DNA of 64,000 nt from Frischella japonica (GTDB taxonomy: Bacteria > Pseudomonadota > Gammaproteobacteria > Enterobacterales > Orbaceae): NCBI RefSeq assembly GCF_014489845.1, contig NZ_JABURY010000006.1:1-64000 (forward strand). The letters run 5' to 3'. Made by a program: the position numbers and the translations under genes. This document shows positions 1-64,000 of the stretch, in pieces. The notes beneath the pieces were generated by a model. That model was given only the letters and a program-made list of their open reading frames with translations, did no database searches and had not been told where the DNA came from. Every line of letters begins with the position of its first letter. The first letter of the stretch is position 1.

Positions 1-643
1 TTATCTAAATCCATTAATCGAAAGTGTAGTTTATCTTTGATGGGCATTCAAGCTTTATGTTTAATATTAGAAATAAATATTATTATTGTTAAACTAATTT
101 GTTGTTTATTCATCTAAATTTAATTGGACGGTTTTGGGGGGCTGTGCTCTTTAGAGTAGGGATGATAAAAGCGATACCCACAGCATTGCTTTTTTGTAAG
201 GGGTTATTGTTTCAATGATTAAACTCGGTCCAACCGCTACATGAGCTTAAGCAATAGCAACAAATAAACGTAAATTTATTTGGCAGAATAATATTAACCT
301 TTATCATGAAAAAGGTATCAAGTGAAGTGAAAACATTCTGTACGCTTAGCTTTGCTAGTGCTGATTTTAGTGGTTAATATCTTGGTTCGAATTTGGCTTA
401 ACGAATAACCCTTTAAAAACTATCTGAAATACCAATTGAGGTATGATCCAAACTAAATTGTTTTTCGCATTTAGAAAAATGTAAAACCTATATTGGCACG
501 CTCAACCTTAGCTATGGTATAAATATCAAAAAATGACATAACTCACTAGTGATAGTGAGTATTTTTATAAAGTAGTTTGACATAATTTCCATCAATAGAC
601 CTTATTAAAGGTTATAAAATCATTGTATTTTGTCTGTAATTAA
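1..643. other. gene-free AT-rich left end of window
   Basis: I find no convincing gene in this stretch on either strand. Frames are broken by stops every few dozen codons. The only structure I can point to is a hairpin with arms ACTCACTA and TAGTGAGT near 541-561. It is followed by a short T-rich run on the plus strand, so it could be a weak terminator for something left of the window. The stretch near 120-215 is less AT-rich than its surroundings and might be a gene remnant, but no family is recognisable. Confidence 0.5.
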
Positions 644-1618
644 TTAAATGTTAATACCAATATTCATGGCTTTTGCTTTGCAATAAATATCATAACCAAC
701 ATAGACATCTAATATTGCCGTACCCACACTTTTAAAGAGTGTAATTTGCTGATCATTTTGCCGCCCATATTGTCTATTTAATACTAATTCTCCTAGTTCG
801 ATAAATTCTTCAGGTTTAACGAGGTTAGCTTGTATTGGGTCAATAATATCACCGGCTTCGCTAAATACACCTTCTTTCGTATCTAGGACTTTTAATGATG
901 CTTGTTTAACAATGTTTTCCGGAATTTCATGCATTTCGGGTGTGTAAGAACCGATTCCATTAATATGTGTACCTGCTTGTACTAATGCACCATTAAAGGT
1001 TGCTTGATGTGATGTTGTAACAGTTGTAATAATATCGGCTTTGGCAATATCTGCATCAAGATTTTGGGAATAATACATATTAGCACCAAAATGGGCAAAT
1101 CGATGATTCATATCATAGATAAATTGCTGAGCTTTAGCTTTGTTTAACCCATAAATTGCCACATTTTTCAATTTTCTTACGGTTAGCATGGCTTCTAACT
1201 GTGAGGCAGCTTGCCCACCAGTACCAATTAATACTGCGTTATCGCACTCTTTTTTAGCCAATAATTCGGTCGCGGCACCTTGTACGGCTCCGGTACGCAA
1301 CTGTGTTAAATAAGTACCGTCAATCATTGCACATACTTCACCTGTTTGTGGCTCAAGGATAAAAACTTGTGCGGGAACGGCTGGTTTGCCTAATTGTGGA
1401 TTAGCTGGGAAAATTGATACGACTTTTAAACCACAAATATCTAAATCTTTAATGTGGGCTGGCATAATCAGTGTTTGCCCATGCTGTGAACGAAAATGGT
1501 TACGTAAGGGTACATCACTTTGTCCTTCAGTGTAACTTTTCAAAGCTTGTTTATCCGCTTCGATAGCATCGCGCATAGTATAAATTTGCTGAATATCATT
1601 GGCACGGAGTATTAACAT
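644..1618 (-). CDS. ornithine cyclodeaminase / mu-crystallin family protein
   Basis: This 324-residue protein belongs to the ornithine cyclodeaminase/mu-crystallin family of NAD(P)-dependent enzymes. Members convert ornithine to proline with loss of ammonia, or reduce cyclic imino acids; the substrate here cannot be told from sequence. The Rossmann nucleotide-binding stretch GTGGQAASQ lies near residues 133-141. It is preceded by the family segment around TQLRTGAVQGAA. The length fits the family. The start is an ATG with an AAGGA ribosome-binding site six bases upstream. The gene stands alone, divergent from purL across 287 bases, so the two probably have separate promoters in that gap. I am confident of the family and not of the reaction. 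Confidence 0.85.
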   Translation of the reverse strand: MLILRANDIQQIYTMRDAIEADKQALKSYTEGQSDVPLRNHFRSQHGQTLIMPAHIKDLDICGLKVVSIFPANPQLGKPAVPAQVFILEPQTGEVCAMIDGTYLTQLRTGAVQGAATELLAKKECDNAVLIGTGGQAASQLEAMLTVRKLKNVAIYGLNKAKAQQFIYDMNHRFAHFGANMYYSQNLDADIAKADIITTVTTSHQATFNGALVQAGTHINGIGSYTPEMHEIPENIVKQASLKVLDTKEGVFSEAGDIIDPIQANLVKPEEFIELGELVLNRQYGRQNDQQITLFKSVGTAILDVYVGYDIYCKAKAMNIGINI

Positions 1619-1905
1619 AGTTTTTCCTTGCTAAACGTTAGTGGTATCAGATAATAATTAATATGAAGCTATTTTTTATTTATAGGCAAATACTAACTTT
1701 AAGGTTTAAAGCTAAATTGCTACCAAAGCATATGCTAGGTTAAATTGAACGTCAAATAATAGTTTTTGCTGAAAAGTAATCTGATAATAAGTCATGATTT
1801 ATCATTCACTTCACTGAAGAGATAATTTAAATTTTAACCATTTTCATTTATACTAATGCTCTATTTTCAGTTAGCCGATTATAATCTTAATAAAAGAGAA
1901 TTATT

Positions 1906-4900
1906 ATGGAAATCTTACGTGGCTCACCTGCATTATCGACCTTTCGAATAAATAAATTGCTTACTCTTTGTCATAATCAACACCTCCTTATTGAAAAAAT
2001 TTATGCTGAATATGTACACTTCGTTGATTTATCTGCGCCATTAGAACGTGATGAAAAGTTGACCTTAAATCAGTTATTAAGCTATGGCCCTCACGCTGAA
2101 CAACAGGAATTAACGGGACAGATTTTTGTGGTGATACCAAGAATTGGTACAATTTCACCATGGTCTTCAAAAGCTACCGATATCGCACATAATTGTGGTT
2201 TAAAACAGATTAGACGAATTGAACGTGGGATTGTTTACTGTATTGAAGGTGAATTGTTAACAGAGTCTCAATTCACTGAGTTCAGTGCATTAATTCATGA
2301 CCGTATGATGGAAAGTGTATTAACGAATTTAGCGGATGCTGAACAATTATTTTCCTTACAGCAGCCAGCGCCATTAACTACAATTGATATTTTAACGCAA
2401 GGTCGCCAAGCGTTGGAAGAAGCCAATAAACAATTGGGATTAGCGCTAGCAAGCGATGAAATTGAATACTTATTGGAAAGTTTTAATCAATTACAACGTA
2501 ATCCGAGTGATATTGAACTGTATATGTTTGCGCAGGCAAATTCTGAGCATTGTCGGCATAAAATTTTTAATGCTGATTGGATAATTGATGGAAAACCGCA
2601 AACGAAATCATTATTTAAAATGATTAAAAATTCCTTTGAAAAAACACCAGAGTTTGTCTCTTCAGCATATAAAGATAATGCAGCGGTGATGGATGGCTCA
2701 ATGGTGGGGCGTTTTTTTGCTGATAGTGATAATAATAGCTATCGATTTCATCAAGAATATGCTGATATTTTGATGAAAGTGGAAACACATAACCATCCGA
2801 CTGCTATTTCACCTTGGCCGGGTGCGGCAACGGGGAGTGGGGGTGAAATTCGTGATGAAGGTGCAACGGGTCGAGGAGCGAAGCCAAAAGCGGGCCTAGT
2901 CGGTTTTTCCGTATCTAATTTACGGATCCCGAATTTTGAGCAACCATGGGAAGAGGACTTTGGTAAGCCTGATCGTATTGTTTCGGCATTAGATATTATG
3001 CTTGAAGGTCCTTTAGGTGGTGCAGCATTCAATAATGAATTTGGTCGTCCGGCATTGCTTGGGTATTTCCGCACTTATGAAGAAGAAGTGCAAAGTCATA
3101 ATGGTAAGGAATTACGCGGTTATCATAAACCAATCATGTTAGCCGGTGGTATAGGTAATATTCGTAAGGAACATATTCAAAAAGGTGAATTTCCACCCGG
3201 ATCAAAATTAATCGTATTAGGTGGTCCATCGATGAATATTGGTTTAGGGGGGGGAGCTGCCTCATCAATGACTTCCGGTCAATCAGACGAAAATTTAGAT
3301 TTTGCCTCCGTACAACGTGATAATCCCGAAATGGAACGACGCTGCCAGGAAGTAATTGACCATTGTTGGCAATTGGGCGAAAACAATCCAATTTTATTTA
3401 TTCATGATGTCGGCGCTGGGGGATTGTCTAATGCTATGCCTGAACTAGTGAGTGATGGCGGTTGTGGCGGACAGTTTGAATTACGCAAAATATTAAACGA
3501 TGAGCAGGGAATGTCGCCGTTACAAATTTGGTGTAATGAATCTCAAGAGCGTTATGTATTAGCGATTGCACCCGAAAGTTTATCATTATTTGAGGCATTA
3601 TGCCGGCGAGAACGGGCGCCTTATGCCGTTATTGGTGAAGCGACGGCTAAGCAAGATTTAGTCTTGCACGATGAGTATTTTAACAATAATCCCATTGATT
3701 TACCGCTAGATGTGCTACTAGGTAAAACGCCTAAAATGTTACGTAATGTCACCTCACAACAGGCTAAAGGTGATCATTTAGCGCTAGAAAAAATAGATAT
3801 TGCTGATGCGATTAAACGAGTCCTTCATCTACCAACCGTGGCAGAAAAAACCTTTTTAATTACCATTGGTGATCGCTCGGTAACTGGGATGGTAACGCGT
3901 GATCAAATGGTTGGACCTTGGCAGATTCCGGTTGCCGATTGTGCTGTTACATCTGCTAGTTTAGATAGTTATTATGGTGAAGCGATGGCGATGGGAGAAC
4001 GAGCACCGGTAGCCTTACTCGATTTTGCTGCCTCTGCCAGATTGGCAGTTGGTGAGGCATTAACTAATATTGCAGGCAACCAGATTGGTGATATAAAACG
4101 GATAAAATTGTCGGCTAATTGGATGGCGGCGGCCGGTCATGCAGGTGAAGACGCAGGGTTATATGCCGCAGTAAAAGCCGTTGGTGAAGAACTTTGCCCT
4201 GCTTTGGGGTTAGCCATTCCAGTGGGTAAAGACTCCATGTCAATGAAAACAACATGGCATGAAAATGGTATTCAAAAAGAGATGACAGCACCATTATCTT
4301 TAGTGATTTCAGCATTTGCGCGCGTTGAAGATGTGCGAAAAACGGTTACACCGCAATTAACGACATCGGCTAATCGTTTATTGTTTATTGATTTAGGTTG
4401 TGGACAGCAAACCATAGGAGCTACTGCATTAGCACAAGTTTATCGTCATTTAGGTAATCAAGCTGCCGATGTCCGAAATGTGGAAGTATTGGCGAACTTC
4501 TATCGAGCAATGCAACAGTTAGTGGAAAAAAGTCAGATTGTTGCTTATCACGATCGTTCTGACGGGGGATTGATTGTCACATTATTAGAAATGGCTTTTG
4601 CAGGACATTGTGGTTTAGCCATAGATATTTCAGCTTTAGGCGATAATCCAATCACCGCATTATTTACTGAAGAGCTTGGTTGTGTTATTCAGGTTGCTGA
4701 TAACGCACTGAAGGATGTAAATCATTGTTTAGCTTCTTTTGGGCTGGCTGATTATGTTTATGATCTAGGTCAGTCAACGGTGGGCGATCAGATAACCATT
4801 ATTCATAATCAGCAATTGATTTACCAACAAAAACGCAGCCTGTTAAGAACTGTATGGGCTGAAACAACGTGGCAAATGCAACGGTTACGAGATAATCCAG

Positions 4901-5790
4901 AATGTGCTGATGATGAACACTTTGCCAAACAGCGTGAAGAGGATCCAGGATTGAACGTTAAATTGACGTTTGATATTCATGAGGATATTGCTGCACCTTA
5001 TATTGTAAAAGGTATTAAACCTAAAATTGCGATATTGCGTGAACAAGGTGTGAATTCTCATGTTGAAATGGCTGCTGCATTTTATCGTGTTGGATTTGCT
5101 GCGTTTGATGTTCATATGACGGATCTCTTATCAGGCAGAACGCAATTAGATGATTTTCAAGCATTAGTTGCCTGTGGTGGTTTCTCTTATGGTGATGTTT
5201 TAGGTGCAGGTGGTGGTTGGGCTAAGTCAATTTTATTTAATCCTGCAGTGCGTGATGCCTTTGCGAGATTTTTCCAACGTTCAGATACCTTATCATTAGG
5301 AGTATGTAATGGTTGCCAAATGATGTCACACCTCAAAGAGTTAATACCTGGCGCTGAGTTATGGCCACGTTTTGTTCGTAATTTATCTGAACGTTTTGAA
5401 GCACGTTTTAGTTTAGTGCAAATTCAAAACAGTCCATCACTCTTTTTTGATGGTATGGCTCAATCGCATATGCCTATCGCCGTATCACATGGTGAGGGAC
5501 GTGTTGAGGTTAAGGATAATGAACATTTAAATGCATTGGAACAATCACAGTTAGTCGCCGTGCGCTATATTGATCATTTTGCAACTGTTACCGAGGATTA
5601 TCCAGCTAATCCAAATGGTTCGCCACGCGGTATTACAGCCGTCACTACGCCAGATGGTCGAGCAACGATTATGATGCCACACCCAGAGCGGGTGTTTAGA
5701 ACGGTGAGCAATTCATGGCATCCTGATAATTGGGGCGAAGATAGTCCGTGGATGCGAATGTTCCGTAATGCGCGTAAACAATTAAATTAA
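1906..5790 (+). CDS. purL: phosphoribosylformylglycinamidine synthase (PurL)
   Basis: PurL catalyses the fourth step of de novo purine synthesis, converting FGAR, glutamine and ATP to FGAM in the cytoplasm. The 1294-residue protein is the large single-chain type, one residue shorter than the E. coli enzyme. It has an N-terminal PurS-like region, two AIR-synthase-like halves (the first containing [20 protein letters not shown]) and a C-terminal class I glutamine amidotransferase. The amidotransferase nucleophile is Cys1134 in [10 protein letters not shown], and the His-Glu pair lies in PHPER near the C-terminus. The start ATG is preceded by AAAGAGAA. In E. coli purL lies next to mltF-tadA; here those genes are about 40 kb away. 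I saw no clear PurR box upstream. Confidence 0.98.
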
Positions 5791-5806
5791 AAATGGTAGT
5801 AAAAAT

Positions 5807-5837
5807 AAAAGGGGCATCATTAAGATTAGCCCCTTTT
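5807..5837. terminator. bidirectional terminator between purL and pflA
   Basis: The arms AAAAGGGGC and GCCCCTTTTT form a strong stem, with A and T runs on both sides. It lies between the convergent ends of purL (plus) and pflA (minus) and can terminate both. Confidence 0.85.
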
Positions 5838-5869
5838 TAATTGTAATCACCATGATTTGATAACAATCA

Positions 5870-6649
5870 CTATTTACTAAAGGTAACTTCATGGCCATAG
5901 CTTTGGATAATTTGTTGAATACGATCCATAGTTTCACGTGGTGGTGGTTCGACTCCTTCCAACATATATTTATCGCCTAAGGTAGCCCATTTGTATGCCC
6001 CCATTTTGTGATAAGGAAGCATTTCGACTTTTTCAATATTTTGCATACCTTGAATAAATTTACCTAGACGATGGGCTGAATCATCATCATCAGACCAACC
6101 CGGTACAACCACATAACGAATCCATGTGCGTTTATTAATTTTTTGCAAATATTTGGCGAATTCTAAAACACGTTTATTCGATACGCCGACTAGTTTTTGA
6201 TGAATATCATCGTTAAGTTGTTTAAGATCAAGCATAACTAAATCAGTTTGTTCCATTAAAGCATTGGTCGTTGCATCAATATTACGTGCATAACCATTAG
6301 TATCTAAACAGGTGCCAATACCTTGCTCATGACAGGCTTTAAACCATTGTGTTACAAACTCGGCTTGCAGCATGGCTTCACCACCTGAAGCAGTAACACC
6401 GCCGCCATTGGGAATGATGAAATGTTTGTAAGTTACAATCTCTTTCATCAGCTCATCAACGGTAACTTCACGACCTGCTTTAAGATCCCAAGTATCGCGG
6501 TTATGGCAATACAGACAACGCATTAGGCAGCCTTGAAAAAAAACGATAAAACGAATACCGGGACCATCCACCGTACCAAAGGATTCAAAAGAGTGAATCC
6601 GACCCTTTATCGCTTGTTTGGTTGTCATAATAATATTTTGTTGCTCCAT
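5870..6649 (-). CDS. pflA: pyruvate formate-lyase-activating enzyme (PflA)
   Basis: This radical SAM enzyme puts the glycyl radical on pyruvate formate-lyase under anaerobic conditions. The iron-sulfur motif CLMRCLYC (CxxxCxxC) is present near residues 41-48, after the family segment [17 protein letters not shown] conserved [11 protein letters not shown] segment follows. The protein has 259 residues from the first ATG, against 246 in E. coli. A second ATG at residue 8 ([14 protein letters not shown]) is nearer the usual length and may be the true start. In relatives pflA follows pflB directly. Here pflB ends about 20 kb upstream on the same strand, with the ter island and a group II intron between them, so pflA needs its own promoter (see the FNR-like site at 6710-6723). 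Confidence 0.97.
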
Positions 6650-6709
6650 AAATAATCTCTAATAATTGCTCACATTGTTGTAACTGAGACATTTTAACCT
6701 AGATAACTT

Positions 6710-6723
6710 TCGATATATATCAA
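6710..6723 (-). promoter_or_regulatory. FNR-like site upstream of pflA
   Basis: Read on the minus strand the site is TTGATATATATCGA. This matches the FNR consensus TTGAT-N4-ATCAA at nine of ten fixed positions. Its centre is about 67 bases upstream of the pflA start codon, with a poor -10-like TACAAC in between. Oxygen-responsive control fits a pflA gene cut off from the focA-pflB promoter. The site was found by eye, and chance matches occur in AT-rich DNA. Confidence 0.5.
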
Positions 6724-6852
6724 TTGTAACAATTAAATATGGGTTTTATTTTTCCCATACAATCTATTTTAAATGATCAATGTGGGATTTTTAACGCAGC
6801 CAATTGGGTTAAACAATAGATAACGTGAAGGTAAAATACATAATAGAGGAAT

Positions 6853-6884
6853 AAAAAATAGTGCCCAAAAGGACACTATTTTGC
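6853..6884. terminator. terminator at the end of the ter operon
   Basis: On the minus strand, arms AAAATAGTGTCC and GGGCACTATTTT (one mismatch) close a TTTT loop and are followed by Ts. The hairpin lies about 110 bases after the terE stop codon, and the other strand also ends in Ts. The rest of the 343-base gap 6650-6992 holds the pflA promoter region and no gene. Confidence 0.75.
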
Positions 6885-6992
6885 TTTTTAATTACTTTAT
6901 TGCAACGTTTAATAAAATGTTAAGTCAATTTATAGGAAAACCTAAAAAGTAGACTAATTAATATTTTATTCGTTTACATGCTGTGAAAAAGG

Positions 6993-7568
6993 TTAAATGG
7001 AAACACCATAGTTTGCAGCAACGGCAGCTAAACCACCGGCAAATCCCTGACCGACGGCTTTGAATTTCCATTCAGAACCATGGCGATATAGTTCACCGAA
7101 TATCATAGCGGTTTCTGTTGAAGCATCTTCTGACAGATCGAAACGCGCTATTTCAACACCAGTATCATTATTAAAAATGCGAATAAAGCTATTACTTACC
7201 ATACCGAAGTTTTGCTTACGCTTTTCAGCATCATAGATAGTTACACTAAATACCAGTTTTTTTACATCAGCTGGCACTTGCGTTAAGTTAATTTTAAGTT
7301 GTTCATCATCGCCGTCACCTTCACCAGTTAGGTTATCGCCCTGATGCTCAACTGAGCCGCACGGGCTCGTTTTGTTATTAAAGAAAATAAAATGAGAATC
7401 TGACAAGACTTTATCATTCTCGCTAACCATAAATAAGGAAGCGTCTAAATCAAATGCTTGTCCGTCTGTAACTCTTGCATCCCAACCTAAGCCAACCATA
7501 GCTACAGTCATAGTAGGTGCTTCTTTAGTTAATGATACATTGCCACCTTTAACTAATGATACTGCCAT
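6993..7568 (-). CDS. terE: TerD-family protein TerE
   Basis: This 191-residue single TerD-domain protein is closest to plasmid/EHEC TerE, sharing the start [20 protein letters not shown] and the end [14 protein letters not shown]. The family is cytoplasmic and TerD domains bind calcium. They contribute to resistance to tellurite, phage and some colicins by an unknown mechanism. The acidic segment [13 protein letters not shown], thought to bind metal, is intact near residues 97-109. The start has a strong GGAGGT site. It is the last gene of the ter cluster, 16 bases after terD. A terF gene would normally follow, but none does. Confidence 0.93.
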
Positions 7569-7584
7569 TTATAATACCTCCAGA

Positions 7585-8163
7585 TTAAGATGCATTAATA
7601 CCATATTGTTGACATACTGAAGCTAAACCACCGGCATAGCCTTGTCCAACAGCGCGGAATTTCCATTCACCATTATGACGATAAAGTTCACCAAATAACA
7701 TTGCTGTTTCAGTAGAAGCATCTTCGGTTAAATCGTAACGAGCAACTTCAATTTGAGAATCATCATTAACTAAGCGAATAAATGCCCCTGTAACTTGACC
7801 AAAGCTTTGTTTACGAACTGTAGCATCGTGAATGGTTACCACAAACACTAATTTAGCAACATCAGCGGGAATTTTATCCAGTTTGATTTTAATTGATTCA
7901 TCATCACCTTCACCTTCACCGGTTCTATTATCACCCGTATGTTCGACAGAACCATCAGCTGAACGTAAGTTATTATAAAATATGAAGTCTGAATCACTAC
8001 GCACTTTGCCATTGTCAGCTAAAAGGAAAACTGAAGCATCAAGGTCATAATCTTGACCATCGGTAGCACGTACATCCCAACCTAATCCAATTAGGACATT
8101 CTTCATACCTGGATCAGTTTTACTTAAAGAAACATTACCACCTTTAGAAAGTGAAACACCCAT
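7585..8163 (-). CDS. terD: TerD-family protein TerD
   Basis: This 192-residue TerD-domain protein is nearly colinear with the reference TerD, beginning [15 protein letters not shown] and ending [10 protein letters not shown]. The metal-binding-type loop [13 protein letters not shown] is intact, as is the paralogue-wide segment [19 protein letters not shown]. The start has AAGGAG upstream. It lies between terC and terE, as in plasmid-borne clusters. TerD proteins are soluble and bind calcium. The exact role in stress resistance is unknown. Confidence 0.95.
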
Positions 8164-8192
8164 TTTAAACTCCTTGTATTATTAAATTACAT

Positions 8193-9227
8193 TTACTTAT
8201 TTTCATCTTCTTGTTTAGAAGGGAATAAAAAACTGGCAATAATACCGATAGCTAATACAACTAATATGATAATTAGGCTTGCTGTAGCTGAAATACTATA
8301 ACCATGATGCCATAAATGCTCTGAGGCATTTAAAAATAATTTAAAAGCAATAAAAAATAATATGACAACAACGGATTTTTCGAGATGCACTAAAAATCGT
8401 TTTAATGCTTCTAAAACAAAATATAAACTACGTAAGCCAAGAATGGCGAACATCATTGCGCTATAAATTATCAATGGTTCGCGACTTACCGCAATAACAG
8501 CTGGCACTGAATCAAATGCAAACATGACATCGGAAATTTCAATAACTGCTAAACATAAAAATAGAGGCGTGGCATAGATGGCAGATTTTGCTGTGCGATT
8601 TACCACAAGATCTTTATTTTCGGGTTTAGTTAATTCTTCATCGACATGTTGCCGATTAATAAAGAAATTGTGACCATATATTTTTGGCCAAACGGGGAAA
8701 AATCGTTTAACTAAACGATAAGCCAAATGTTGAGAATAATCTTCGATTTCTTCTTCATTATCATTACTTTTTAGCATCATTACTGCAGTCCACCCGACCA
8801 CTAGTGCAAACGCTAACTCAACATATGAACCTAAACTAAGTAATCCCGTTCCTATAACAACAAAAATACCTCTAAATATAATGGCGCCTATAATGCCCCA
8901 ATACAAAATTCGATGCCAGTATTTGCTTGGTATGGAAAACCAAGAGAAAATGGCCATCATCACAAAGAGATTATCAACTGACAGCACTTTTTCTAAGGCA
9001 TAACCGGTTAAAAACAAACTTCCGACCTCAGAACCAAAATCGTAAAAAAGATATGCTGCAAATAGCATGGATACGGCAATCCAAAACACAGACCAAAGTG
9101 CAGCACTTTTTAAACTAATTACACTATCTTTACGATGTGAAAAGAGATCAATAAAAAGGGCACCAACCAATAAAACTACAAATACAATGGCGGTTTGAAT
9201 TGGGAAACCAAGAAATGTTGTTGTCAT
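8193..9227 (-). CDS. terC: TerC-family integral membrane protein
   Basis: TerC is the membrane component of ter systems. The family is linked to metal-ion export, notably manganese in other TerC homologues. The protein has about 344 residues and seven or more hydrophobic segments. The TerC core is visible as GYALEKVLSVDNLFV and EISDVMFAFDSVPAV, each with the acidic residues expected inside the membrane. I start it at the second ATG (9225-9227), which has AGGA five bases upstream; the ATG two codons earlier overlaps that site. The gap to terA upstream is only about 140 bases, so terB, which normally sits here, is absent. Confidence 0.95.
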   Translation of the reverse strand: MTTTFLGFPIQTAIVFVVLLVGALFIDLFSHRKDSVISLKSAALWSVFWIAVSMLFAAYLFYDFGSEVGSLFLTGYALEKVLSVDNLFVMMAIFSWFSIPSKYWHRILYWGIIGAIIFRGIFVVIGTGLLSLGSYVELAFALVVGWTAVMMLKSNDNEEEIEDYSQHLAYRLVKRFFPVWPKIYGHNFFINRQHVDEELTKPENKDLVVNRTAKSAIYATPLFLCLAVIEISDVMFAFDSVPAVIAVSREPLIIYSAMMFAILGLRSLYFVLEALKRFLVHLEKSVVVILFFIAFKLFLNASEHLWHHGYSISATASLIIILVVLAIGIIASFLFPSKQEDENK

Positions 9228-9369
9228 TTTCATCCTAACTTATTCATAAATTTATTTATTAGTTCTAATACATCATATGATTTACCATAACATTGTTTTA
9301 GAACGACTTTCTTACTTCTATTTATATTTTAATGATTTATAGGGATTTTAACACAATTAATTACTTAAT

Positions 9370-10542
9370 TTATTTTCTCCCTGCACTCCATCTAAAACCC
9401 CAACCATAGGCATAATCTAATTCTCTTTGGCTACGAAAATAGCGATTAATACGTTCGACGTTTATCGCCCCATTATCATTTTTTAATCGTGCTATAGCAC
9501 ATAAGATATTGCTGTTATTGCCATCGGTGAGAAATGTTTCAATGACAGGTTGATCGGGTACATGAATGCGGACGACACCATCGGCTTGGCTCCAATTAGG
9601 CAGTCCTTCGTAGATAAAGGTGTAAATTAACACTTCATCAATATTATTCCAATGTGAGCCATTAATGTATATCCATTCACCATCTTGATTTGCACCAGTA
9701 CGATCATCACCCATAAGTTCAACATAACATGGAGATTGAAATGAGCCAAAACAATTACCAAGCGCTTGAATCACATGAATACTCTGATCTTTTAACCTTA
9801 CAAAGGCCGCTAGATCTAAGTCAATATTTGGAGACCGATTAAAGAACTCTGATAAGAATCCTTTTTTCGTGGGCTGTTCTTGTTTGTTCCAGTTTAAGTT
9901 TATGCCAATTTTTCCATAATCATTTCTTTTCGAAAGACTGACGGATGTTCTATCTTTAGATAATGAAATTTTATTTAAATTTACACTACTGCTTGTGGTG
10001 GTATTATTTACTGTAGAAGTAGGAACGGGAGGCGTCGGTTCATCGATGACATTGACACCAAAATGTTCGGCTAAAGGTTTTAATCCACCATTGAATCCCT
10101 GTGCAATAAATCTAAATTTCCATTCGGTATTACGACGATAAATTTCTCCCATAATCAGCGCTTTTTCTTGTCGGTTGTTGATATCAACTTCACCAAGTGC
10201 GATGACTTCATTATTACAATCGAGTTGAATCGATAAATTTTTTAATTGACTAATTGGCGAGTATTGATCACAAGTAATAGTAAAAGCAATTTTTTGTACT
10301 TCGGCAGATAACTTTGTCAAGTCAACCCGAAACTCATGATTATTATTATGGGTTTGTTGCCAAATAATAGAAGCATCTTGATTTTTTGGTTGACCATAAA
10401 AGATCATATCTAAATCATCTTTAACTTTATCATTGGCAAATAATCGAAATGCTGAGGCATCAACAGGTAAGCCAGAATTGATTTTAATATTGATGACACC
10501 TTGATTAAGGACTATATTAGCACCTAAAGATAAATTGATCAT
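9370..10542 (-). CDS. terA: TerA: tandem TerD-like domain protein
   Basis: This 390-residue protein has two TerD-like halves. The N-terminal half (about 1-165) ends in the typical WKFRFIAQGFNGGLKPLAEHF. A Thr/Ser/Asn-rich linker (about 168-190) follows, then a second, divergent TerD-like half. The second half contains DLDLAAFVRL and GDDRTGANQDG in place of the usual acidic GEGDGDDE loop, so its metal site is probably altered. It also carries the lysine/hydrophobic insert KKGFLSEFFNR seen in TerZ and TerX. Its ATG overlaps the terZ stop codon as ATGA, which indicates translational coupling. The size fits TerA of plasmid ter clusters. Confidence 0.9.
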   Translation of the reverse strand: MINLSLGANIVLNQGVINIKINSGLPVDASAFRLFANDKVKDDLDMIFYGQPKNQDASIIWQQTHNNNHEFRVDLTKLSAEVQKIAFTITCDQYSPISQLKNLSIQLDCNNEVIALGEVDINNRQEKALIMGEIYRRNTEWKFRFIAQGFNGGLKPLAEHFGVNVIDEPTPPVPTSTVNNTTTSSSVNLNKISLSKDRTSVSLSKRNDYGKIGINLNWNKQEQPTKKGFLSEFFNRSPNIDLDLAAFVRLKDQSIHVIQALGNCFGSFQSPCYVELMGDDRTGANQDGEWIYINGSHWNNIDEVLIYTFIYEGLPNWSQADGVVRIHVPDQPVIETFLTDGNNSNILCAIARLKNDNGAINVERINRYFRSQRELDYAYGWGFRWSAGRK

Positions 10543-11132
10543 GGTTTCACCACCTTTTCGACTATCTGTGGATATATATCTTTAATCGTTCTTCCATTAC
10601 AAGGGAAACCTTGGGCGGTAAAATCCCATGAACCACCATTACGTTTTAATGTGGCAATAATAATGCCAGTATGCGGACCTTGCTCCGTTAATTGATAACG
10701 TGCTAATTCTTGATTATTTTGATCTAACACCCGACAAAAGGCATTATCGACATCATTAAAAGTTTGGCCCCTAAAACTATTCACAGTAAAGACTAAATAC
10801 TCAACCTCAAAAGGCAGTTTTGTTAAATCAACTTTTATGACTTCATCATCACCGTCACCTTCTCCGGTTAGGTTGTCCCCACTATGAATAACAGAACGGC
10901 ATTTGGATTTTAAATGACAAAACCAAACCTCATCGATATTCTTACCGTTAACATCTAACATTATACAACTAGCATCTAGATCAATAGAGTCGGTAATGCC
11001 ACCAAATAATGATGATAAAAACCCTTTTTTCTCTTTTTTAATCGGATCCCAGCCGAGACCAAAATGAAGTTTACTTAATGCGGTAGATTGTTTTTTTAGT
11101 GAGATGGTTTGGTTCTTATTCAGTGATACCAT
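10539..11132 (-). CDS. terZ: TerD-family protein TerZ
   Basis: This 197-residue TerD-domain protein begins MVSLNKNQTISLKKQ. It has the full metal loop [13 protein letters not shown] and a C-terminal Cys in GFPCNGRT. Between GLGWD and DLDAS it carries a lysine-rich insert, KKEKKGFLSSLFGG, which TerD and TerE lack. The start has GAGGAAA upstream. It is the first of the terZ-A-C-D-E run and lies 76 bases after the aldolase gene, so a promoter or processing site in that gap is possible. Confidence 0.92.
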   Translation of the reverse strand: MVSLNKNQTISLKKQSTALSKLHFGLGWDPIKKEKKGFLSSLFGGITDSIDLDASCIMLDVNGKNIDEVWFCHLKSKCRSVIHSGDNLTGEGDGDDEVIKVDLTKLPFEVEYLVFTVNSFRGQTFNDVDNAFCRVLDQNNQELARYQLTEQGPHTGIIIATLKRNGGSWDFTAQGFPCNGRTIKDIYPQIVEKVVKP

Positions 11133-11208
11133 GTAAATTTCCTCTATCCCTAAAGTTTTCTGATTTTAATAGTATTTAAAATGATTATTTGCTGATGATA
11201 ACATTTGA

Positions 11209-12117
11209 TTAATAAATTCCAAAATATTTTGCTCGTTCTAAAATATCGGCTGCCCAACGGTGTTGGGTCGTCGGTTCACACATTGAGCCATTTACTTTGA
11301 AAACACCTTGTGTGGTGGCTAATATTTGTTGTGCTTCTGTGAATTCTTGTTGTGAAACACGATAGGCCTGATCAATGACTGTGAGTTGTGAAGGGTGGAT
11401 AATGGTTTTTCCAATTAGACCATGGTTAATATCTAAGATCACCTCTTGCCTTAATAAATCATTATCGGAAAAATGTTCACAAACCGGGGCAGTGAGATAA
11501 AAATTGTTCTGTGCAAAAACTGTCACTAACATTTTGATTAGGTAACCAATTGGTCCATCATAAAGCGTCATATTGCGATGGCGGCGTAAACGCAGACCAT
11601 TCATTAAATCATTTCCACCAATACGTAATACTAGAATTTTATCTCGACAGGGGTGAGCATTTAAAGTATCAGATAATTGCTGCATTTTGATAATATTATA
11701 GACATCTTGTGTTTCAAGGGTTGGCATCCAATAGAGTGATGTTGTGCGCAAAGCTTGCCACCAATCATCTAGACAATTTGCATCAAATTTTGGCAATACA
11801 AAACCCACCATATAGCTTAGGTCAACATTGGTAATAATCCATTTTGCCATGGCGATATTTCTGGGGCGTACAAAAATAAGCGGTAACTGATTACCAGATG
11901 GGTTATTTGTATAAAAACTGGCGACTTGTAACATGGTTTGCTGTAAATTGTGTTTAGCAAACAAAATATCTTCACTTTTAATCGCATCTTCTAGACAAAT
12001 TATTATTGATTTAAGAGTCGGATATTTATTATTAATAATAATTTTTGTCAGATCGGGATGATTTGCCGGAATATATAAACTGGAACCAATATTCCATGGT
12101 GATATCGTCTTATTCAT
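11209..12117 (-). CDS. HpcH/HpaI (CitE-like) aldolase of the ter biosynthetic block
   Basis: This 302-residue TIM-barrel protein resembles citrate lyase beta subunits and other C-C lyases of the HpcH/HpaI superfamily. Recognisable pieces are IICLEDAI near residue 39, FVRPRN, VLPK, the TLET strand, RIGGNDL and GKTIIHPSQL. These carry the acidic metal ligands and the acyl-binding arginine of the family. Its ATG overlaps the stop of the upstream gene (TAATG). Aldolases of this type recur in ter-linked operons with two PRTase-like proteins and an ATP-grasp enzyme, where a nucleoside-like product has been predicted. The substrate is unknown. Confidence 0.85.
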   Translation of the reverse strand: MNKTISPWNIGSSLYIPANHPDLTKIIINNKYPTLKSIIICLEDAIKSEDILFAKHNLQQTMLQVASFYTNNPSGNQLPLIFVRPRNIAMAKWIITNVDLSYMVGFVLPKFDANCLDDWWQALRTTSLYWMPTLETQDVYNIIKMQQLSDTLNAHPCRDKILVLRIGGNDLMNGLRLRRHRNMTLYDGPIGYLIKMLVTVFAQNNFYLTAPVCEHFSDNDLLRQEVILDINHGLIGKTIIHPSQLTVIDQAYRVSQQEFTEAQQILATTQGVFKVNGSMCEPTTQHRWAADILERAKYFGIY

Positions 12118-13196
12118 TAAGTAACCTTTTTTATAATAGTGACTGCACGATAATTACCCAATTGACTCTTATCTTCAATAATTTCAATATTTTTATTCTT
12201 AGCTAAATAAACTAAGAGTTCAACATCAGGATCATGAATATCTCGAACGAGGACATGATCGGGCACACGTCTAAGTACTGCTCTTGTTGCTTCAGCAATA
12301 CCAGGTTTAATTCGGTTTAAATTTGAAATATGATATTTATCGGCTAAATGATGAATAACTTGTTGACTTTTTAAGCGTAATTTTTGTTTTTCATCTGGAT
12401 TAAGGCTTAAAACAGGTAGTTGTTTTAAATCCATCTGGGAACGATGTTGATCAACGATATCGGCTATATATTGGCTGCATTCAAATCGAGTTAAATGATG
12501 GCATTCAATACAACCGTGTAAACCTTCATTCAACCAAATAGAACGAGAAATCATGCCCGATACGGGAGCACCCATGATTCCAAATGGAATAAGCCAATCA
12601 TCATCACTGGCAGATGCCCAGGCATAACCACAGGGATCAGCTAAAACGACCAGTTTTGGACTGCCATGATAACCCGGTCTTTCGGCTAGTGATTGTTGTA
12701 ATTGTTGGGTAATTGCACCTTTACCGGTCCAGCCATCTACAAAAACAATGCCTGCATGTCCATGTTTTTTTTCAATCCAATCCATTGCGGTGGTATCAAT
12801 ACCACGATCACGAATAATGCTAACACCATAATGATAGCTGGTTTTTCCCAGATCATTTAATGCTCTTTGCAACATGACACCAAGTGGCACACCGGCACGA
12901 ACTAAGCTAACTAATACGATAGGTGTCGATATGTGTTGTGCTAAGAAAATGGCAAGTTGTAACACTTCTTTGGCTAATCGCGACCCTTCTTTTTGGATCG
13001 CTTTTTCAAAGAGATCTAAATGCCAACTGGTTGGTTCAGGTTCATGACTGATCATCTCTGAATAGTGCTTTTTGCCAGATTGGATTAATTTTTCTTTAAG
13101 TTCTACCGGTGTCGTTGCCATTTCCACACGTTTAAGTAAGAATTGTACGTCTTGTGTTTTATATGAACCAGAAAAGGGTTTAATATTCTCCATCAT
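12117..13196 (-). CDS. StiP/PRTase-like protein with C-terminal PELOTA-type domain
   Basis: This protein of about 359 residues matches the ter-linked family named in databases as 'cysteine protease StiP' and, in comparative work, as a divergent phosphoribosyltransferase fused to a PELOTA RNA-binding-like domain. The PRPP-loop-like segment IVFVDGWTGKGAIT lies near residues 150-163, after LVRAGVPLG. The C-terminal 70 residues (from about 290) form the PELOTA-like part, containing ATRAVLRRVPDHVLVRD. I start it at the ATG that overlaps the previous stop as TGATG, rather than at a GTG one codon earlier. Whether it acts as transferase or protease cannot be told from sequence. The PRPP-like loop and the PRTase partner upstream favour transferase. 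Confidence 0.8.
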   Translation of the reverse strand: MMENIKPFSGSYKTQDVQFLLKRVEMATTPVELKEKLIQSGKKHYSEMISHEPEPTSWHLDLFEKAIQKEGSRLAKEVLQLAIFLAQHISTPIVLVSLVRAGVPLGVMLQRALNDLGKTSYHYGVSIIRDRGIDTTAMDWIEKKHGHAGIVFVDGWTGKGAITQQLQQSLAERPGYHGSPKLVVLADPCGYAWASASDDDWLIPFGIMGAPVSGMISRSIWLNEGLHGCIECHHLTRFECSQYIADIVDQHRSQMDLKQLPVLSLNPDEKQKLRLKSQQVIHHLADKYHISNLNRIKPGIAEATRAVLRRVPDHVLVRDIHDPDVELLVYLAKNKNIEIIEDKSQLGNYRAVTIIKKVT

Positions 13197-13984
13197 CACG
13201 CTTTCCCAAAAATTGATTGTTTAATGGTGTCACAAAACTGGCTTTTTTGTGGAATACAAAACCAATTGCATAATTGCATAAAACTAAAATCGCTCAAGCT
13301 ATCTCCCATACCCAATATTGGGAAAATGCCTCTTTCACGTTTTAATTTATCGAGTAACCAAGCGGTTGCTTTACCTTTTTCTATTGGGGTGGGGATCCAC
13401 GCAATGTTGTTACCATTGCGATGAATATAAAATCCTTCACTATCCAAAAGGGTTTCTAGCTCATCAGCAAATTGGTAAAGTTCTGCAATGTGATTACTAT
13501 CACGATGTTTCATTACAAAATAGATAGGTACATCATCATATTCATAATTAATTCTTACCCATGCATTGAGTTTTTGTTGTTGCATCATCTGCTCAATCTG
13601 TTGTTGTAAAGTGATTAAACGCTGACTGTAAGGGTGCATGGCGTGGCAAATTTGTTGTTGCCAAGCTGTATCACAATGTCCATTGGGATCTATGATTACC
13701 GCGCCATGGGTGGTTATTGCCCAAGAACGAAACGGTAATTTGACCCGTTTTATTTCTTCAGTACCACGTGCTGTAACGGGAATAACATCAGCATATTGTA
13801 GTAGCCATTGTACTAATAAAAATTGCTCTTCGGTCATAAAACTGCGAGGCATGAGTGTTCGGTCAAGTGCAGCTATATGTTGAGCTGTAATTTGCCATTC
13901 TTGTTGCATTTTGCGCTTAGTTTGAAATAACGTATCATCTAAGTCAGTCAAAACAACTGGTCTGTTTGTTAATGGATTAGGCAT
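13196..13984 (-). CDS. HAD-superfamily (Cof-type) phosphatase of the ter block
   Basis: This 262-residue HAD hydrolase has motif I DLDDTLF with both aspartates (near residues 14-20), motif II in VTARGTEE, the KGKATAW lysine, and motif IV GMGDSLSDFSF. The large cap between motifs II and III makes it a C2-type (Cof/sucrose-phosphatase-like) enzyme, which usually acts on sugar or nucleotide phosphates. It overlaps both neighbours by a few bases, so it belongs to one translationally coupled unit. A dephosphorylation step in the predicted nucleoside-like pathway is the natural role. This is inference. Confidence 0.87.
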   Translation of the reverse strand: MPNPLTNRPVVLTDLDDTLFQTKRKMQQEWQITAQHIAALDRTLMPRSFMTEEQFLLVQWLLQYADVIPVTARGTEEIKRVKLPFRSWAITTHGAVIIDPNGHCDTAWQQQICHAMHPYSQRLITLQQQIEQMMQQQKLNAWVRINYEYDDVPIYFVMKHRDSNHIAELYQFADELETLLDSEGFYIHRNGNNIAWIPTPIEKGKATAWLLDKLKRERGIFPILGMGDSLSDFSFMQLCNWFCIPQKSQFCDTIKQSIFGKA

Positions 13985-15098
13985 AACAAATTACCTCAAC
14001 ATTAGATGAAATCGTTTTTAATTGTTGGATAAATGTGGGATCAATACTATCAACTGACGTTTCAATACATAAGCGGATTTTGTCAAATTGTTGATGAGCA
14101 ATATTATAAATAAAGTTAGGAATACCTTGTCCATAATTATCCGCAAAGGATAGAGCAGATTTTATTGCCATTCCCTGTGCGATTGGGGAACGGGTGGTGG
14201 AAGCAAATAATACTTTCTCACCTTGTTGTTCTAAACGCTCTGCTAATAAAAATGGTTTCCACAGAAATTCCCCCGTGCCAATTACTAAAGTAGTTTTACC
14301 AGGATGAGCGGTAACATGGTGACCTAAATTATCTTGACTATGAGTGATACCTAATCGCCCCCAATCTTGTGGACCTACGATAATATTATGCTTTTGACTA
14401 GTAACATTAACCGCCGGCATGATAGGTGGTTTGGCATTTAAATTAGGTTGCCATGACCACTGGCCATTTAATAAAGCATAAGTTTGTATTGTAATATTAT
14501 TATGGCTAAGTTGGTTTTGATTCCAATTGATAAGCGTTAATATAATGATATTTTCAATGTTTTTTAAATAATTGGTATCTAATAAGGCACTGATAAGATT
14601 TCTAAATGTGTTACCGGTCGTCATTTCATCATCAATTAATACTAACGTCTTGGCTTGATTCAGACACGATCGCATCGTTGGTTCTGTTGGCAAATAAATA
14701 AGATGATCAGTTGCATGGCTATGATTTTCTTTAAATTCACATAACAATTCAGCATCCATCGTATGGCGAGTTGACGTTAATAGAATTGCCTGTTCGAACT
14801 TGTTTTTTGCTTCATGGAATACTCCTGCAGCTAATCCAACAGCGGTTTCTGCCATACCGATGAATACTGCGTTACCAGCAATGTCATTCGGTAACATGTG
14901 GCTTAATTCGCGATAACTATTACGCATCTTAGCTGGCGAAACAGGAATATGTTTACCTAATATTTTACTGACAAATAAAAAGGCACGTTTAGGATTATTT
15001 CTTTCAGCAATATCAAACAGATCTTCTGCTGAAAATTTTCCTTTTTGATAATTAAATGAAAGTGTGCCTCTGATTAACTGTTTTTTATTATAATTCAT
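13977..15098 (-). CDS. phosphoribosyltransferase with C-terminal TRSP domain
   Basis: This 373-residue protein is a type I PRTase-like enzyme. The PRPP-binding loop LVLIDDEMTTGNTF sits at about residues 152-165. A C-terminal TRSP domain (roughly 230-373) carries its namesake motif in STTRSPIAQG near residues 300-309. This two-domain family is found almost only in ter-linked operons beside an ATP-grasp enzyme. It presumably joins a base-like group to ribose phosphate from PRPP. Its start overlaps the ATP-grasp stop codon as ATGA, and its end overlaps the HAD gene by 8 bases. Confidence 0.85.
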   Translation of the reverse strand: MNYNKKQLIRGTLSFNYQKGKFSAEDLFDIAERNNPKRAFLFVSKILGKHIPVSPAKMRNSYRELSHMLPNDIAGNAVFIGMAETAVGLAAGVFHEAKNKFEQAILLTSTRHTMDAELLCEFKENHSHATDHLIYLPTEPTMRSCLNQAKTLVLIDDEMTTGNTFRNLISALLDTNYLKNIENIIILTLINWNQNQLSHNNITIQTYALLNGQWSWQPNLNAKPPIMPAVNVTSQKHNIIVGPQDWGRLGITHSQDNLGHHVTAHPGKTTLVIGTGEFLWKPFLLAERLEQQGEKVLFASTTRSPIAQGMAIKSALSFADNYGQGIPNFIYNIAHQQFDKIRLCIETSVDSIDPTFIQQLKTISSNVEVICYA

Positions 15099-16165
15099 AA
15101 TGATATTGTGATTAGATTAGATAAATTTTCTGGATATTCAATTACAGAGGTTGCCGAAATCACCTCAGCTTTTTTGAAATGTTGCTGACAGTAGGTTTGA
15201 ATTTGTGCTTGGCTAAGGATATCGAGATGGAATAAGACCATCAAACCAGCTAAATTAACCCCACTATATTGGGTATAGCCTACACCACCAGATGGACGCA
15301 TATTGATTTCTAATAGTAGTGGATGACCGGATTTGTCCATCCGTGTTTGAACATTGACTAGTCCATCTGCCTGCATGATATTTGCACAGCGACAAGCAAG
15401 TTCATAAGCGGGACCACTATTTTTAAGATATTGTTTTGACCCGTGCTTTTCTCTAGCTATGGCACATATTACTTCCCCCCGATTGACTACCATATCGACC
15501 GAATGTTCTGGCGAATGTAAATATGGCATTAAAACCATTGGTGGGAATGAATCTGCTGCGGCATAAAGCTGAAGATATACACTTGGTTTTACTACTCGTT
15601 GTTCAGGATGAGAAAATATTTTGGCTGCCGATACATTGTCATCAAAACGCCAAAAACCCATGCCATAAATACCGTGTACTGGTTTAATACATAATGAATC
15701 ATAAGGAGGATTATCAATATGTTGTTGTAACTGTTCTAAATGTTCAATCAATATGGAAGGCACAACCGGTAATTGATGCTGTTGCATAAATAAGGCAAAA
15801 TCCATTTTATTATTTGAGCATTTTAATAAATCTATATCACTTCCGCCGGTGATTAATTTCACACCCATTGCTTCAATTTGTGTTCGATGTTGTTCGAACC
15901 AAATAGCATTTTTCACAATATACATAACATCAATATGATATTGAGCAAGAACGTTGATAATAAAAGGTAACTTTTGGTGTTCTTCAGTTGGTTCAATGAA
16001 GGCAAAATCAGCAACAGATAAAATTTCATTGCGATTTTCGCGGTGCGAAGCAAAAATTTCTATTGTCAGGTTTTGTTCTTTAATAAATTTCTTTACGGCT
16101 AAAATGATGTCTCGTTGAGACGAGAAACCTTCCATAAACCAAATTCTTTTTATTTTATTATCCAT
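15095..16165 (-). CDS. ATP-grasp carboxylate-amine ligase-like protein
   Basis: This 356-residue protein has the ATP-grasp fold. An N-terminal pre-ATP domain starts near RIWFMEGF. The nucleotide-binding segment CIKPVHGIYGMGFWRF follows, and the magnesium-binding segment LLEINMRPSGGVGYTQYSG carries the expected Glu and Asn. ATP-grasp enzymes form amide, peptide or thioester bonds through an acylphosphate. In ter operons this family is predicted to ligate an amino acid or other carboxylate to the PRTase product. It is coupled to the PRTase gene by a 4-base overlap and lies 36 bases after the HAD-IB gene. Confidence 0.85.
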   Translation of the reverse strand: MDNKIKRIWFMEGFSSQRDIILAVKKFIKEQNLTIEIFASHRENRNEILSVADFAFIEPTEEHQKLPFIINVLAQYHIDVMYIVKNAIWFEQHRTQIEAMGVKLITGGSDIDLLKCSNNKMDFALFMQQHQLPVVPSILIEHLEQLQQHIDNPPYDSLCIKPVHGIYGMGFWRFDDNVSAAKIFSHPEQRVVKPSVYLQLYAAADSFPPMVLMPYLHSPEHSVDMVVNRGEVICAIAREKHGSKQYLKNSGPAYELACRCANIMQADGLVNVQTRMDKSGHPLLLEINMRPSGGVGYTQYSGVNLAGLMVLFHLDILSQAQIQTYCQQHFKKAEVISATSVIEYPENLSNLITISL

Positions 16166-16201
16166 ATTATCCTAAATGGTGTTGATAGATTTAATTAATA
16201 T

Positions 16202-16807
16202 TTATTTTGCATTAATTTCGATAAATTGTTGTTGTTTGTTGGACCACATAAAGCCTTTTTTAGCTAATTTAAGCATCGGAATATCGCCGATGGTATCACC
16301 ATAGGCATAGCAATTTTCAGTTTGAATTTGGGGATATTGTTTTAAAATTTGATCGACTTTTTCTTCACCATAACAATTCTGGCCTATCATTAATGGCGGT
16401 GTACCTAAAAAAGGCGTTGCAATGACATGGGTAAAGTGATTTTGTTTTGCCCATGGTACTAAATAAAGATTAATTGAAGCACTTACCAAAATGCATTCGT
16501 CGCCATTTTTAACATGTTTTTCTAATATAGCCATACCTTCAGGACGCATCATCCTCGGTAAAATTGAATCTATGAATTGCGTAACAAACTGCTCCAATTG
16601 CGTTGGTGTATATTTTGATAGATAAAGTAATAGGGCTTTATTTTTAACTTGTCCACGTAAATTTCTATTAAAGAAATAACGACAGATTAAAGGTAATATA
16701 AAGATCGATTTTAATACAAACCTCGGCCAACCGACAACAAATAAAAGAAAAGGTAATAATGAATCTTTAGTGGTTAAGGTACCGTCAAAATCAAAAAAGA
16801 CTTTCAT
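16202..16807 (-). CDS. HAD-IB family phosphatase
   Basis: This 201-residue HAD hydrolase of the phosphoserine-phosphatase-like IB subgroup has motif I FFDFDGTLTTKDS at residues 4-16, motif II CILVSASIN, and motif III/IV in YAYGDTIGDIPML. A hydrophobic, basic stretch lies in the small cap (residues 20-50). The preferred substrate is unknown; relatives dephosphorylate phosphoserine, histidinol phosphate and similar compounds. It opens the biosynthetic block, separated from the kinase gene upstream by 123 AT-rich bases. It is the second phosphatase of the block. Confidence 0.85.
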   Translation of the reverse strand: MKVFFDFDGTLTTKDSLLPFLLFVVGWPRFVLKSIFILPLICRYFFNRNLRGQVKNKALLLYLSKYTPTQLEQFVTQFIDSILPRMMRPEGMAILEKHVKNGDECILVSASINLYLVPWAKQNHFTHVIATPFLGTPPLMIGQNCYGEEKVDQILKQYPQIQTENCYAYGDTIGDIPMLKLAKKGFMWSNKQQQFIEINAK

Positions 16808-16930
16808 TTTTAATGTTAGATTCCTATTAATTTAAAATAAATGTATTCAATCAACTAATTATAATTAATTGTTTAATGATTGAAATTAATTAGTTAATTA
16901 TATACTTCTAATAATAGATATAAAGATATT
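16808..16930. other. AT-rich gap between signalling and biosynthetic blocks
   Basis: This is the longest gap between successive genes in the 12-23 kb run. It contains an inverted repeat with arms AACTAATT (16853-16860) and AATTAGTT (near 16888-16895). It could be an attenuator, an RNA processing site or a promoter for the biosynthetic genes. Nothing in the sequence decides between these. Confidence 0.3.
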
Positions 16931-18430
16931 TTAATTGTCAATTAATTGGACAACAACTAAACGCCCACCATCTTCGCGTGATAATACAAACTGTGTACCA
17001 TCTTGAAGCGCTATTTTATCTCCGGTAGCAATTATTGTTTTGTCAGGAAGCGACATTAAATGCTCAATACCTTCATTGACTAACCACCATTGATCTTTGT
17101 GCAATATGAAATAGCCGACTCTCTTTTTTAAGTTTTCAGCAAGTCGTTCATTAGGTGCGATCAACCGATTTACATGCCATGGAAATAACGATTGTCCACT
17201 CCATACCATTAAACGGTGGTCATCTGGGCGGTAGCTGCCGGTCATTCTGGATGAATAGAGGTTTAAAATAGGTAGTTTACCTTTATAAGGTGTACCACAA
17301 TAGGGACAAGATGGCGCAGTTTTTCCTGAGAAAACATACCATTGTTGTTCACATTGTTTATTTTGACAGGGTTGAATTAAATCAATGGTTTTAACCAATG
17401 CGGTTTCCCATTCATCAGCAGTTGGTCTTTTGGCGGGATCATGAAGACCATCGATGAATGCACGTTCAAATAGTTTGGATAAATATGGACCAGTTATAGT
17501 ATAAGGAATTTTCGTTGGGTCGCCCCATGGTAATGCCGCTGGGGAGATTTGTTTTATTTTAACAGCATTACTTTTGTCTGTCGGATGTTCAATAAATAAG
17601 GCTTTTTCGCCCATTGTCATCGATTCATCTCGCATTTCATCATTAATATCGTGTACCTTGCCACCTCTTAAAGGATGGCGATATAATAAATACATATAAA
17701 TTAAAACCGCTAAAGCATGACGATCAGTTGTAATACTTGGCAATACCCGCTTAGGATCATCTTTGTTGAGATGGGCTGTTTTGACTACTTCTGGGGCGAT
17801 AAAATCTGGGGTACCTACAACGTCAGGTGGAAATTTTCCAGGTACAACTAATCCATCGATATCAATGATACAGGCGTGACCTAATTCAGGGTCAATTAAT
17901 ACATTTTTATAACTTAAATCACTATGACATAAACCGGCAGCATGCATTCTTCTTACTGCACGCGATAATTGTAGACATATTTTTAAATAGGTCAGTAAGG
18001 TTCCTTTTTCACGTGGATCAAGAAATTTGTTACGATTGCTGGCACTGGCAAACCATTTGCCTTCTTTTTCTCGTCCTTTTATATTCAGGAAATCATTATT
18101 TTTCGAACCATATTTGAAAAAGAAATGTTTTTGATAAGTAGGGATAACGAGTCCTAATTGTCCCTGATGTTCAACAATATCAGTTGGCCAACAAAATAGA
18201 TTGTACCAATAATCACCACCTTGCTGAGTAAAAATATTTTGGAAATAACGTCCAGTAATCATTTCAATCCGTTCACGCGATTGTTGATTTTGTGGTTTTT
18301 GATAAAATGCAATGACATAGGATTTATCAGGTGAAAAATAGACGTTTTTCATCGTTCCAGCACCGATAATTTCATCCACATAACTGACTTGTTTACCACT
18401 TTTAGTCACACAATTTATAATTTTAGCCAT
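16931..18430 (-). CDS. Ser/Thr-type protein kinase with zinc ribbon, ter-linked
   Basis: This 499-residue cytoplasmic protein has an N-terminal kinase domain (about 17-345). It shows the glycine loop GAGTMKNVYF (23-32), the catalytic loop HSDLSYKNVLID (169-180), a metal motif DIDG (190-193) in place of DFG, and GTPDFIAPEV (206-215) as the APE-like segment. A zinc ribbon follows, with cysteines at 355, 360, 375 and 378. A beta-rich C-terminal domain of about 110 residues contains TGDKIALQDGTQFVLS and may be FHA-like. No membrane segment is seen. The next gene upstream encodes a PP2C phosphatase, so the two likely act on the same phosphoprotein, perhaps a vWA or TerD protein. Confidence 0.88.
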   Translation of the reverse strand: MAKIINCVTKSGKQVSYVDEIIGAGTMKNVYFSPDKSYVIAFYQKPQNQQSRERIEMITGRYFQNIFTQQGGDYWYNLFCWPTDIVEHQGQLGLVIPTYQKHFFFKYGSKNNDFLNIKGREKEGKWFASASNRNKFLDPREKGTLLTYLKICLQLSRAVRRMHAAGLCHSDLSYKNVLIDPELGHACIIDIDGLVVPGKFPPDVVGTPDFIAPEVVKTAHLNKDDPKRVLPSITTDRHALAVLIYMYLLYRHPLRGGKVHDINDEMRDESMTMGEKALFIEHPTDKSNAVKIKQISPAALPWGDPTKIPYTITGPYLSKLFERAFIDGLHDPAKRPTADEWETALVKTIDLIQPCQNKQCEQQWYVFSGKTAPSCPYCGTPYKGKLPILNLYSSRMTGSYRPDDHRLMVWSGQSLFPWHVNRLIAPNERLAENLKKRVGYFILHKDQWWLVNEGIEHLMSLPDKTIIATGDKIALQDGTQFVLSREDGGRLVVVQLIDN

Positions 18431-18471
18431 ATATCTATTTCTTATATTTAGTACCGATTTATTCTATTAAA

Positions 18472-19980
18472 TTACCATAACACAATTAAAGTTCGATCAT
18501 CATGGTTGCCAGGAGAAGCAAACGTCATCCAATCTAATAATGCTTTTGATGGATCTGTTGCTGTTTCTAAATATGGGGTCAGCTCATTAGTTAATTGATA
18601 CCATTTATCTTTATTATTTAGTTGAAAATCTGTTTCAAATTTTGGATCCGAAATACCATCCGTCATTAAGAAAAAATAATCAATATCTTGCCATTTGCCG
18701 ATCCGAATACGATTGTAAAAATCGAGTTCACGCATAATCGTATTATCGAGGAATCGTGTTTGCCCAGCAAATTCGCCACTATCAGCTACGCTTAATAAGC
18801 GAAGGTTATCTTTATAACTAAATGCGGCTATTGCCCCATCACCGACGGAAAATGTTGCAGCAAAAAAGTCATTACCGAGCTTCAACGTTACTGCGGCTAA
18901 AACCGTTGTAGAATAGGTTTTAAAGGCATGGTTTGTTTTATCAGCTTCAACTTCAAGCTGTTTTATTGCTAGTACTGCCGCATCACGAAACCAATTTTTA
19001 AATTGTAGTCCTACTTGTTGTGTAGCAATATGATCCCATTGTGTAACAAGGCTCACTAATGATTGATTCTCTGTGTCTAAAAGCTGATGTTTAAGGTATT
19101 CACCTATGGTAGTAACAGCTAATTTTGACCCCTTTCTGGAGTTACTTGCACTCCCTGCACCATCAGCAACAATGGTAATATTCCATCCATTTGCTAAGTG
19201 TTCCACGAAAAAATCATCATCTCGAAATGAGCCAACGTGAGCATGAGAGCGCCCACGACGACTTGCCGCAGCAATTTTAATTTCAGTCGATTCAATATAT
19301 TGATTGGCAAGGCTAGGTTTAAAATAGGGATCCTTCTCATCGGCCGGGATATCTTTCCATAAACTATTAGGGTCTGGATTAACAATTACCTCAATTTCTG
19401 TCGACTCAGTTGCATAGCCCTCGACCCGCCATTTAATTTGTATAGTATAGGTTCCGGCCCTTTGCGGTGTTCCTGCAATGGTTTTGGTCGTATTATTATA
19501 ATCAAGATTGAGATCAGTATGATTAAACAATACCTGTTCGATAATTAGATTAATATCTGCGGGAAACGATTTAACTTCAATGGCAGCTGAATAAGATTCA
19601 GCAACTTTTAGATTAGGTAGACAAAATTGTGGTGTATAACCCATTAATTGCGTGAATATTGGGAGATTAGATTGATTAATATTTTTTTCACTAATTGTCA
19701 TGCTGTCTATGGCAGATACTATTGAGCTGTTGGTTTTATACTCGAGCCAATGTGTGATCGGTACTGCAAAAGGTAAACTAACTGAAAAATAATCATTTGA
19801 TTCGCCATAGCCGTCTATTGTCTGTTCTAATTGCTGATGGATGTTGGTAATCAACTTAATAGTTTTATCAAGACTATTTTTAACTGATTCTTGTTGTATT
19901 AACTGTGCGATCTTATCTTGAGAAATCCCTGTAATAATTATAGCGATAATTTGTTGGTAAATCTCATCAGTTTTAGACAT
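18472..19980 (-). CDS. PP2C-type protein phosphatase with N-terminal Ig-like region, ter-linked
   Basis: This 502-residue protein has a C-terminal PP2C domain from about residue 235 to the end. The metal motif VADGAGSASNSRKGS lies at 271-285, with SVGDGAIAAF, FLMTDGISDP and the terminal GNHDDRTL also present. All the metal-binding aspartates are in place, so it should be active on phosphoserine or phosphothreonine. The N-terminal 200 residues include an Ig-like beta segment (TIAGTPQRAGTYTIQIKW, about 167-184), which may bind a partner. No signal peptide is seen. Its start overlaps the vWA/zinc-ribbon gene by one base (TAATG), and the kinase follows after 41 bases. Confidence 0.9.
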   Translation of the reverse strand: MSKTDEIYQQIIAIIITGISQDKIAQLIQQESVKNSLDKTIKLITNIHQQLEQTIDGYGESNDYFSVSLPFAVPITHWLEYKTNSSIVSAIDSMTISEKNINQSNLPIFTQLMGYTPQFCLPNLKVAESYSAAIEVKSFPADINLIIEQVLFNHTDLNLDYNNTTKTIAGTPQRAGTYTIQIKWRVEGYATESTEIEVIVNPDPNSLWKDIPADEKDPYFKPSLANQYIESTEIKIAAASRRGRSHAHVGSFRDDDFFVEHLANGWNITIVADGAGSASNSRKGSKLAVTTIGEYLKHQLLDTENQSLVSLVTQWDHIATQQVGLQFKNWFRDAAVLAIKQLEVEADKTNHAFKTYSTTVLAAVTLKLGNDFFAATFSVGDGAIAAFSYKDNLRLLSVADSGEFAGQTRFLDNTIMRELDFYNRIRIGKWQDIDYFFLMTDGISDPKFETDFQLNNKDKWYQLTNELTPYLETATDPSKALLDWMTFASPGNHDDRTLIVLW

Positions 19981-21005
19981 TATCCTTTTCCTCTTATCAC
20001 ATCAAAATCCTCGTCCGGGCTATCCATATTAAATTGTAACTGCTGTTCACACCACGGGCATATTGCGTCACCTGTATGGTCGATACATAAAAGATTTCCA
20101 CAATTACAAACAGCAAAAGCGATATTGTTACCACAATGTGGGCAACCTGGTGCACCAATTAATTGATTTGTATTAACTAATAATGCAGTATTTTTATTAT
20201 CACTCCAGTCAAAATATTCATTATCAACTGGATAACACCCATCTAACTTATATTTATGCTGGTGATTCAGATCAGTTACATTATTGGCAAGTGTATATTT
20301 GATCAAATACGGTTGTCTTACATTTGAGCATTTACCGACCAGAACAACACAATTTTCATCATAATACTGAGATGCTTTCGCATCAGAAAAACTAAGGACA
20401 TTACTATAACTATTAATTGATGTGATATCTTGATTGATATTTTGGCTATGCGCAGAAACAGAAGAGGTTATCCATTTAATAAATTGTGCAAAATCGTCTT
20501 GGCTATTGTCATTAAATAATATTACCGTTTCTGTTAGCTGATGCAATATGCTCATATCAGCAGAATGACCAAGGCTAATCGCAATAAAATTGGCTTTATT
20601 AGCATATTGTTCTTGCCAAATTTTTATTTCTTCATGAACTTTATCCGTAGGACGACCATCAGTAATTAAGTAAACGATAGGTTTCCAGTCACCTTTGCTT
20701 TCCGATGTAGTTTTCTTAAGTGTTGTCTCCATCTGTTGCCGTAACTCACGTAAGGCTGCTCCTAATGATGTTCCTCCCCCAATAGGTAACATCGGGGGAT
20801 AAAATGAAATCAAATCAATAAGTGGCACAATGGTTTTGGCTTTTCCGGCAAAAGCAATAACTGAGATATATACTGTTTCAAGCGCATGGGGATCGCGTCT
20901 TAAATCAGTCACGATTTTTTGGATCCCCTTTTTGAGTTTCTCCAGATTACCGCCTATCATTGATTCAGAACAATCCAAAAGAAAAAAAACCGGCAATCTT
21001 CTCAT
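19980..21005 (-). CDS. TerY-type vWA protein with C-terminal zinc ribbon
   Basis: This 341-residue protein has an N-terminal vWA domain (about 1-190). Its metal-ion-dependent adhesion site is seen in LLDCSESM (DxSxS), the Thr of GGGTSLGAAL and the Asp of LITDGRPTD. A TerY-C-type zinc-binding region at about 285-325 contains GCPHCGNN, CNCGNLLCIDH and CPWCEQQL, enough Cys/His ligands for two zinc sites. vWA domains bind protein partners through a metal ion. This is probably a scaffold linking the ter proteins to the kinase/phosphatase pair. It begins MRRLPVF, like its two shorter paralogues in the cluster. Confidence 0.88.
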   Translation of the reverse strand: MRRLPVFFLLDCSESMIGGNLEKLKKGIQKIVTDLRRDPHALETVYISVIAFAGKAKTIVPLIDLISFYPPMLPIGGGTSLGAALRELRQQMETTLKKTTSESKGDWKPIVYLITDGRPTDKVHEEIKIWQEQYANKANFIAISLGHSADMSILHQLTETVILFNDNSQDDFAQFIKWITSSVSAHSQNINQDITSINSYSNVLSFSDAKASQYYDENCVVLVGKCSNVRQPYLIKYTLANNVTDLNHQHKYKLDGCYPVDNEYFDWSDNKNTALLVNTNQLIGAPGCPHCGNNIAFAVCNCGNLLCIDHTGDAICPWCEQQLQFNMDSPDEDFDVIRGKG

Positions 21006-21022
21006 TTTTGTATACTCTATTA

Positions 21023-21661
21023 TTATAAAACTAATTGTATTTCAGGAGGTGGTGCGGGTAAATTATCGGAATTATTATTTACTCCAGCACTGAGACTTCC
21101 AGATGCGACACTGGCGGATACCCATTTAAAAAAACCAGCAAAAGCACTTGAATCTAATGTTTCTAAAGCGACAACATGTGATGTCAGTAATTTTAAATGA
21201 TCAGTATCGGCCTTTTTACCGATTGCACAGGCAATTATAGAAGCAATAGCAAAATTTTTGATGGATTTACATGCTTCAGTATACGCAAACATATCGGAAG
21301 GTTTGCCATCGGTCATTAAAAAAACCATTGGCCGCCAGTCACCTTTTTGCTCACTATTGGATTTTTTTATATCCCGATTCATACTGTGCATTAAGCACTC
21401 TAATGCTGCACCTGTGAAGGTCGCCCCAGCGTTAGCAACTGTTATATCTTGAAACTGAAACTGTTCCAGCGCGGTTAAAGGTACCACTTCTCTGGCTTCA
21501 TTATCATAAGTAATGATTGAAATATAAGCACTTTCTAACGCATAGGGATCTTGTCTTAAAGCATTAAGCATTGATTGTATACCGACATTCACTGCGTAAA
21601 TTGACTCGCCACGCATTGAACCTGATGTATCAATCACTAAATAAACGGGTAATCTTCTCAT
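21023..21661 (-). CDS. TerY-like vWA domain protein (second)
   Basis: This 212-residue single vWA-domain protein begins MRRLPVYLVIDTSGSM, with a complete DxSxS metal site, the Thr of GATFTGAAL and the Asp of LMTDGKPSD. It ends in a short linker and the tail LPAPPPEIQLVL. The other 212-residue TerY protein in the cluster ends almost identically, so the tail may be a docking peptide. It is predicted to be cytoplasmic with no signal. It overlaps terX by one base and lies 17 bases before the zinc-ribbon vWA gene. Its length and sequence fit TerY1/TerY2 of enterobacterial ter islands. Confidence 0.88.
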   Translation of the reverse strand: MRRLPVYLVIDTSGSMRGESIYAVNVGIQSMLNALRQDPYALESAYISIITYDNEAREVVPLTALEQFQFQDITVANAGATFTGAALECLMHSMNRDIKKSNSEQKGDWRPMVFLMTDGKPSDMFAYTEACKSIKNFAIASIIACAIGKKADTDHLKLLTSHVVALETLDSSAFAGFFKWVSASVASGSLSAGVNNNSDNLPAPPPEIQLVL

Positions 21662-22302
21662 TATAAATAACTTTGTATATATGATACGAATGTATCGGAA
21701 TCACTGGCTTGACCAATCGCTTTAAACTGCCAACCACTTGTTTCACGATTTAATTCTGCAAAAATCATTGAGCGTTTATGATTAAATTCAGAGCTAGTTG
21801 AGAGATCAAAACGAACCATTTCTAAACCTTTAGCGTCTACTGCTCGAATAAAGGCATTTTGGACTTCACCAAAATGTTGTTTTCGTTTAGTTGCATCATA
21901 AATTTGGACGATAAAGACGATTTTTTGATATGTGACATCAAGATCATTTAACTTCAAAATGATTTGTTCATCATCACCATCGCCTTCACCAGTACGATTA
22001 TCACCTGTAAGCCAAACGTGTCCAGATTTGTGTCGCAAATTATTGAAAAAAATGATATCACCATTATCAAGGGTTTGTTTACCATTTTGTATACTCCCTA
22101 GATTGGCTATTTTACCATTGCTGTTGCATAGAAAGGCGACCACATCAAGATCATATTCCTCATTTCCACCACTAAATAGCGTTTGGATAAATGATTTTTT
22201 CTTTTCTGCAACATCCCAACCAAGGCCAATTGTGACGTTAGATAAATCATATTGGCTTTTTGATAAACTTACTCCTTGCCCCTTTTTCAAACTGACTGAC
22301 AT
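21661..22302 (-). CDS. terX: TerD-family protein TerX
   Basis: This 213-residue TerD-domain protein begins MSVSLKKGQGVSLSKSQ and keeps the metal loop [13 protein letters not shown]. It carries the lysine/hydrophobic insert EKKKSFIQTLFSGG between GLGWD and DLDVV, as TerZ does. It is flanked by two vWA genes, the order seen in other terX-terY clusters, with a 1-base overlap downstream and 37 bases from the upstream vWA gene. TerX is thought to work with the TerY proteins rather than with the terZ-E run, and its position here agrees. Confidence 0.9.
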   Translation of the reverse strand: MSVSLKKGQGVSLSKSQYDLSNVTIGLGWDVAEKKKSFIQTLFSGGNEEYDLDVVAFLCNSNGKIANLGSIQNGKQTLDNGDIIFFNNLRHKSGHVWLTGDNRTGEGDGDDEQIILKLNDLDVTYQKIVFIVQIYDATKRKQHFGEVQNAFIRAVDAKGLEMVRFDLSTSSEFNHKRSMIFAELNRETSGWQFKAIGQASDSDTFVSYIQSYL

Positions 22303-22339
22303 AATTTCCTCTCAATATTTGATTCGTGTTTTTTTAATA

Positions 22340-22978
22340 TTATAAAACTATATTGACTTCAGGTGGTGGAGGAGGTAAGTCATCTAGACCAATTACTTCT
22401 TTATGGTTAGATTCTACTTTTTGACTTCCTGTTGAGATACTTGCTGAAACCCATTTAAAAAACGCTTTAATCGAATTTGAATCAGCTGTATCTAGCTGTA
22501 ATACCACTTCTGTGATTTGTTTTAATACGTTGGTATCAACAGATTGCCCTGCAGCACAGGCGATGACCATCCCTTTTTTTACTTTTTCAAAGTCTTTTAA
22601 ACCTTGTTGCCAATTGTCTGTTGGCATACCATCAGTCATAATAAATACTAATGGACGCCAATCACCTTTGGTTTCATAAGTTGTTTTAACTATTTCCTGT
22701 TCAATACATTTAGCTGTAAGTTCTAACGCTTGACCTAGAGATGTTGTTCCAGCAGCCTTTAACTCTGGTGTTTTGAAATTTAACAAATCAGTCAAAGGGA
22801 TAATTTGTTTTGCAGAACTATCAAATGTGATAACGGAAATGTAGGCAGTTTCTAACGCATAGGGATCTTGCCTTAGTGTTGTTAGTAGAGTTTGTACTCC
22901 ATTTTTTACGGCTTCTATTGCTTCCCCGTGCATAGAACCTGATGTATCTAATACGAGATAAACGGGTAATCGTCTCAT
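22340..22978 (-). CDS. TerY-like vWA domain protein (first)
   Basis: This 212-residue vWA-domain protein begins MRRLPVYLVLDTSGSM, with an intact metal site (DTSGS, GTTSLGQAL, IMTDGMPTD). It ends with the tail LPPPPPEVNIVL, shared in pattern with the second TerY-like protein. It is the first gene of the whole minus-strand island, so the main island promoter should lie in the 600-base gap upstream. It was probably produced by duplication with the gene at 21023-21661. Confidence 0.9.
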   Translation of the reverse strand: MRRLPVYLVLDTSGSMHGEAIEAVKNGVQTLLTTLRQDPYALETAYISVITFDSSAKQIIPLTDLLNFKTPELKAAGTTSLGQALELTAKCIEQEIVKTTYETKGDWRPLVFIMTDGMPTDNWQQGLKDFEKVKKGMVIACAAGQSVDTNVLKQITEVVLQLDTADSNSIKAFFKWVSASISTGSQKVESNHKEVIGLDDLPPPPPEVNIVL

Positions 22979-23595
22979 CTATTTTGTCCTCTTAAAAGGA
23001 AATATATATTTATTCTATAATGTTATTATTATGCTGATGCGATGATTCGTTATATCAGTTTCAATTAATGAATAATCTGTTCTCTTTAGAAATACTAACA
23101 TAGTATATTATTTCGATGATAACTTAACGATAATACAGTTGTCAGTTGAGCTTATTATTTATTATTGAGATTATTAATATCATTATTCGTGGTTTATTTG
23201 TAAAACAGATTCAATTAAAAACTTCATTCCGTTTGGCGAAATCTTAACATATTTTTTCATCCTAAATCCAATGTAATTTTATTCTTTTCTAAAGGATGAA
23301 AAGTCTTTTTTATGTTGTCATCATATAAATCGTTGATTGACATTATCTATATTACAGTAAGTTTAAATATAGCGTTAAAAATGGTTTTCAACATTTTAGG
23401 AATTGATAAAAAATTTATTGCTAACAATTTATTAATTGAAGACGAATTGTGAATTTAATTAGTAAAGTGTTACTTAAAATATTCATTAAAATGAGTAACT
23501 TATATTTTTGTAAGAATATGATTTGTTAAAACTCAAAACACCAGTAAGGAATGTTTAAGGAATTACTGAATGTGATAATGAGATCGGATTACTTA
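22979..23595. promoter_or_regulatory. gene-free region upstream of the ter island
   Basis: About 600 bases of AT-rich DNA without a gene lie between the first vWA gene and the terminator at 23596-23625. The promoter of the island must lie here on the minus strand if the cluster is one transcription unit. I cannot pick a convincing -35/-10 pair or a known operator by eye. No terW-like regulator gene is encoded here. Confidence 0.4.
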
Positions 23596-23625
23596 TAAAA
23601 AAGGAGGAATTTTCATTCCTCCTAT
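23596..23625 (-). terminator. terminator downstream of pflB and the introns
   Basis: On the minus strand, arms AGGAGGAAT and ATTCCTCCT close a GAAA loop and are followed by TTTTTT. This is a strong intrinsic terminator. It is probably the original pflB terminator, now pushed about 3.2 kb from the stop codon by the intron insertions. It also keeps pflB transcripts out of the ter island. Confidence 0.85.
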
Positions 23626-23647
23626 CTTGTTATTACTCACTTGAGTA

Positions 23648-23838
23648 GGTGTCTCTCTCAGACTAAGACATATTCTTTACCGAATATAGGCTATACAATA
23701 TCCTTTCGGACATCGTATAACCCCCCTACTCGGATATTGTGAGGGGTAGCTAATTAAAGTTGTTCACTTTAATAGTTCACCTAATTTTTTGATTAAAAAA
23801 TCAAATGGTTAGGTGAAGAAGTGCTCCCCTTGTCGCAC
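23648..23838 (-). mobile_element. truncated 5' end of a second group II intron
   Basis: Read on the minus strand, this begins GTGCGACAAGG exactly where the complete intron ends (CCCGAC at 23839). It then follows the first 190 or so bases of the complete intron with small indels and scattered mismatches. Shared blocks include ATTAAAGTGAACAACTTTAA, CACAATATCCGAGTAGGG and TATTCGGTAAAGAATAT. Homology stops near 23648, just before the pflB terminator. It has no ORF and no domain V, so it cannot splice. The divergence says it is an older or different intron, not a fresh copy. Confidence 0.8.
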
Positions 23839-26825
23839 GTCGGGTAGCAACGACACATTACTGTGTCGCCGCCCCCTAAGAACTGTACGAGCGAATTTCT
23901 CCGCATACAGCTCAAGCCTTTCTATTAACTTATTGCTAAGTCGGTTTCAATACCTCCAACTTCAGTGCATGAACTTTAGTATGACATACAGGATGTAATA
24001 ATACCCTATTTTTCAGTTTATTATCTCCACCCTGTACACGGTATATAATATGGTGGTCATGCCATCCCGTCTCTTTTGTGATAGGGAGATGACATAATCC
24101 ACAACGCCCTTTTTGTTCCTTATACAACCTTTGCCATTGACTTCTGTGCGAATAATCCTCGTACATCCGTTTTTGGTATAATGTTTCGCCGTATAATTCC
24201 CATTCAGGTAAAAACGGGTTGTATTCCGATTTTACCTTAACATGACGTTTAATCTCTGTCCTATTGCAAAACAGTAATTCAGTCCATATTTTCTCGCCGT
24301 GTCGATTCGTTGTATGTGTCCCGAATATCCAGTCTCTGCTTTGTATCTTTGTAAAGTATTTCTCTTTAACAAATCGTTTCCGCCTATTACCGTGTCTTCG
24401 GCAACACCATTTCCAAATCGCTTTCCAGACTAAGTGGTCTACTTTACTGTACGTTTCTTTAGCGACAATGCTACGGTGATAGTTAGCCCATCCCCTTAAC
24501 ATTGGATTTAATTTTCCTATTAGTATGTCTTGTTTAACCATTTTCATGGCACTTATTGTTTCTTTCACCTTGCGATAAAATGCTTTCACATTCTTTTTGC
24601 TAGGCTTAATCAACAATTTGCCTTTAAATGATTTCACCGTCCAACCGAGAAAATCAAATCCTTGCTCGATATTAACAACGTGAGTTTTCTTTTCCGATAA
24701 GGTTAATCCCCTCTCTTTCAAAAATTCCCGCATTATTGGCAGAACTTCATTTTCAAGTAATTCTTTCGAACTCCCCGATATAATAAAATCGTCCGCATAT
24801 CGAACCATATACACCTTATTAGCTCGCCGTTGTCTATTTCCAATTACACCAAAGTGTTTAGTTAATAGCTCGTCAATGCTATCTAGTGCCATATTTGCTA
24901 AAGTTGGTGAGATGATACCCCCTTGTGGTGTACCCTCTGCCGTCCGTGTAACCTGTCCCATATCTACTACGCCAGATTTTAACCATTTTGCTAATATCCG
25001 TTTATTCATCGGAATATTTTCGATTAACCAATCGTGGTTAATATGGTCAAAACAACCCTGTATATCCGCATCCAATACCCATTGCGCCGTTTGTCTCATT
25101 TGACTTCCTTTGCGTGAGAATATTTTATGCACGTGGCTTATCGCATCCGCCGTTGAACGATTGATTCGAAAACCATACGAGTTTTTATCCGCCGTTGTTT
25201 CTGCAACAGGCTGTAAAGCGAATAAGTACAGCGCTTGCATTGCTCTGTCTTTCATGGTCGGAATGCCTAAAGGGCGCTTCTTTCCATCAGACTTAGGGAT
25301 ATAAACCCGCCTTAATGGCATCGGTTTATATCCTTTACTTGTCAGCGTTGCAATCGCTTCCCATTTACTCTTAGGTGTTGACCATGTAACTTTATCAACC
25401 CCTGCCGTTCTTTTACCTCTGTTTTCTGTCACTCTCCGCACCGCTAATTGCTTAGCATACGTTGAGCGTGTTAGTAACCGTTGTAAGCGTTTAACCTTAC
25501 GGTAGTCACCTTCAATTGTCGCCTTCGCAATCCGTACCTGCAACCCTTTAACATGCTTTGTTGCTTTGACCCAATCAATTTTGTGCCATAGCTCATTCAT
25601 GTCAGGAGTCGCTGGAGCTGGACTACTTTTAACTTTTTCGTTAAACTTAGTGTACTCTTTCATACTTACTCCTGTAGTAACAGAAATAAGCAGAAATCTA
25701 CTTGGTTTTTTTGTGAATAATTTCTTCGAGTTGGACCACAAGAAGAAGAATTATTCAGGGTACCAAATAAATTCTACTTCTCTGTCACATGGTGAATTGT
25801 TAGAGTAGGGAAATGGGCTTGTTTTCACTTGCCTATTTCCTGTCCTCACCCAATCATTCCCGAAGAAATGACCACAAAAGGATTTGCCAACATCTTACGA
25901 TGAAAGACCAGTTAGAAGTCTGCACCCTTTCGGATTAGGTCATGTTTCATACCCTATATCAGCCATTACAGCCAATCATTCGCTTTCTCTAACCTCCTTT
26001 ACCTGCACCCCCATCAGTATCGCTTGCGCTTTACCTGCCCTAAGGCGGAAATACAGGCTTACCAAGTTCCATTATTATCACACAAATAGTTAAGATGTTG
26101 TCTGTTCGCCGATAGTGTTATGATGACGTATCTCCAATGTAAAAAGAGATATCCCACTATATACCTTTTTGGTTAGAGCTTGTCAGTAGCTTAAGCTCTT
26201 TACAATTCACGACGTTTATCAACAATTCACTTACGTTCATCTTTCTATTTAGCCTAGCCCCTCATGACATGCTACTTGCCATTACTTAATGTTACCTCAC
26301 GATACGCATTAACCTTGCTGTTCCTCAAGGGGGTACATTGTCAGGAAGCTCCACACCAAACCGTTGCCAGTTTCGCATTATCCCTAGGCTACTGTTAGTC
26401 ATATAACAGGTTGACTCGCACTTTTACCTAATCTATAGGTAATTGTACTTCAACAATGATAATAACAGCTTATGCACTTATAAACTTCACAATAGGTCAA
26501 TTCTAACTTAAACTATATACTGATGAATTCTTTCGTTTCCTTGGGCGATTCAATAATTTTATTGAATTCCTTGGTATCTTCCAGAATATCAGATAGGATT
26601 AATTGAATTGTCCAAAGAATTTTGTTCTTTAGATATGAGAGGTGCCTCTCACAGACTAAGATATATTCTTTACCGAATACAGGTTATACAATATCCTTTC
26701 GGACATGTGTAACGCCCTACTCGGATATTGTGAGGATGGCTAATTAAAGTTGTTCACTTTAATTAACCCACCTAACTTTCGATTAAAATCAAATAGTTAG
26801 GCGCATAAGTGCGCTCTTGTCGCAC
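23839..26825 (-). mobile_element. complete group II intron immediately after the pflB stop codon
   Basis: The 5' end is GTGCGACAAG at 26825, on the base after the pflB TAG (26826-26828). Domain V is the 34-base hairpin 23880-23913, starting GAGC, with a GAAA loop and ending GTTC. Domain VI follows, with a bulged A in CTACCC seven bases from the end, and the intron ends GAC at 23839. Total length is 2987 bases, with the ORF placed just before domain V. A hairpin at 26129-26151 shows the loop TTACATTG, which pairs with the last eight exon bases CAATGTAG (seven Watson-Crick pairs and one G-U) as EBS1-IBS1. The domain V/VI sequence suggests a bacterial IIB/chloroplast-like class, which I hold loosely. 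Confidence 0.93.
23936..25663 (-). CDS. group II intron reverse transcriptase/maturase with HNH endonuclease
   Basis: This protein of about 575 residues has an N-terminal RT region with YIPKSDGKKRPLGIPTMKD (121-139), GFRINRSTADAISHV, TPQGGIISPTLANMAL (245-260) and the catalytic YADD at 289-292. A maturase X region and a basic DNA-binding region follow. The C-terminal HNH endonuclease shows CGLC, HDHHIIY and HPVCHTKVHA. All catalytic motifs are intact, so it should support splicing and retrohoming. I start it at the ATG 25661-25663 with AGGAG five bases upstream; the frame stays open further but has no better start. It lies in intron domain IV, and its stop is 22 bases before domain V. Confidence 0.95.
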   Translation of the reverse strand: MKEYTKFNEKVKSSPAPATPDMNELWHKIDWVKATKHVKGLQVRIAKATIEGDYRKVKRLQRLLTRSTYAKQLAVRRVTENRGKRTAGVDKVTWSTPKSKWEAIATLTSKGYKPMPLRRVYIPKSDGKKRPLGIPTMKDRAMQALYLFALQPVAETTADKNSYGFRINRSTADAISHVHKIFSRKGSQMRQTAQWVLDADIQGCFDHINHDWLIENIPMNKRILAKWLKSGVVDMGQVTRTAEGTPQGGIISPTLANMALDSIDELLTKHFGVIGNRQRRANKVYMVRYADDFIISGSSKELLENEVLPIMREFLKERGLTLSEKKTHVVNIEQGFDFLGWTVKSFKGKLLIKPSKKNVKAFYRKVKETISAMKMVKQDILIGKLNPMLRGWANYHRSIVAKETYSKVDHLVWKAIWKWCCRRHGNRRKRFVKEKYFTKIQSRDWIFGTHTTNRHGEKIWTELLFCNRTEIKRHVKVKSEYNPFLPEWELYGETLYQKRMYEDYSHRSQWQRLYKEQKGRCGLCHLPITKETGWHDHHIIYRVQGGDNKLKNRVLLHPVCHTKVHALKLEVLKPT

Positions 26826-29108
26826 CTACATTGATTGAGTGAAAGTACGAGTAATAACGTCTTTTTGTTGTTCTTTAGTTAATGAGTTAAAACGTACTGC
26901 ATATCCAGAAACACGAATAGTTAATTGTGGATATTTTTCAGGATGTTCCATTGCATCTAATAATGTTTCACGGTTTAAAACGTTAACATTTAAATGCTGA
27001 CCACCTTCAACAGTTGCTTCGTGGTGGAAGTAACCATCCATTAAACCAGCTAAGTTACGTTTACGTGCACTATCATCTTTACCTAACGCATTTGGTACGA
27101 TAGAGAAAGTATAAGAAATACCGTCTTTAGCATAAGCAAATGGTAGTTTAGCAACAGATGTTAATGAAGCAACCGCACCTTTTTGGTCACGTCCGTGCAT
27201 TGGGTTAGCACCTGGTCCAAATGGTGCACCAGCACGACGACCGTCTGGAGTGTTACCTGTTTTCTTACCATATACAACGTTTGAAGTAATGGTTAAAACA
27301 GATTGTGTAGGAATTGCATTACGATAAGTTTTAAGTTTTTGAATTTTCTTCATGAAACGTTCAACTAAATCAACTGCGATATCATCTACACGTGGATCGT
27401 TGTTACCGAATTGTGGGTATTCACCTTCGATTTCAAAATCTACAGCTAAACCGTCTTCATCACGAATCGTTTTCACTTTTGCATATTTAATAGCAGATAA
27501 TGAGTCAGCAGCAACAGATAGACCAGCAATACCACATGCCATTGTACGAATAACGTCACGATCGTGTAGTGCCATTAATGATGCTTCGTAGCTGTATTTG
27601 TCATGCATATAGTGAATTGCATTTAGTGCAGTTACGTATTGTTTTGCTAACCAATCCATAAAGTGATCTAAACGAGCAAATACTTTGTCAAAATCAAGGT
27701 ATTCGTCAGTGATTGGATCTTCTTTTGGTCCAACTTGCATTTTAAGTTTTTCGTCCACACCGCCATTGATTGCGTATAGAAGAGTTTTAGCAAGGTTGGC
27801 ACGTGCGCCGAAGAATTGCATTTGTTTACCAACAATCATCGGGCTTACACAACATGCGATTGCATAGTCATCGTTATTGAAGTCAGGACGCATTAAATCA
27901 TCATTTTCATACTGTAATGAAGAGGTATCAATAGATACTTTAGATGCGAACTCTTTGAATCCACTTGGTAACTGTTCTGACCAAAGAATAGTCATGTTAG
28001 GCTCAGGTGATGGACCCATTGTATATAGTGTGTTTAAGAAACGGAATGAAGTTTTAGTAACTAAAGTACGTCCGTCAACACCCATACCTGCGATGGATTC
28101 AGTTGCCCAAATTGGGTCACCAGAGAATAATTCATCATATTCAGGAGTACGTAAGAAACGAACCATACGTAATTTCATAACGAAATGGTCAACAATTTCT
28201 TGAGCGTCTTTTTCAGTAATTAAGCCTGCTTCAAGGTCACGTTGGAAGTAAATATCAAAGAATGTAGAAGTACGACCAAGAGACATTGCCGCACCGTTTT
28301 GAGATTTAACTGCCGCTAAGTAACCGAAGTATGTCCATTGCACCGCTTCTTGGGCTGTTTTAGCTGGTCCAGAGATGTCGTAGCCATATTTAGCTGCCAT
28401 TTCTTTGATTTGACCAAGAGCACGATGTTGTTCAGCGATTTCTTCACGACGTTGCATAGTCATCGCTAAGTCAACACCATTTTCGAAATCAGCTTGTAAT
28501 GAGTTGAATTGTGCAAATTTATCTTGCATTAAAAAGTCGATACCGTAAAGCGCAACACGACGGTAGTCACCAATGATACGACCACGACCATAAGCATCAG
28601 GAAGACCAGTGATAACACCTGATTTACGACAACGAAGGATATCCGGAGTATAGATGTCAAACACACCTTGGTTGTGGGTTTTACGATAGTCAGTGAAGAT
28701 TTTTTTGACTAATGGATCAAGCGTTCTGTTGTAAGCTTTACAAGAATTCTCGATCATTTTGATTCCACCAAACGGGATAATCGCACGTTTTAATGGTTTT
28801 TCAGTTTGTAAGCCAACGATTTTTTCTAAATCTTTCTCAATATAACCTGCATCATGAGCAGTAATAGTTGAGATCACACTTGTGTCAAAGTCAACAGGAG
28901 CATGAGTTGAGTTTTCGATTTTAATGCCTTCCATAACTTTATTCCACAATGTTGTGGTCGCATCAGTTGCGCCAGCTAAGAAAGACTCGTCACCCTCATA
29001 AGGTGTATAGTTTTTTTGAATGAAATCGCGGACATTGACATTATTTTGCCAGTCACCCTCTTTAAATCCTTTCCAAGCGTTGGCTTGTACTTCGTTTAAA
29101 TTACTCAT
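26826..29108 (-). CDS. pflB: pyruvate formate-lyase (formate C-acetyltransferase)
   Basis: PflB splits pyruvate and CoA into formate and acetyl-CoA during fermentation, using a glycyl radical made by PflA. Starting at the ATG 29106-29108, which has GAGGTG seven bases upstream, it has 760 residues, the same as E. coli. The active-site cysteine pair is in IACCVSPM, and the radical glycine is in VSGYAVRF near the C-terminus. It lies 69 bases after focA, the classic focA-pflB order. Its TAG stop codon directly abuts the 5' end of a group II intron. The normal downstream partner pflA is about 20 kb away. Confidence 0.98.
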
Positions 29109-29177
29109 ATTTTTCACCTCAGTTTTTCTAAAAGCTTTACCTACTCTCTATTATAAATATGGGTAGATATTGTAAAA

Positions 29178-30038
29178 TCAATGAGACTTACGTAAATAAA
29201 GTCCCCAGTAGGATAGCGCGATGGCTAATCCCCCTAAAATATTACCTATTGTAACAGGAATGAGATTATTAATAACAAAATGTTCAATTGTTAGACTGCT
29301 AAAAGCATTAGGAGTCAAACCAACTGATGTCCAAAATTCAGGTGTTGCATAATTGTGTATGACAATTCCCATAGGAATCATAAACATATTTGCAATGCTG
29401 TGTTCAAAACCACTTGCAACGAACATTGCAACGGGAAGAACCATTATTAACATTTTATCTAACAGTGAACGACCCGCGTAACTTAACCAAACTGCTAAAC
29501 ATACCATTAGATTAGCTAAAAAACCTAAACAAACGGCTTCAATAAAAGTATGATGTAATTTATGGTCGGCGGTTTGTAGTACATTCAATCCCCATGCACC
29601 ATTCACTGCCATATATTGACCGGAAAACCAAATAACGCCAACAAAGAACATGGCACCGATAAAATTACCAAAATAAACCAGCATCCAGTTGCGGAACATT
29701 TGGTACCAACTAACTTTATGCGTCATTTTCGGTAAAATTGTTAAAACCGTTGAAGTAAAAAGATCTGCGCCACAACAGACAACTAGCATTAAGCCTAATG
29801 AGAAGCACATTCCCCCAACAAACTTAACTAATCCATAAGGTGCATTGCCAGCACCGGTTGTTACTGTAATATAAAAAACAAAAGCTAAAGAGATAAATAC
29901 ACCAGCAGTAATCGCTGAATAGATAGTGGTTAAGGGGTGTTTATTAACTTTATAGTTTCCTATTTCTTCTGCGAGCGCAGTCATCTGTGCGGGAGACAAG
30001 GAATCAACAATTTTGTTGTCACTACTCAAAACTAACAT
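29178..30038 (-). CDS. focA: formate channel FocA
   Basis: FocA is the inner-membrane formate/nitrite-family pentameric channel that moves formate in and out during fermentation. It has about 285 residues and six hydrophobic segments, with family signatures SLGLMLVVCCGADLFTS, ADHKLHHTFIEAVCLG and SGFEHSIANMFMIPMGI. The start is uncertain. An ATG lies at 30036-30038 but directly touches the GAGG ribosome-binding site. A TTG at 30027-30029 is nine bases from that site and gives SSDNKIVD, which aligns better with E. coli FocA. It is co-transcribed with pflB. The 340 bases between focA and serS hold both divergent promoters, including a TATAAT at 30323-30328 for serS. Confidence 0.95.
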   Translation of the reverse strand: MLVLSSDNKIVDSLSPAQMTALAEEIGNYKVNKHPLTTIYSAITAGVFISLAFVFYITVTTGAGNAPYGLVKFVGGMCFSLGLMLVVCCGADLFTSTVLTILPKMTHKVSWYQMFRNWMLVYFGNFIGAMFFVGVIWFSGQYMAVNGAWGLNVLQTADHKLHHTFIEAVCLGFLANLMVCLAVWLSYAGRSLLDKMLIMVLPVAMFVASGFEHSIANMFMIPMGIVIHNYATPEFWTSVGLTPNAFSSLTIEHFVINNLIPVTIGNILGGLAIALSYWGLYLRKSH

Positions 30039-30363
30039 CCTCAAAAAAACTATGGTTTTATGAGAGGCATAGTATACTCAAAATTAGAACTAGATCACCT
30101 TTTTTTTATGTTAAAAAAGAATAAAATGATAAGTTGTTATTTTATAACAATATTTACAAAAAGTTACTTATTGTTAGGCTAGTTTTGTATGATGGTTAAC
30201 TTACTATGCTTATTTGGTAAATAAAGTGTAATAATATTATAAAATATGCTTTACGTTTTGCTTTATATTAATTTAATCGACTATGAATACGATTCTAATC
30301 TGTACGATGATTTAAAATGGCGTATAATGAGGGCAATTTTTAACTTTATTTTCTAAATAATAA

Positions 30364-31674
<1,311 letters not shown>

Positions 31675-31694
31675 CTATCATATTAAATAATGGC

Positions 31695-31729
31695 AATAGC
31701 GTTAATTATAAGATTAGCGCTATTTTTTT
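31695..31729 (+). terminator. serS terminator
   Basis: The arms AATAGCGTTAAT and ATTAGCGCTATT pair with one mismatch and are followed by a run of seven Ts. It lies 20 bases after the serS stop. Confidence 0.85.
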
Positions 31730-31886
31730 GCCTTTTTTCATTACTATTTATATGAATGAAAATGCGTTTAGCTGTAAGATTTGCTATTTATTCATATTTT
31801 CTATTAACGTTAATTATAATAATATAATATTCAATGAGTTAAGTTTAAATACTCACAATTTGGCATTTATCACGATTGAGAAATTT

Positions 31887-32786
31887 ATGTATAAAGGAAT
31901 ACTGCTATCATTGACAGCTTCATGTTTGTTTGGGTTGGTCTATTACTATCCTATCTTATTGCAACCTCTTTCAGTCATCGATATTTTTTGCTGGCGATTA
32001 TTAATGTCATTTCCTGCAATTTTATTATTAGTCTTGCTTGAACGCCAATGGCATACCATTATCGAGCTTTGGCAGCGTATTCGACAACAACCACTATTTT
32101 TACTGGCGCTAATTTTTTCAGCTATGCTTGTGGCAATTCAAATGCTGGTTTTTGTCTGGGCGCCATTAGCTGGTCGTGCTTTATCGACTTCCTTGGGGTA
32201 TTTTATGTTACCTCTAACTATGGTTATCTGTGGTCGAGTTGTTTATAAAGAAAGGTTTAGTTTTTTTCAAAAAATAGCTGTAGCTTTAGCATTTTCGGGA
32301 GTTATTTTAGAAGTCTATTTAACAGGTGCTTTTTCCTGGGAAACTGTCATTATTTCGTTAGGTTATCCGATCTATTTTGTTTTTCGACGACATATGAAAA
32401 TTGATGGTATTGCCGGTACATTTTCTGATTTCTTCTTTATCGCCTTAGCATGCTTAATTTATTTTATATTACAGTATCCTTTAACAAAAGTTGTGAATGA
32501 TATAAGTCATTTTCCTGTGTTTATTCCGTTTTTAGGCATGATAACGGCGATTGCTTTTGCGGCTTATTTTTCTGCTTGCCGAATGTTACCGTTGGGCATA
32601 TTTGGTTTGTTAGGATATGTTGAGCCGATTTTATTAGCGATTGTTTCGATTGTATTTCTGCATGAAAAGATTTCACCTAATCATATGATTTCTTATGGTT
32701 TAATATGGGGTGCAGTATGCATGCTTGTAATAGAAGGTGTCATTTCAACAATACGCAATATCAAACGTAAAAGATTTAACACATAA
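31887..32786 (+). CDS. RarD-like EamA (DMT) family transporter
   Basis: This inner-membrane protein of about 299 residues has ten hydrophobic segments and the RarD-type arrangement of the drug/metabolite transporter superfamily. Supporting pieces are the start MYKGILLSLTASCLFGL, SLGYFMLPLTMVICGRVVYKE, and the mirrored second half GLLGYVEPILLAIVSIVFLHE. The open frame runs 53 codons further upstream, but that part is low-complexity. The ATG at 31887 with TGAG upstream gives the family length. The substrate is unknown. It ends convergent with aroF, and hairpin 32787-32825 lies between them. Confidence 0.85.
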   Translation: MYKGILLSLTASCLFGLVYYYPILLQPLSVIDIFCWRLLMSFPAILLLVLLERQWHTIIELWQRIRQQPLFLLALIFSAMLVAIQMLVFVWAPLAGRALSTSLGYFMLPLTMVICGRVVYKERFSFFQKIAVALAFSGVILEVYLTGAFSWETVIISLGYPIYFVFRRHMKIDGIAGTFSDFFFIALACLIYFILQYPLTKVVNDISHFPVFIPFLGMITAIAFAAYFSACRMLPLGIFGLLGYVEPILLAIVSIVFLHEKISPNHMISYGLIWGAVCMLVIEGVISTIRNIKRKRFNT

Positions 32787-32825
32787 AACCCTATCTTACC
32801 TTGCAATAGTGAAGGAAGATAGGCG
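32787..32825 (-). terminator. hairpin between the RarD-like gene and aroF
   Basis: The plus-strand arms CTATCTTACCTT and AAGGAAGATAG pair with one bulge. On the minus strand the stem is followed by GGGTTTTA, so it most likely ends the aroF transcript. It may serve both genes. Confidence 0.6.
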
Positions 32826-32847
32826 AAAGTTATACCGATTGAAAGTG

Positions 32848-33921
32848 TTATATATGCTGACGGTCAGCCAGTACTGAAGCTAAATCATTTGCCATTTTAT
32901 GCATTAATGTTTCAGTAGTTGACCAGTTAATACAAGCATCTGTCACTGATATACCATATTTCATTTCATGTTTTGGTAATTCTGAAGATTGATTACCTTC
33001 ATGCAAATGACTCTCGATCATTACACCGATAATAGATTGATTACCGTTTTTGATTTGTTCAATAATTGAATCAACGACCATAGGCTGGCGACGATAATCT
33101 TTATTAGAATTACTGTGGCTACAGTCAATCATTAAATTAGGTGTTAAACCAGAGTTCTTCATTTCTATTTCACATTGATTAACGTGTTGGGCATCGTAAT
33201 TGGGGGTTTTACCGCCACGTAAAATCACATGTCCATGTGGATTGCCTTGTGTTTGTAGTATACTTACTTGACCAAATTGATTAATACCGACGAAGCGATG
33301 TGGCATTGATGCAGATTTCATCGCGTTGATTGCAACATCCAAACTGCCATCAGTTCCGTTCTTAAAACCAACAGGCATTGAGAGTCCAGAAGCCATTTCA
33401 CGATGGGTTTGTGATTCGGTGGTTCTGGCACCAATCGCAGCCCAACTGATTAAATCTGCAATGTATTGTGGTGTATTGGGATCAAGCGCTTCAGTAGCAA
33501 TAGGTAAACCAATTTTAGTTATATCAAGAAGTAATTGACGTGCTTTTTTTAAACCATGATTAATATCAAATGTGCTATCCATATGGGGATCGTTAATCAA
33601 ACCTTTCCAGCCTACCGTAGTTCGTGGTTTTTCAAAGTAAACGCGCATCACAATATACAATTGTTCGTTAAGTTTATCCGATAATTTTTTCAATTTTTTG
33701 GCATATTCAATAGCCGCTTTGGTATCGTGAATCGAGCACGGTCCAACCACAATTAATAAACGTGGATCTTTATGTTCTAAAATATTAACAATATGTTGTC
33801 GGGATGTGGCAATTTGATTTTCAAGTAGCTTATTAAGGGGAAGCAGCGTTTTAATTTCATCAGGTGTAATCAAGGGATCTTCCTTTTCAATGCGCACGTT
33901 ATTTAGTGTATCTTTTATCAT
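32848..33921 (-). CDS. aroF: 3-deoxy-7-phosphoheptulonate synthase, AroF type
   Basis: This enzyme makes DAHP from PEP and erythrose 4-phosphate, the first step of aromatic amino acid synthesis. Starting at the ATG 33919-33921 (GAGG nine bases upstream), it has about 357 residues, against 356 for E. coli AroF. It shows the class I signatures VVGPCSIHD, MRVYFEKPRTTVGWKG and GARTTESQTHRE. Among the three E. coli isozymes it resembles AroF, sharing DTLNNV near the start, ATEALDPNTPQY and CSHSNSNKDYRRQP. AroF is the tyrosine-inhibited, TyrR-repressed isozyme, and a TyrR-like box lies 46 bases upstream. The allosteric specificity is inferred from similarity only. Confidence 0.93.
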   Translation of the reverse strand: MIKDTLNNVRIEKEDPLITPDEIKTLLPLNKLLENQIATSRQHIVNILEHKDPRLLIVVGPCSIHDTKAAIEYAKKLKKLSDKLNEQLYIVMRVYFEKPRTTVGWKGLINDPHMDSTFDINHGLKKARQLLLDITKIGLPIATEALDPNTPQYIADLISWAAIGARTTESQTHREMASGLSMPVGFKNGTDGSLDVAINAMKSASMPHRFVGINQFGQVSILQTQGNPHGHVILRGGKTPNYDAQHVNQCEIEMKNSGLTPNLMIDCSHSNSNKDYRRQPMVVDSIIEQIKNGNQSIIGVMIESHLHEGNQSSELPKHEMKYGISVTDACINWSTTETLMHKMANDLASVLADRQHI

Positions 33922-33967
33922 GTTATTAAACCTCAAAATTCATTATTTGTTATTATTTTTTTACGGT

Positions 33968-33985
33968 AGTAAAAAAATATTTACA
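33968..33985 (-). promoter_or_regulatory. TyrR-like box upstream of aroF
   Basis: On the minus strand the site reads TGTAAATATTTTTTTACT. This matches the TyrR consensus TGTAAA-N6-TTTACA at eleven of twelve fixed positions. It ends about 46 bases before the aroF start. This fits the AroF assignment, since aroF is TyrR-controlled in E. coli. A chance match is possible in such AT-rich DNA. The rest of the 346-base gap 33922-34267 shows no gene. Confidence 0.5.
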
Positions 33986-34267
33986 ACATTACATTAGACA
34001 TATAACCACAAAACCCTAATTTAGTAAATAAAATACCAAAAAATATTAAATATTTTTATATGTAACATTATCTTTACGATTTTAAATGAAATTAAGATAA
34101 AAGGATGTGTAATAAATGATTTGTCTTCATTGTGAACTGAAGTTGATTAAAAATGTATCTAAAATGTTATAACAAGTTGATTTGGTTAATAGTTTAACGA
34201 TTTAACTGATAATGACATCATAGTTTAAATATTTTGATGAAAATGTGTGGTGTAAGTATTTACATAC

Positions 34268-35350
34268 TCACTCACAGCATTCAATTGATTGTAGCACCAA
34301 ATCTTGATTAACATCATCGACCACTTTCACATGACCAATCTTAGTTGGTAAGACTAAACGCAATTTTCCTGATAAGACCTTTTTATCACGTAGCATATGA
34401 GGAATATATGCAGTAGGCAGCATTGACTCTGGTTTAACCACAGGTAACTTGGCACGAATTAGTAATTGCTTGATACGAGTAATCTCATCATCACTGAACT
34501 GGCCCAGTAATTTTGCTGTGTGTGCTGCCATTAACATACCTACGCTAACAGCTTCGCCATGTAACCAATTACCATAACCCAATTCGGCTTCAATCGCGTG
34601 ACCATAGGTGTGACCTAAATTTAAGATCGCACGGATATCTTGCTCGGTTTCATCAGCAGCAACCACTTTAGCTTTAAGTTCACAACAATGGGCAATGCAA
34701 TAGCGCATGGCACTGGGTTCTAAAGCCAATAAGTCGTCAATGTGATGTTCTAACCAAACAAAAAAATCATAATCTAAAATAATACCATATTTGATCACCT
34801 CAGCAAGACCAGCAGATAATTCCCTAGGTGGTAGCGTTTTTAAACAGTTAAGATCCACTATAACCGCTTGTGGTTGATAAAATGCACCAATCATATTTTT
34901 ACCCAATGGGTGATTGATGGCTGTCTTTCCACCAACTGAAGAATCCACTTGTGATAATAACGTTGTGGGGACTTGAATAAAACGGATGCCACGTTGATAG
35001 CAGGCGGCGGCAAAACCGACCACATCGCCGATAACTCCACCGCCGAGGGCAATCAAAACCGATTGGCGAGTATGATTATTGGCAAGTAATTGGCTTAAGA
35101 TGGTATTCCAGGTTGCCATTGTTTTATATTTTTCACCATCAGGTACAATAACCGAATCAGTTTTAATACCATTTTGTTCCAACATAGTTGTCAGCGTTGG
35201 TAAATAAAGAGGGGCAATAGTATCATTGGTAGTGATTAATACTCGGTCACCAGCTTTTAATTGAAAGTGTGGAAAATCTAAAAGCGCATTTTCGCCAATG
35301 TTAATGGAATAACTACGTTCATTTAATGAAACTGTCAGTGTTTTTAACAT
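34268..35350 (-). CDS. aroB: 3-dehydroquinate synthase
   Basis: AroB converts DAHP to 3-dehydroquinate, the second shikimate step, using NAD and a divalent metal. The protein has 360 residues, close to 362 in E. coli. It shows [19 protein letters not shown], the substrate segment [19 protein letters not shown], and metal-ligand regions LAEVIKYGI and [12 protein letters not shown]. aroK, which precedes aroB in E. coli, is not here; the divergent neighbour is nadE across 130 bases. It is on the same strand as aroF but separated by 346 bases, so the two are probably transcribed separately. Confidence 0.97.
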
Positions 35351-35480
35351 GATATTTCCTGTTATGATTCAAACTAAGGCGATAGCCGATATTTTGACTA
35401 TGTTAAACATAAAAAACTAGCAGCGCAACTTAGAATCATTTAAACTTAACGCTTATTTTTATTCGCATTATGAGTTATCT

Positions 35481-37100
35481 ATGTCTTTTTCTTTTGTGTT
35501 GGCTCAGCAAAATTTTCGGGTTGGTGATATTGAAGGTAATACGACTCGAATTATTGAATTAATCAACCATCATCATCAACATGATTTATTGATCTTTTCT
35601 GAGTTAGCAATATGTGGTTATCCGCCAGAAGATCTGATTTACCGTAGCGATTTTAGGCAACGTTGTGAACAAGCTTTGCAAGAAATTAAGGCGGCAACTA
35701 AAGAATGTGGAGTAGTTGTTGGTCACCCATATTGGCAAAATACCGATGATAAAAATCCACAAATATATAATTCATTATCATTGATATATCAGGGTAAGAT
35801 TTTATTGACTTACCATAAACAGTGTCTACCAAATTATGATGTGTTTGACGAAAAACGTTATTTTACTGCTGGCACTGAAAATGGCGTGGTGATGTTTAAA
35901 GGTAAAAAGCTCGGTTTATTGATTTGTGAAGATCTTTGGCAAGATTTGCCGGCTGCTCGATTGAAGCAAGAGCAAGTTGATTACATTATTAGTATAAATG
36001 CCTCACCGTATGATTATCAAAAACAAGCAATGCGCCAGCATCTTATTGAGAAACATGCTAAACAACATCAAATACCGATTATTTATGTTAACCAAATTGG
36101 CGGGCAGGACGAACTGGTTTTTGATGGCGGCTCTTTAGTTTGTAATAAGCAGGGGGTAATAAATTATCAATTTGCTTCGTTTGTGGAACAAGTCGAAGTT
36201 ATTAATGAAATGATAATGGCTACAGCCAATTCAGTGGTTAAAGTAACTAATCATTTAGCCGATATCTATCAAGCATTAGTTTTAGCAACACGTGATTATG
36301 TTACGAAAAATGGTTTTAACGGTGTACTTTTAGGTTTATCTGGTGGTATTGACTCTGCGCTAACTTTAGCTATCGCAGTGGATGCATTAGGTAAGGATAA
36401 AGTTCAAGCAGTGATGATGCCATTCCGATATACGGCTGATATCAGTATTGCTGATGCGCAAGAAGAGGCGAATATTTTAGATATCGAATTTAATATTATT
36501 TCAATAGAACCTATGTTTGATGCATTTATGGTTCAATTAGCGCCAATGTTTACTAATACTATACGTGATACAACCGAAGAGAATTTACAAGCACGTTGCC
36601 GTGGCGTTATTTTAATGGCATTATCAAACAAACGTCGACAGTTGGTATTAACAACAGGTAATAAAAGTGAAATGTCGGTAGGTTATGCTACACTCTATGG
36701 CGATATGGCTGGAGGGTTTGATGTTTTAAAAGATGTGCCTAAAACTTTGGTGTTTGCACTATCTAAATATCGCAATACATTATCATACGTGATTCCTGAG
36801 CGAGTGATTAGTCGTCCGCCATCAGCAGAACTAGCACCTGATCAAAAAGATGAAGATAATTTACCGCCCTATGAAATTTTAGATGGTATTTTGCAAGGTT
36901 ATATTGAGCAAGATCAATCAGTCGACCAATTGATTGCTCAAGGATATGATGAATCGACAATAAAACGTGTTATAAAATTAGTAGATATCAATGAATACAA
37001 ACGTCGTCAGGCAGCTGTTGGGCCTAAAATTACTTCTCGTAATTTTGGTAAAGGAAGACGTTATCCTATTACGTCAGGATTTGGAACTAAGAATTGGTAA
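35481..37100 (+). CDS. nadE: glutamine-dependent NAD+ synthetase
   Basis: NadE makes NAD from deamido-NAD, ATP and an amino donor. This 539-residue protein is the two-domain glutamine-using type. An N-terminal nitrilase-like glutaminase carries Glu in FSELAICGYPPEDL, Lys in YHKQCLPNYDVFDE and Cys in GLLICEDLW. The C-terminal synthetase domain starts near residue 270, with the pyrophosphate loop GLSGGIDSALTLAI and the segment TTGNKSEMSVGYATLYGDM. The ammonia-only E. coli NadE lacks the glutaminase domain. glnB follows after 34 bases with its own GGATTAAAGAGA site, so the two are probably one operon linking NAD synthesis to nitrogen status. Confidence 0.96.
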   Translation: MSFSFVLAQQNFRVGDIEGNTTRIIELINHHHQHDLLIFSELAICGYPPEDLIYRSDFRQRCEQALQEIKAATKECGVVVGHPYWQNTDDKNPQIYNSLSLIYQGKILLTYHKQCLPNYDVFDEKRYFTAGTENGVVMFKGKKLGLLICEDLWQDLPAARLKQEQVDYIISINASPYDYQKQAMRQHLIEKHAKQHQIPIIYVNQIGGQDELVFDGGSLVCNKQGVINYQFASFVEQVEVINEMIMATANSVVKVTNHLADIYQALVLATRDYVTKNGFNGVLLGLSGGIDSALTLAIAVDALGKDKVQAVMMPFRYTADISIADAQEEANILDIEFNIISIEPMFDAFMVQLAPMFTNTIRDTTEENLQARCRGVILMALSNKRRQLVLTTGNKSEMSVGYATLYGDMAGGFDVLKDVPKTLVFALSKYRNTLSYVIPERVISRPPSAELAPDQKDEDNLPPYEILDGILQGYIEQDQSVDQLIAQGYDESTIKRVIKLVDINEYKRRQAAVGPKITSRNFGKGRRYPITSGFGTKNW

Positions 37101-37122
37101 ATTTGAACATCTTAAGGATTAA

Positions 37123-38122
<1,000 letters not shown>

Positions 38123-38128
38123 TATCAA

Positions 38129-38499
38129 ATTATTATCAATTTTTTATAAATCATATGTGAATTGTATTATCTTTAAGTATTAATAACAACCGTATTATTC
38201 TTCTAGTGCCGAATTAATTGATAAAATATAATTTTAGGCTATTTAACATTTGTTTTTATTCATTATTAAGTTATGTTAAATTTATGAAATAAATCACTTA
38301 ATTAAGTAACATAATGTCATTTTTAGTTAACTGTGATTAATAGGAATAATATTGTTATTGAGTTTGCCAACTAGGGCTTGTGTTAAGTTTATTGTTCGGA
38401 TAAACTGAGTCAGTTTTTAGTGATACAACTGACTATTGGTTAAAAAAACTAAAAAACTATAAATACTAAAATATAATTAATCAATAATAGGATAATTCA
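38129..38499. other. duplicated upstream region of tfoX, copy A (no gene)
   Basis: From about 38150 to 38350 the sequence matches 39870-40158, the region just before intact tfoX. Shared blocks include ATTATCTTTAAGTATTAATA, TTTGTTTTTATTCATTATT and CTTAATTAAGTAACATAA. In copy A the match breaks off where the tfoX start codon would be, and unrelated DNA leads into the DUF4177 gene. Nothing is coded here. Confidence 0.75.
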
Positions 38500-38715
38500 A
38501 TGAAAGAATATAGAGTCGTCATTTATCAGGAAGATATGCTCTCAACTTTACTTTTCGGTTCCGCCAAAGTAGATCCAATTAAATTTTCTAACTTTCTAAA
38601 TCAACGGGCTAGGGAAGGATGGCGGGTTGTGACTATGGAAAAAGATCTACGTCGCATGTTACTATTTTGGAAACGTGAGGCATACGTTGTTATTATGGAA
38701 AAGGATAATTTATAA
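38500..38715 (+). CDS. DUF4177-like small protein
   Basis: This is a 71-residue protein. The pattern KEYRVV, then NQRAREGWRVVTMEKD, then EAYVVIMEK fits the DUF4177 family of small soluble alpha/beta proteins of unknown function. No signal or membrane segment is seen. A short AGGATAA lies just upstream of the ATG. It sits in the DNA that replaced the 5' part of the decayed tfoX copy, followed 130 bases later by a tiny membrane-protein gene. I infer no function. Confidence 0.7.
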   Translation: MKEYRVVIYQEDMLSTLLFGSAKVDPIKFSNFLNQRAREGWRVVTMEKDLRRMLLFWKREAYVVIMEKDNL

Positions 38716-38844
38716 ATAATCAATTTCAAATACGATTATTTGCTCTAAAATTTCTTAAATATAACATTCATTAAGAGAATAAACTAAAAATTAAATTAAA
38801 TTCTTTTGTTGAAGTTAGGAAATAAATACTTGAGGGCGTGTGTT

Positions 38845-38973
38845 ATGACTGATTGTGACATCTTCGTTTTGTTGTTAGTAATATTAATTCCTTTTGCGAA
38901 GCTGATAATCTATTTATTATTTAAAGATTGTAAGAGTGATAAAGAATTAAAAGAGAAAGGTTACTTAGAATAA
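38845..38973 (+). CDS. 42-residue single-pass membrane protein
   Basis: This small ORF has a strong ribosome-binding site (GAGGG eight bases before the ATG). It encodes one hydrophobic helix (residues 6-26, IFVLLLVILIPFAKLIIYLL) followed by a charged tail ending KEKGYLE. The clear start signal and the helix-plus-charged-tail design support a real gene, possibly a small regulatory or accessory membrane peptide. It follows the DUF4177 gene on the same strand and may be co-transcribed. No family is recognised. Confidence 0.55.
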   Translation: MTDCDIFVLLLVILIPFAKLIIYLLFKDCKSDKELKEKGYLE

Positions 38974-39087
38974 GCTAAGTTATGATTTCTTTATCTTGAT
39001 ACATATAAGTAATATTTTATTCTGAATTTAGCAGAATAGGTTTATAGTCCTAAAAATTACAAAATGACTTATACATCTCCTTTATTG

Positions 39088-39326
39088 GATATGATGAGTT
39101 AGTTAGCTGTTAAACCTCTCGTTATTGAGGTTAGTCTTATAAATAAGTTATGACAATATTATTAGGTTAGTCATCAACAATGGCAAGATAAAGCTAAATC
39201 AACTCAATATTGAGTTATTAAAACAATTTGGACCTTTTAAAGTATATTAACCATTACATCGATAAAATAACAATATTTCTCTAAATATTTATTTTCATTG
39301 TACTGTGCTTTAAAAGGTTTTCATGT
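39088..39326 (+). pseudogene. remnant of tfoX (copy A)
   Basis: The plus strand matches intact tfoX in several blocks, including AAACCTCTC, ATTGAGTTATTAAAACAAT, GGACCTTTTAA and TGTGCTTTAAA. It has many stops, frame shifts and a large internal deletion. The 5' third of the gene is missing. The match ends abruptly near 39326, where it joins the 3' end of the second copy of the exported-protein gene. That point is the tandem-duplication junction. Confidence 0.75.
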
Positions 39327-39861
39327 TTGTTTTTTCCAACAGAAGTAATTTTTCTGCCGTACCTTGTGCAGGTATTGTCCTAACACCAATATTAGTATTA
39401 AGATTGTCATGCCAAGTTTCGATACTGTCATCTGAAAAGTAAATTTTCATATTATAAGCATACATCGACTCTTTCTTAACTTCGGTCCATAATAAAAAAT
39501 CTAATTTTAAACGAATATTCTGCAAAGCATTATCAATAGAAAACCCCAAAAAATAGTAATCACCATGTTCACCTAGCGCCAATGAATTATCATAATAACC
39601 CGTTAGTTTTAATGATTGATATAATATTGGTTTATCGAATTGAACATAATTATTGGCAATTTTTTCTATCATCTACCGCTCTATAAGCTTAATTAAGATT
39701 CATTTCCTTGATGGATATTTGATCTTTAACTTGTTGTTTAAATTAAAATAAAAGAATCTTCACATTAAATAAATGATTTAATAATAAAATCAATATAGTT
39801 TGATTGATCATTTGCATAAATAAAAGTTTAAAAAAAAGCGCAAAAATTTTTTCGTCATAAA
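39327..39861 (-). pseudogene. decayed second copy of the exported protein gene
   Basis: The minus strand carries about 110 residues nearly identical to the intact protein at 37466-38122 (for example YYDNSLALGEHGDYYF and NLNTNIGVRTIPAQGTAE). Upstream of that the frame is broken by stops and deletions. The signal-peptide region is visible only as degraded DNA near 39820-39861. The C-terminus is also lost, replaced by a few codons read out of the tfoX remnant. It is not expected to make a working exported protein. Confidence 0.8.
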
Positions 39862-40158
39862 ATCATTATTAATTTTTATTAAAGTATTTATGAATTGCAT
39901 TATCTTTAAGTATTAATAACAACTGTATTATTCTTTTAGTAGCAAATTAATTATAATTTTAGCTTATTCAATATTTGTTTGAATTTATGATTAGTTGTGC
40001 AATTTTATATATCATTTGGAATAGAGATCGCAAAAAGTAGTGTTCCTTACAACATTTGTTTTTATTCATTATTAAGTTACGTTAAATTAATGAAACCAAT
40101 TACTTAATTAAGTAACATAAGGTCATTTTTATTAAATTGTGATTAATAGGAATAAAAA

Positions 40159-40791
40159 ATGGGAAATAACTATAAAAAAATAATAATCCATGTATTGACT
40201 GAGATTCTTCAATATAATGGTAAACTCATATCGACTAAAGCATTATTTGGCGGTTCGGGTATTTGTTATAATAATATTATATTTGGCTGGTTTTATAACG
40301 AGCAATTTTATGTCCGTGGTCACGCTAGCTATTTGTCTATGATGAGTGAGTTAGATATGAAACCTCTCATTCTTGAGGTTGGTATTAGAAATAAGTTATT
40401 ACAGTATTATCAGGTTACCAATGAGCTATGGAAAAATGAAGCTAAATTAGCCAATATTATCCATATGGTTATTGAAACTTCCCAACAAGATAAATTATCA
40501 AAATGTCAGATTAAAGAAGCAAGAATCAAAGATTTACCCAATATGACATTATCATTAGAGCGTATTTTGTTTAAAGCAGGTGTTATCAATATTGAGTTAT
40601 TAAAACAATTAGGACCTTTTAAGGTCTATTACCAATTACAACAACAAAATAACAACATCTCTCAAAATATCTTATTTTCTTTGTATTGTGCTTTAAAGGG
40701 TGTTCATGTTGCTATTTTAACAGAAGAGAAAAAATCGCAACTCATTAATGAATATAACGCTTTTCTTAGGAACAAAAATCATTATAAATAA
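40159..40791 (+). CDS. tfoX: TfoX/Sxy family competence regulator
   Basis: This 210-residue protein matches E. coli Sxy (209 residues) in both domains. The N-terminal TfoX domain shows STKALFGGSGICYNN and FYVRGH. The C-terminal helix-hairpin-helix-type domain follows IKDLPNMTLSLE and has VINIELLKQLGPFKVYYQL and the terminal CALKGVHVAIL. Sxy works with CRP to turn on DNA-uptake genes at CRP-S promoters. This suggests the organism has natural competence genes elsewhere. The start has AGGAATAAAA upstream. It is the intact tfoX of a tandem duplication, and the other copy is a remnant at 39088-39326. Confidence 0.88.
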   Translation: MGNNYKKIIIHVLTEILQYNGKLISTKALFGGSGICYNNIIFGWFYNEQFYVRGHASYLSMMSELDMKPLILEVGIRNKLLQYYQVTNELWKNEAKLANIIHMVIETSQQDKLSKCQIKEARIKDLPNMTLSLERILFKAGVINIELLKQLGPFKVYYQLQQQNNNISQNILFSLYCALKGVHVAILTEEKKSQLINEYNAFLRNKNHYK

Positions 40792-40815
40792 AATCAGTGA
40801 ATGAGAGATAAATCT

Positions 40816-40894
40816 TTAAATAATATCAACAACTGAAAATAAACTATCCTAATTTTGGTTTTTTAGCGATAGTGCTCTGTTGTTGATTATTTAA
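40816..40894. terminator. long inverted repeat between tfoX and a convergent membrane gene
   Basis: The arms TTAAATAATATCAACAAC (40816-40833) and GTTGTTGATTATTTAA (40879-40894) pair along 16 bases, with a 2-base bulge. An inner pair ACTATC/GATAGT extends the structure. It lies between convergent stop codons and probably ends transcription from both sides, although it lacks a strong T run. Confidence 0.55.
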
Positions 40895-40918
40895 ACTATC
40901 ATTCTCCCGGTTTTATTA

Positions 40919-41284
40919 CTATTTATTAGATGTTGTTTTATTAATTAGAAAATTAATTAATATAATAATTAAACCGATTGGAGCAATAATTATGGCTAAT
41001 CCCCAGCATAAAAGTATCGTAAAAAATTTTATAATCATAAATAATTTTATATTTACCCATATTGCTGTTTTCTCACTGAAAATATAGTTCAAGATAGCTT
41101 CATAAGCATAACGTGAAAAAGGATAAAGTAATGTATTGATGCTGAAATTAAGCAATAACGGTACATTAATTTTTATACCAGAAATAGGTGTTAAAGCGAA
41201 AATATAAACGGCGATAAATATTACAATTCCAAATAAGAAATGTTGTATATATACACGGATATTTAACCCTAGAATGGTTTTCAT
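40919..41284 (-). CDS. hypothetical membrane protein
   Basis: This is a 121-residue, strongly hydrophobic protein with three or four predicted membrane helices (near 12-33, 40-57, 82-95 and 96-114) and a short basic tail. The start has AGGAAA upstream of the ATG. No family is recognised. It lies convergent with tfoX and divergent from the rpsF operon. The 332-base gap to rpsF is AT-rich and holds the ribosomal promoter and leader described below. Confidence 0.6.
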   Translation of the reverse strand: MKTILGLNIRVYIQHFLFGIVIFIAVYIFALTPISGIKINVPLLLNFSINTLLYPFSRYAYEAILNYIFSEKTAIWVNIKLFMIIKFFTILLCWGLAIIIAPIGLIIILINFLINKTTSNK

Positions 41285-41490
41285 TAGTTTTCCTTTCGTA
41301 ATATTTAAATTTTAATAATATTTATTTATATAAGTTTTACTTATTTGATTTAAAAGTAAAAATTTTTCTAATAATTTTTATTACTATTATAGAAATTGTT
41401 ACGCATTAATAAAGTATTTTTATTTTATTTTAGTCAAATTCATAGAGTTGCAGTTATAACAGTGCGATAATTGATTTGAAATTTAGCTAC

Positions 41491-41519
41491 TGGAAATTGT
41501 TAGCGTAATATTATATAAT
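41491..41519 (+). promoter_or_regulatory. promoter of the rpsF-priB-rpsR-rplI operon
   Basis: A perfect -10 TATAAT lies at 41514-41519, with TGGAAA (four of six) 17 bases upstream as -35. Initiation would fall near 41526. This gives a 90-base leader in front of rpsF, consistent with an autoregulated ribosomal operon. Confidence 0.65.
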
Positions 41520-41569
41520 GCGCCGTCGATTTCAGCCGTCTAATATTCATGTTCCTTGCTTTCATTGGG

Positions 41570-41607
41570 CTACGGCTGACCCGGACAGAAAGCTGATTAA
41601 TCCGTAG
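41570..41607 (+). promoter_or_regulatory. rpsF leader hairpin, candidate S6:S18 autoregulatory element
   Basis: CTACGG (41570-41575) pairs with CCGTAG (41602-41607) around a bulged interior that contains a CCGG block. The 3' arm overlaps the TAGGGAG ribosome-binding site. In many bacteria the S6:S18 complex binds a CCG-containing hairpin in its own mRNA leader and represses translation. Position and content fit that element. I infer the function from this. Confidence 0.55.
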
Positions 41608-41616
41608 GGAGCGATA

Positions 41617-42021
41617 ATGCGTCATTACGAAATTGTTTTTATGGTTCACCCAGATCAAAGTGAACAAGTTCCAGGTATGATTGAGCGTTATACTGGTACA
41701 TTGACTACTGCAGGTGGTACTATTCATCGTTTAGAAGATTGGGGTCGTCGCCAATTGGCTTATCCTATCGAAAAATTGCATAAAGCACATTATGTTCTTA
41801 TGAATGTAGAAGCTACTCAAGAAGCGGTTGATGAGTTAGAAGATAACTTTCGTTTCAACGATGCAGTAATTCGTAGTTTAATTATGCGTACTAAACACGC
41901 TGTGACAGAAACATCACCAATGCTTAAAGCAAAAGATGATCGTAAAAATTCGCAAGAAGAATTTAACGAAACCAATATGGATGATGTAGATTCAGATGAT
42001 GTTGAAGGTTCAGAAGAGTAA
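41617..42021 (+). CDS. rpsF: 30S ribosomal protein S6
   Basis: S6 sits on the platform of the 30S subunit with S18. The 134-residue protein begins [20 protein letters not shown] and has the RNA-binding [17 protein letters not shown]. The C-terminal tail from about residue 105 is acidic ([13 protein letters not shown]), as in enterobacterial S6, which is glutamylated by RimK there. It is the first gene of rpsF-priB-rpsR-rplI, and priB follows after 3 bases. Confidence 0.97.
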
Positions 42022-42024
42022 TCA

Positions 42025-42324
42025 ATGTCAAATCGTTTGGAGTTGTCCGGCCTTGTTTTAAAGACGCCCATACGAAAATTAAGTCCAAATGGTATCTCGC
42101 ATTGTCAGTTTTATTTAGAGCATGTATCTGAACAAATTGAAGCCGAATTACCAAGACAATCGTGGTGTGTTATGCCAGTAATTGTTACAGGACAAAATGA
42201 ATTAACTCACAGTATTAAAAAAGGTAGTAAAGTATTAGTAAGTGGTTTTATTAGTACACATAATAAACGTAGTAATATTCCACAACTTGTTTTACATGCC
42301 TGCGAAATTAAATTAATTGTTTAA
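42025..42324 (+). CDS. priB: primosomal replication protein N (PriB)
   Basis: This 99-residue single OB-fold protein binds single-stranded DNA and helps PriA restart stalled replication forks. It starts MSNRLELSGLVLKTPIRK and has CQFYLEH and SGFISTHNKR, as in E. coli PriB (104 residues). Its position between rpsF and rpsR is the conserved enterobacterial order. The spacing is tight: 3 bases after rpsF and 18 before rpsR. Confidence 0.94.
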   Translation: MSNRLELSGLVLKTPIRKLSPNGISHCQFYLEHVSEQIEAELPRQSWCVMPVIVTGQNELTHSIKKGSKVLVSGFISTHNKRSNIPQLVLHACEIKLIV

Positions 42325-42342
42325 ATTTAGGAGAACCGCCAA

Positions 42343-42570
42343 ATGGCTCGTTATTTCCGTCGTCGTAAATTCTGTCGTTTTACTGCAGAAGACGTGAAAG
42401 AGATTGATTATAAAGATATCTCTTTATTAAAAAGTTACATCACTGAAAGTGGTAAAATTGTGCCAAGCCGTATCACCGGCACATGTGCAAAATATCAACG
42501 TCAATTAGCTCGTGCAATTAAACGCGCTCGTTATTTGGCTTTATTACCTTACACTGATAATCATCAGTAA
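42343..42570 (+). CDS. rpsR: 30S ribosomal protein S18
   Basis: This 75-residue basic protein, identical in length to E. coli S18, starts [20 protein letters not shown]. It contains the RNA-binding [20 protein letters not shown]. It partners S6 in the subunit and in leader repression. AGGAGAACC upstream gives a strong start. Confidence 0.98.
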
Positions 42571-42591
42571 TTAGCAACAGAGGAAGACAGA

Positions 42592-43044
42592 ATGCAAATT
42601 ATTCTACTCGATAAAGTTGCTAACTTAGGCAGCTTAGGTGATCAAGTTAATGTTAAAGCAGGTTATGCTCGTAACTTTTTAATTCCACAAGGTAAAGCAG
42701 TTCCAGCGACAAAGAAAAATATTGAATTTTTTGAAGCTAAACGTGCTGAATTTGAAGCTAAACTTGCTGATGTTTTAAAAGCAGCAGAAGCGAAAGCTAT
42801 GCAAATTAATGCATTGGAAAAAGTTACTATCACATCGAAAGCGGGTGATGAAGGTAGATTATTCGGTTCAATTGGTACGCGTGATATCGCCGATGCGGTT
42901 AAAGCTCGCGGCGTTAATGTATCAAAAAGTGAAGTGCGTTTACCGAATGGTGTGTTACGTACTGTGGGTGAGCATGAAGTTTCATTCCAATTACACAGTG
43001 AAGTATTTGCCAAGATCATTATTGATGTTGTTGCTGAAGCGTAA
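42592..43044 (+). CDS. rplI: 50S ribosomal protein L9
   Basis: This 150-residue protein has the typical two-domain L9 layout. The N-terminal rRNA-binding domain is [17 protein letters not shown] plus [17 protein letters not shown] long charged helix (about 40-75) joins it to the C-terminal domain. It ends the ribosomal operon, followed by the hairpin at 43072-43096. Confidence 0.98.
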
Positions 43045-43071
43045 TAAATCATATTAATTATGATATATTGA

Positions 43072-43096
43072 AACCCGCAGAAATGCGGGTTTTTTA
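43072..43096 (+). terminator. rplI operon terminator
   Basis: AACCCGCA and TGCGGGTT form an eight-pair stem followed by TTTTATT. It lies about 27 bases after the rplI stop. Confidence 0.9.
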
Positions 43097-43124
43097 TTAT
43101 TGAGATATATTGAAGGAGAAAGTT

Positions 43125-43736
43125 ATGCAGTTGGATTCAACTAAAGCAAAAGCAAGCTATGCAATTGGTTTACAAATTGGGCAACAATTAAAAGATTCAG
43201 GGTTAAAAGACCTCGATCTCAATGCCTTAAAACAAGGTCTTGAAGATGTTTTAACTGAAAGACAACCAGCGCTAGCTTTGGATGTGCTACATGATGCATT
43301 ACGCCAAATTCATGAGCAAGCGATGGAAGCAAAAAAGAAAGAAGCTGATAAGGCTGCTCAAGCAAGTATTGATTTCTTAAAACAAAACCTCACTAAAGGT
43401 GGAGTCAAATCGACTGAATCAGGTTTACAGTATACAATATTGAAGCAAGGGAATGGTAATATTCCATCAGCTACGGATCGTGTTCGTGTTCATTATACCG
43501 GTCAATTAATAGATGGTACCATTTTTGATAGTTCTGTGGAACGAGGTCAACCAGCAGAATTTCCCGTTAGTGGCGTGATTCGTGGTTGGGTCGAAGCTTT
43601 ACAATTAATGCCTGTTGGTTCTAAATGGCGTTTATATATTCCACAAGAACTGGCGTACGGATCGCAAGGTGCTGGGGCATCTATTCCACCATATAGTGCA
43701 TTAATTTTTGATGTTGAATTATTAGATATTCTTTAA
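43125..43736 (+). CDS. fklB: FKBP-type peptidyl-prolyl isomerase (FklB)
   Basis: This protein of about 203 residues has an N-terminal dimerisation domain ([17 protein letters not shown] onward), a long helix with [11 protein letters not shown], and a C-terminal FKBP domain. The FKBP domain shows [36 protein letters not shown] and the terminal [18 protein letters not shown]. There is no signal peptide, so this is cytoplasmic FklB (FKBP22) rather than periplasmic FkpA. The ATG 43125 has AAGGAGAA five bases upstream; a TTG five codons earlier is unlikely. The hairpin GTGCGG/CCGCAC at 43751-43768 follows and may end it. Confidence 0.93.
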
Positions 43737-43869
43737 TTGATTTGTTGTAACGTGCGGAATACCGCACGATTATTTTCATTGTGGATTATAAATCATCAAT
43801 ACTTATAGTAATTACTAATATAAAAGAAACGTAACTCAACTTATTTATCGTGTTTCGTTATAATGTTGA

Positions 43870-48274
<4,405 letters not shown>

Positions 48275-48286
48275 TAAGGAATACAT

Positions 48287-48961
48287 ATGACTCATTTAAT
48301 TCTACTTATTGGACGTAGTAAAATTTATCCATATATTTGTCTGGTACTCGTGACTTTAGCTTTTTTATCAACTAATCCTCTACAGGATTTTGATCAACGT
48401 TACGCTATCTCTTTTGTGGGATCCATGTGTGGTTTATTGTGTGTAATATTATTAGCTAAACGAAAAAATAGCGGTAATGTTTTGGGTATGATGGCGGCAT
48501 TTGGCGAAAGTACTGCCAATTTTCTCGGTAATAATATAGGAGCAGCGTTACCTTCTATATTTTATTTTTTGTCACATGTCTATGGGTTAGTGAATTGGCG
48601 TAAAAATCAAGATACGGATAAAGCCGTAAAAGTTAGACAATTAAAAGAAAATCATTTTTTAACAATTTTATTTTTCTTGATTATAGCTGCTTTTTTAAAT
48701 GTTTTTTTAACAACTGAATTGGAAGCAAAAAATACTGAATATCAATTAATTGCAAATTGTTTTATATTCGGCTTGGGGCTGATTGCTCAATTGTTATTAA
48801 TGATGCGTTTTTCATTTAATTGGTATTTATGGATTCTCCTTAATGTTTTGACCATCGGTTTGAATATTTATACTCATAATCCAATTATTGCTACGCAATA
48901 TTTAATATACTTGTTTAATGCCATTTATGGGGTGATTGAATGGAAAAAGAGCCAAAAATAA
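48287..48961 (+). CDS. pnuC: nicotinamide riboside transporter PnuC
   Basis: This 224-residue inner-membrane protein has about seven hydrophobic segments. PnuC features include NFLGNNIGAALPSIFYFLSH, YGLVNWRKNQ, WILLNVLTIGLNIYT and the terminal FNAIYGVIEWKKSQK. It takes up nicotinamide riboside, which the NadR kinase domain traps by phosphorylation. The 12-base spacing from nadR supports one operon. Confidence 0.93.
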   Translation: MTHLILLIGRSKIYPYICLVLVTLAFLSTNPLQDFDQRYAISFVGSMCGLLCVILLAKRKNSGNVLGMMAAFGESTANFLGNNIGAALPSIFYFLSHVYGLVNWRKNQDTDKAVKVRQLKENHFLTILFFLIIAAFLNVFLTTELEAKNTEYQLIANCFIFGLGLIAQLLLMMRFSFNWYLWILLNVLTIGLNIYTHNPIIATQYLIYLFNAIYGVIEWKKSQK

Positions 48962-49010
48962 GTTAACACTTTTTATTTTTATCGTCCGAATAAACGAATT
49001 CTAAGCTAGC

Positions 49011-49041
49011 AAAAACTCGGTATAATAAAATTTATACCGAG
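49011..49041 (-). terminator. ynfA terminator overlapping its stop codon
   Basis: On the minus strand the arms CTCGGTATAA and TTATACCGAG are followed by TTTTTG. The hairpin overlaps the final codons of ynfA. Confidence 0.75.
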
Positions 49042-49358
49042 CGCCAGCCAGTAATAATAATTAAACTACCTACTAAAATCATACTTGCGCCAATTAAGTC
49101 AAAAGCCGTTAATTTTACATGATCGACTAAGCGTAACCAAACTAACGAAGTTATAATATAAATGCCACCATAGGTGGCATAAATTCGACCGCTTGCTTCT
49201 GGATGCAGTGTTAATAACCAAGTAAAAATCATCAGGCTAATGGCTGCTAAAACTAAAATCCAAGCTGATGTTATGTGCTTAATCCAAAGATAGACAAAAT
49301 AACAACCGGTGATTTCAGCCAATGCAGTTACTAAAAATAATAATATAACTTTAACCAT
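49032..49358 (-). CDS. ynfA: YnfA family (UPF0060) small membrane protein
   Basis: This protein of about 108 residues has four membrane helices. It matches E. coli YnfA: FLVTALAEITGCYFVYLWI, LTLHPEASGRIYATYGGIYI and VDHVKLTAFDLIGA. YnfA proteins resemble small multidrug resistance transporters, but the substrate here is unknown. I start at the ATG 49356-49358, with GAGAAG upstream; an in-frame ATG five codons earlier is possible. It is a single gene, convergent with pnuC. Confidence 0.9.
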   Translation of the reverse strand: MVKVILLFLVTALAEITGCYFVYLWIKHITSAWILVLAAISLMIFTWLLTLHPEASGRIYATYGGIYIITSLVWLRLVDHVKLTAFDLIGASMILVGSLIIITGWRSV

Positions 49359-49554
49359 GCAATATCTTCTCATTTATGTATAATTTAGGTGTTCTATCAA
49401 AATAAACGTATTATGTTGTTATAAGATATAAAATCACAATTATTTGTTACTGTGCATTAAATATTAATGGGTTGCTAAAGTTTCTCTTATTAGATGCAAC
49501 ATGTATAGTAATACAGAAATAAATGATCAAAATAAAAATTTAAGGGAATAAACG

Positions 49555-50151
49555 ATGCATTTGTATATTTTTTTTATTATTGGATGTGTGATATCCATTT
49601 TTGGTTATCAAGTTATTGTGGCTTATATAATAGGCTTAGCCTTTGTTTTTTCTATCATTGTTGGGATTTTGATCGATAGTTGGAAAAGAAAAAATCAAGT
49701 ATTGGTTGAAAGTTCTAAAGATCGTCTTATTTTTGATATTAATGGCTTTCCAGTCGAAGAAGATGTAAACAGTTTAATCAATATATTTGCTGACGATGAA
49801 CAAGTATTGGCATCTAAATTTATAAAATTATTTAAACTAAAACTCTTTTTCTTAACTATGGTAACTGCTTATAGCGTTTATCAACTAATTAATATCTATA
49901 GCGCTACTATAGATTATCAACAAGATTATATGCAATGGGGAATACTAATTATAGGTTGTTCATTTACCCTTTATTTAATATATCGTTTAATTAACTGCTT
50001 ATCCATTTTAAATTCTGTTCATAAATTGCGTTGGCACATTGATTATCATGATTCTGATCATCAACGTTACTACGCGGCCTATTTTTCTTGCGCAAAAGCG
50101 TCACAATCTAATTATTTTATACCTCTCTTAGCTTTGGTGTTTAAAATTTAA
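49555..50151 (+). CDS. hypothetical membrane protein
   Basis: This 198-residue protein has two N-terminal hydrophobic helices (about 3-42), a soluble middle part (about 43-95, acidic) and two further helices (about 96-150). It has a cytoplasmic-type C-terminal region and a final hydrophobic tail. AAGGGAATAAACG before the ATG supports the start. No family is recognised. It is a single gene, convergent with acuI, with hairpin AAGGGTGA/TTCACCCTT at 50158-50180 between them. Confidence 0.65.
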   Translation: MHLYIFFIIGCVISIFGYQVIVAYIIGLAFVFSIIVGILIDSWKRKNQVLVESSKDRLIFDINGFPVEEDVNSLINIFADDEQVLASKFIKLFKLKLFFLTMVTAYSVYQLINIYSATIDYQQDYMQWGILIIGCSFTLYLIYRLINCLSILNSVHKLRWHIDYHDSDHQRYYAAYFSCAKASQSNYFIPLLALVFKI

Positions 50152-50157
50152 GTGTTG

Positions 50158-50180
50158 TAAAGGGTGAGCCATTCACCCTT
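50158..50180. terminator. hairpin between a membrane gene and acuI
   Basis: AAGGGTGA and TTCACCCTT form a perfect stem around a 4-base loop. It lies between two convergent stop codons and probably serves both. Confidence 0.65.
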
Positions 50181-50192
50181 GTATATTGATTA

Positions 50193-51176
50193 TTAATGAT
50201 TTACATCGACAATGATGCGACCTCGGATTTGGCCTTGCAATAATTTTTCGCTTGTAGGGATGACTTGTTTTAATGAAATTGTTTTGCCAATGGTGTCCAA
50301 TAATGGTGCATCTAGGATAGTTGCTAAATGCTGCCAAGCTTCAACACGATCAGCATAAGGGCGCATAACACTATCGATACCGATAAGGCTAATACCGCGT
50401 AAAATAAAGGGCGCTACACTACTAGGAAAATCCATACCTTGTGATAAACCACATGCGGCAACTACACCACCATATTGTGTGCTTGCGCAAACATTAGCTA
50501 GCGTTTGACTACCTACACAATCGATGGCAGCTATCCAACGTTCTTTCATTAATGGTTTACCCGGTTCAGACAATTCATGACGATCAATAATTTCGTTAGC
50601 ACCTAATTGCTTTAGGTAAGCACTTTCATTTAGTCTACCGGTAGCCGCAATTACATGATAGCCCAATTTAGCTAAAATCGCGATCGTAAAACTGCCGACA
50701 CCACCATTTGCACCCGTGACTAAAATTTTTCCTTTTTTCGGTGAAATGCCATGTTTTTCAAGAGCGATAATTGCTAACATTGCCGTATAACCGGCTGTAC
50801 CAATTGCCATACATTGCTTACCGGTCAAATTTTGTGGTAATGGAATGAGCCATTGGCCATTCACTTTAGCAAATTGCGCTAGGCCACCCCAATGTTTTTC
50901 CCCTACTCCCCAACCATTAAGTAATATTTTATCGCCCTTTTTGTATTGTGATGTTTGGCTGTCGATTACTGTCCCGACGAAATCAATGCCTGGCACCATA
51001 GGGAATTGTCGTACAACTGGGCTTTTACCTGAAATGGCTAAGGCGTCTTTATAATTCAATGACGAATAGTCTACCTGAACAGTGACATCACCATCAGGTA
51101 ATTGGGATGGTTGAAGCTGAGTGAGGTTGGCGCGATAGCCTTTATCATCTTTCTCGATAAGAATTGCATTGAACAT
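50193..51176 (-). CDS. acuI: AcuI/YhdH-type acrylyl-CoA reductase (MDR family)
   Basis: This 327-residue quinone-oxidoreductase-like member of the medium-chain reductase family resembles E. coli YhdH (324). It shows VDYSSLNYKDALAISGKSP, MVPGIDFVGTV, the NADPH motif ILVTGANGGVGSF, and SVMRPYADRVEAW. AcuI enzymes reduce acryloyl-CoA to propionyl-CoA and so remove a toxic electrophile. The TetR gene upstream on the same strand is 25 bases away, so the pair is probably an operon sensing an electrophile, comparable to acuR-acuI or nemR-nemA. The substrate is inferred from family. Confidence 0.9.
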   Translation of the reverse strand: MFNAILIEKDDKGYRANLTQLQPSQLPDGDVTVQVDYSSLNYKDALAISGKSPVVRQFPMVPGIDFVGTVIDSQTSQYKKGDKILLNGWGVGEKHWGGLAQFAKVNGQWLIPLPQNLTGKQCMAIGTAGYTAMLAIIALEKHGISPKKGKILVTGANGGVGSFTIAILAKLGYHVIAATGRLNESAYLKQLGANEIIDRHELSEPGKPLMKERWIAAIDCVGSQTLANVCASTQYGGVVAACGLSQGMDFPSSVAPFILRGISLIGIDSVMRPYADRVEAWQHLATILDAPLLDTIGKTISLKQVIPTSEKLLQGQIRGRIIVDVNH

Positions 51177-51201
51177 GGTGTTTTCCTTTTATAACAAGTC
51201 A

Positions 51202-51867
51202 TTAATGGGAATGATCTGTACCTAGATTTGGTTTGTAATCTAAGTTGTTTAGAAAATAGTTGATAAATATTGTCATCGGTTCGGCATTTTTAATTAATTT
51301 TGCACGCATGACAGCGCCTTCCCAGCCAATCCAAAAAGAGTAGGCTAAAGTTTGACTATTGAGTGATTGTGCTATATCACCATTTAATTGTGCTTCAGTT
51401 AAACAATTAGCTATACAATGTTGCCAATCCAGAAAAATTTCATTTAACCGTTGCCGAAAACTATGGGGTATGGTGCTAATTTCTTGCCCTAAATTGCCCA
51501 CTAAGCAACCACGGTTAAAATGGTATTTTTCCATACCTTGTTTTGCATCAAGATAAAATTGATAAATCCGTTCTAGAGGTGAAATGGTCTGATTATTGAG
51601 ATATTTATTGAGTTTGTGAGCAAAATAACTTGCGTAATTTTCTAAGATTGCGTGTCCAAAGGCCTCTTTATTTTCAAAATAATAATAAAATGATCCTTTG
51701 GGTATACCAACACGTTTTAAAATACTGTCGATATCTGCAGTCATATATCCGCGTTCGGTGATTAATTCAACCCCACTACGAATCAAAGCTTGTTTGGTAT
51801 CTTGATGATCATGCGTTGATTTAGGAGGTCTTCCTCGCTTAGGTTTTTGTTGTATCACTTTCATCAT
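51202..51867 (-). CDS. TetR-family transcriptional repressor
   Basis: This protein of about 221 residues has a basic N-terminus (QQKPKRGRPPK), then the TetR HTH (TKQALIRSGVELITERGY to IPKGSFYYYFENKEAFG). The C-terminal ligand domain resembles NemR/AcuR-type repressors (GCLVGNLGQEIS, with a Cys). I start at the ATG 51865-51867; an upstream in-frame TTG is less likely. The palindrome TAGACtgattGTCTA lies 30 bases upstream, so it probably represses itself and acuI. The Cys in RGCLVGN could sense electrophiles; that is speculation. Confidence 0.87.
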   Translation of the reverse strand: MMKVIQQKPKRGRPPKSTHDHQDTKQALIRSGVELITERGYMTADIDSILKRVGIPKGSFYYYFENKEAFGHAILENYASYFAHKLNKYLNNQTISPLERIYQFYLDAKQGMEKYHFNRGCLVGNLGQEISTIPHSFRQRLNEIFLDWQHCIANCLTEAQLNGDIAQSLNSQTLAYSFWIGWEGAVMRAKLIKNAEPMTIFINYFLNNLDYKPNLGTDHSH

Positions 51868-51896
51868 AAAATTTCTCAAAACATTTTTTAATAATA

Positions 51897-51911
51897 TAGA
51901 CTGATTGTCTA
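51897..51911. promoter_or_regulatory. palindromic operator TAGAC-N5-GTCTA before the TetR gene
   Basis: This is a perfect five-base inverted repeat with a 5-base spacer, 30 bases before the repressor start codon. It resembles the NemR-type operator arrangement (TAGAC...GTCTA). Its location suits autorepression of the TetR-acuI pair. Confidence 0.65.
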
Positions 51912-52036
51912 CAAAAATAAAGTCTTCACATTTTTTTTATTTGATGATTAATGATAGTAAGTGGATAAGATGTGATAATAGAGAGGTTCTGTTAATTAAA
52001 AAAAATCATTGTGTTAAATTAAATAACATCTTATTA

Positions 52037-52066
52037 AAACTTCCCTAATAAGATATAGGGAAGTTT
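52037..52066. terminator. terminator after the peptidase/transporter operon
   Basis: AAAACTTCCCTA and TAGGGAAGTTTT pair perfectly, with Ts on both sides. It lies 28 bases beyond the stop codon of the minus-strand transporter gene. Confidence 0.85.
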
Positions 52067-52094
52067 TATTGATAAAGAGATAGACAATTAAAAA

Positions 52095-53366
52095 TTATTT
52101 TTTGAGGGCATTCGCTTGATATAAAGCAAATAAGCTAATGAAGCCAATGGCAATTAAATAATAACTTGGCGCAAGATCACTTTTAGTTAATCTAATTAAT
52201 ATTGTACAAATCATAGGTGCAAAACCGCCAAAAATTGTTACTGAAACATTGTAACTTAACGCCATGCCAGTAGCCCTTGTTTTGACTGGGAAAATGTCTG
52301 CCATCATAGAAGGTACGGTTGCAAAATAAATTGATTTTAATAAAGCTAACCAGCTAATTAACAAAATTAACGATGTTGGGCTGATAAAATCGACGGTAAG
52401 AGCAAACCCGGGATAAACTGTGACGAGTAATAAAACTAAGGATGCAAACATTAATGGAATACGACCGACTTTTTCTGCCAATAAACCAACTAATGGAGTA
52501 ACAAAAGTTAAAATTATACCCGCTACTAACGTTGCCGTATATGCAGTTGAGCTATCTAAATGAAGGTTTTTCGTCGCATAAGTAGGCACATATTGTAACA
52601 TATAGTTAATAGCAGTTGAAATCATCATTAAACCAACGGCGATGAAGAACAATGATTTTTGATTGAGAATGATCTCTATTAAAGGATATTGAGTTTTTTC
52701 GGCTTTTTCAAAGGTTGGCGATTCATCAATGTAACGTCGAATATAGAGACCAACCGGACCAATTAATAGTCCAAAAGCAAAAGGAATTCGCCAACCCCAT
52801 TCACTTATTTCAGATTCAGTTAAAGTGTTAGTTAAAATTAAACCAAATAACGCTGCAAGTAAAGTACTAACACCTTGTGTGGCAAATTGCCAACTGGCAA
52901 TAAAGGCTTTACGTTCGGGAAAATGTTCAATTAAAAAGGCGGTCGAACTACCAAATTCACCACCAGCAGAAAATCCTTGAATAAGACGCGCAACAATCAT
53001 CAAAATTGGCGCTGTTAATCCGATAGTTTGATAGGTTGGCATGATAACAATCATTAAACAACCAATCATCATTAAAATCATTGATGCCAGTAATGATGCT
53101 TTACGACCATGTTTATCAGCATAATTACCTAAAAACACGGCTCCAATTGGTCTGATAAGAAATGAAATACCAAACGAAGCAAAAGTCATAATGAGTGATA
53201 ATGTTTCATCGGTATTAGGAAAGAAAGCCTTAGCAATGTAATTAGCAAAAAAAGCATAGACAGCAATATCAAACCATTCCAAAGCATTACCAATACATGT
53301 AGCAAATAATGTTTTATATAGATTAGGTTTTTGGGGTGAATTTTTTTCAGTGTGTATGGACTGCAT
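52095..53366 (-). CDS. MFS transporter, metabolite:H+ symporter family (ProP/ShiA-like)
   Basis: This 423-residue protein has 12 predicted membrane helices. The MHS-type N-terminus reads ATCIGNALEWFDIAVYAFFA. The MFS motif GNYADKHGRKASLLASM lies between helices 2 and 3, and ARLIQGFSAGGEFGSSTAFL follows. The subfamily imports osmolytes, citrate, shikimate and other carboxylates; the substrate is not clear. It lies 12 bases after the M20 peptidase gene, so import and cleavage of the same peptide-like or N-acyl compound is plausible. Confidence 0.9.
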   Translation of the reverse strand: MQSIHTEKNSPQKPNLYKTLFATCIGNALEWFDIAVYAFFANYIAKAFFPNTDETLSLIMTFASFGISFLIRPIGAVFLGNYADKHGRKASLLASMILMMIGCLMIVIMPTYQTIGLTAPILMIVARLIQGFSAGGEFGSSTAFLIEHFPERKAFIASWQFATQGVSTLLAALFGLILTNTLTESEISEWGWRIPFAFGLLIGPVGLYIRRYIDESPTFEKAEKTQYPLIEIILNQKSLFFIAVGLMMISTAINYMLQYVPTYATKNLHLDSSTAYTATLVAGIILTFVTPLVGLLAEKVGRIPLMFASLVLLLVTVYPGFALTVDFISPTSLILLISWLALLKSIYFATVPSMMADIFPVKTRATGMALSYNVSVTIFGGFAPMICTILIRLTKSDLAPSYYLIAIGFISLFALYQANALKK

Positions 53367-53378
53367 AAATTGTATTCC

Positions 53379-54815
53379 TTATTTTTTATTTTTTTCTTGG
53401 TGATGCTTGTGTTGAAGTAATAATTCATTACCTCGTTCACCAAGATCCCAAAATAGTCGAGCCATTATGTTTAATCCCTCATAGGCTATTGATTTGAGCA
53501 TATGCTCATTAACTGCATGTTGACCGCAAGCCGGATAAGAGTGAGGAATCCAAAGGGTTGGTAAGCCTAAAATATCGGCGAAGATATCATTTGGTAATGA
53601 GCCACCTAAATTAGGTAATAAAGCTGGTTTTTTATCCGTCGCTTGTTGAATAATACTTAATGCCCAATCAACCAGTGGGTCAGTTGGATCAAAGCGTGTT
53701 GCAGCAGTGATACCACACGATTCAACTTCGACATTATTAAAACCATGTAAGTTAAGATGTTTTTTAATATTGTTAATAATATTTTTGGTATCAGTGCCAA
53801 CCACAAAACGGAGCTGGCAAGTAGCCGATGCATTAGGGGGAATTGCATTCACGGGTTTTGCCGGATTTCCTGCTGTGTAAGCCAATACCTCTAAACTATT
53901 CCATGAGAAAAGCCGTTCAGCAGGGGTAAGGCCGGGTTCTCCCCAGTTGATGTCAATATCGGGATCACCTAATTGCCCAGCTGGTTGGATATCACTTAAA
54001 ATATGGCGGATAGCTGGGCTTAATGCCGGTGGTCTTAAACCATCGACAAGTATTCTACCTTGTTTATCTACTAAACATGCTATCGCATTTGCTAACTGTG
54101 TTGCCGGATTGGACAACAAGCCCCCCCAATTACCCGAATGGTAACCTTGTTCACGACTATTTATCGTAAGTTTAAAATTAATACAACCACGAGATCCTAA
54201 GAATAACGTCGGTTGATCAGCAGATAAACGTGGACCATCAGAAGCAATGAAAAGATCGGCTTTTAATTGATCTCGATACTGTTCGGCAATTTTTGCCAAA
54301 CCGGGTGATGAGATTTCCTCTCCCATTTCAAATAATACTTTGCAGTTAAATCCTAATTTTTTACCCCGAGCAAGATATACTTGCTCTAAAGCTGCAAAGT
54401 TAATGGTATGTTGACCTTTATTATCTGCTGTACCGCGACCATACCAGCGATCGCCTTCTTCAATCAATTGCCAGGGTTCTAGTCCTTTACGCCAATGTAT
54501 GGCATCACCAAATACCACATCGCCATGACCATAACATAAAACAGTTGGTAGTGTAGGACTTTCGATACGCTCGGCAATCAAAAAGGGACAGTTTTCTGTT
54601 TCGGGATTATCAATTTGGGTAGTGGTAAAACCCATAGAATTTAATTCAGGTTGAATAACTTGTTGTAAGTATTCAACTAAACTCTGTGGTCTAGGTTGTT
54701 GCTGACTTTCAGTTTGATAACCAATCCTATGAGCAAGTCGTTGTTTGAATGTATTGTTATTAAAAATAAGTTGTAAATTTTCTAATAAACAATTGAGTTT
54801 AATATTTTGTTCCAT
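53379..54815 (-). CDS. M20 family metallopeptidase
   Basis: This 478-residue cytoplasmic zinc peptidase or amidohydrolase shows metal-site segments LCYGHGDVV (the motif His), WYGRGTADNKGQ (bridging Asp), FEMGEEISSPGL (catalytic Glu pair) and, near the end, SYPACGQHAVNEHM. A dimerisation insert occupies about 190-330. It resembles carnosinase/CPG2-type M20 proteins that cleave dipeptides or N-acyl amino acids. The exact substrate is unknown. It is the first gene of a two-gene operon with the MHS transporter. Confidence 0.9.
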   Translation of the reverse strand: MEQNIKLNCLLENLQLIFNNNTFKQRLAHRIGYQTESQQQPRPQSLVEYLQQVIQPELNSMGFTTTQIDNPETENCPFLIAERIESPTLPTVLCYGHGDVVFGDAIHWRKGLEPWQLIEEGDRWYGRGTADNKGQHTINFAALEQVYLARGKKLGFNCKVLFEMGEEISSPGLAKIAEQYRDQLKADLFIASDGPRLSADQPTLFLGSRGCINFKLTINSREQGYHSGNWGGLLSNPATQLANAIACLVDKQGRILVDGLRPPALSPAIRHILSDIQPAGQLGDPDIDINWGEPGLTPAERLFSWNSLEVLAYTAGNPAKPVNAIPPNASATCQLRFVVGTDTKNIINNIKKHLNLHGFNNVEVESCGITAATRFDPTDPLVDWALSIIQQATDKKPALLPNLGGSLPNDIFADILGLPTLWIPHSYPACGQHAVNEHMLKSIAYEGLNIMARLFWDLGERGNELLLQHKHHQEKNKK

Positions 54816-55352
54816 CGTGTTTTAACTGCTTATCTTATTTTATGGTGAGTAAAGACTCCTTTTAAAACAAATATACTACAATAAGTAAGGTAAATAAAAA
54901 ATAAAACCATTCATTGCATAAATTTGTTTTATTATCTTGAGGCAAAAATTAGCGCTAGAAATAATACTTCATTATGTCATTGTGTTGTATATTAAATGGG
55001 CAACATTACCTTAAATAATAATTTTTGAATAGGCATAAAATGATTATGCTTTACAAAATAATTAGCATAAAATAAACAAAATATCTAGATAAAAATACTA
55101 AAAATAGTGGTATTTGGTATCAATCTGAATCCAACATTGGATAGTGATTTTGATTATTAATATCTTACTTTATTTTGCTTTTTAAGATTTAAATAAAGTT
55201 AAAGGATATTTTAATGAAAAGTGGGCTGATTTCTCTATTTACTATCATTGTTGTTGAAGTTTGAGTTTCGCTTTTAAGCTATCAGTATACATATTAGATA
55301 AACTTTATTATCAACTTTAAGATTTAAATAAGGATATTATTAGGATATTACG
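54816..55352. other. gene-free region with a duplicated leader of the HlyD gene
   Basis: This 537-base AT-rich gap separates divergent operons. TTTAAGATTTAAATAA occurs at 55181-55196 and again at 55316-55331. Each copy is followed by a GGATATT-containing ribosome-binding region and ATGAAA. The first copy opens a 16-codon ORF (55214-55264) whose residues resemble the membrane helix at the start of the real HlyD-like gene (LISLFTIIVVEV versus LILFLTVVVAGT). I read it as a decayed duplicate of the gene's 5' end; a leader peptide is the alternative. Confidence 0.5.
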
Positions 55353-56426
55353 ATGAAACAGTTAAATAGAAAATGGCTTATTCTTTTCCTTACCGTTGTT
55401 GTTGCTGGAACCTTAATTTGGTTTCTAACTAAAGATGACGGCTTTGGACCTAATTTTATTAGTGGCAATGGTAGAATTGAAGGTACTGAAATTAATATTT
55501 CTACCAAGCTTGCTGGTCGAATTGAACAAATTAAAGTTCAAGAAGGTGAATTTGTACAAGTAAATCAACCACTGGTTATTATGCAAACCGATACTTTAAA
55601 TGCGCAATTAAATGAAGCTAAAGCACAGTTATTGCAAGCAATGAGTAATGAAGAAAATGCGAAAGCGCAACTTGGTCTTAGCATAAGTGATAAAGCAGCT
55701 GCCGAAGCAATTGTTAATCAACGTGAAAGCGATCTTGATTTAGCTATCAAACATTTAGCACGTACAGAAAAGCTATATAAAACTGGTGCTTTGTCAGTAC
55801 AACAGTATGATGATGACAATGCGAAAATGGAAAGTGCCAAAGCGGCTTTACAATCTGCAAAATCACAAGTTGATTCAGCGCAAGCTTCTGTTGAATCGGC
55901 TCAAGCGAATATCCAAAGTGCTGCTGCAGCAATAAAAGTTGCTGAAGCCAATATTACGCAGATTCAAGCTGATATTGATGATAGTACATTGGTTGCGCCA
56001 GTGGGCGGGCGTATTCAATATCGTATTGCGCAACCGGGTGAAGTGTTAAGTGCTGGCGGTAAAGTGCTTAATTTAGTCAATCTTTCTGATATTTATTTAA
56101 CATTCTTTTTACCAGAAACTGTAGTAGGTAAAGTAGCTATTGGTGATGAAGTCAGAATCGTTTTAGACGTAATTCCGAATAAATCAATCCCCGCATATGT
56201 CTCATTTGTTGCAAGTGTCGCACAATTTACGCCAAAAACAGTTGAAACTAAAGATGAACGTCAAAAATTAATGTTCCGCGTTAAAGCACAAATCAAGCCA
56301 GAGTTACTTAAATGTTTTATTAATCAGGTCAAAACAGGATTACCGGGTGTTGCGTGGGTAAAATTAGATTCTAATGTTGCATGGCCGCAAGAGTTATCGG
56401 ATTTAGCTGCATGTCCAAACCAATAA
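55353..56426 (+). CDS. yhiI: HlyD-family membrane fusion protein (YhiI-like)
   Basis: This 357-residue periplasmic adaptor is anchored by one N-terminal helix (about 8-26). A biotinyl-lipoyl-like half (GNGRIEGTEINISTKLAGRI) comes first. A long alpha-helical hairpin rich in Ala, Gln and Ser (about 75-205) follows, then the second lipoyl half (STLVAPVGGRIQYRIAQPG) and a beta-barrel. It would link the inner-membrane ABC exporter encoded next to an outer-membrane channel. It lies 12 bases before the rbbA-like gene, the same order as yhiI-rbbA-yhhJ in E. coli. Confidence 0.9.
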   Translation: MKQLNRKWLILFLTVVVAGTLIWFLTKDDGFGPNFISGNGRIEGTEINISTKLAGRIEQIKVQEGEFVQVNQPLVIMQTDTLNAQLNEAKAQLLQAMSNEENAKAQLGLSISDKAAAEAIVNQRESDLDLAIKHLARTEKLYKTGALSVQQYDDDNAKMESAKAALQSAKSQVDSAQASVESAQANIQSAAAAIKVAEANITQIQADIDDSTLVAPVGGRIQYRIAQPGEVLSAGGKVLNLVNLSDIYLTFFLPETVVGKVAIGDEVRIVLDVIPNKSIPAYVSFVASVAQFTPKTVETKDERQKLMFRVKAQIKPELLKCFINQVKTGLPGVAWVKLDSNVAWPQELSDLAACPNQ

Positions 56427-56438
56427 TGGAGTGTGGTT

Positions 56439-59240
56439 ATGTCAGAGCCAAAACAAGATTTAGTTAATGCTTTAGCTAAAATAGATAACGATTATGTGGT
56501 GAAGGTGGAAAACACCACACTTTGTTACAAAGATGTGCGAGCTTTGGATAATATTAGCTTAAATTTTCCATCACGCTGTATGATTGGTTTAATTGGACCA
56601 GATGGGGTGGGAAAATCAAGTTTATTGTCATTAATTGCTGGCGCACATGTTATTCAAGATGGTAGTGTTTATGTGCTTGATGGTAATATGGCTGATAAAG
56701 GTCATCGTAAATCGATTTGTACACGCATCGCTTATATGCCACAAGGGTTAGGTAAAAATCTTTATCCAACTTTATCAGTTGAAGAAAACCTCCAATTTTT
56801 TGCCCGTTTATTTGGACATGATGCACAAGAACGCCGGCGTCGTATTGATGAACTCACGTTAAGTACGGGACTGTATCCATTTTTATCTCGTCCAGCAGGT
56901 CGCTTATCAGGTGGAATGAAGCAAAAAGTGAGTTTATGTTCTGCGTTGATTCATGATCCTGATCTTCTTATTTTAGATGAGCCAACCACTGGCGTGGATC
57001 CGCTTTCTCGAGCCCAATTTTGGGAGCTGATTAACAAGATTCGTAAGCAGCGTCCACAAATGAGTGTAATTGTTGCCACTGCCTATATGGATGAAGCACA
57101 GAATTTTGATTGGTTAGTTGCCATGTATGCGGGGAAGATTCTTGAAACAGGAACACCTCAGCAATTACTGACACAAACAGGTAAAACCAATCTGGATGAC
57201 GCATTTATCCAATTAATGCCTGAAAATGCTAAACAAGGTTACCAAGCGGTTGAAATTCCACCATTAGAGGGGGGCGATAAAGCGCAAATAGCAATAGAAG
57301 CAAAAGGGTTAACTAAAAAATTTGGTAATTTTATCGCAGTTGATCATGTCAATTTTTCGATTCAACAAGGAGAAATATTTGGTTTTTTAGGATCCAACGG
57401 CTGTGGTAAATCAACTACTATGAAAATGTTAACAGGGTTATTACCAATATCAGAAGGAGAAGCTTGGTTATTTGGTAAACCTGTGGATGCGAATGATATT
57501 AATGTTAGAAGGCATCTAGGTTATATGTCGCAAGCATTTTCATTATATAGTGAACTTACTGTTGAACAAAACTTAGTATTACATGCACGTTTATATGGAA
57601 TCAAGGAAGCTAATATCCCGCAACGAGTAAGCGAATTAGTAAAGCGATTTGGTCTTGAAGAACATCGACAAAGCTTACCGGATAGTCTACCGCTGGGGGT
57701 GAAACAGCGTTTATCGTTATCTGTAGCTGTGGTTCATAATCCAGAAATTTTGATTTTAGATGAACCGACCTCTGGGGTTGACCCGATTGCACGTGACGAT
57801 TTTTGGCGCTTAATCATTGAATTGTCGCGTAAAGATAAAGTCACAGTGTTTATAACCACCCATTTTATGAATGAGGCAGCACGCTGTGATCGTATCTCAT
57901 TGATGCATGCTGGAAAAGTATTAGCGAGTGATACGCCAGCTAATATAATAGCTGCGAAACAAGCACAAACACTCGAACAAGCTTTTATCAGTTATTTGGT
58001 TGAGGCTGGTGCTGATGATTCTGCTAAGCAAGTTGAAAGTCAAAGTTCCGGTGATAAGGAGCATATTGAACGTCCTAAAGAGAAAAAAAATGACCAACAA
58101 AGTAAAATTCCAGGCTTTAGTTTGACTCGGATGGTCGGATGTTTATGGCGTGAAGCATTAGAATTATCTCGCGATCCATTACGGGCTGTATTAGCGCTAC
58201 TTGGTTCAGCTATATTGATGTTAGTAATGGGATATGGAATTACTTTAGATGTTGAGGATTTACATTTTGCTGTATTGGATCGAGACCAAAGTGGTCTAAG
58301 TCATAATTACACGCTCAATTTATCGGGTTCAAAGCGCTACTTTATTGAGGAAAAACCGTTGATTGATTATAAGGATATGGATCAGCGTATGCGTAGCGGT
58401 AAAATTTCTCTCGCAATAGAAATCCCGCCTAACTTTGGTCGTGATATACAACGTGGTGATCCAGTTGATATTGCTATTTGGATTGATGGCGCTATGCCAC
58501 TACGGGCAGATACAATTAAAGGTTATGTGCAGGGTATGCATTTAGCATGGCTTAATGATCAGGCGCGAGAAAAATTAGGTCAACAAATTGCCGGATTAGC
58601 AAATGTTGAAACTCGATATCGCTATAATCCTGATGTAAAAAGCCTACCATCCATGGTGCCTGCGGTTATTCCTATTTTATTATTAATGATTCCGGCAATG
58701 TTAGCGGCTTTATCGGTAGTACGAGAAAAAGAGATGGGTTCAATTATCAATCTCTATGTTACGCCAGTCACACGGGCAGAATTCCTACTCGGTAAACAAG
58801 TTCCCTATATTGTATTATCAATGTCGAGTTTTTTTATTTTGCTATTTATGGCAATTACTATCTTTAATGTTCCAATTAAAGGGGGAATATTTACGCTCTG
58901 TATCTCAGCCTTAGCATATTGTATTATTGCAACAGGAATGGGATTGCTTGCTTCGACTGTAACACGTAGCCAAATTGCGGTTATTTTTCTGACCTGTGTC
59001 GGTACGATGTTACCTGCAATTCAGTTTTCTGGGTTGCTTAATCCAGTTTCTTCATTAGAAGGCTCCGGGCGCTATATTGGTGAAGTTTATCCAACGGCTC
59101 ATATGCTGATTATTTCGCGTGGAGTCTTTAATAAAGCGTTGCAATTTGCTGATTTACATACTTCAATATTTTCCTTATTGATCACCATTCCGATTATATT
59201 AGGGATGAGTATTCTTTTACTAAAAAAACAGGAAGGATAG
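56439..59240 (+). CDS. rbbA: ABC transporter with two ATPase domains and a permease (RbbA-like)
   Basis: This protein of about 933 residues has two nucleotide-binding domains. The first shows Walker [11 protein letters not shown], signature [11 protein letters not shown] and Walker [14 protein letters not shown]. The second shows [21 protein letters not shown] and [13 protein letters not shown]; its signature starts LPLG rather than LSGG, a divergence also seen in relatives. A linker near residue 530 leads to an ABC-2 permease with six helices. E. coli RbbA (911) was reported to associate with ribosomes, but the operon context here argues for export. I start at the ATG 56439, not the GTG two codons earlier. 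The next gene begins 4 bases after its stop. Confidence 0.92.
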
Positions 59241-59244
59241 CCCT

Positions 59245-60375
59245 ATGCAAAGTGTGATTAATATTTTTCGATTAGGGGTTAAAGAGTTATGGGGATTGTT
59301 GCGTGATCCAATCATGTTGATCTTGATAGCTTACTGCTTTACCATTGATATTTATACCGCTGCTACGGCAACCTCTGATTCTTTGAATCGGGCAACCATT
59401 GCGGTGGTTGATGAAGATGATTCTCCTCTGTCACGGCAAATTACTTCCGCTTTTTATCCACCGATGTTTATGCCTCCAGTAAAAGTTTATTCAATGAAGG
59501 AAGTTGATGCTGGTATGGATACCGATAGTTATACCTTTTCATTAAATATTCCACCTAATTTCCAACGAGATGTATTGAATAATATGCGTCCTGAAATTCA
59601 ATTAAATGTTGATGCTACTAGGATGGGGCAAGCTTTTGTGGGTAATGGTTATATAACTCAAATGATTAATGATGAAGTTAATCAATTTGTTAATCGTTAT
59701 CGCTCAACCGCTTCATCAGCTGTGAATATTCAAGTTAGAGCGATGTTTAATCCTAATTTAACTCGTTCATGGTTTGGTTCGGTAATGGAAATAATCAACA
59801 TTGTGACAACGTTATCTATTATCTTAACAGGGGCTGCCTTGATGCGTGAACGGGAGCATGGCACCATTGATCATTTATTGTCAATGCCTGTTACTCCCTT
59901 TGAAATTATGATATCAAAAATTTGGTCAATGGGATTGGTGGTATTAATATCGACATGGGGTGCTTTAATGCTGGTAGTGCAGTGGTGGCTAGAAGTTCCT
60001 ATTGCTGGTTCGGTGGTACTATTTTTGATTGGCGCATCATTACATTTATTTGTAACTACGTCATTAGGTATTTTTCTGGCAACGGTTGCTCGTTCAACTG
60101 CGCAATTTGCTATGTTGTTGATCTTGATCTTACTACCATTACAGATGTTATCTGGTGGTTCGACACCACGTGAAAGTATGCCTGAATTGGTACAAAATAT
60201 AATGATGTTCGCCCCGACTACTCATTTTGTCGAATTAGGACAAGCTATTTTATATCGTGGTGCGGGTTTGAATGTCGTTTGGGTTTCTTATGCCTGGTTA
60301 CTTGGTATTGGCATTGTTTTCTTTACTTTTTCATTAATGCGTTTTAGAAAAGCAATAGCCGGTATGGGGTCGTAA
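59245..60375 (+). CDS. yhhJ: ABC-2 type permease (YhhJ-like)
   Basis: This 376-residue inner-membrane permease has one N-terminal helix (about 22-40), a large periplasmic part (about 41-170) and five C-terminal helices. The ABC-2 signature is MREREHGTIDHLLSMPVTP, followed by LILLPLQMLSGGSTPRESMP. It is a homologue of the C-terminal half of the RbbA-like protein, so the two probably pair as the membrane channel. Its start is 4 bases after the rbbA-like stop. A terminator-like hairpin lies at 60505-60541. Confidence 0.92.
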   Translation: MQSVINIFRLGVKELWGLLRDPIMLILIAYCFTIDIYTAATATSDSLNRATIAVVDEDDSPLSRQITSAFYPPMFMPPVKVYSMKEVDAGMDTDSYTFSLNIPPNFQRDVLNNMRPEIQLNVDATRMGQAFVGNGYITQMINDEVNQFVNRYRSTASSAVNIQVRAMFNPNLTRSWFGSVMEIINIVTTLSIILTGAALMREREHGTIDHLLSMPVTPFEIMISKIWSMGLVVLISTWGALMLVVQWWLEVPIAGSVVLFLIGASLHLFVTTSLGIFLATVARSTAQFAMLLILILLPLQMLSGGSTPRESMPELVQNIMMFAPTTHFVELGQAILYRGAGLNVVWVSYAWLLGIGIVFFTFSLMRFRKAIAGMGS

Positions 60376-60504
60376 TGAAATTTATCATTTAGTTAGTAAA
60401 TAGATCATTACATTAATAGTGCAAAAACTTTTGATAAATCATCAGGTGTTACCAAAACGTATAAATAGATTAAGTTAATATGAACTAATCCTAAATTTTA
60501 ATAA

Positions 60505-60548
60505 AGGGTTGTAATCTACCAAAATAATTGATTATAACCCTCTTATTT
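60505..60548. terminator. hairpin after the yhiI-rbbA-yhhJ operon
   Basis: AGGGTTGTAATC and GATTATAACCCT pair with one mismatch, followed by CTTATTTTC on the plus strand. It sits between the end of yhhJ and the convergent XRE regulator gene. Confidence 0.65.
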
Positions 60549-60608
60549 TCTACCATAATAGTAACACGATGTAGATTATTAACGTGAAATATTTTATTAA
60601 TCTGGTTT

Positions 60609-60827
60609 TTAATCAATTTTGCTATCTGCTCGATATTCTAAAATATCACCCGGTTGGCAATCTAGATATTGGCAAATCGCTTCAAGTGTGGTTAAACGAA
60701 ATCCTTTTACTTTACCTTGTTTTAGCAAAGATAAGTTTTGCTCAGTGATGCCAATTGCATTAGCCAAATCTTTAGATTTAATTTTACGTTTAGCCAACAT
60801 AACATCTAAATTAATGATAATTGCCAT
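60609..60827 (-). CDS. small XRE-family HTH regulator
   Basis: This 72-residue protein is a single Cro/CI-type HTH: IKSKDLANAIGITEQNLSLLKQGK is the helix pair, then LEAICQYLDCQPGDILEY. Such short regulators commonly follow DUF2975 membrane-protein genes, and that is the case here (13-base gap). The pair probably forms a self-regulated unit in which the membrane protein controls the regulator. The signal sensed is unknown. Confidence 0.88.
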   Translation of the reverse strand: MAIIINLDVMLAKRKIKSKDLANAIGITEQNLSLLKQGKVKGFRLTTLEAICQYLDCQPGDILEYRADSKID

Positions 60828-60840
60828 GATTCATTGATCC

Positions 60841-61410
60841 TTATATGAACTGTTCGTTTTCTGTGGCTATTTGGGATGCTTTTAGCAGAATTCGCCCTAT
60901 AATCATGATACAAAGTGCAGGGAAAAAGGTGATGATATCGTCACCAGTTAGACTCACGTTAATGAACTTTTCTTCATTATTTAACGTTAAAATTAATGAT
61001 AATAATGGCTCAAAAATTACGCCTAATACAACCCAAGCTACTAATGCTTTACCGAAATTGTAACAGTGATTCGATGCATTTACAGTGAAATATTCCGCTT
61101 TCGCATAGCAAATAAATTGCAATCGCAGTTGATAAAAACCATACAATAAAATCACTATGGGTAGGGTATCGATGCAAGTTGCCAGTGCTGATTGCCACCA
61201 TGTTAATGTTTCAGTATTAGTATCAAATCCAACATATGAAGAAAATAAAGAATAATTATCCGAATCTAATCCAATATTTTGTATATTAAAAAAATAAAAT
61301 AGTAGGGGAGAAAAGCAACCAATAAAGATACAAATGATCGGCACCCACGTAAACCATGCCACATAGTTTGAATAACGCTTTAAATGTTCAATATTTGATG
61401 AATTACGCAT
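60841..61410 (-). CDS. DUF2975 membrane protein
   Basis: This 189-residue protein has four predicted helices (about 17-38, 72-98, 115-138 and 155-175). It has the DUF2975 pattern of a C-terminal ALCIMIIGRILLKASQIATENEQFI preceded by FGKALVAWVVLG. It is paired with the XRE regulator gene downstream, a recurring combination in bacteria. AAGGAGCAT before the ATG gives a strong start. The function is unknown. Confidence 0.82.
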   Translation of the reverse strand: MRNSSNIEHLKRYSNYVAWFTWVPIICIFIGCFSPLLFYFFNIQNIGLDSDNYSLFSSYVGFDTNTETLTWWQSALATCIDTLPIVILLYGFYQLRLQFICYAKAEYFTVNASNHCYNFGKALVAWVVLGVIFEPLLSLILTLNNEEKFINVSLTGDDIITFFPALCIMIIGRILLKASQIATENEQFI

Positions 61411-61817
61411 AAATGCTCCTTAATAGTATGTAAATGAATTAAGGAGATTATATTCTTTGTTTATTATTAATCAATAAAAAATTATCGTAAAACAATAATA
61501 ATTTATTGTTAATTATGATTAATGCTTGATTTACCTTATTGATTTTACCTAAAGTTACCTTTTCATTGTTTTAAATCATTTTAATGATAAAGGAATTAAT
61601 ATAATTTAAATAATTATGTACTTATGAAATACTAGAAAAGCAAGAAACCTTATATTGATAATTTTTTGTATACTTTTTTAATGTCATTGGTCATGTTTAT
61701 AGGAACACTATTGTAGGTATTGGGAATCGATATGAAAATAAAAACTTAACAAAAAGGTCCAACATATTATTGTTAGACCTAATTATTTTTATCTTATGGC
61801 TAAAATTCTAAATGTTT
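61411..61817. other. gene-free region with the uspA terminator
   Basis: No gene is found in these 407 AT-rich bases. At 61755-61785 a hairpin with arms AGGTC..AACA and TGTT..GACCT is followed, on the minus strand, by TTTTTG. This is a good terminator for uspA, whose stop codon is 33 bases upstream on that strand. The promoter of the DUF2975/XRE pair must lie between 61411 and about 61550. Confidence 0.65.
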
Positions 61818-62279
61818 TTAATTAACTTCAGAAGGTTTTTCTTCAGTGACTTCATCATCTTTCAGTGGCACAATTAAGGTATCAACATGAGTATTATTGA
61901 TTAATTGGCGCGCAGAAGACATCAGTTTACTCCAAAAATCTTGATGATGACCACAAACCACAAGATCGGCACCATATTCATGAATAGCTTCAATTAATAC
62001 TTGACCAAATTCACCATTACCTGAGAGTGTATGAGTTATTGGATAACCCGCATTATCGGCTAACTTATTAAGTACAATATGGGCATCTTCAGTAATACGA
62101 TCTTTCATGTCATTCATATTGATATCCACTAGTCCAGTATAGAGATCGGAATAGTTGATACCGACATGAATCAATGAAATTTGTGCATTATAAGGCCTTG
62201 CCATTGAAACAGCTTTTTCAACTAAAATATCGCTTTCAGGTGAAAGATCTACTGCTACTAAAATATGTTTATAAGCCAT
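61818..62279 (-). CDS. uspA: universal stress protein A
   Basis: This 153-residue cytoplasmic protein closely follows E. coli UspA (144) from [16 protein letters not shown] through [20 protein letters not shown]. It has an extra acidic C-terminal tail ([13 protein letters not shown]). UspA accumulates on growth arrest and many stresses. It lies 62 bases after pitA on the same strand. In E. coli uspA, uspB and pitA are neighbours, so the link is conserved while uspB is missing. Confidence 0.95.
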
Positions 62280-62341
62280 AACACTTTCCTCTATCTTTTT
62301 AACTTGCAGAAAATTTAATTACTCTCCGGTTAGTTGTACTA

Positions 62342-63844
62342 CTAAATTAACATTTGAGCAAGCCAAAAAATTAATGCTGATAGTAATATAGAAATTGGTA
62401 AAGTTAAGATCCAAGTTAAAGCAATGCTCTTCATGGTTTTACTTTGTACACCACCACCATCGACGATCATCGTTCCAGCAACAGAAGATGACAATACTTG
62501 TGTCGTTGACACCGGCATACCTGTAAAGCTAGCAATACCAATTGAAATAGCGGTAGTAACCTGAGCACAAACACCTTGGGCGTAAGTCATCCCTTTTTTA
62601 CCAATTTTCTCACCAATTGTGATGGCAACACGACGCCAACCAATCATAGTACCTACAGCTAAAGCAGAAGCTACAGCAATAATAATCCAAATAGGTGCAT
62701 ATTCTACAGTTTTTAATAAATCATTTTTTAATGCGGATAAATAATTCTTATCCTGCTTAGGTAGATTTGCTTGTTTAGCAATATGATTTACTGTGTCAGA
62801 TAAACAAATTAGAATACGACGAGTTTGCGCACGTTGATCAACGGTTAAAGTTTCATAATCATTTAAATTATTGAATAATGTTTTGGCAATATTCAAAGTT
62901 GTAAAAGAGTGTGAATAATCACAATGATATTCAGTAAGGTCAGTATGTTGAATTTCATTGCTTACAATGGGTTGTTTACCGATTACTTCGGATAGAATTT
63001 GCTGGTGGGTAGTAAAATATTCTTCAATATTATGGATGGCGCTTCGTGTGTTAGCAATATCATAAGTCGGTGCGTTCATATTAACAATAAAACCTGCTGG
63101 CGCGACACCCATTAATACCAACATTAATAATCCTATTCCTTTTTGTCCATCATTGGCACCATGTGAAAAACTGACTCCAGCAGCTGAAATGATTAACATA
63201 ATCCGGATCCAAAATGGAGGTTTTTTCTTACCGTATAGTTTTTCACGTTGTTCAGGTGTCATAAATATACGTTCTCTTTTCTTACCACTCTTCTTTTGGG
63301 TCCACATTTTTCTTAATATATAGATCATTAAACCTGCCATTAATAAGCCTATCAATGGTGAAATGACTAAAGAGAGTAAGATTGAAATCATTTTTGGAAT
63401 ATTTAGTGCTTCGATTACTGATGTATTTGTCAGAAACGCATTTGCCAAAGCGACGCCAATAATTGAACCGATTAAGGTATGAGAACTTGAAGCAGGGATA
63501 CCCAAATACCAAGTTCCCAGATTCCAAATGATCGCAGCAAAAAGAATAGAAAATACCATTGCTAATCCGTGCGAAGAACTGACATTGAGTAATAAATCAG
63601 TCGGTAACAGGTGAACAATAGCATAAGCAACGCTCAAACCACCAAGTAATACACCAAAGAAATTAAAAATACTCGCCATAAGCACTGCTAGTCGTTCTTT
63701 TAGTGCTTTGGTATAAATCACCGTTGCAACTGCATTGGCGGTATCGTGGAATCCATTGATTGCTTCATAAAATAAAACAAAAAATAGCGCTATAGCTAAT
63801 AACATAAGTGTCGAAATATCTAAATCAGAAAATAGATGGAACAT
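62342..63844 (-). CDS. pitA: low-affinity phosphate transporter PitA
   Basis: This 500-residue inner-membrane symporter takes up metal-phosphate with protons. It has two inverted repeats, each with the PiT signature: [19 protein letters not shown] near residue 31 and [18 protein letters not shown] near residue 225. About ten helices are seen. A large hydrophilic loop lies between about 265 and 370. Like E. coli PitA (499) it should also carry divalent metals, and PitA is a known route of tellurite entry in E. coli. The remaining bases to the window end (63845-64000) hold its upstream region and no gene. Confidence 0.95.
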
Positions 63845-64000
63845 ATCGGCTCTTCACATAAATAAATAAACGTCGCTATTATCCTAAAGAATATTAAATG
63901 AGCAAAGCAATTTTTGAAATTTTATTAATAAATCCTTGAAAGGATTCTAATATAAGCAAAAAGTGTGCGCGAAATAGCACATCAGTTATGGTGTAAAATA

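Follow-up and report, generated by a model that had tools for sequence, protein, structure and literature searches.

Here, we analyzed a 64,000-nucleotide stretch of the Frischella japonica genome (the window) and found six intact open reading frames (ORFs) spanning positions 11209 to 16807, all on the minus strand. In order, they encode a HAD-IB phosphatase (201 amino acids [aa]; 16202..16807; PF12710, and TIGR01490 above its cutoff), an ATP-grasp ligase (356 aa; 15095..16165; PF15632 ATPgrasp_Ter, E value 1e-35), a PRTase_2-TRSP protein (373 aa; 13977..15098; PF15609, 1e-57, and PF12500, 3e-22), a HAD-IIB sugar-phosphate phosphatase (262 aa; 13196..13984; PF05116), StiP, which pairs a PRTase fold with a PELOTA/L7Ae-like domain (360 aa; 12117..13199; PF11202, 2e-86, and PF15608, 2e-27), and a CitE/RipC-type C-C bond lyase (302 aa; 11209..12117; PF15617, 3e-100). 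All six proteins match the expected Pfam families, with E values from 1e-6 to 1e-100. A 36-bp gap separates the HAD-IB and ATP-grasp genes, and the other junctions are overlaps of 4 bases (ATP-grasp/PRTase_2-TRSP), 8 bases (PRTase_2-TRSP/HAD-IIB), 4 bases (HAD-IIB/StiP; 1 base if StiP starts at ATG 13196), and 1 base (StiP/lyase). Four overlaps and one gap thus bear out the preliminary description of six mostly overlapping genes in one direction.

The six genes are the middle of a larger same-strand array and not an isolated unit. This Ter array comprises 17 genes in one direction, from 22978 to 6993. Its first gene encodes a vWA protein (22340..22978; 76 to 87% identity to vWA genes found in other Ter loci) and is followed by genes for a TerD-family protein (21661..22302; PF02342, 1e-53), a second vWA protein (21023..21661; 74 to 85% identity to vWA genes found in other Ter loci), TerY, with vWA and TerY_C metal-binding domains (19980..21005; PF15616, 9e-48), a PP2C phosphatase (18472..19980; PF13672, 1e-41), and a Ter-associated protein kinase-like protein of 499 aa (16931..18430; PF00069/PF06293). 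Beyond the block lie genes for a TerD-family protein in a TerZ-like position (TerDx; 10539..11132; PF02342 over the cutoff), the TerD-domain protein TerA (390 aa; 9370..10542; PF02342), the membrane protein TerC (8193..9233; TIGR03718 TerC/Alx, 2e-100, above the cutoff), TerD (7585..8163; PF02342, 1.6e-86), and TerD/TerE (TerD2; 6993..7568; PF02342, 2e-85), all on the minus strand. Directly after TerD2, a terminator-like hairpin with a 12-pair stem and a T tail (6855..6882, minus strand), a consensus match only, marks the end of the array and is the top minus-strand match of our terminator scan. Promoter matches were near chance (89 versus 77.5 expected) and serve for orientation only. The locus departs from the canonical terZABCDE arrangement, in which terB lies between terA and terC: the 136-bp gap at this position holds no gene. 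Genome-wide, the TerB domain was matched only once, weakly, by a 286-aa ORF that lies on a different contig, and terB is likewise absent from the locus in two relatives.

The six proteins are 65 to 80% identical to those encoded at the equivalent chromosomal site of a same-genus relative, with dN/dS ratios of ∼0.08 to 0.16 that are rough because dS is near saturation, and the block gene order was seen again in about 90 loci. These observations argue that the block is not a chance assembly, and the ratios suggest strong purifying selection on all six genes.

Within this Ter (tellurite/membrane-stress) locus, the block forms the biosynthetic arm; it is of an already well-known kind, given that all six families have previously been tied to Ter operons (Pfam even names one of them “ATPgrasp_Ter”) and that we found homologous blocks in 2,364 plasmid records and in 1,015 of 5,426 complete E. 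coli genomes. Ter loci are a common feature of conjugative plasmids and of O157-type E. coli. The association with Ter proposed in the preliminary description therefore stands, with PRTase_2-TRSP, StiP-PELOTA, ATP-grasp, and C-C lyase genes all present and linked to TerD, TerA, and TerC. Anantharaman, Iyer and Aravind reportedly predicted in 2012 that such Ter-linked genes yield a nucleoside-like product, and our literature search, more than a decade after the prediction, yielded no report of an identified block product, as the preliminary description had also stated. To our knowledge, no product, substrate, or mutant phenotype has been reported for these six genes. E. coli K-12 becomes tellurite resistant with the Klebsiella genes terZ-F alone (PMC8115787), which makes the block dispensable for the best-known phenotype. 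A search for PADLOC defense families gave weak matches to PRTase and kinase domains only.

Comparison across loci separates core from optional enzymes. PRTase_2 and StiP occurred in identical sets of genomes (12 of 398), and, of the block enzymes, a jumbo phage carries PRTase_2, HAD, and StiP alone; together, these patterns define a core of PRTase_2-TRSP, HAD, and StiP. Among 89 well-covered loci, PRTase_2 was present in all, HAD in 88, and TerD/TerC neighbors in 83 to 87, and the order PRTase-HAD-StiP was found repeatedly. The C-C lyase (85/89) is a usual but not universal part of the block, missing from four of these loci and from the phage (ME3). ATP-grasp was encoded in only 64 of the 89 loci. 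Because it is missing from the other 25, and 17 of 18 genomes with ATP-grasp-less loci had no comparable gene elsewhere, we rejected ATP-grasp as a pathway hub and regard it as a tailoring enzyme. The earlier idea that two PRTases and a C-C lyase feed one ATP-grasp ligase is unsupported by this distribution. A search of phage records yielded the one annotated jumbo phage and two short unannotated records; the StiP profile matched nothing among viral contigs of IMG/VR.

We then asked whether the catalytic residues are intact, as had been claimed, and found this to hold for PRTase_2, both HADs, ATP-grasp, and the lyase; StiP has a noncanonical PRPP loop. The PRTase_2-TRSP model (AF2 pLDDT, 91) has APRT, XPRT, and PyrR as its nearest folds, and residues D156, D157, E158, T161, G162, and T164 are invariant in 96 sequences; the protein thus combines the fold of a type I phosphoribosyltransferase with a PRPP motif that includes the acidic pair and TGxT. 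Conserved residues include K161, E286, N288, and R290 of ATP-grasp (66 homologs) and Y15, R84, E135, D170, and H241 of the lyase, which weakly matches CitE-like PDB entries. Two relatives have a HAD-IB ortholog in the corresponding position (65 to 67% identity), and identity to the HAD-IB encoded in a Ter block of P. aeruginosa is ∼29%. PDB sequence searches gave no convincing solved homolog of PRTase_2, ATP-grasp, or the PRTase part of StiP.

StiP is predicted to join a hypoxanthine-guanine PRTase fold to an L7Ae-like RNA-binding domain. In its model (AF2 pLDDT, 92.8), all 50 of the 50 top PDB matches listed are hypoxanthine-guanine-type PRTases, so the type I fold is there without the canonical PRPP motif: the loop (FVDGWTGKGAI) is shortened, with a single invariant D155 in place of an acidic pair, and family members share this form almost without exception. 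Public annotation (the PF11202 name and NCBI product names) labels StiP a “cysteine protease,” which would make the block a proteolytic stress module. We find this hardly credible and rejected it, given the PRTase folds closest to the model and given that no cysteine reaches 95% conservation in 96 homologs, the nearest candidate, C230, being lost in a divergent member. The noncanonical loop speaks for a second alternative, that the PRTase-like proteins are PyrR-like sensors or regulators of PRPP or nucleotide pools and that the enzymes build no product but detoxify damaged sugar phosphates, or recycle them, when the cell is under stress. PyrR is indeed among the top folds of PRTase_2, and phosphatases are prominent in the block; yet, the catalytic PRPP motif of PRTase_2 is complete, and the optional ATP-grasp and C-C lyase point to synthesis, which leaves this explanation distinctly unlikely.

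The C terminus of StiP raises a third alternative, that the L7Ae-like domain binds structured RNA and that the end point is RNA modification or RNA-coupled regulation, with no free small molecule. This domain is among the best-conserved parts of StiP (N295 and K298-P299-G300-I301-A302-E303-A304-T305-R306, with E303 and R306 invariant), its profile matches are nearly all to L7Ae/eL8/eS12, and this type of C-terminal (PELOTA) domain has been modeled on L7Ae (PMC5571608). However, the matches are weak (E values of 0.06 to 0.7), the asparagine of the N-E-x-x-K signature is replaced by A302, and Rfam identified no known structured RNA within the Ter array. Phosphatase, lyase, and ligase partners also better suit small-molecule chemistry, and we consider an RNA end point fairly unlikely.

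The fourth gene product (PF05116), a Cof-type HAD in the preliminary description, resembles the mannosyl-3-phosphoglycerate/sucrose/trehalose-phosphate phosphatase group more closely than it does the Cof type. Over its full length it matches the PDB entries 6D3V, 6D3W, and 6CJ0, named “Trehalose phosphatase” (E value, 4e-44), and D14, D16, T71, K203, D228, and D232 are invariant. The HAD of the Ter block on P. aeruginosa plasmid CP109686 shares 99.6% identity with the solved protein, which, judged by sequence, appears to be that HAD; the window's HAD-IIB is ∼37% identical to the plasmid HAD. If HAD-IIB were a genuine trehalose-6-phosphate phosphatase, as this match could imply, the block would serve trehalose or osmolyte metabolism. 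That is very improbable: of 25 genomes that bear the block, 21, among them the one from which the window comes, have no OtsA-type trehalose-6-phosphate synthase (PF00982), and we know of no role for PRTases in trehalose synthesis. Because the synthase is so often absent, the enzyme probably acts natively on a different sugar phosphate or on a ribosyl phosphate.

Overall, we think that the block probably makes a small ribosylated (“nucleoside-like”) ligand through the three-enzyme core plus tailoring and that this product is linked to the Ter proteins. PRTase_2 would transfer phosphoribose from PRPP to an acceptor, and HAD-IIB would remove a phosphate from the resulting sugar or ribosyl phosphate. 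StiP may perform a second phosphoribosyl step or bind PRPP or product together with RNA as a control on the pathway. The CitE-type lyase, the ATP-grasp ligase, and HAD-IB would add tailoring steps in many, but not all, lineages, and the ligand would connect the pathway with the co-encoded TerD/TerA, TerC, and TerY-kinase-PP2C module. The canonical PRPP motif and APRT/XPRT/PyrR-like fold of PRTase_2 and the HGPRT-like fold of StiP support this pathway. We infer the nucleoside-like character of the product. Besides the terZ-F result, further points weigh against the pathway: the StiP loop is atypical, the solved relative of the HAD is named a trehalose phosphatase and not a nucleotidase, and PRTase folds are also known as RNA-binding regulators (PyrR). 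In a more specific version, which we regard as unlikely, the phage-carried core of PRTase_2, HAD-IIB, and StiP would contain an RNA-gated PRTase: the L7Ae-like domain of StiP would bind structured RNA and couple ribosylation to RNA state, the Pseudomonas “trehalose phosphatase” with a crystal structure would serve this pathway as its ribosyl-phosphate phosphatase, and ATP-grasp and the lyase would decorate the product differently by lineage. Reducing the core to three enzymes and tying one of them to an existing crystal structure and assay puts the question of the block's product within reach of direct tests on two or three purified proteins. In support of the ribosylated-ligand pathway in general, a published model shares its logic, with a nucleoside or nucleotide derivative made by PRTases and HADs and sensed by TerB/TerD (PMC7824862).

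Among known systems, Klebsiella plasmid pKPN-262 and the E. coli O157:H7 ter island carry ATP-grasp, PRTase_2-TRSP, HAD, StiP, and C-C lyase genes in the same order as the window, and pKPN-262 also shares its TerY, PP2C, kinase, and vWA genes. The enterobacterial loci differ in having two divergent arms, whereas all genes of the window's locus run one way, and they have TerB, TerW, and DUF4236 genes, which the window's locus lacks; HAD-IB lies inside the block in the window, unlike in these loci. P. aeruginosa plasmid CP109686 encodes all of ATP-grasp, PRTase, the “trehalose phosphatase,” StiP, C-C lyase, and HAD-IB, as in the window, at 29 to 51% identity. There, HAD-IB comes after the lyase and not before ATP-grasp, the block is interrupted by insertion sequence (IS) elements, and TerD/TerB/TerC genes come next, including the TerB that is missing in the window. 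The Acinetobacter jumbo phage vB_AbaM_ME3, which has macro-domain and NAD synthetase genes near its Ter module, carries PRTase_2, HAD, and StiP in the window's order, adjoining a TerD, but, unlike the window, its module is without ATP-grasp, lyase, and HAD-IB.

Six enzyme genes occupy positions 11209-16807 of the window on the minus strand, where the preliminary description had placed them. In transcription order they encode a HAD (HAD-IB; PF12710), ATPgrasp_Ter (PF15632), PRTase_2 with TRSP (PF15609, PF12500), a sucrose/mannosylglycerate-phosphatase type HAD (HAD-IIB; PF05116), StiP with PELOTA_1 (PF11202, PF15608), and C-C_Bond_Lyase (PF15617). The short overlaps of 1 to 8 bases described earlier for most junctions were measured as 4, 8, 4, and 1 bases, following a 36-bp gap after the first gene. 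These six genes form the central part of a 17-gene same-strand array running from a vWA gene (22978) to a TerD gene (6993), in the order vWA, TerD, vWA, TerY, PP2C, kinase, six enzymes, TerDx, TerA, TerC, TerD, TerD; a terminator-like 12-pair hairpin (6882-6855) after the last gene is a consensus match and not proof of termination.

On one side of the array is a pyruvate formate-lyase activase-like gene (5870-6649), and on the other are the genes for pyruvate formate-lyase (26826-29117) and a formate transporter (29178-30044); the same-genus relative G398 shares this arrangement. Upstream of the array lies a group II intron (23839-26410, minus strand; reverse transcriptase ORF 23936-25741 of RT-maturase-HNH type) that looks like a recent insertion, because G398 lacks ~3.4 kb at that site. 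TerB is absent between TerA and TerC (9233-9370) and in two relatives, although 84 of 89 comparable loci have it. A TerD-vWA TerF-like fusion sits alone beside a PucR-type regulator on another contig (G000 C2:160375; L106:10366-11676), away from the array, and an ordinary ribosomal-protein leader, the RpsF leader RNA (RF02893), lies at 41535-41619 on the plus strand.

The same array is found at the same chromosomal site in a complete same-genus genome, with 75% DNA identity over 16 kb and dN/dS of ~0.08 to 0.16 for the six enzymes, rough ratios given that dS is near saturation. In alignments of 66 to 96 homologs, depending on the enzyme, the catalytic residues are conserved in PRTase_2 (DDE..TGxT), HAD-IIB (DxDxT, T71, K203, and GDSxxD), ATP-grasp (K161 and ExNxR), or the lyase (R84, E135, D170, and H241). 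The earlier claim of intact catalytic motifs thus stands for these four enzymes and fails for StiP, whose loop, FVDGWTGKGAI, is almost invariant within the family and, compared with the canonical PRPP motif, is shorter and has a single invariant aspartate in place of the acidic pair.

AlphaFold2 models built from 32-sequence alignments were rated confident for StiP (pLDDT 92.8) and PRTase_2-TRSP (pLDDT 91.1), and both are nearest to PRTase folds. For StiP, every one of the 50 listed PDB matches is a hypoxanthine-guanine-type phosphoribosyltransferase (best E value, 2e-4; TM-score by target, ~0.4 to 0.5), which contradicts its public product name, "cysteine protease," and agrees with the Ter literature (PMC5571608). 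Listed matches of PRTase_2 are nearly all adenine, xanthine, hypoxanthine, or uracil PRTases and PyrR (best E value, 2e-5), with one spurious-looking acetyl-CoA synthetase. The C-terminal domain of StiP matches archaeal L7Ae and eL8/eS12 proteins with weak E values. In its signature, IKPGIAEATRAVLRR, the glutamate and the basic residue known from the RNA-contact motif of L7Ae are retained and the asparagine is lost.

Across 398 Pseudomonadota genomes, PRTase_2 and StiP exceeded the cutoff in an identical 12, without exception. TerD occurs in 11 of these 12 and in 42 genomes overall, so the block is missing from most Ter genomes and one block-bearing genome has no TerD. A strong lyase match was present in 8 of the 12. 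Among 89 well-covered loci, mostly close relatives of the query whose counts are not independent events, all 89 have PRTase_2, 88 have HAD-IIB, 85 have the lyase, and 64 have ATP-grasp. ATP-grasp is missing from Xenorhabdus, some Proteus, and one each of Neisseriaceae, Rahnella, Erwinia, and Photobacterium, among others. Whole-genome searches of 18 genomes lacking it at the locus returned no match above 38 bits, whereas two positive controls scored 141 to 144 bits; most of the matches came from ORFs of ~1,080 to 1,100 residues, probably carbamoyl-phosphate synthase judging by size, and one, of 351 aa, was ambiguous. These results argue against the earlier picture of ATP-grasp as a hub fed by two PRTases and a lyase.

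Acinetobacter phage ME3, whose Ter system with PRTases and HADs is already published (PMC7824862), carries PRTase_2, HAD, and StiP, ordered as in the window, by a TerD and lacks the other three block genes. Its triad adjoins macro-domain (Appr-1-p processing; L209:1745-2371) and NAD synthetase (L209:40-810) genes, hinting at ADP-ribose-like chemistry. Locus L104, with a PRTase_2-StiP-HAD triad in a genome (G253) where no TerD was detected, provides a natural example of a Ter-free core. Some divergent loci in which TerC was undetected encode a membrane protein near the block (L102:13579-14730 and L179:6775-7860) that is, judging by its sequence, a possible calcium/cation exchanger.

HAD-IIB offers an overlooked biochemical handle on the block. 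It matches the solved "Trehalose phosphatase" (PDB 6D3V, 6D3W, and 6CJ0) over its full length (E value, 4e-44), and a Pseudomonas aeruginosa plasmid Ter block that has all six enzymes encodes, between PRTase_2 and StiP, a HAD with 99.6% identity to that protein. We did not find this identity stated in the literature searched, although the FASEB J paper on the structure or the founding Ter paper may note it. The former, cited in PMC6838324, reportedly describes trehalose-6-phosphate hydrolysis. This compound is unlikely to be the native substrate, since 21 of 25 block-bearing genomes, the window's own included, lack trehalose-6-phosphate synthase (19 of 23 when G114 and G460, with no HAD-IIB detected at the locus, are excluded).

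DNA similar to the block occurs in 2364 plasmid records, mostly from Klebsiella, Escherichia, Enterobacter, and Salmonella, and the tested region is present in 1015 of 5426 complete E. coli genomes. At least 587 StiP homologs emerged when GTDB representatives were scanned, and the 80 retained come from Enterobacterales, Shewanella, Marinomonas, Pseudomonas, Neisseriaceae, a Bacteroidota MAG, and a Sericytochromatia MAG. The set from the host's own order, Enterobacterales, includes contigs recognizable as Pectobacterium, Rahnella, and Enterobacter. The presence of the block in just 3 of ~36 genomes of the host's own family suggests horizontal acquisition or loss there.

In the best-supported reading, PRTase_2 would carry out a PRPP-dependent ribosylation, HAD-IIB would then dephosphorylate the product, and StiP would act as a second PRTase or in an RNA-linked regulatory role, with the lyase, ATP-grasp, and HAD-IB as optional tailoring enzymes. 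The data show the families, folds, active sites, gene linkage, and division into core and optional genes, and we infer the order of reactions, the product class, and any signal role; the product may be a small ligand for Ter proteins. Tellurite resistance in E. coli K-12 needs only terZ-F (PMC8115787), and the block must therefore add something else or act conditionally. Its product can now be tested more easily. Anantharaman, Iyer, and Aravind reportedly predicted this kind of Ter block in 2012, and the window block, as first assigned, is of the same kind. In the window lineage the genes share a single direction, HAD-IB opens the block at its 5' end, and the locus has no terB or terW, differences that are variations of arrangement.
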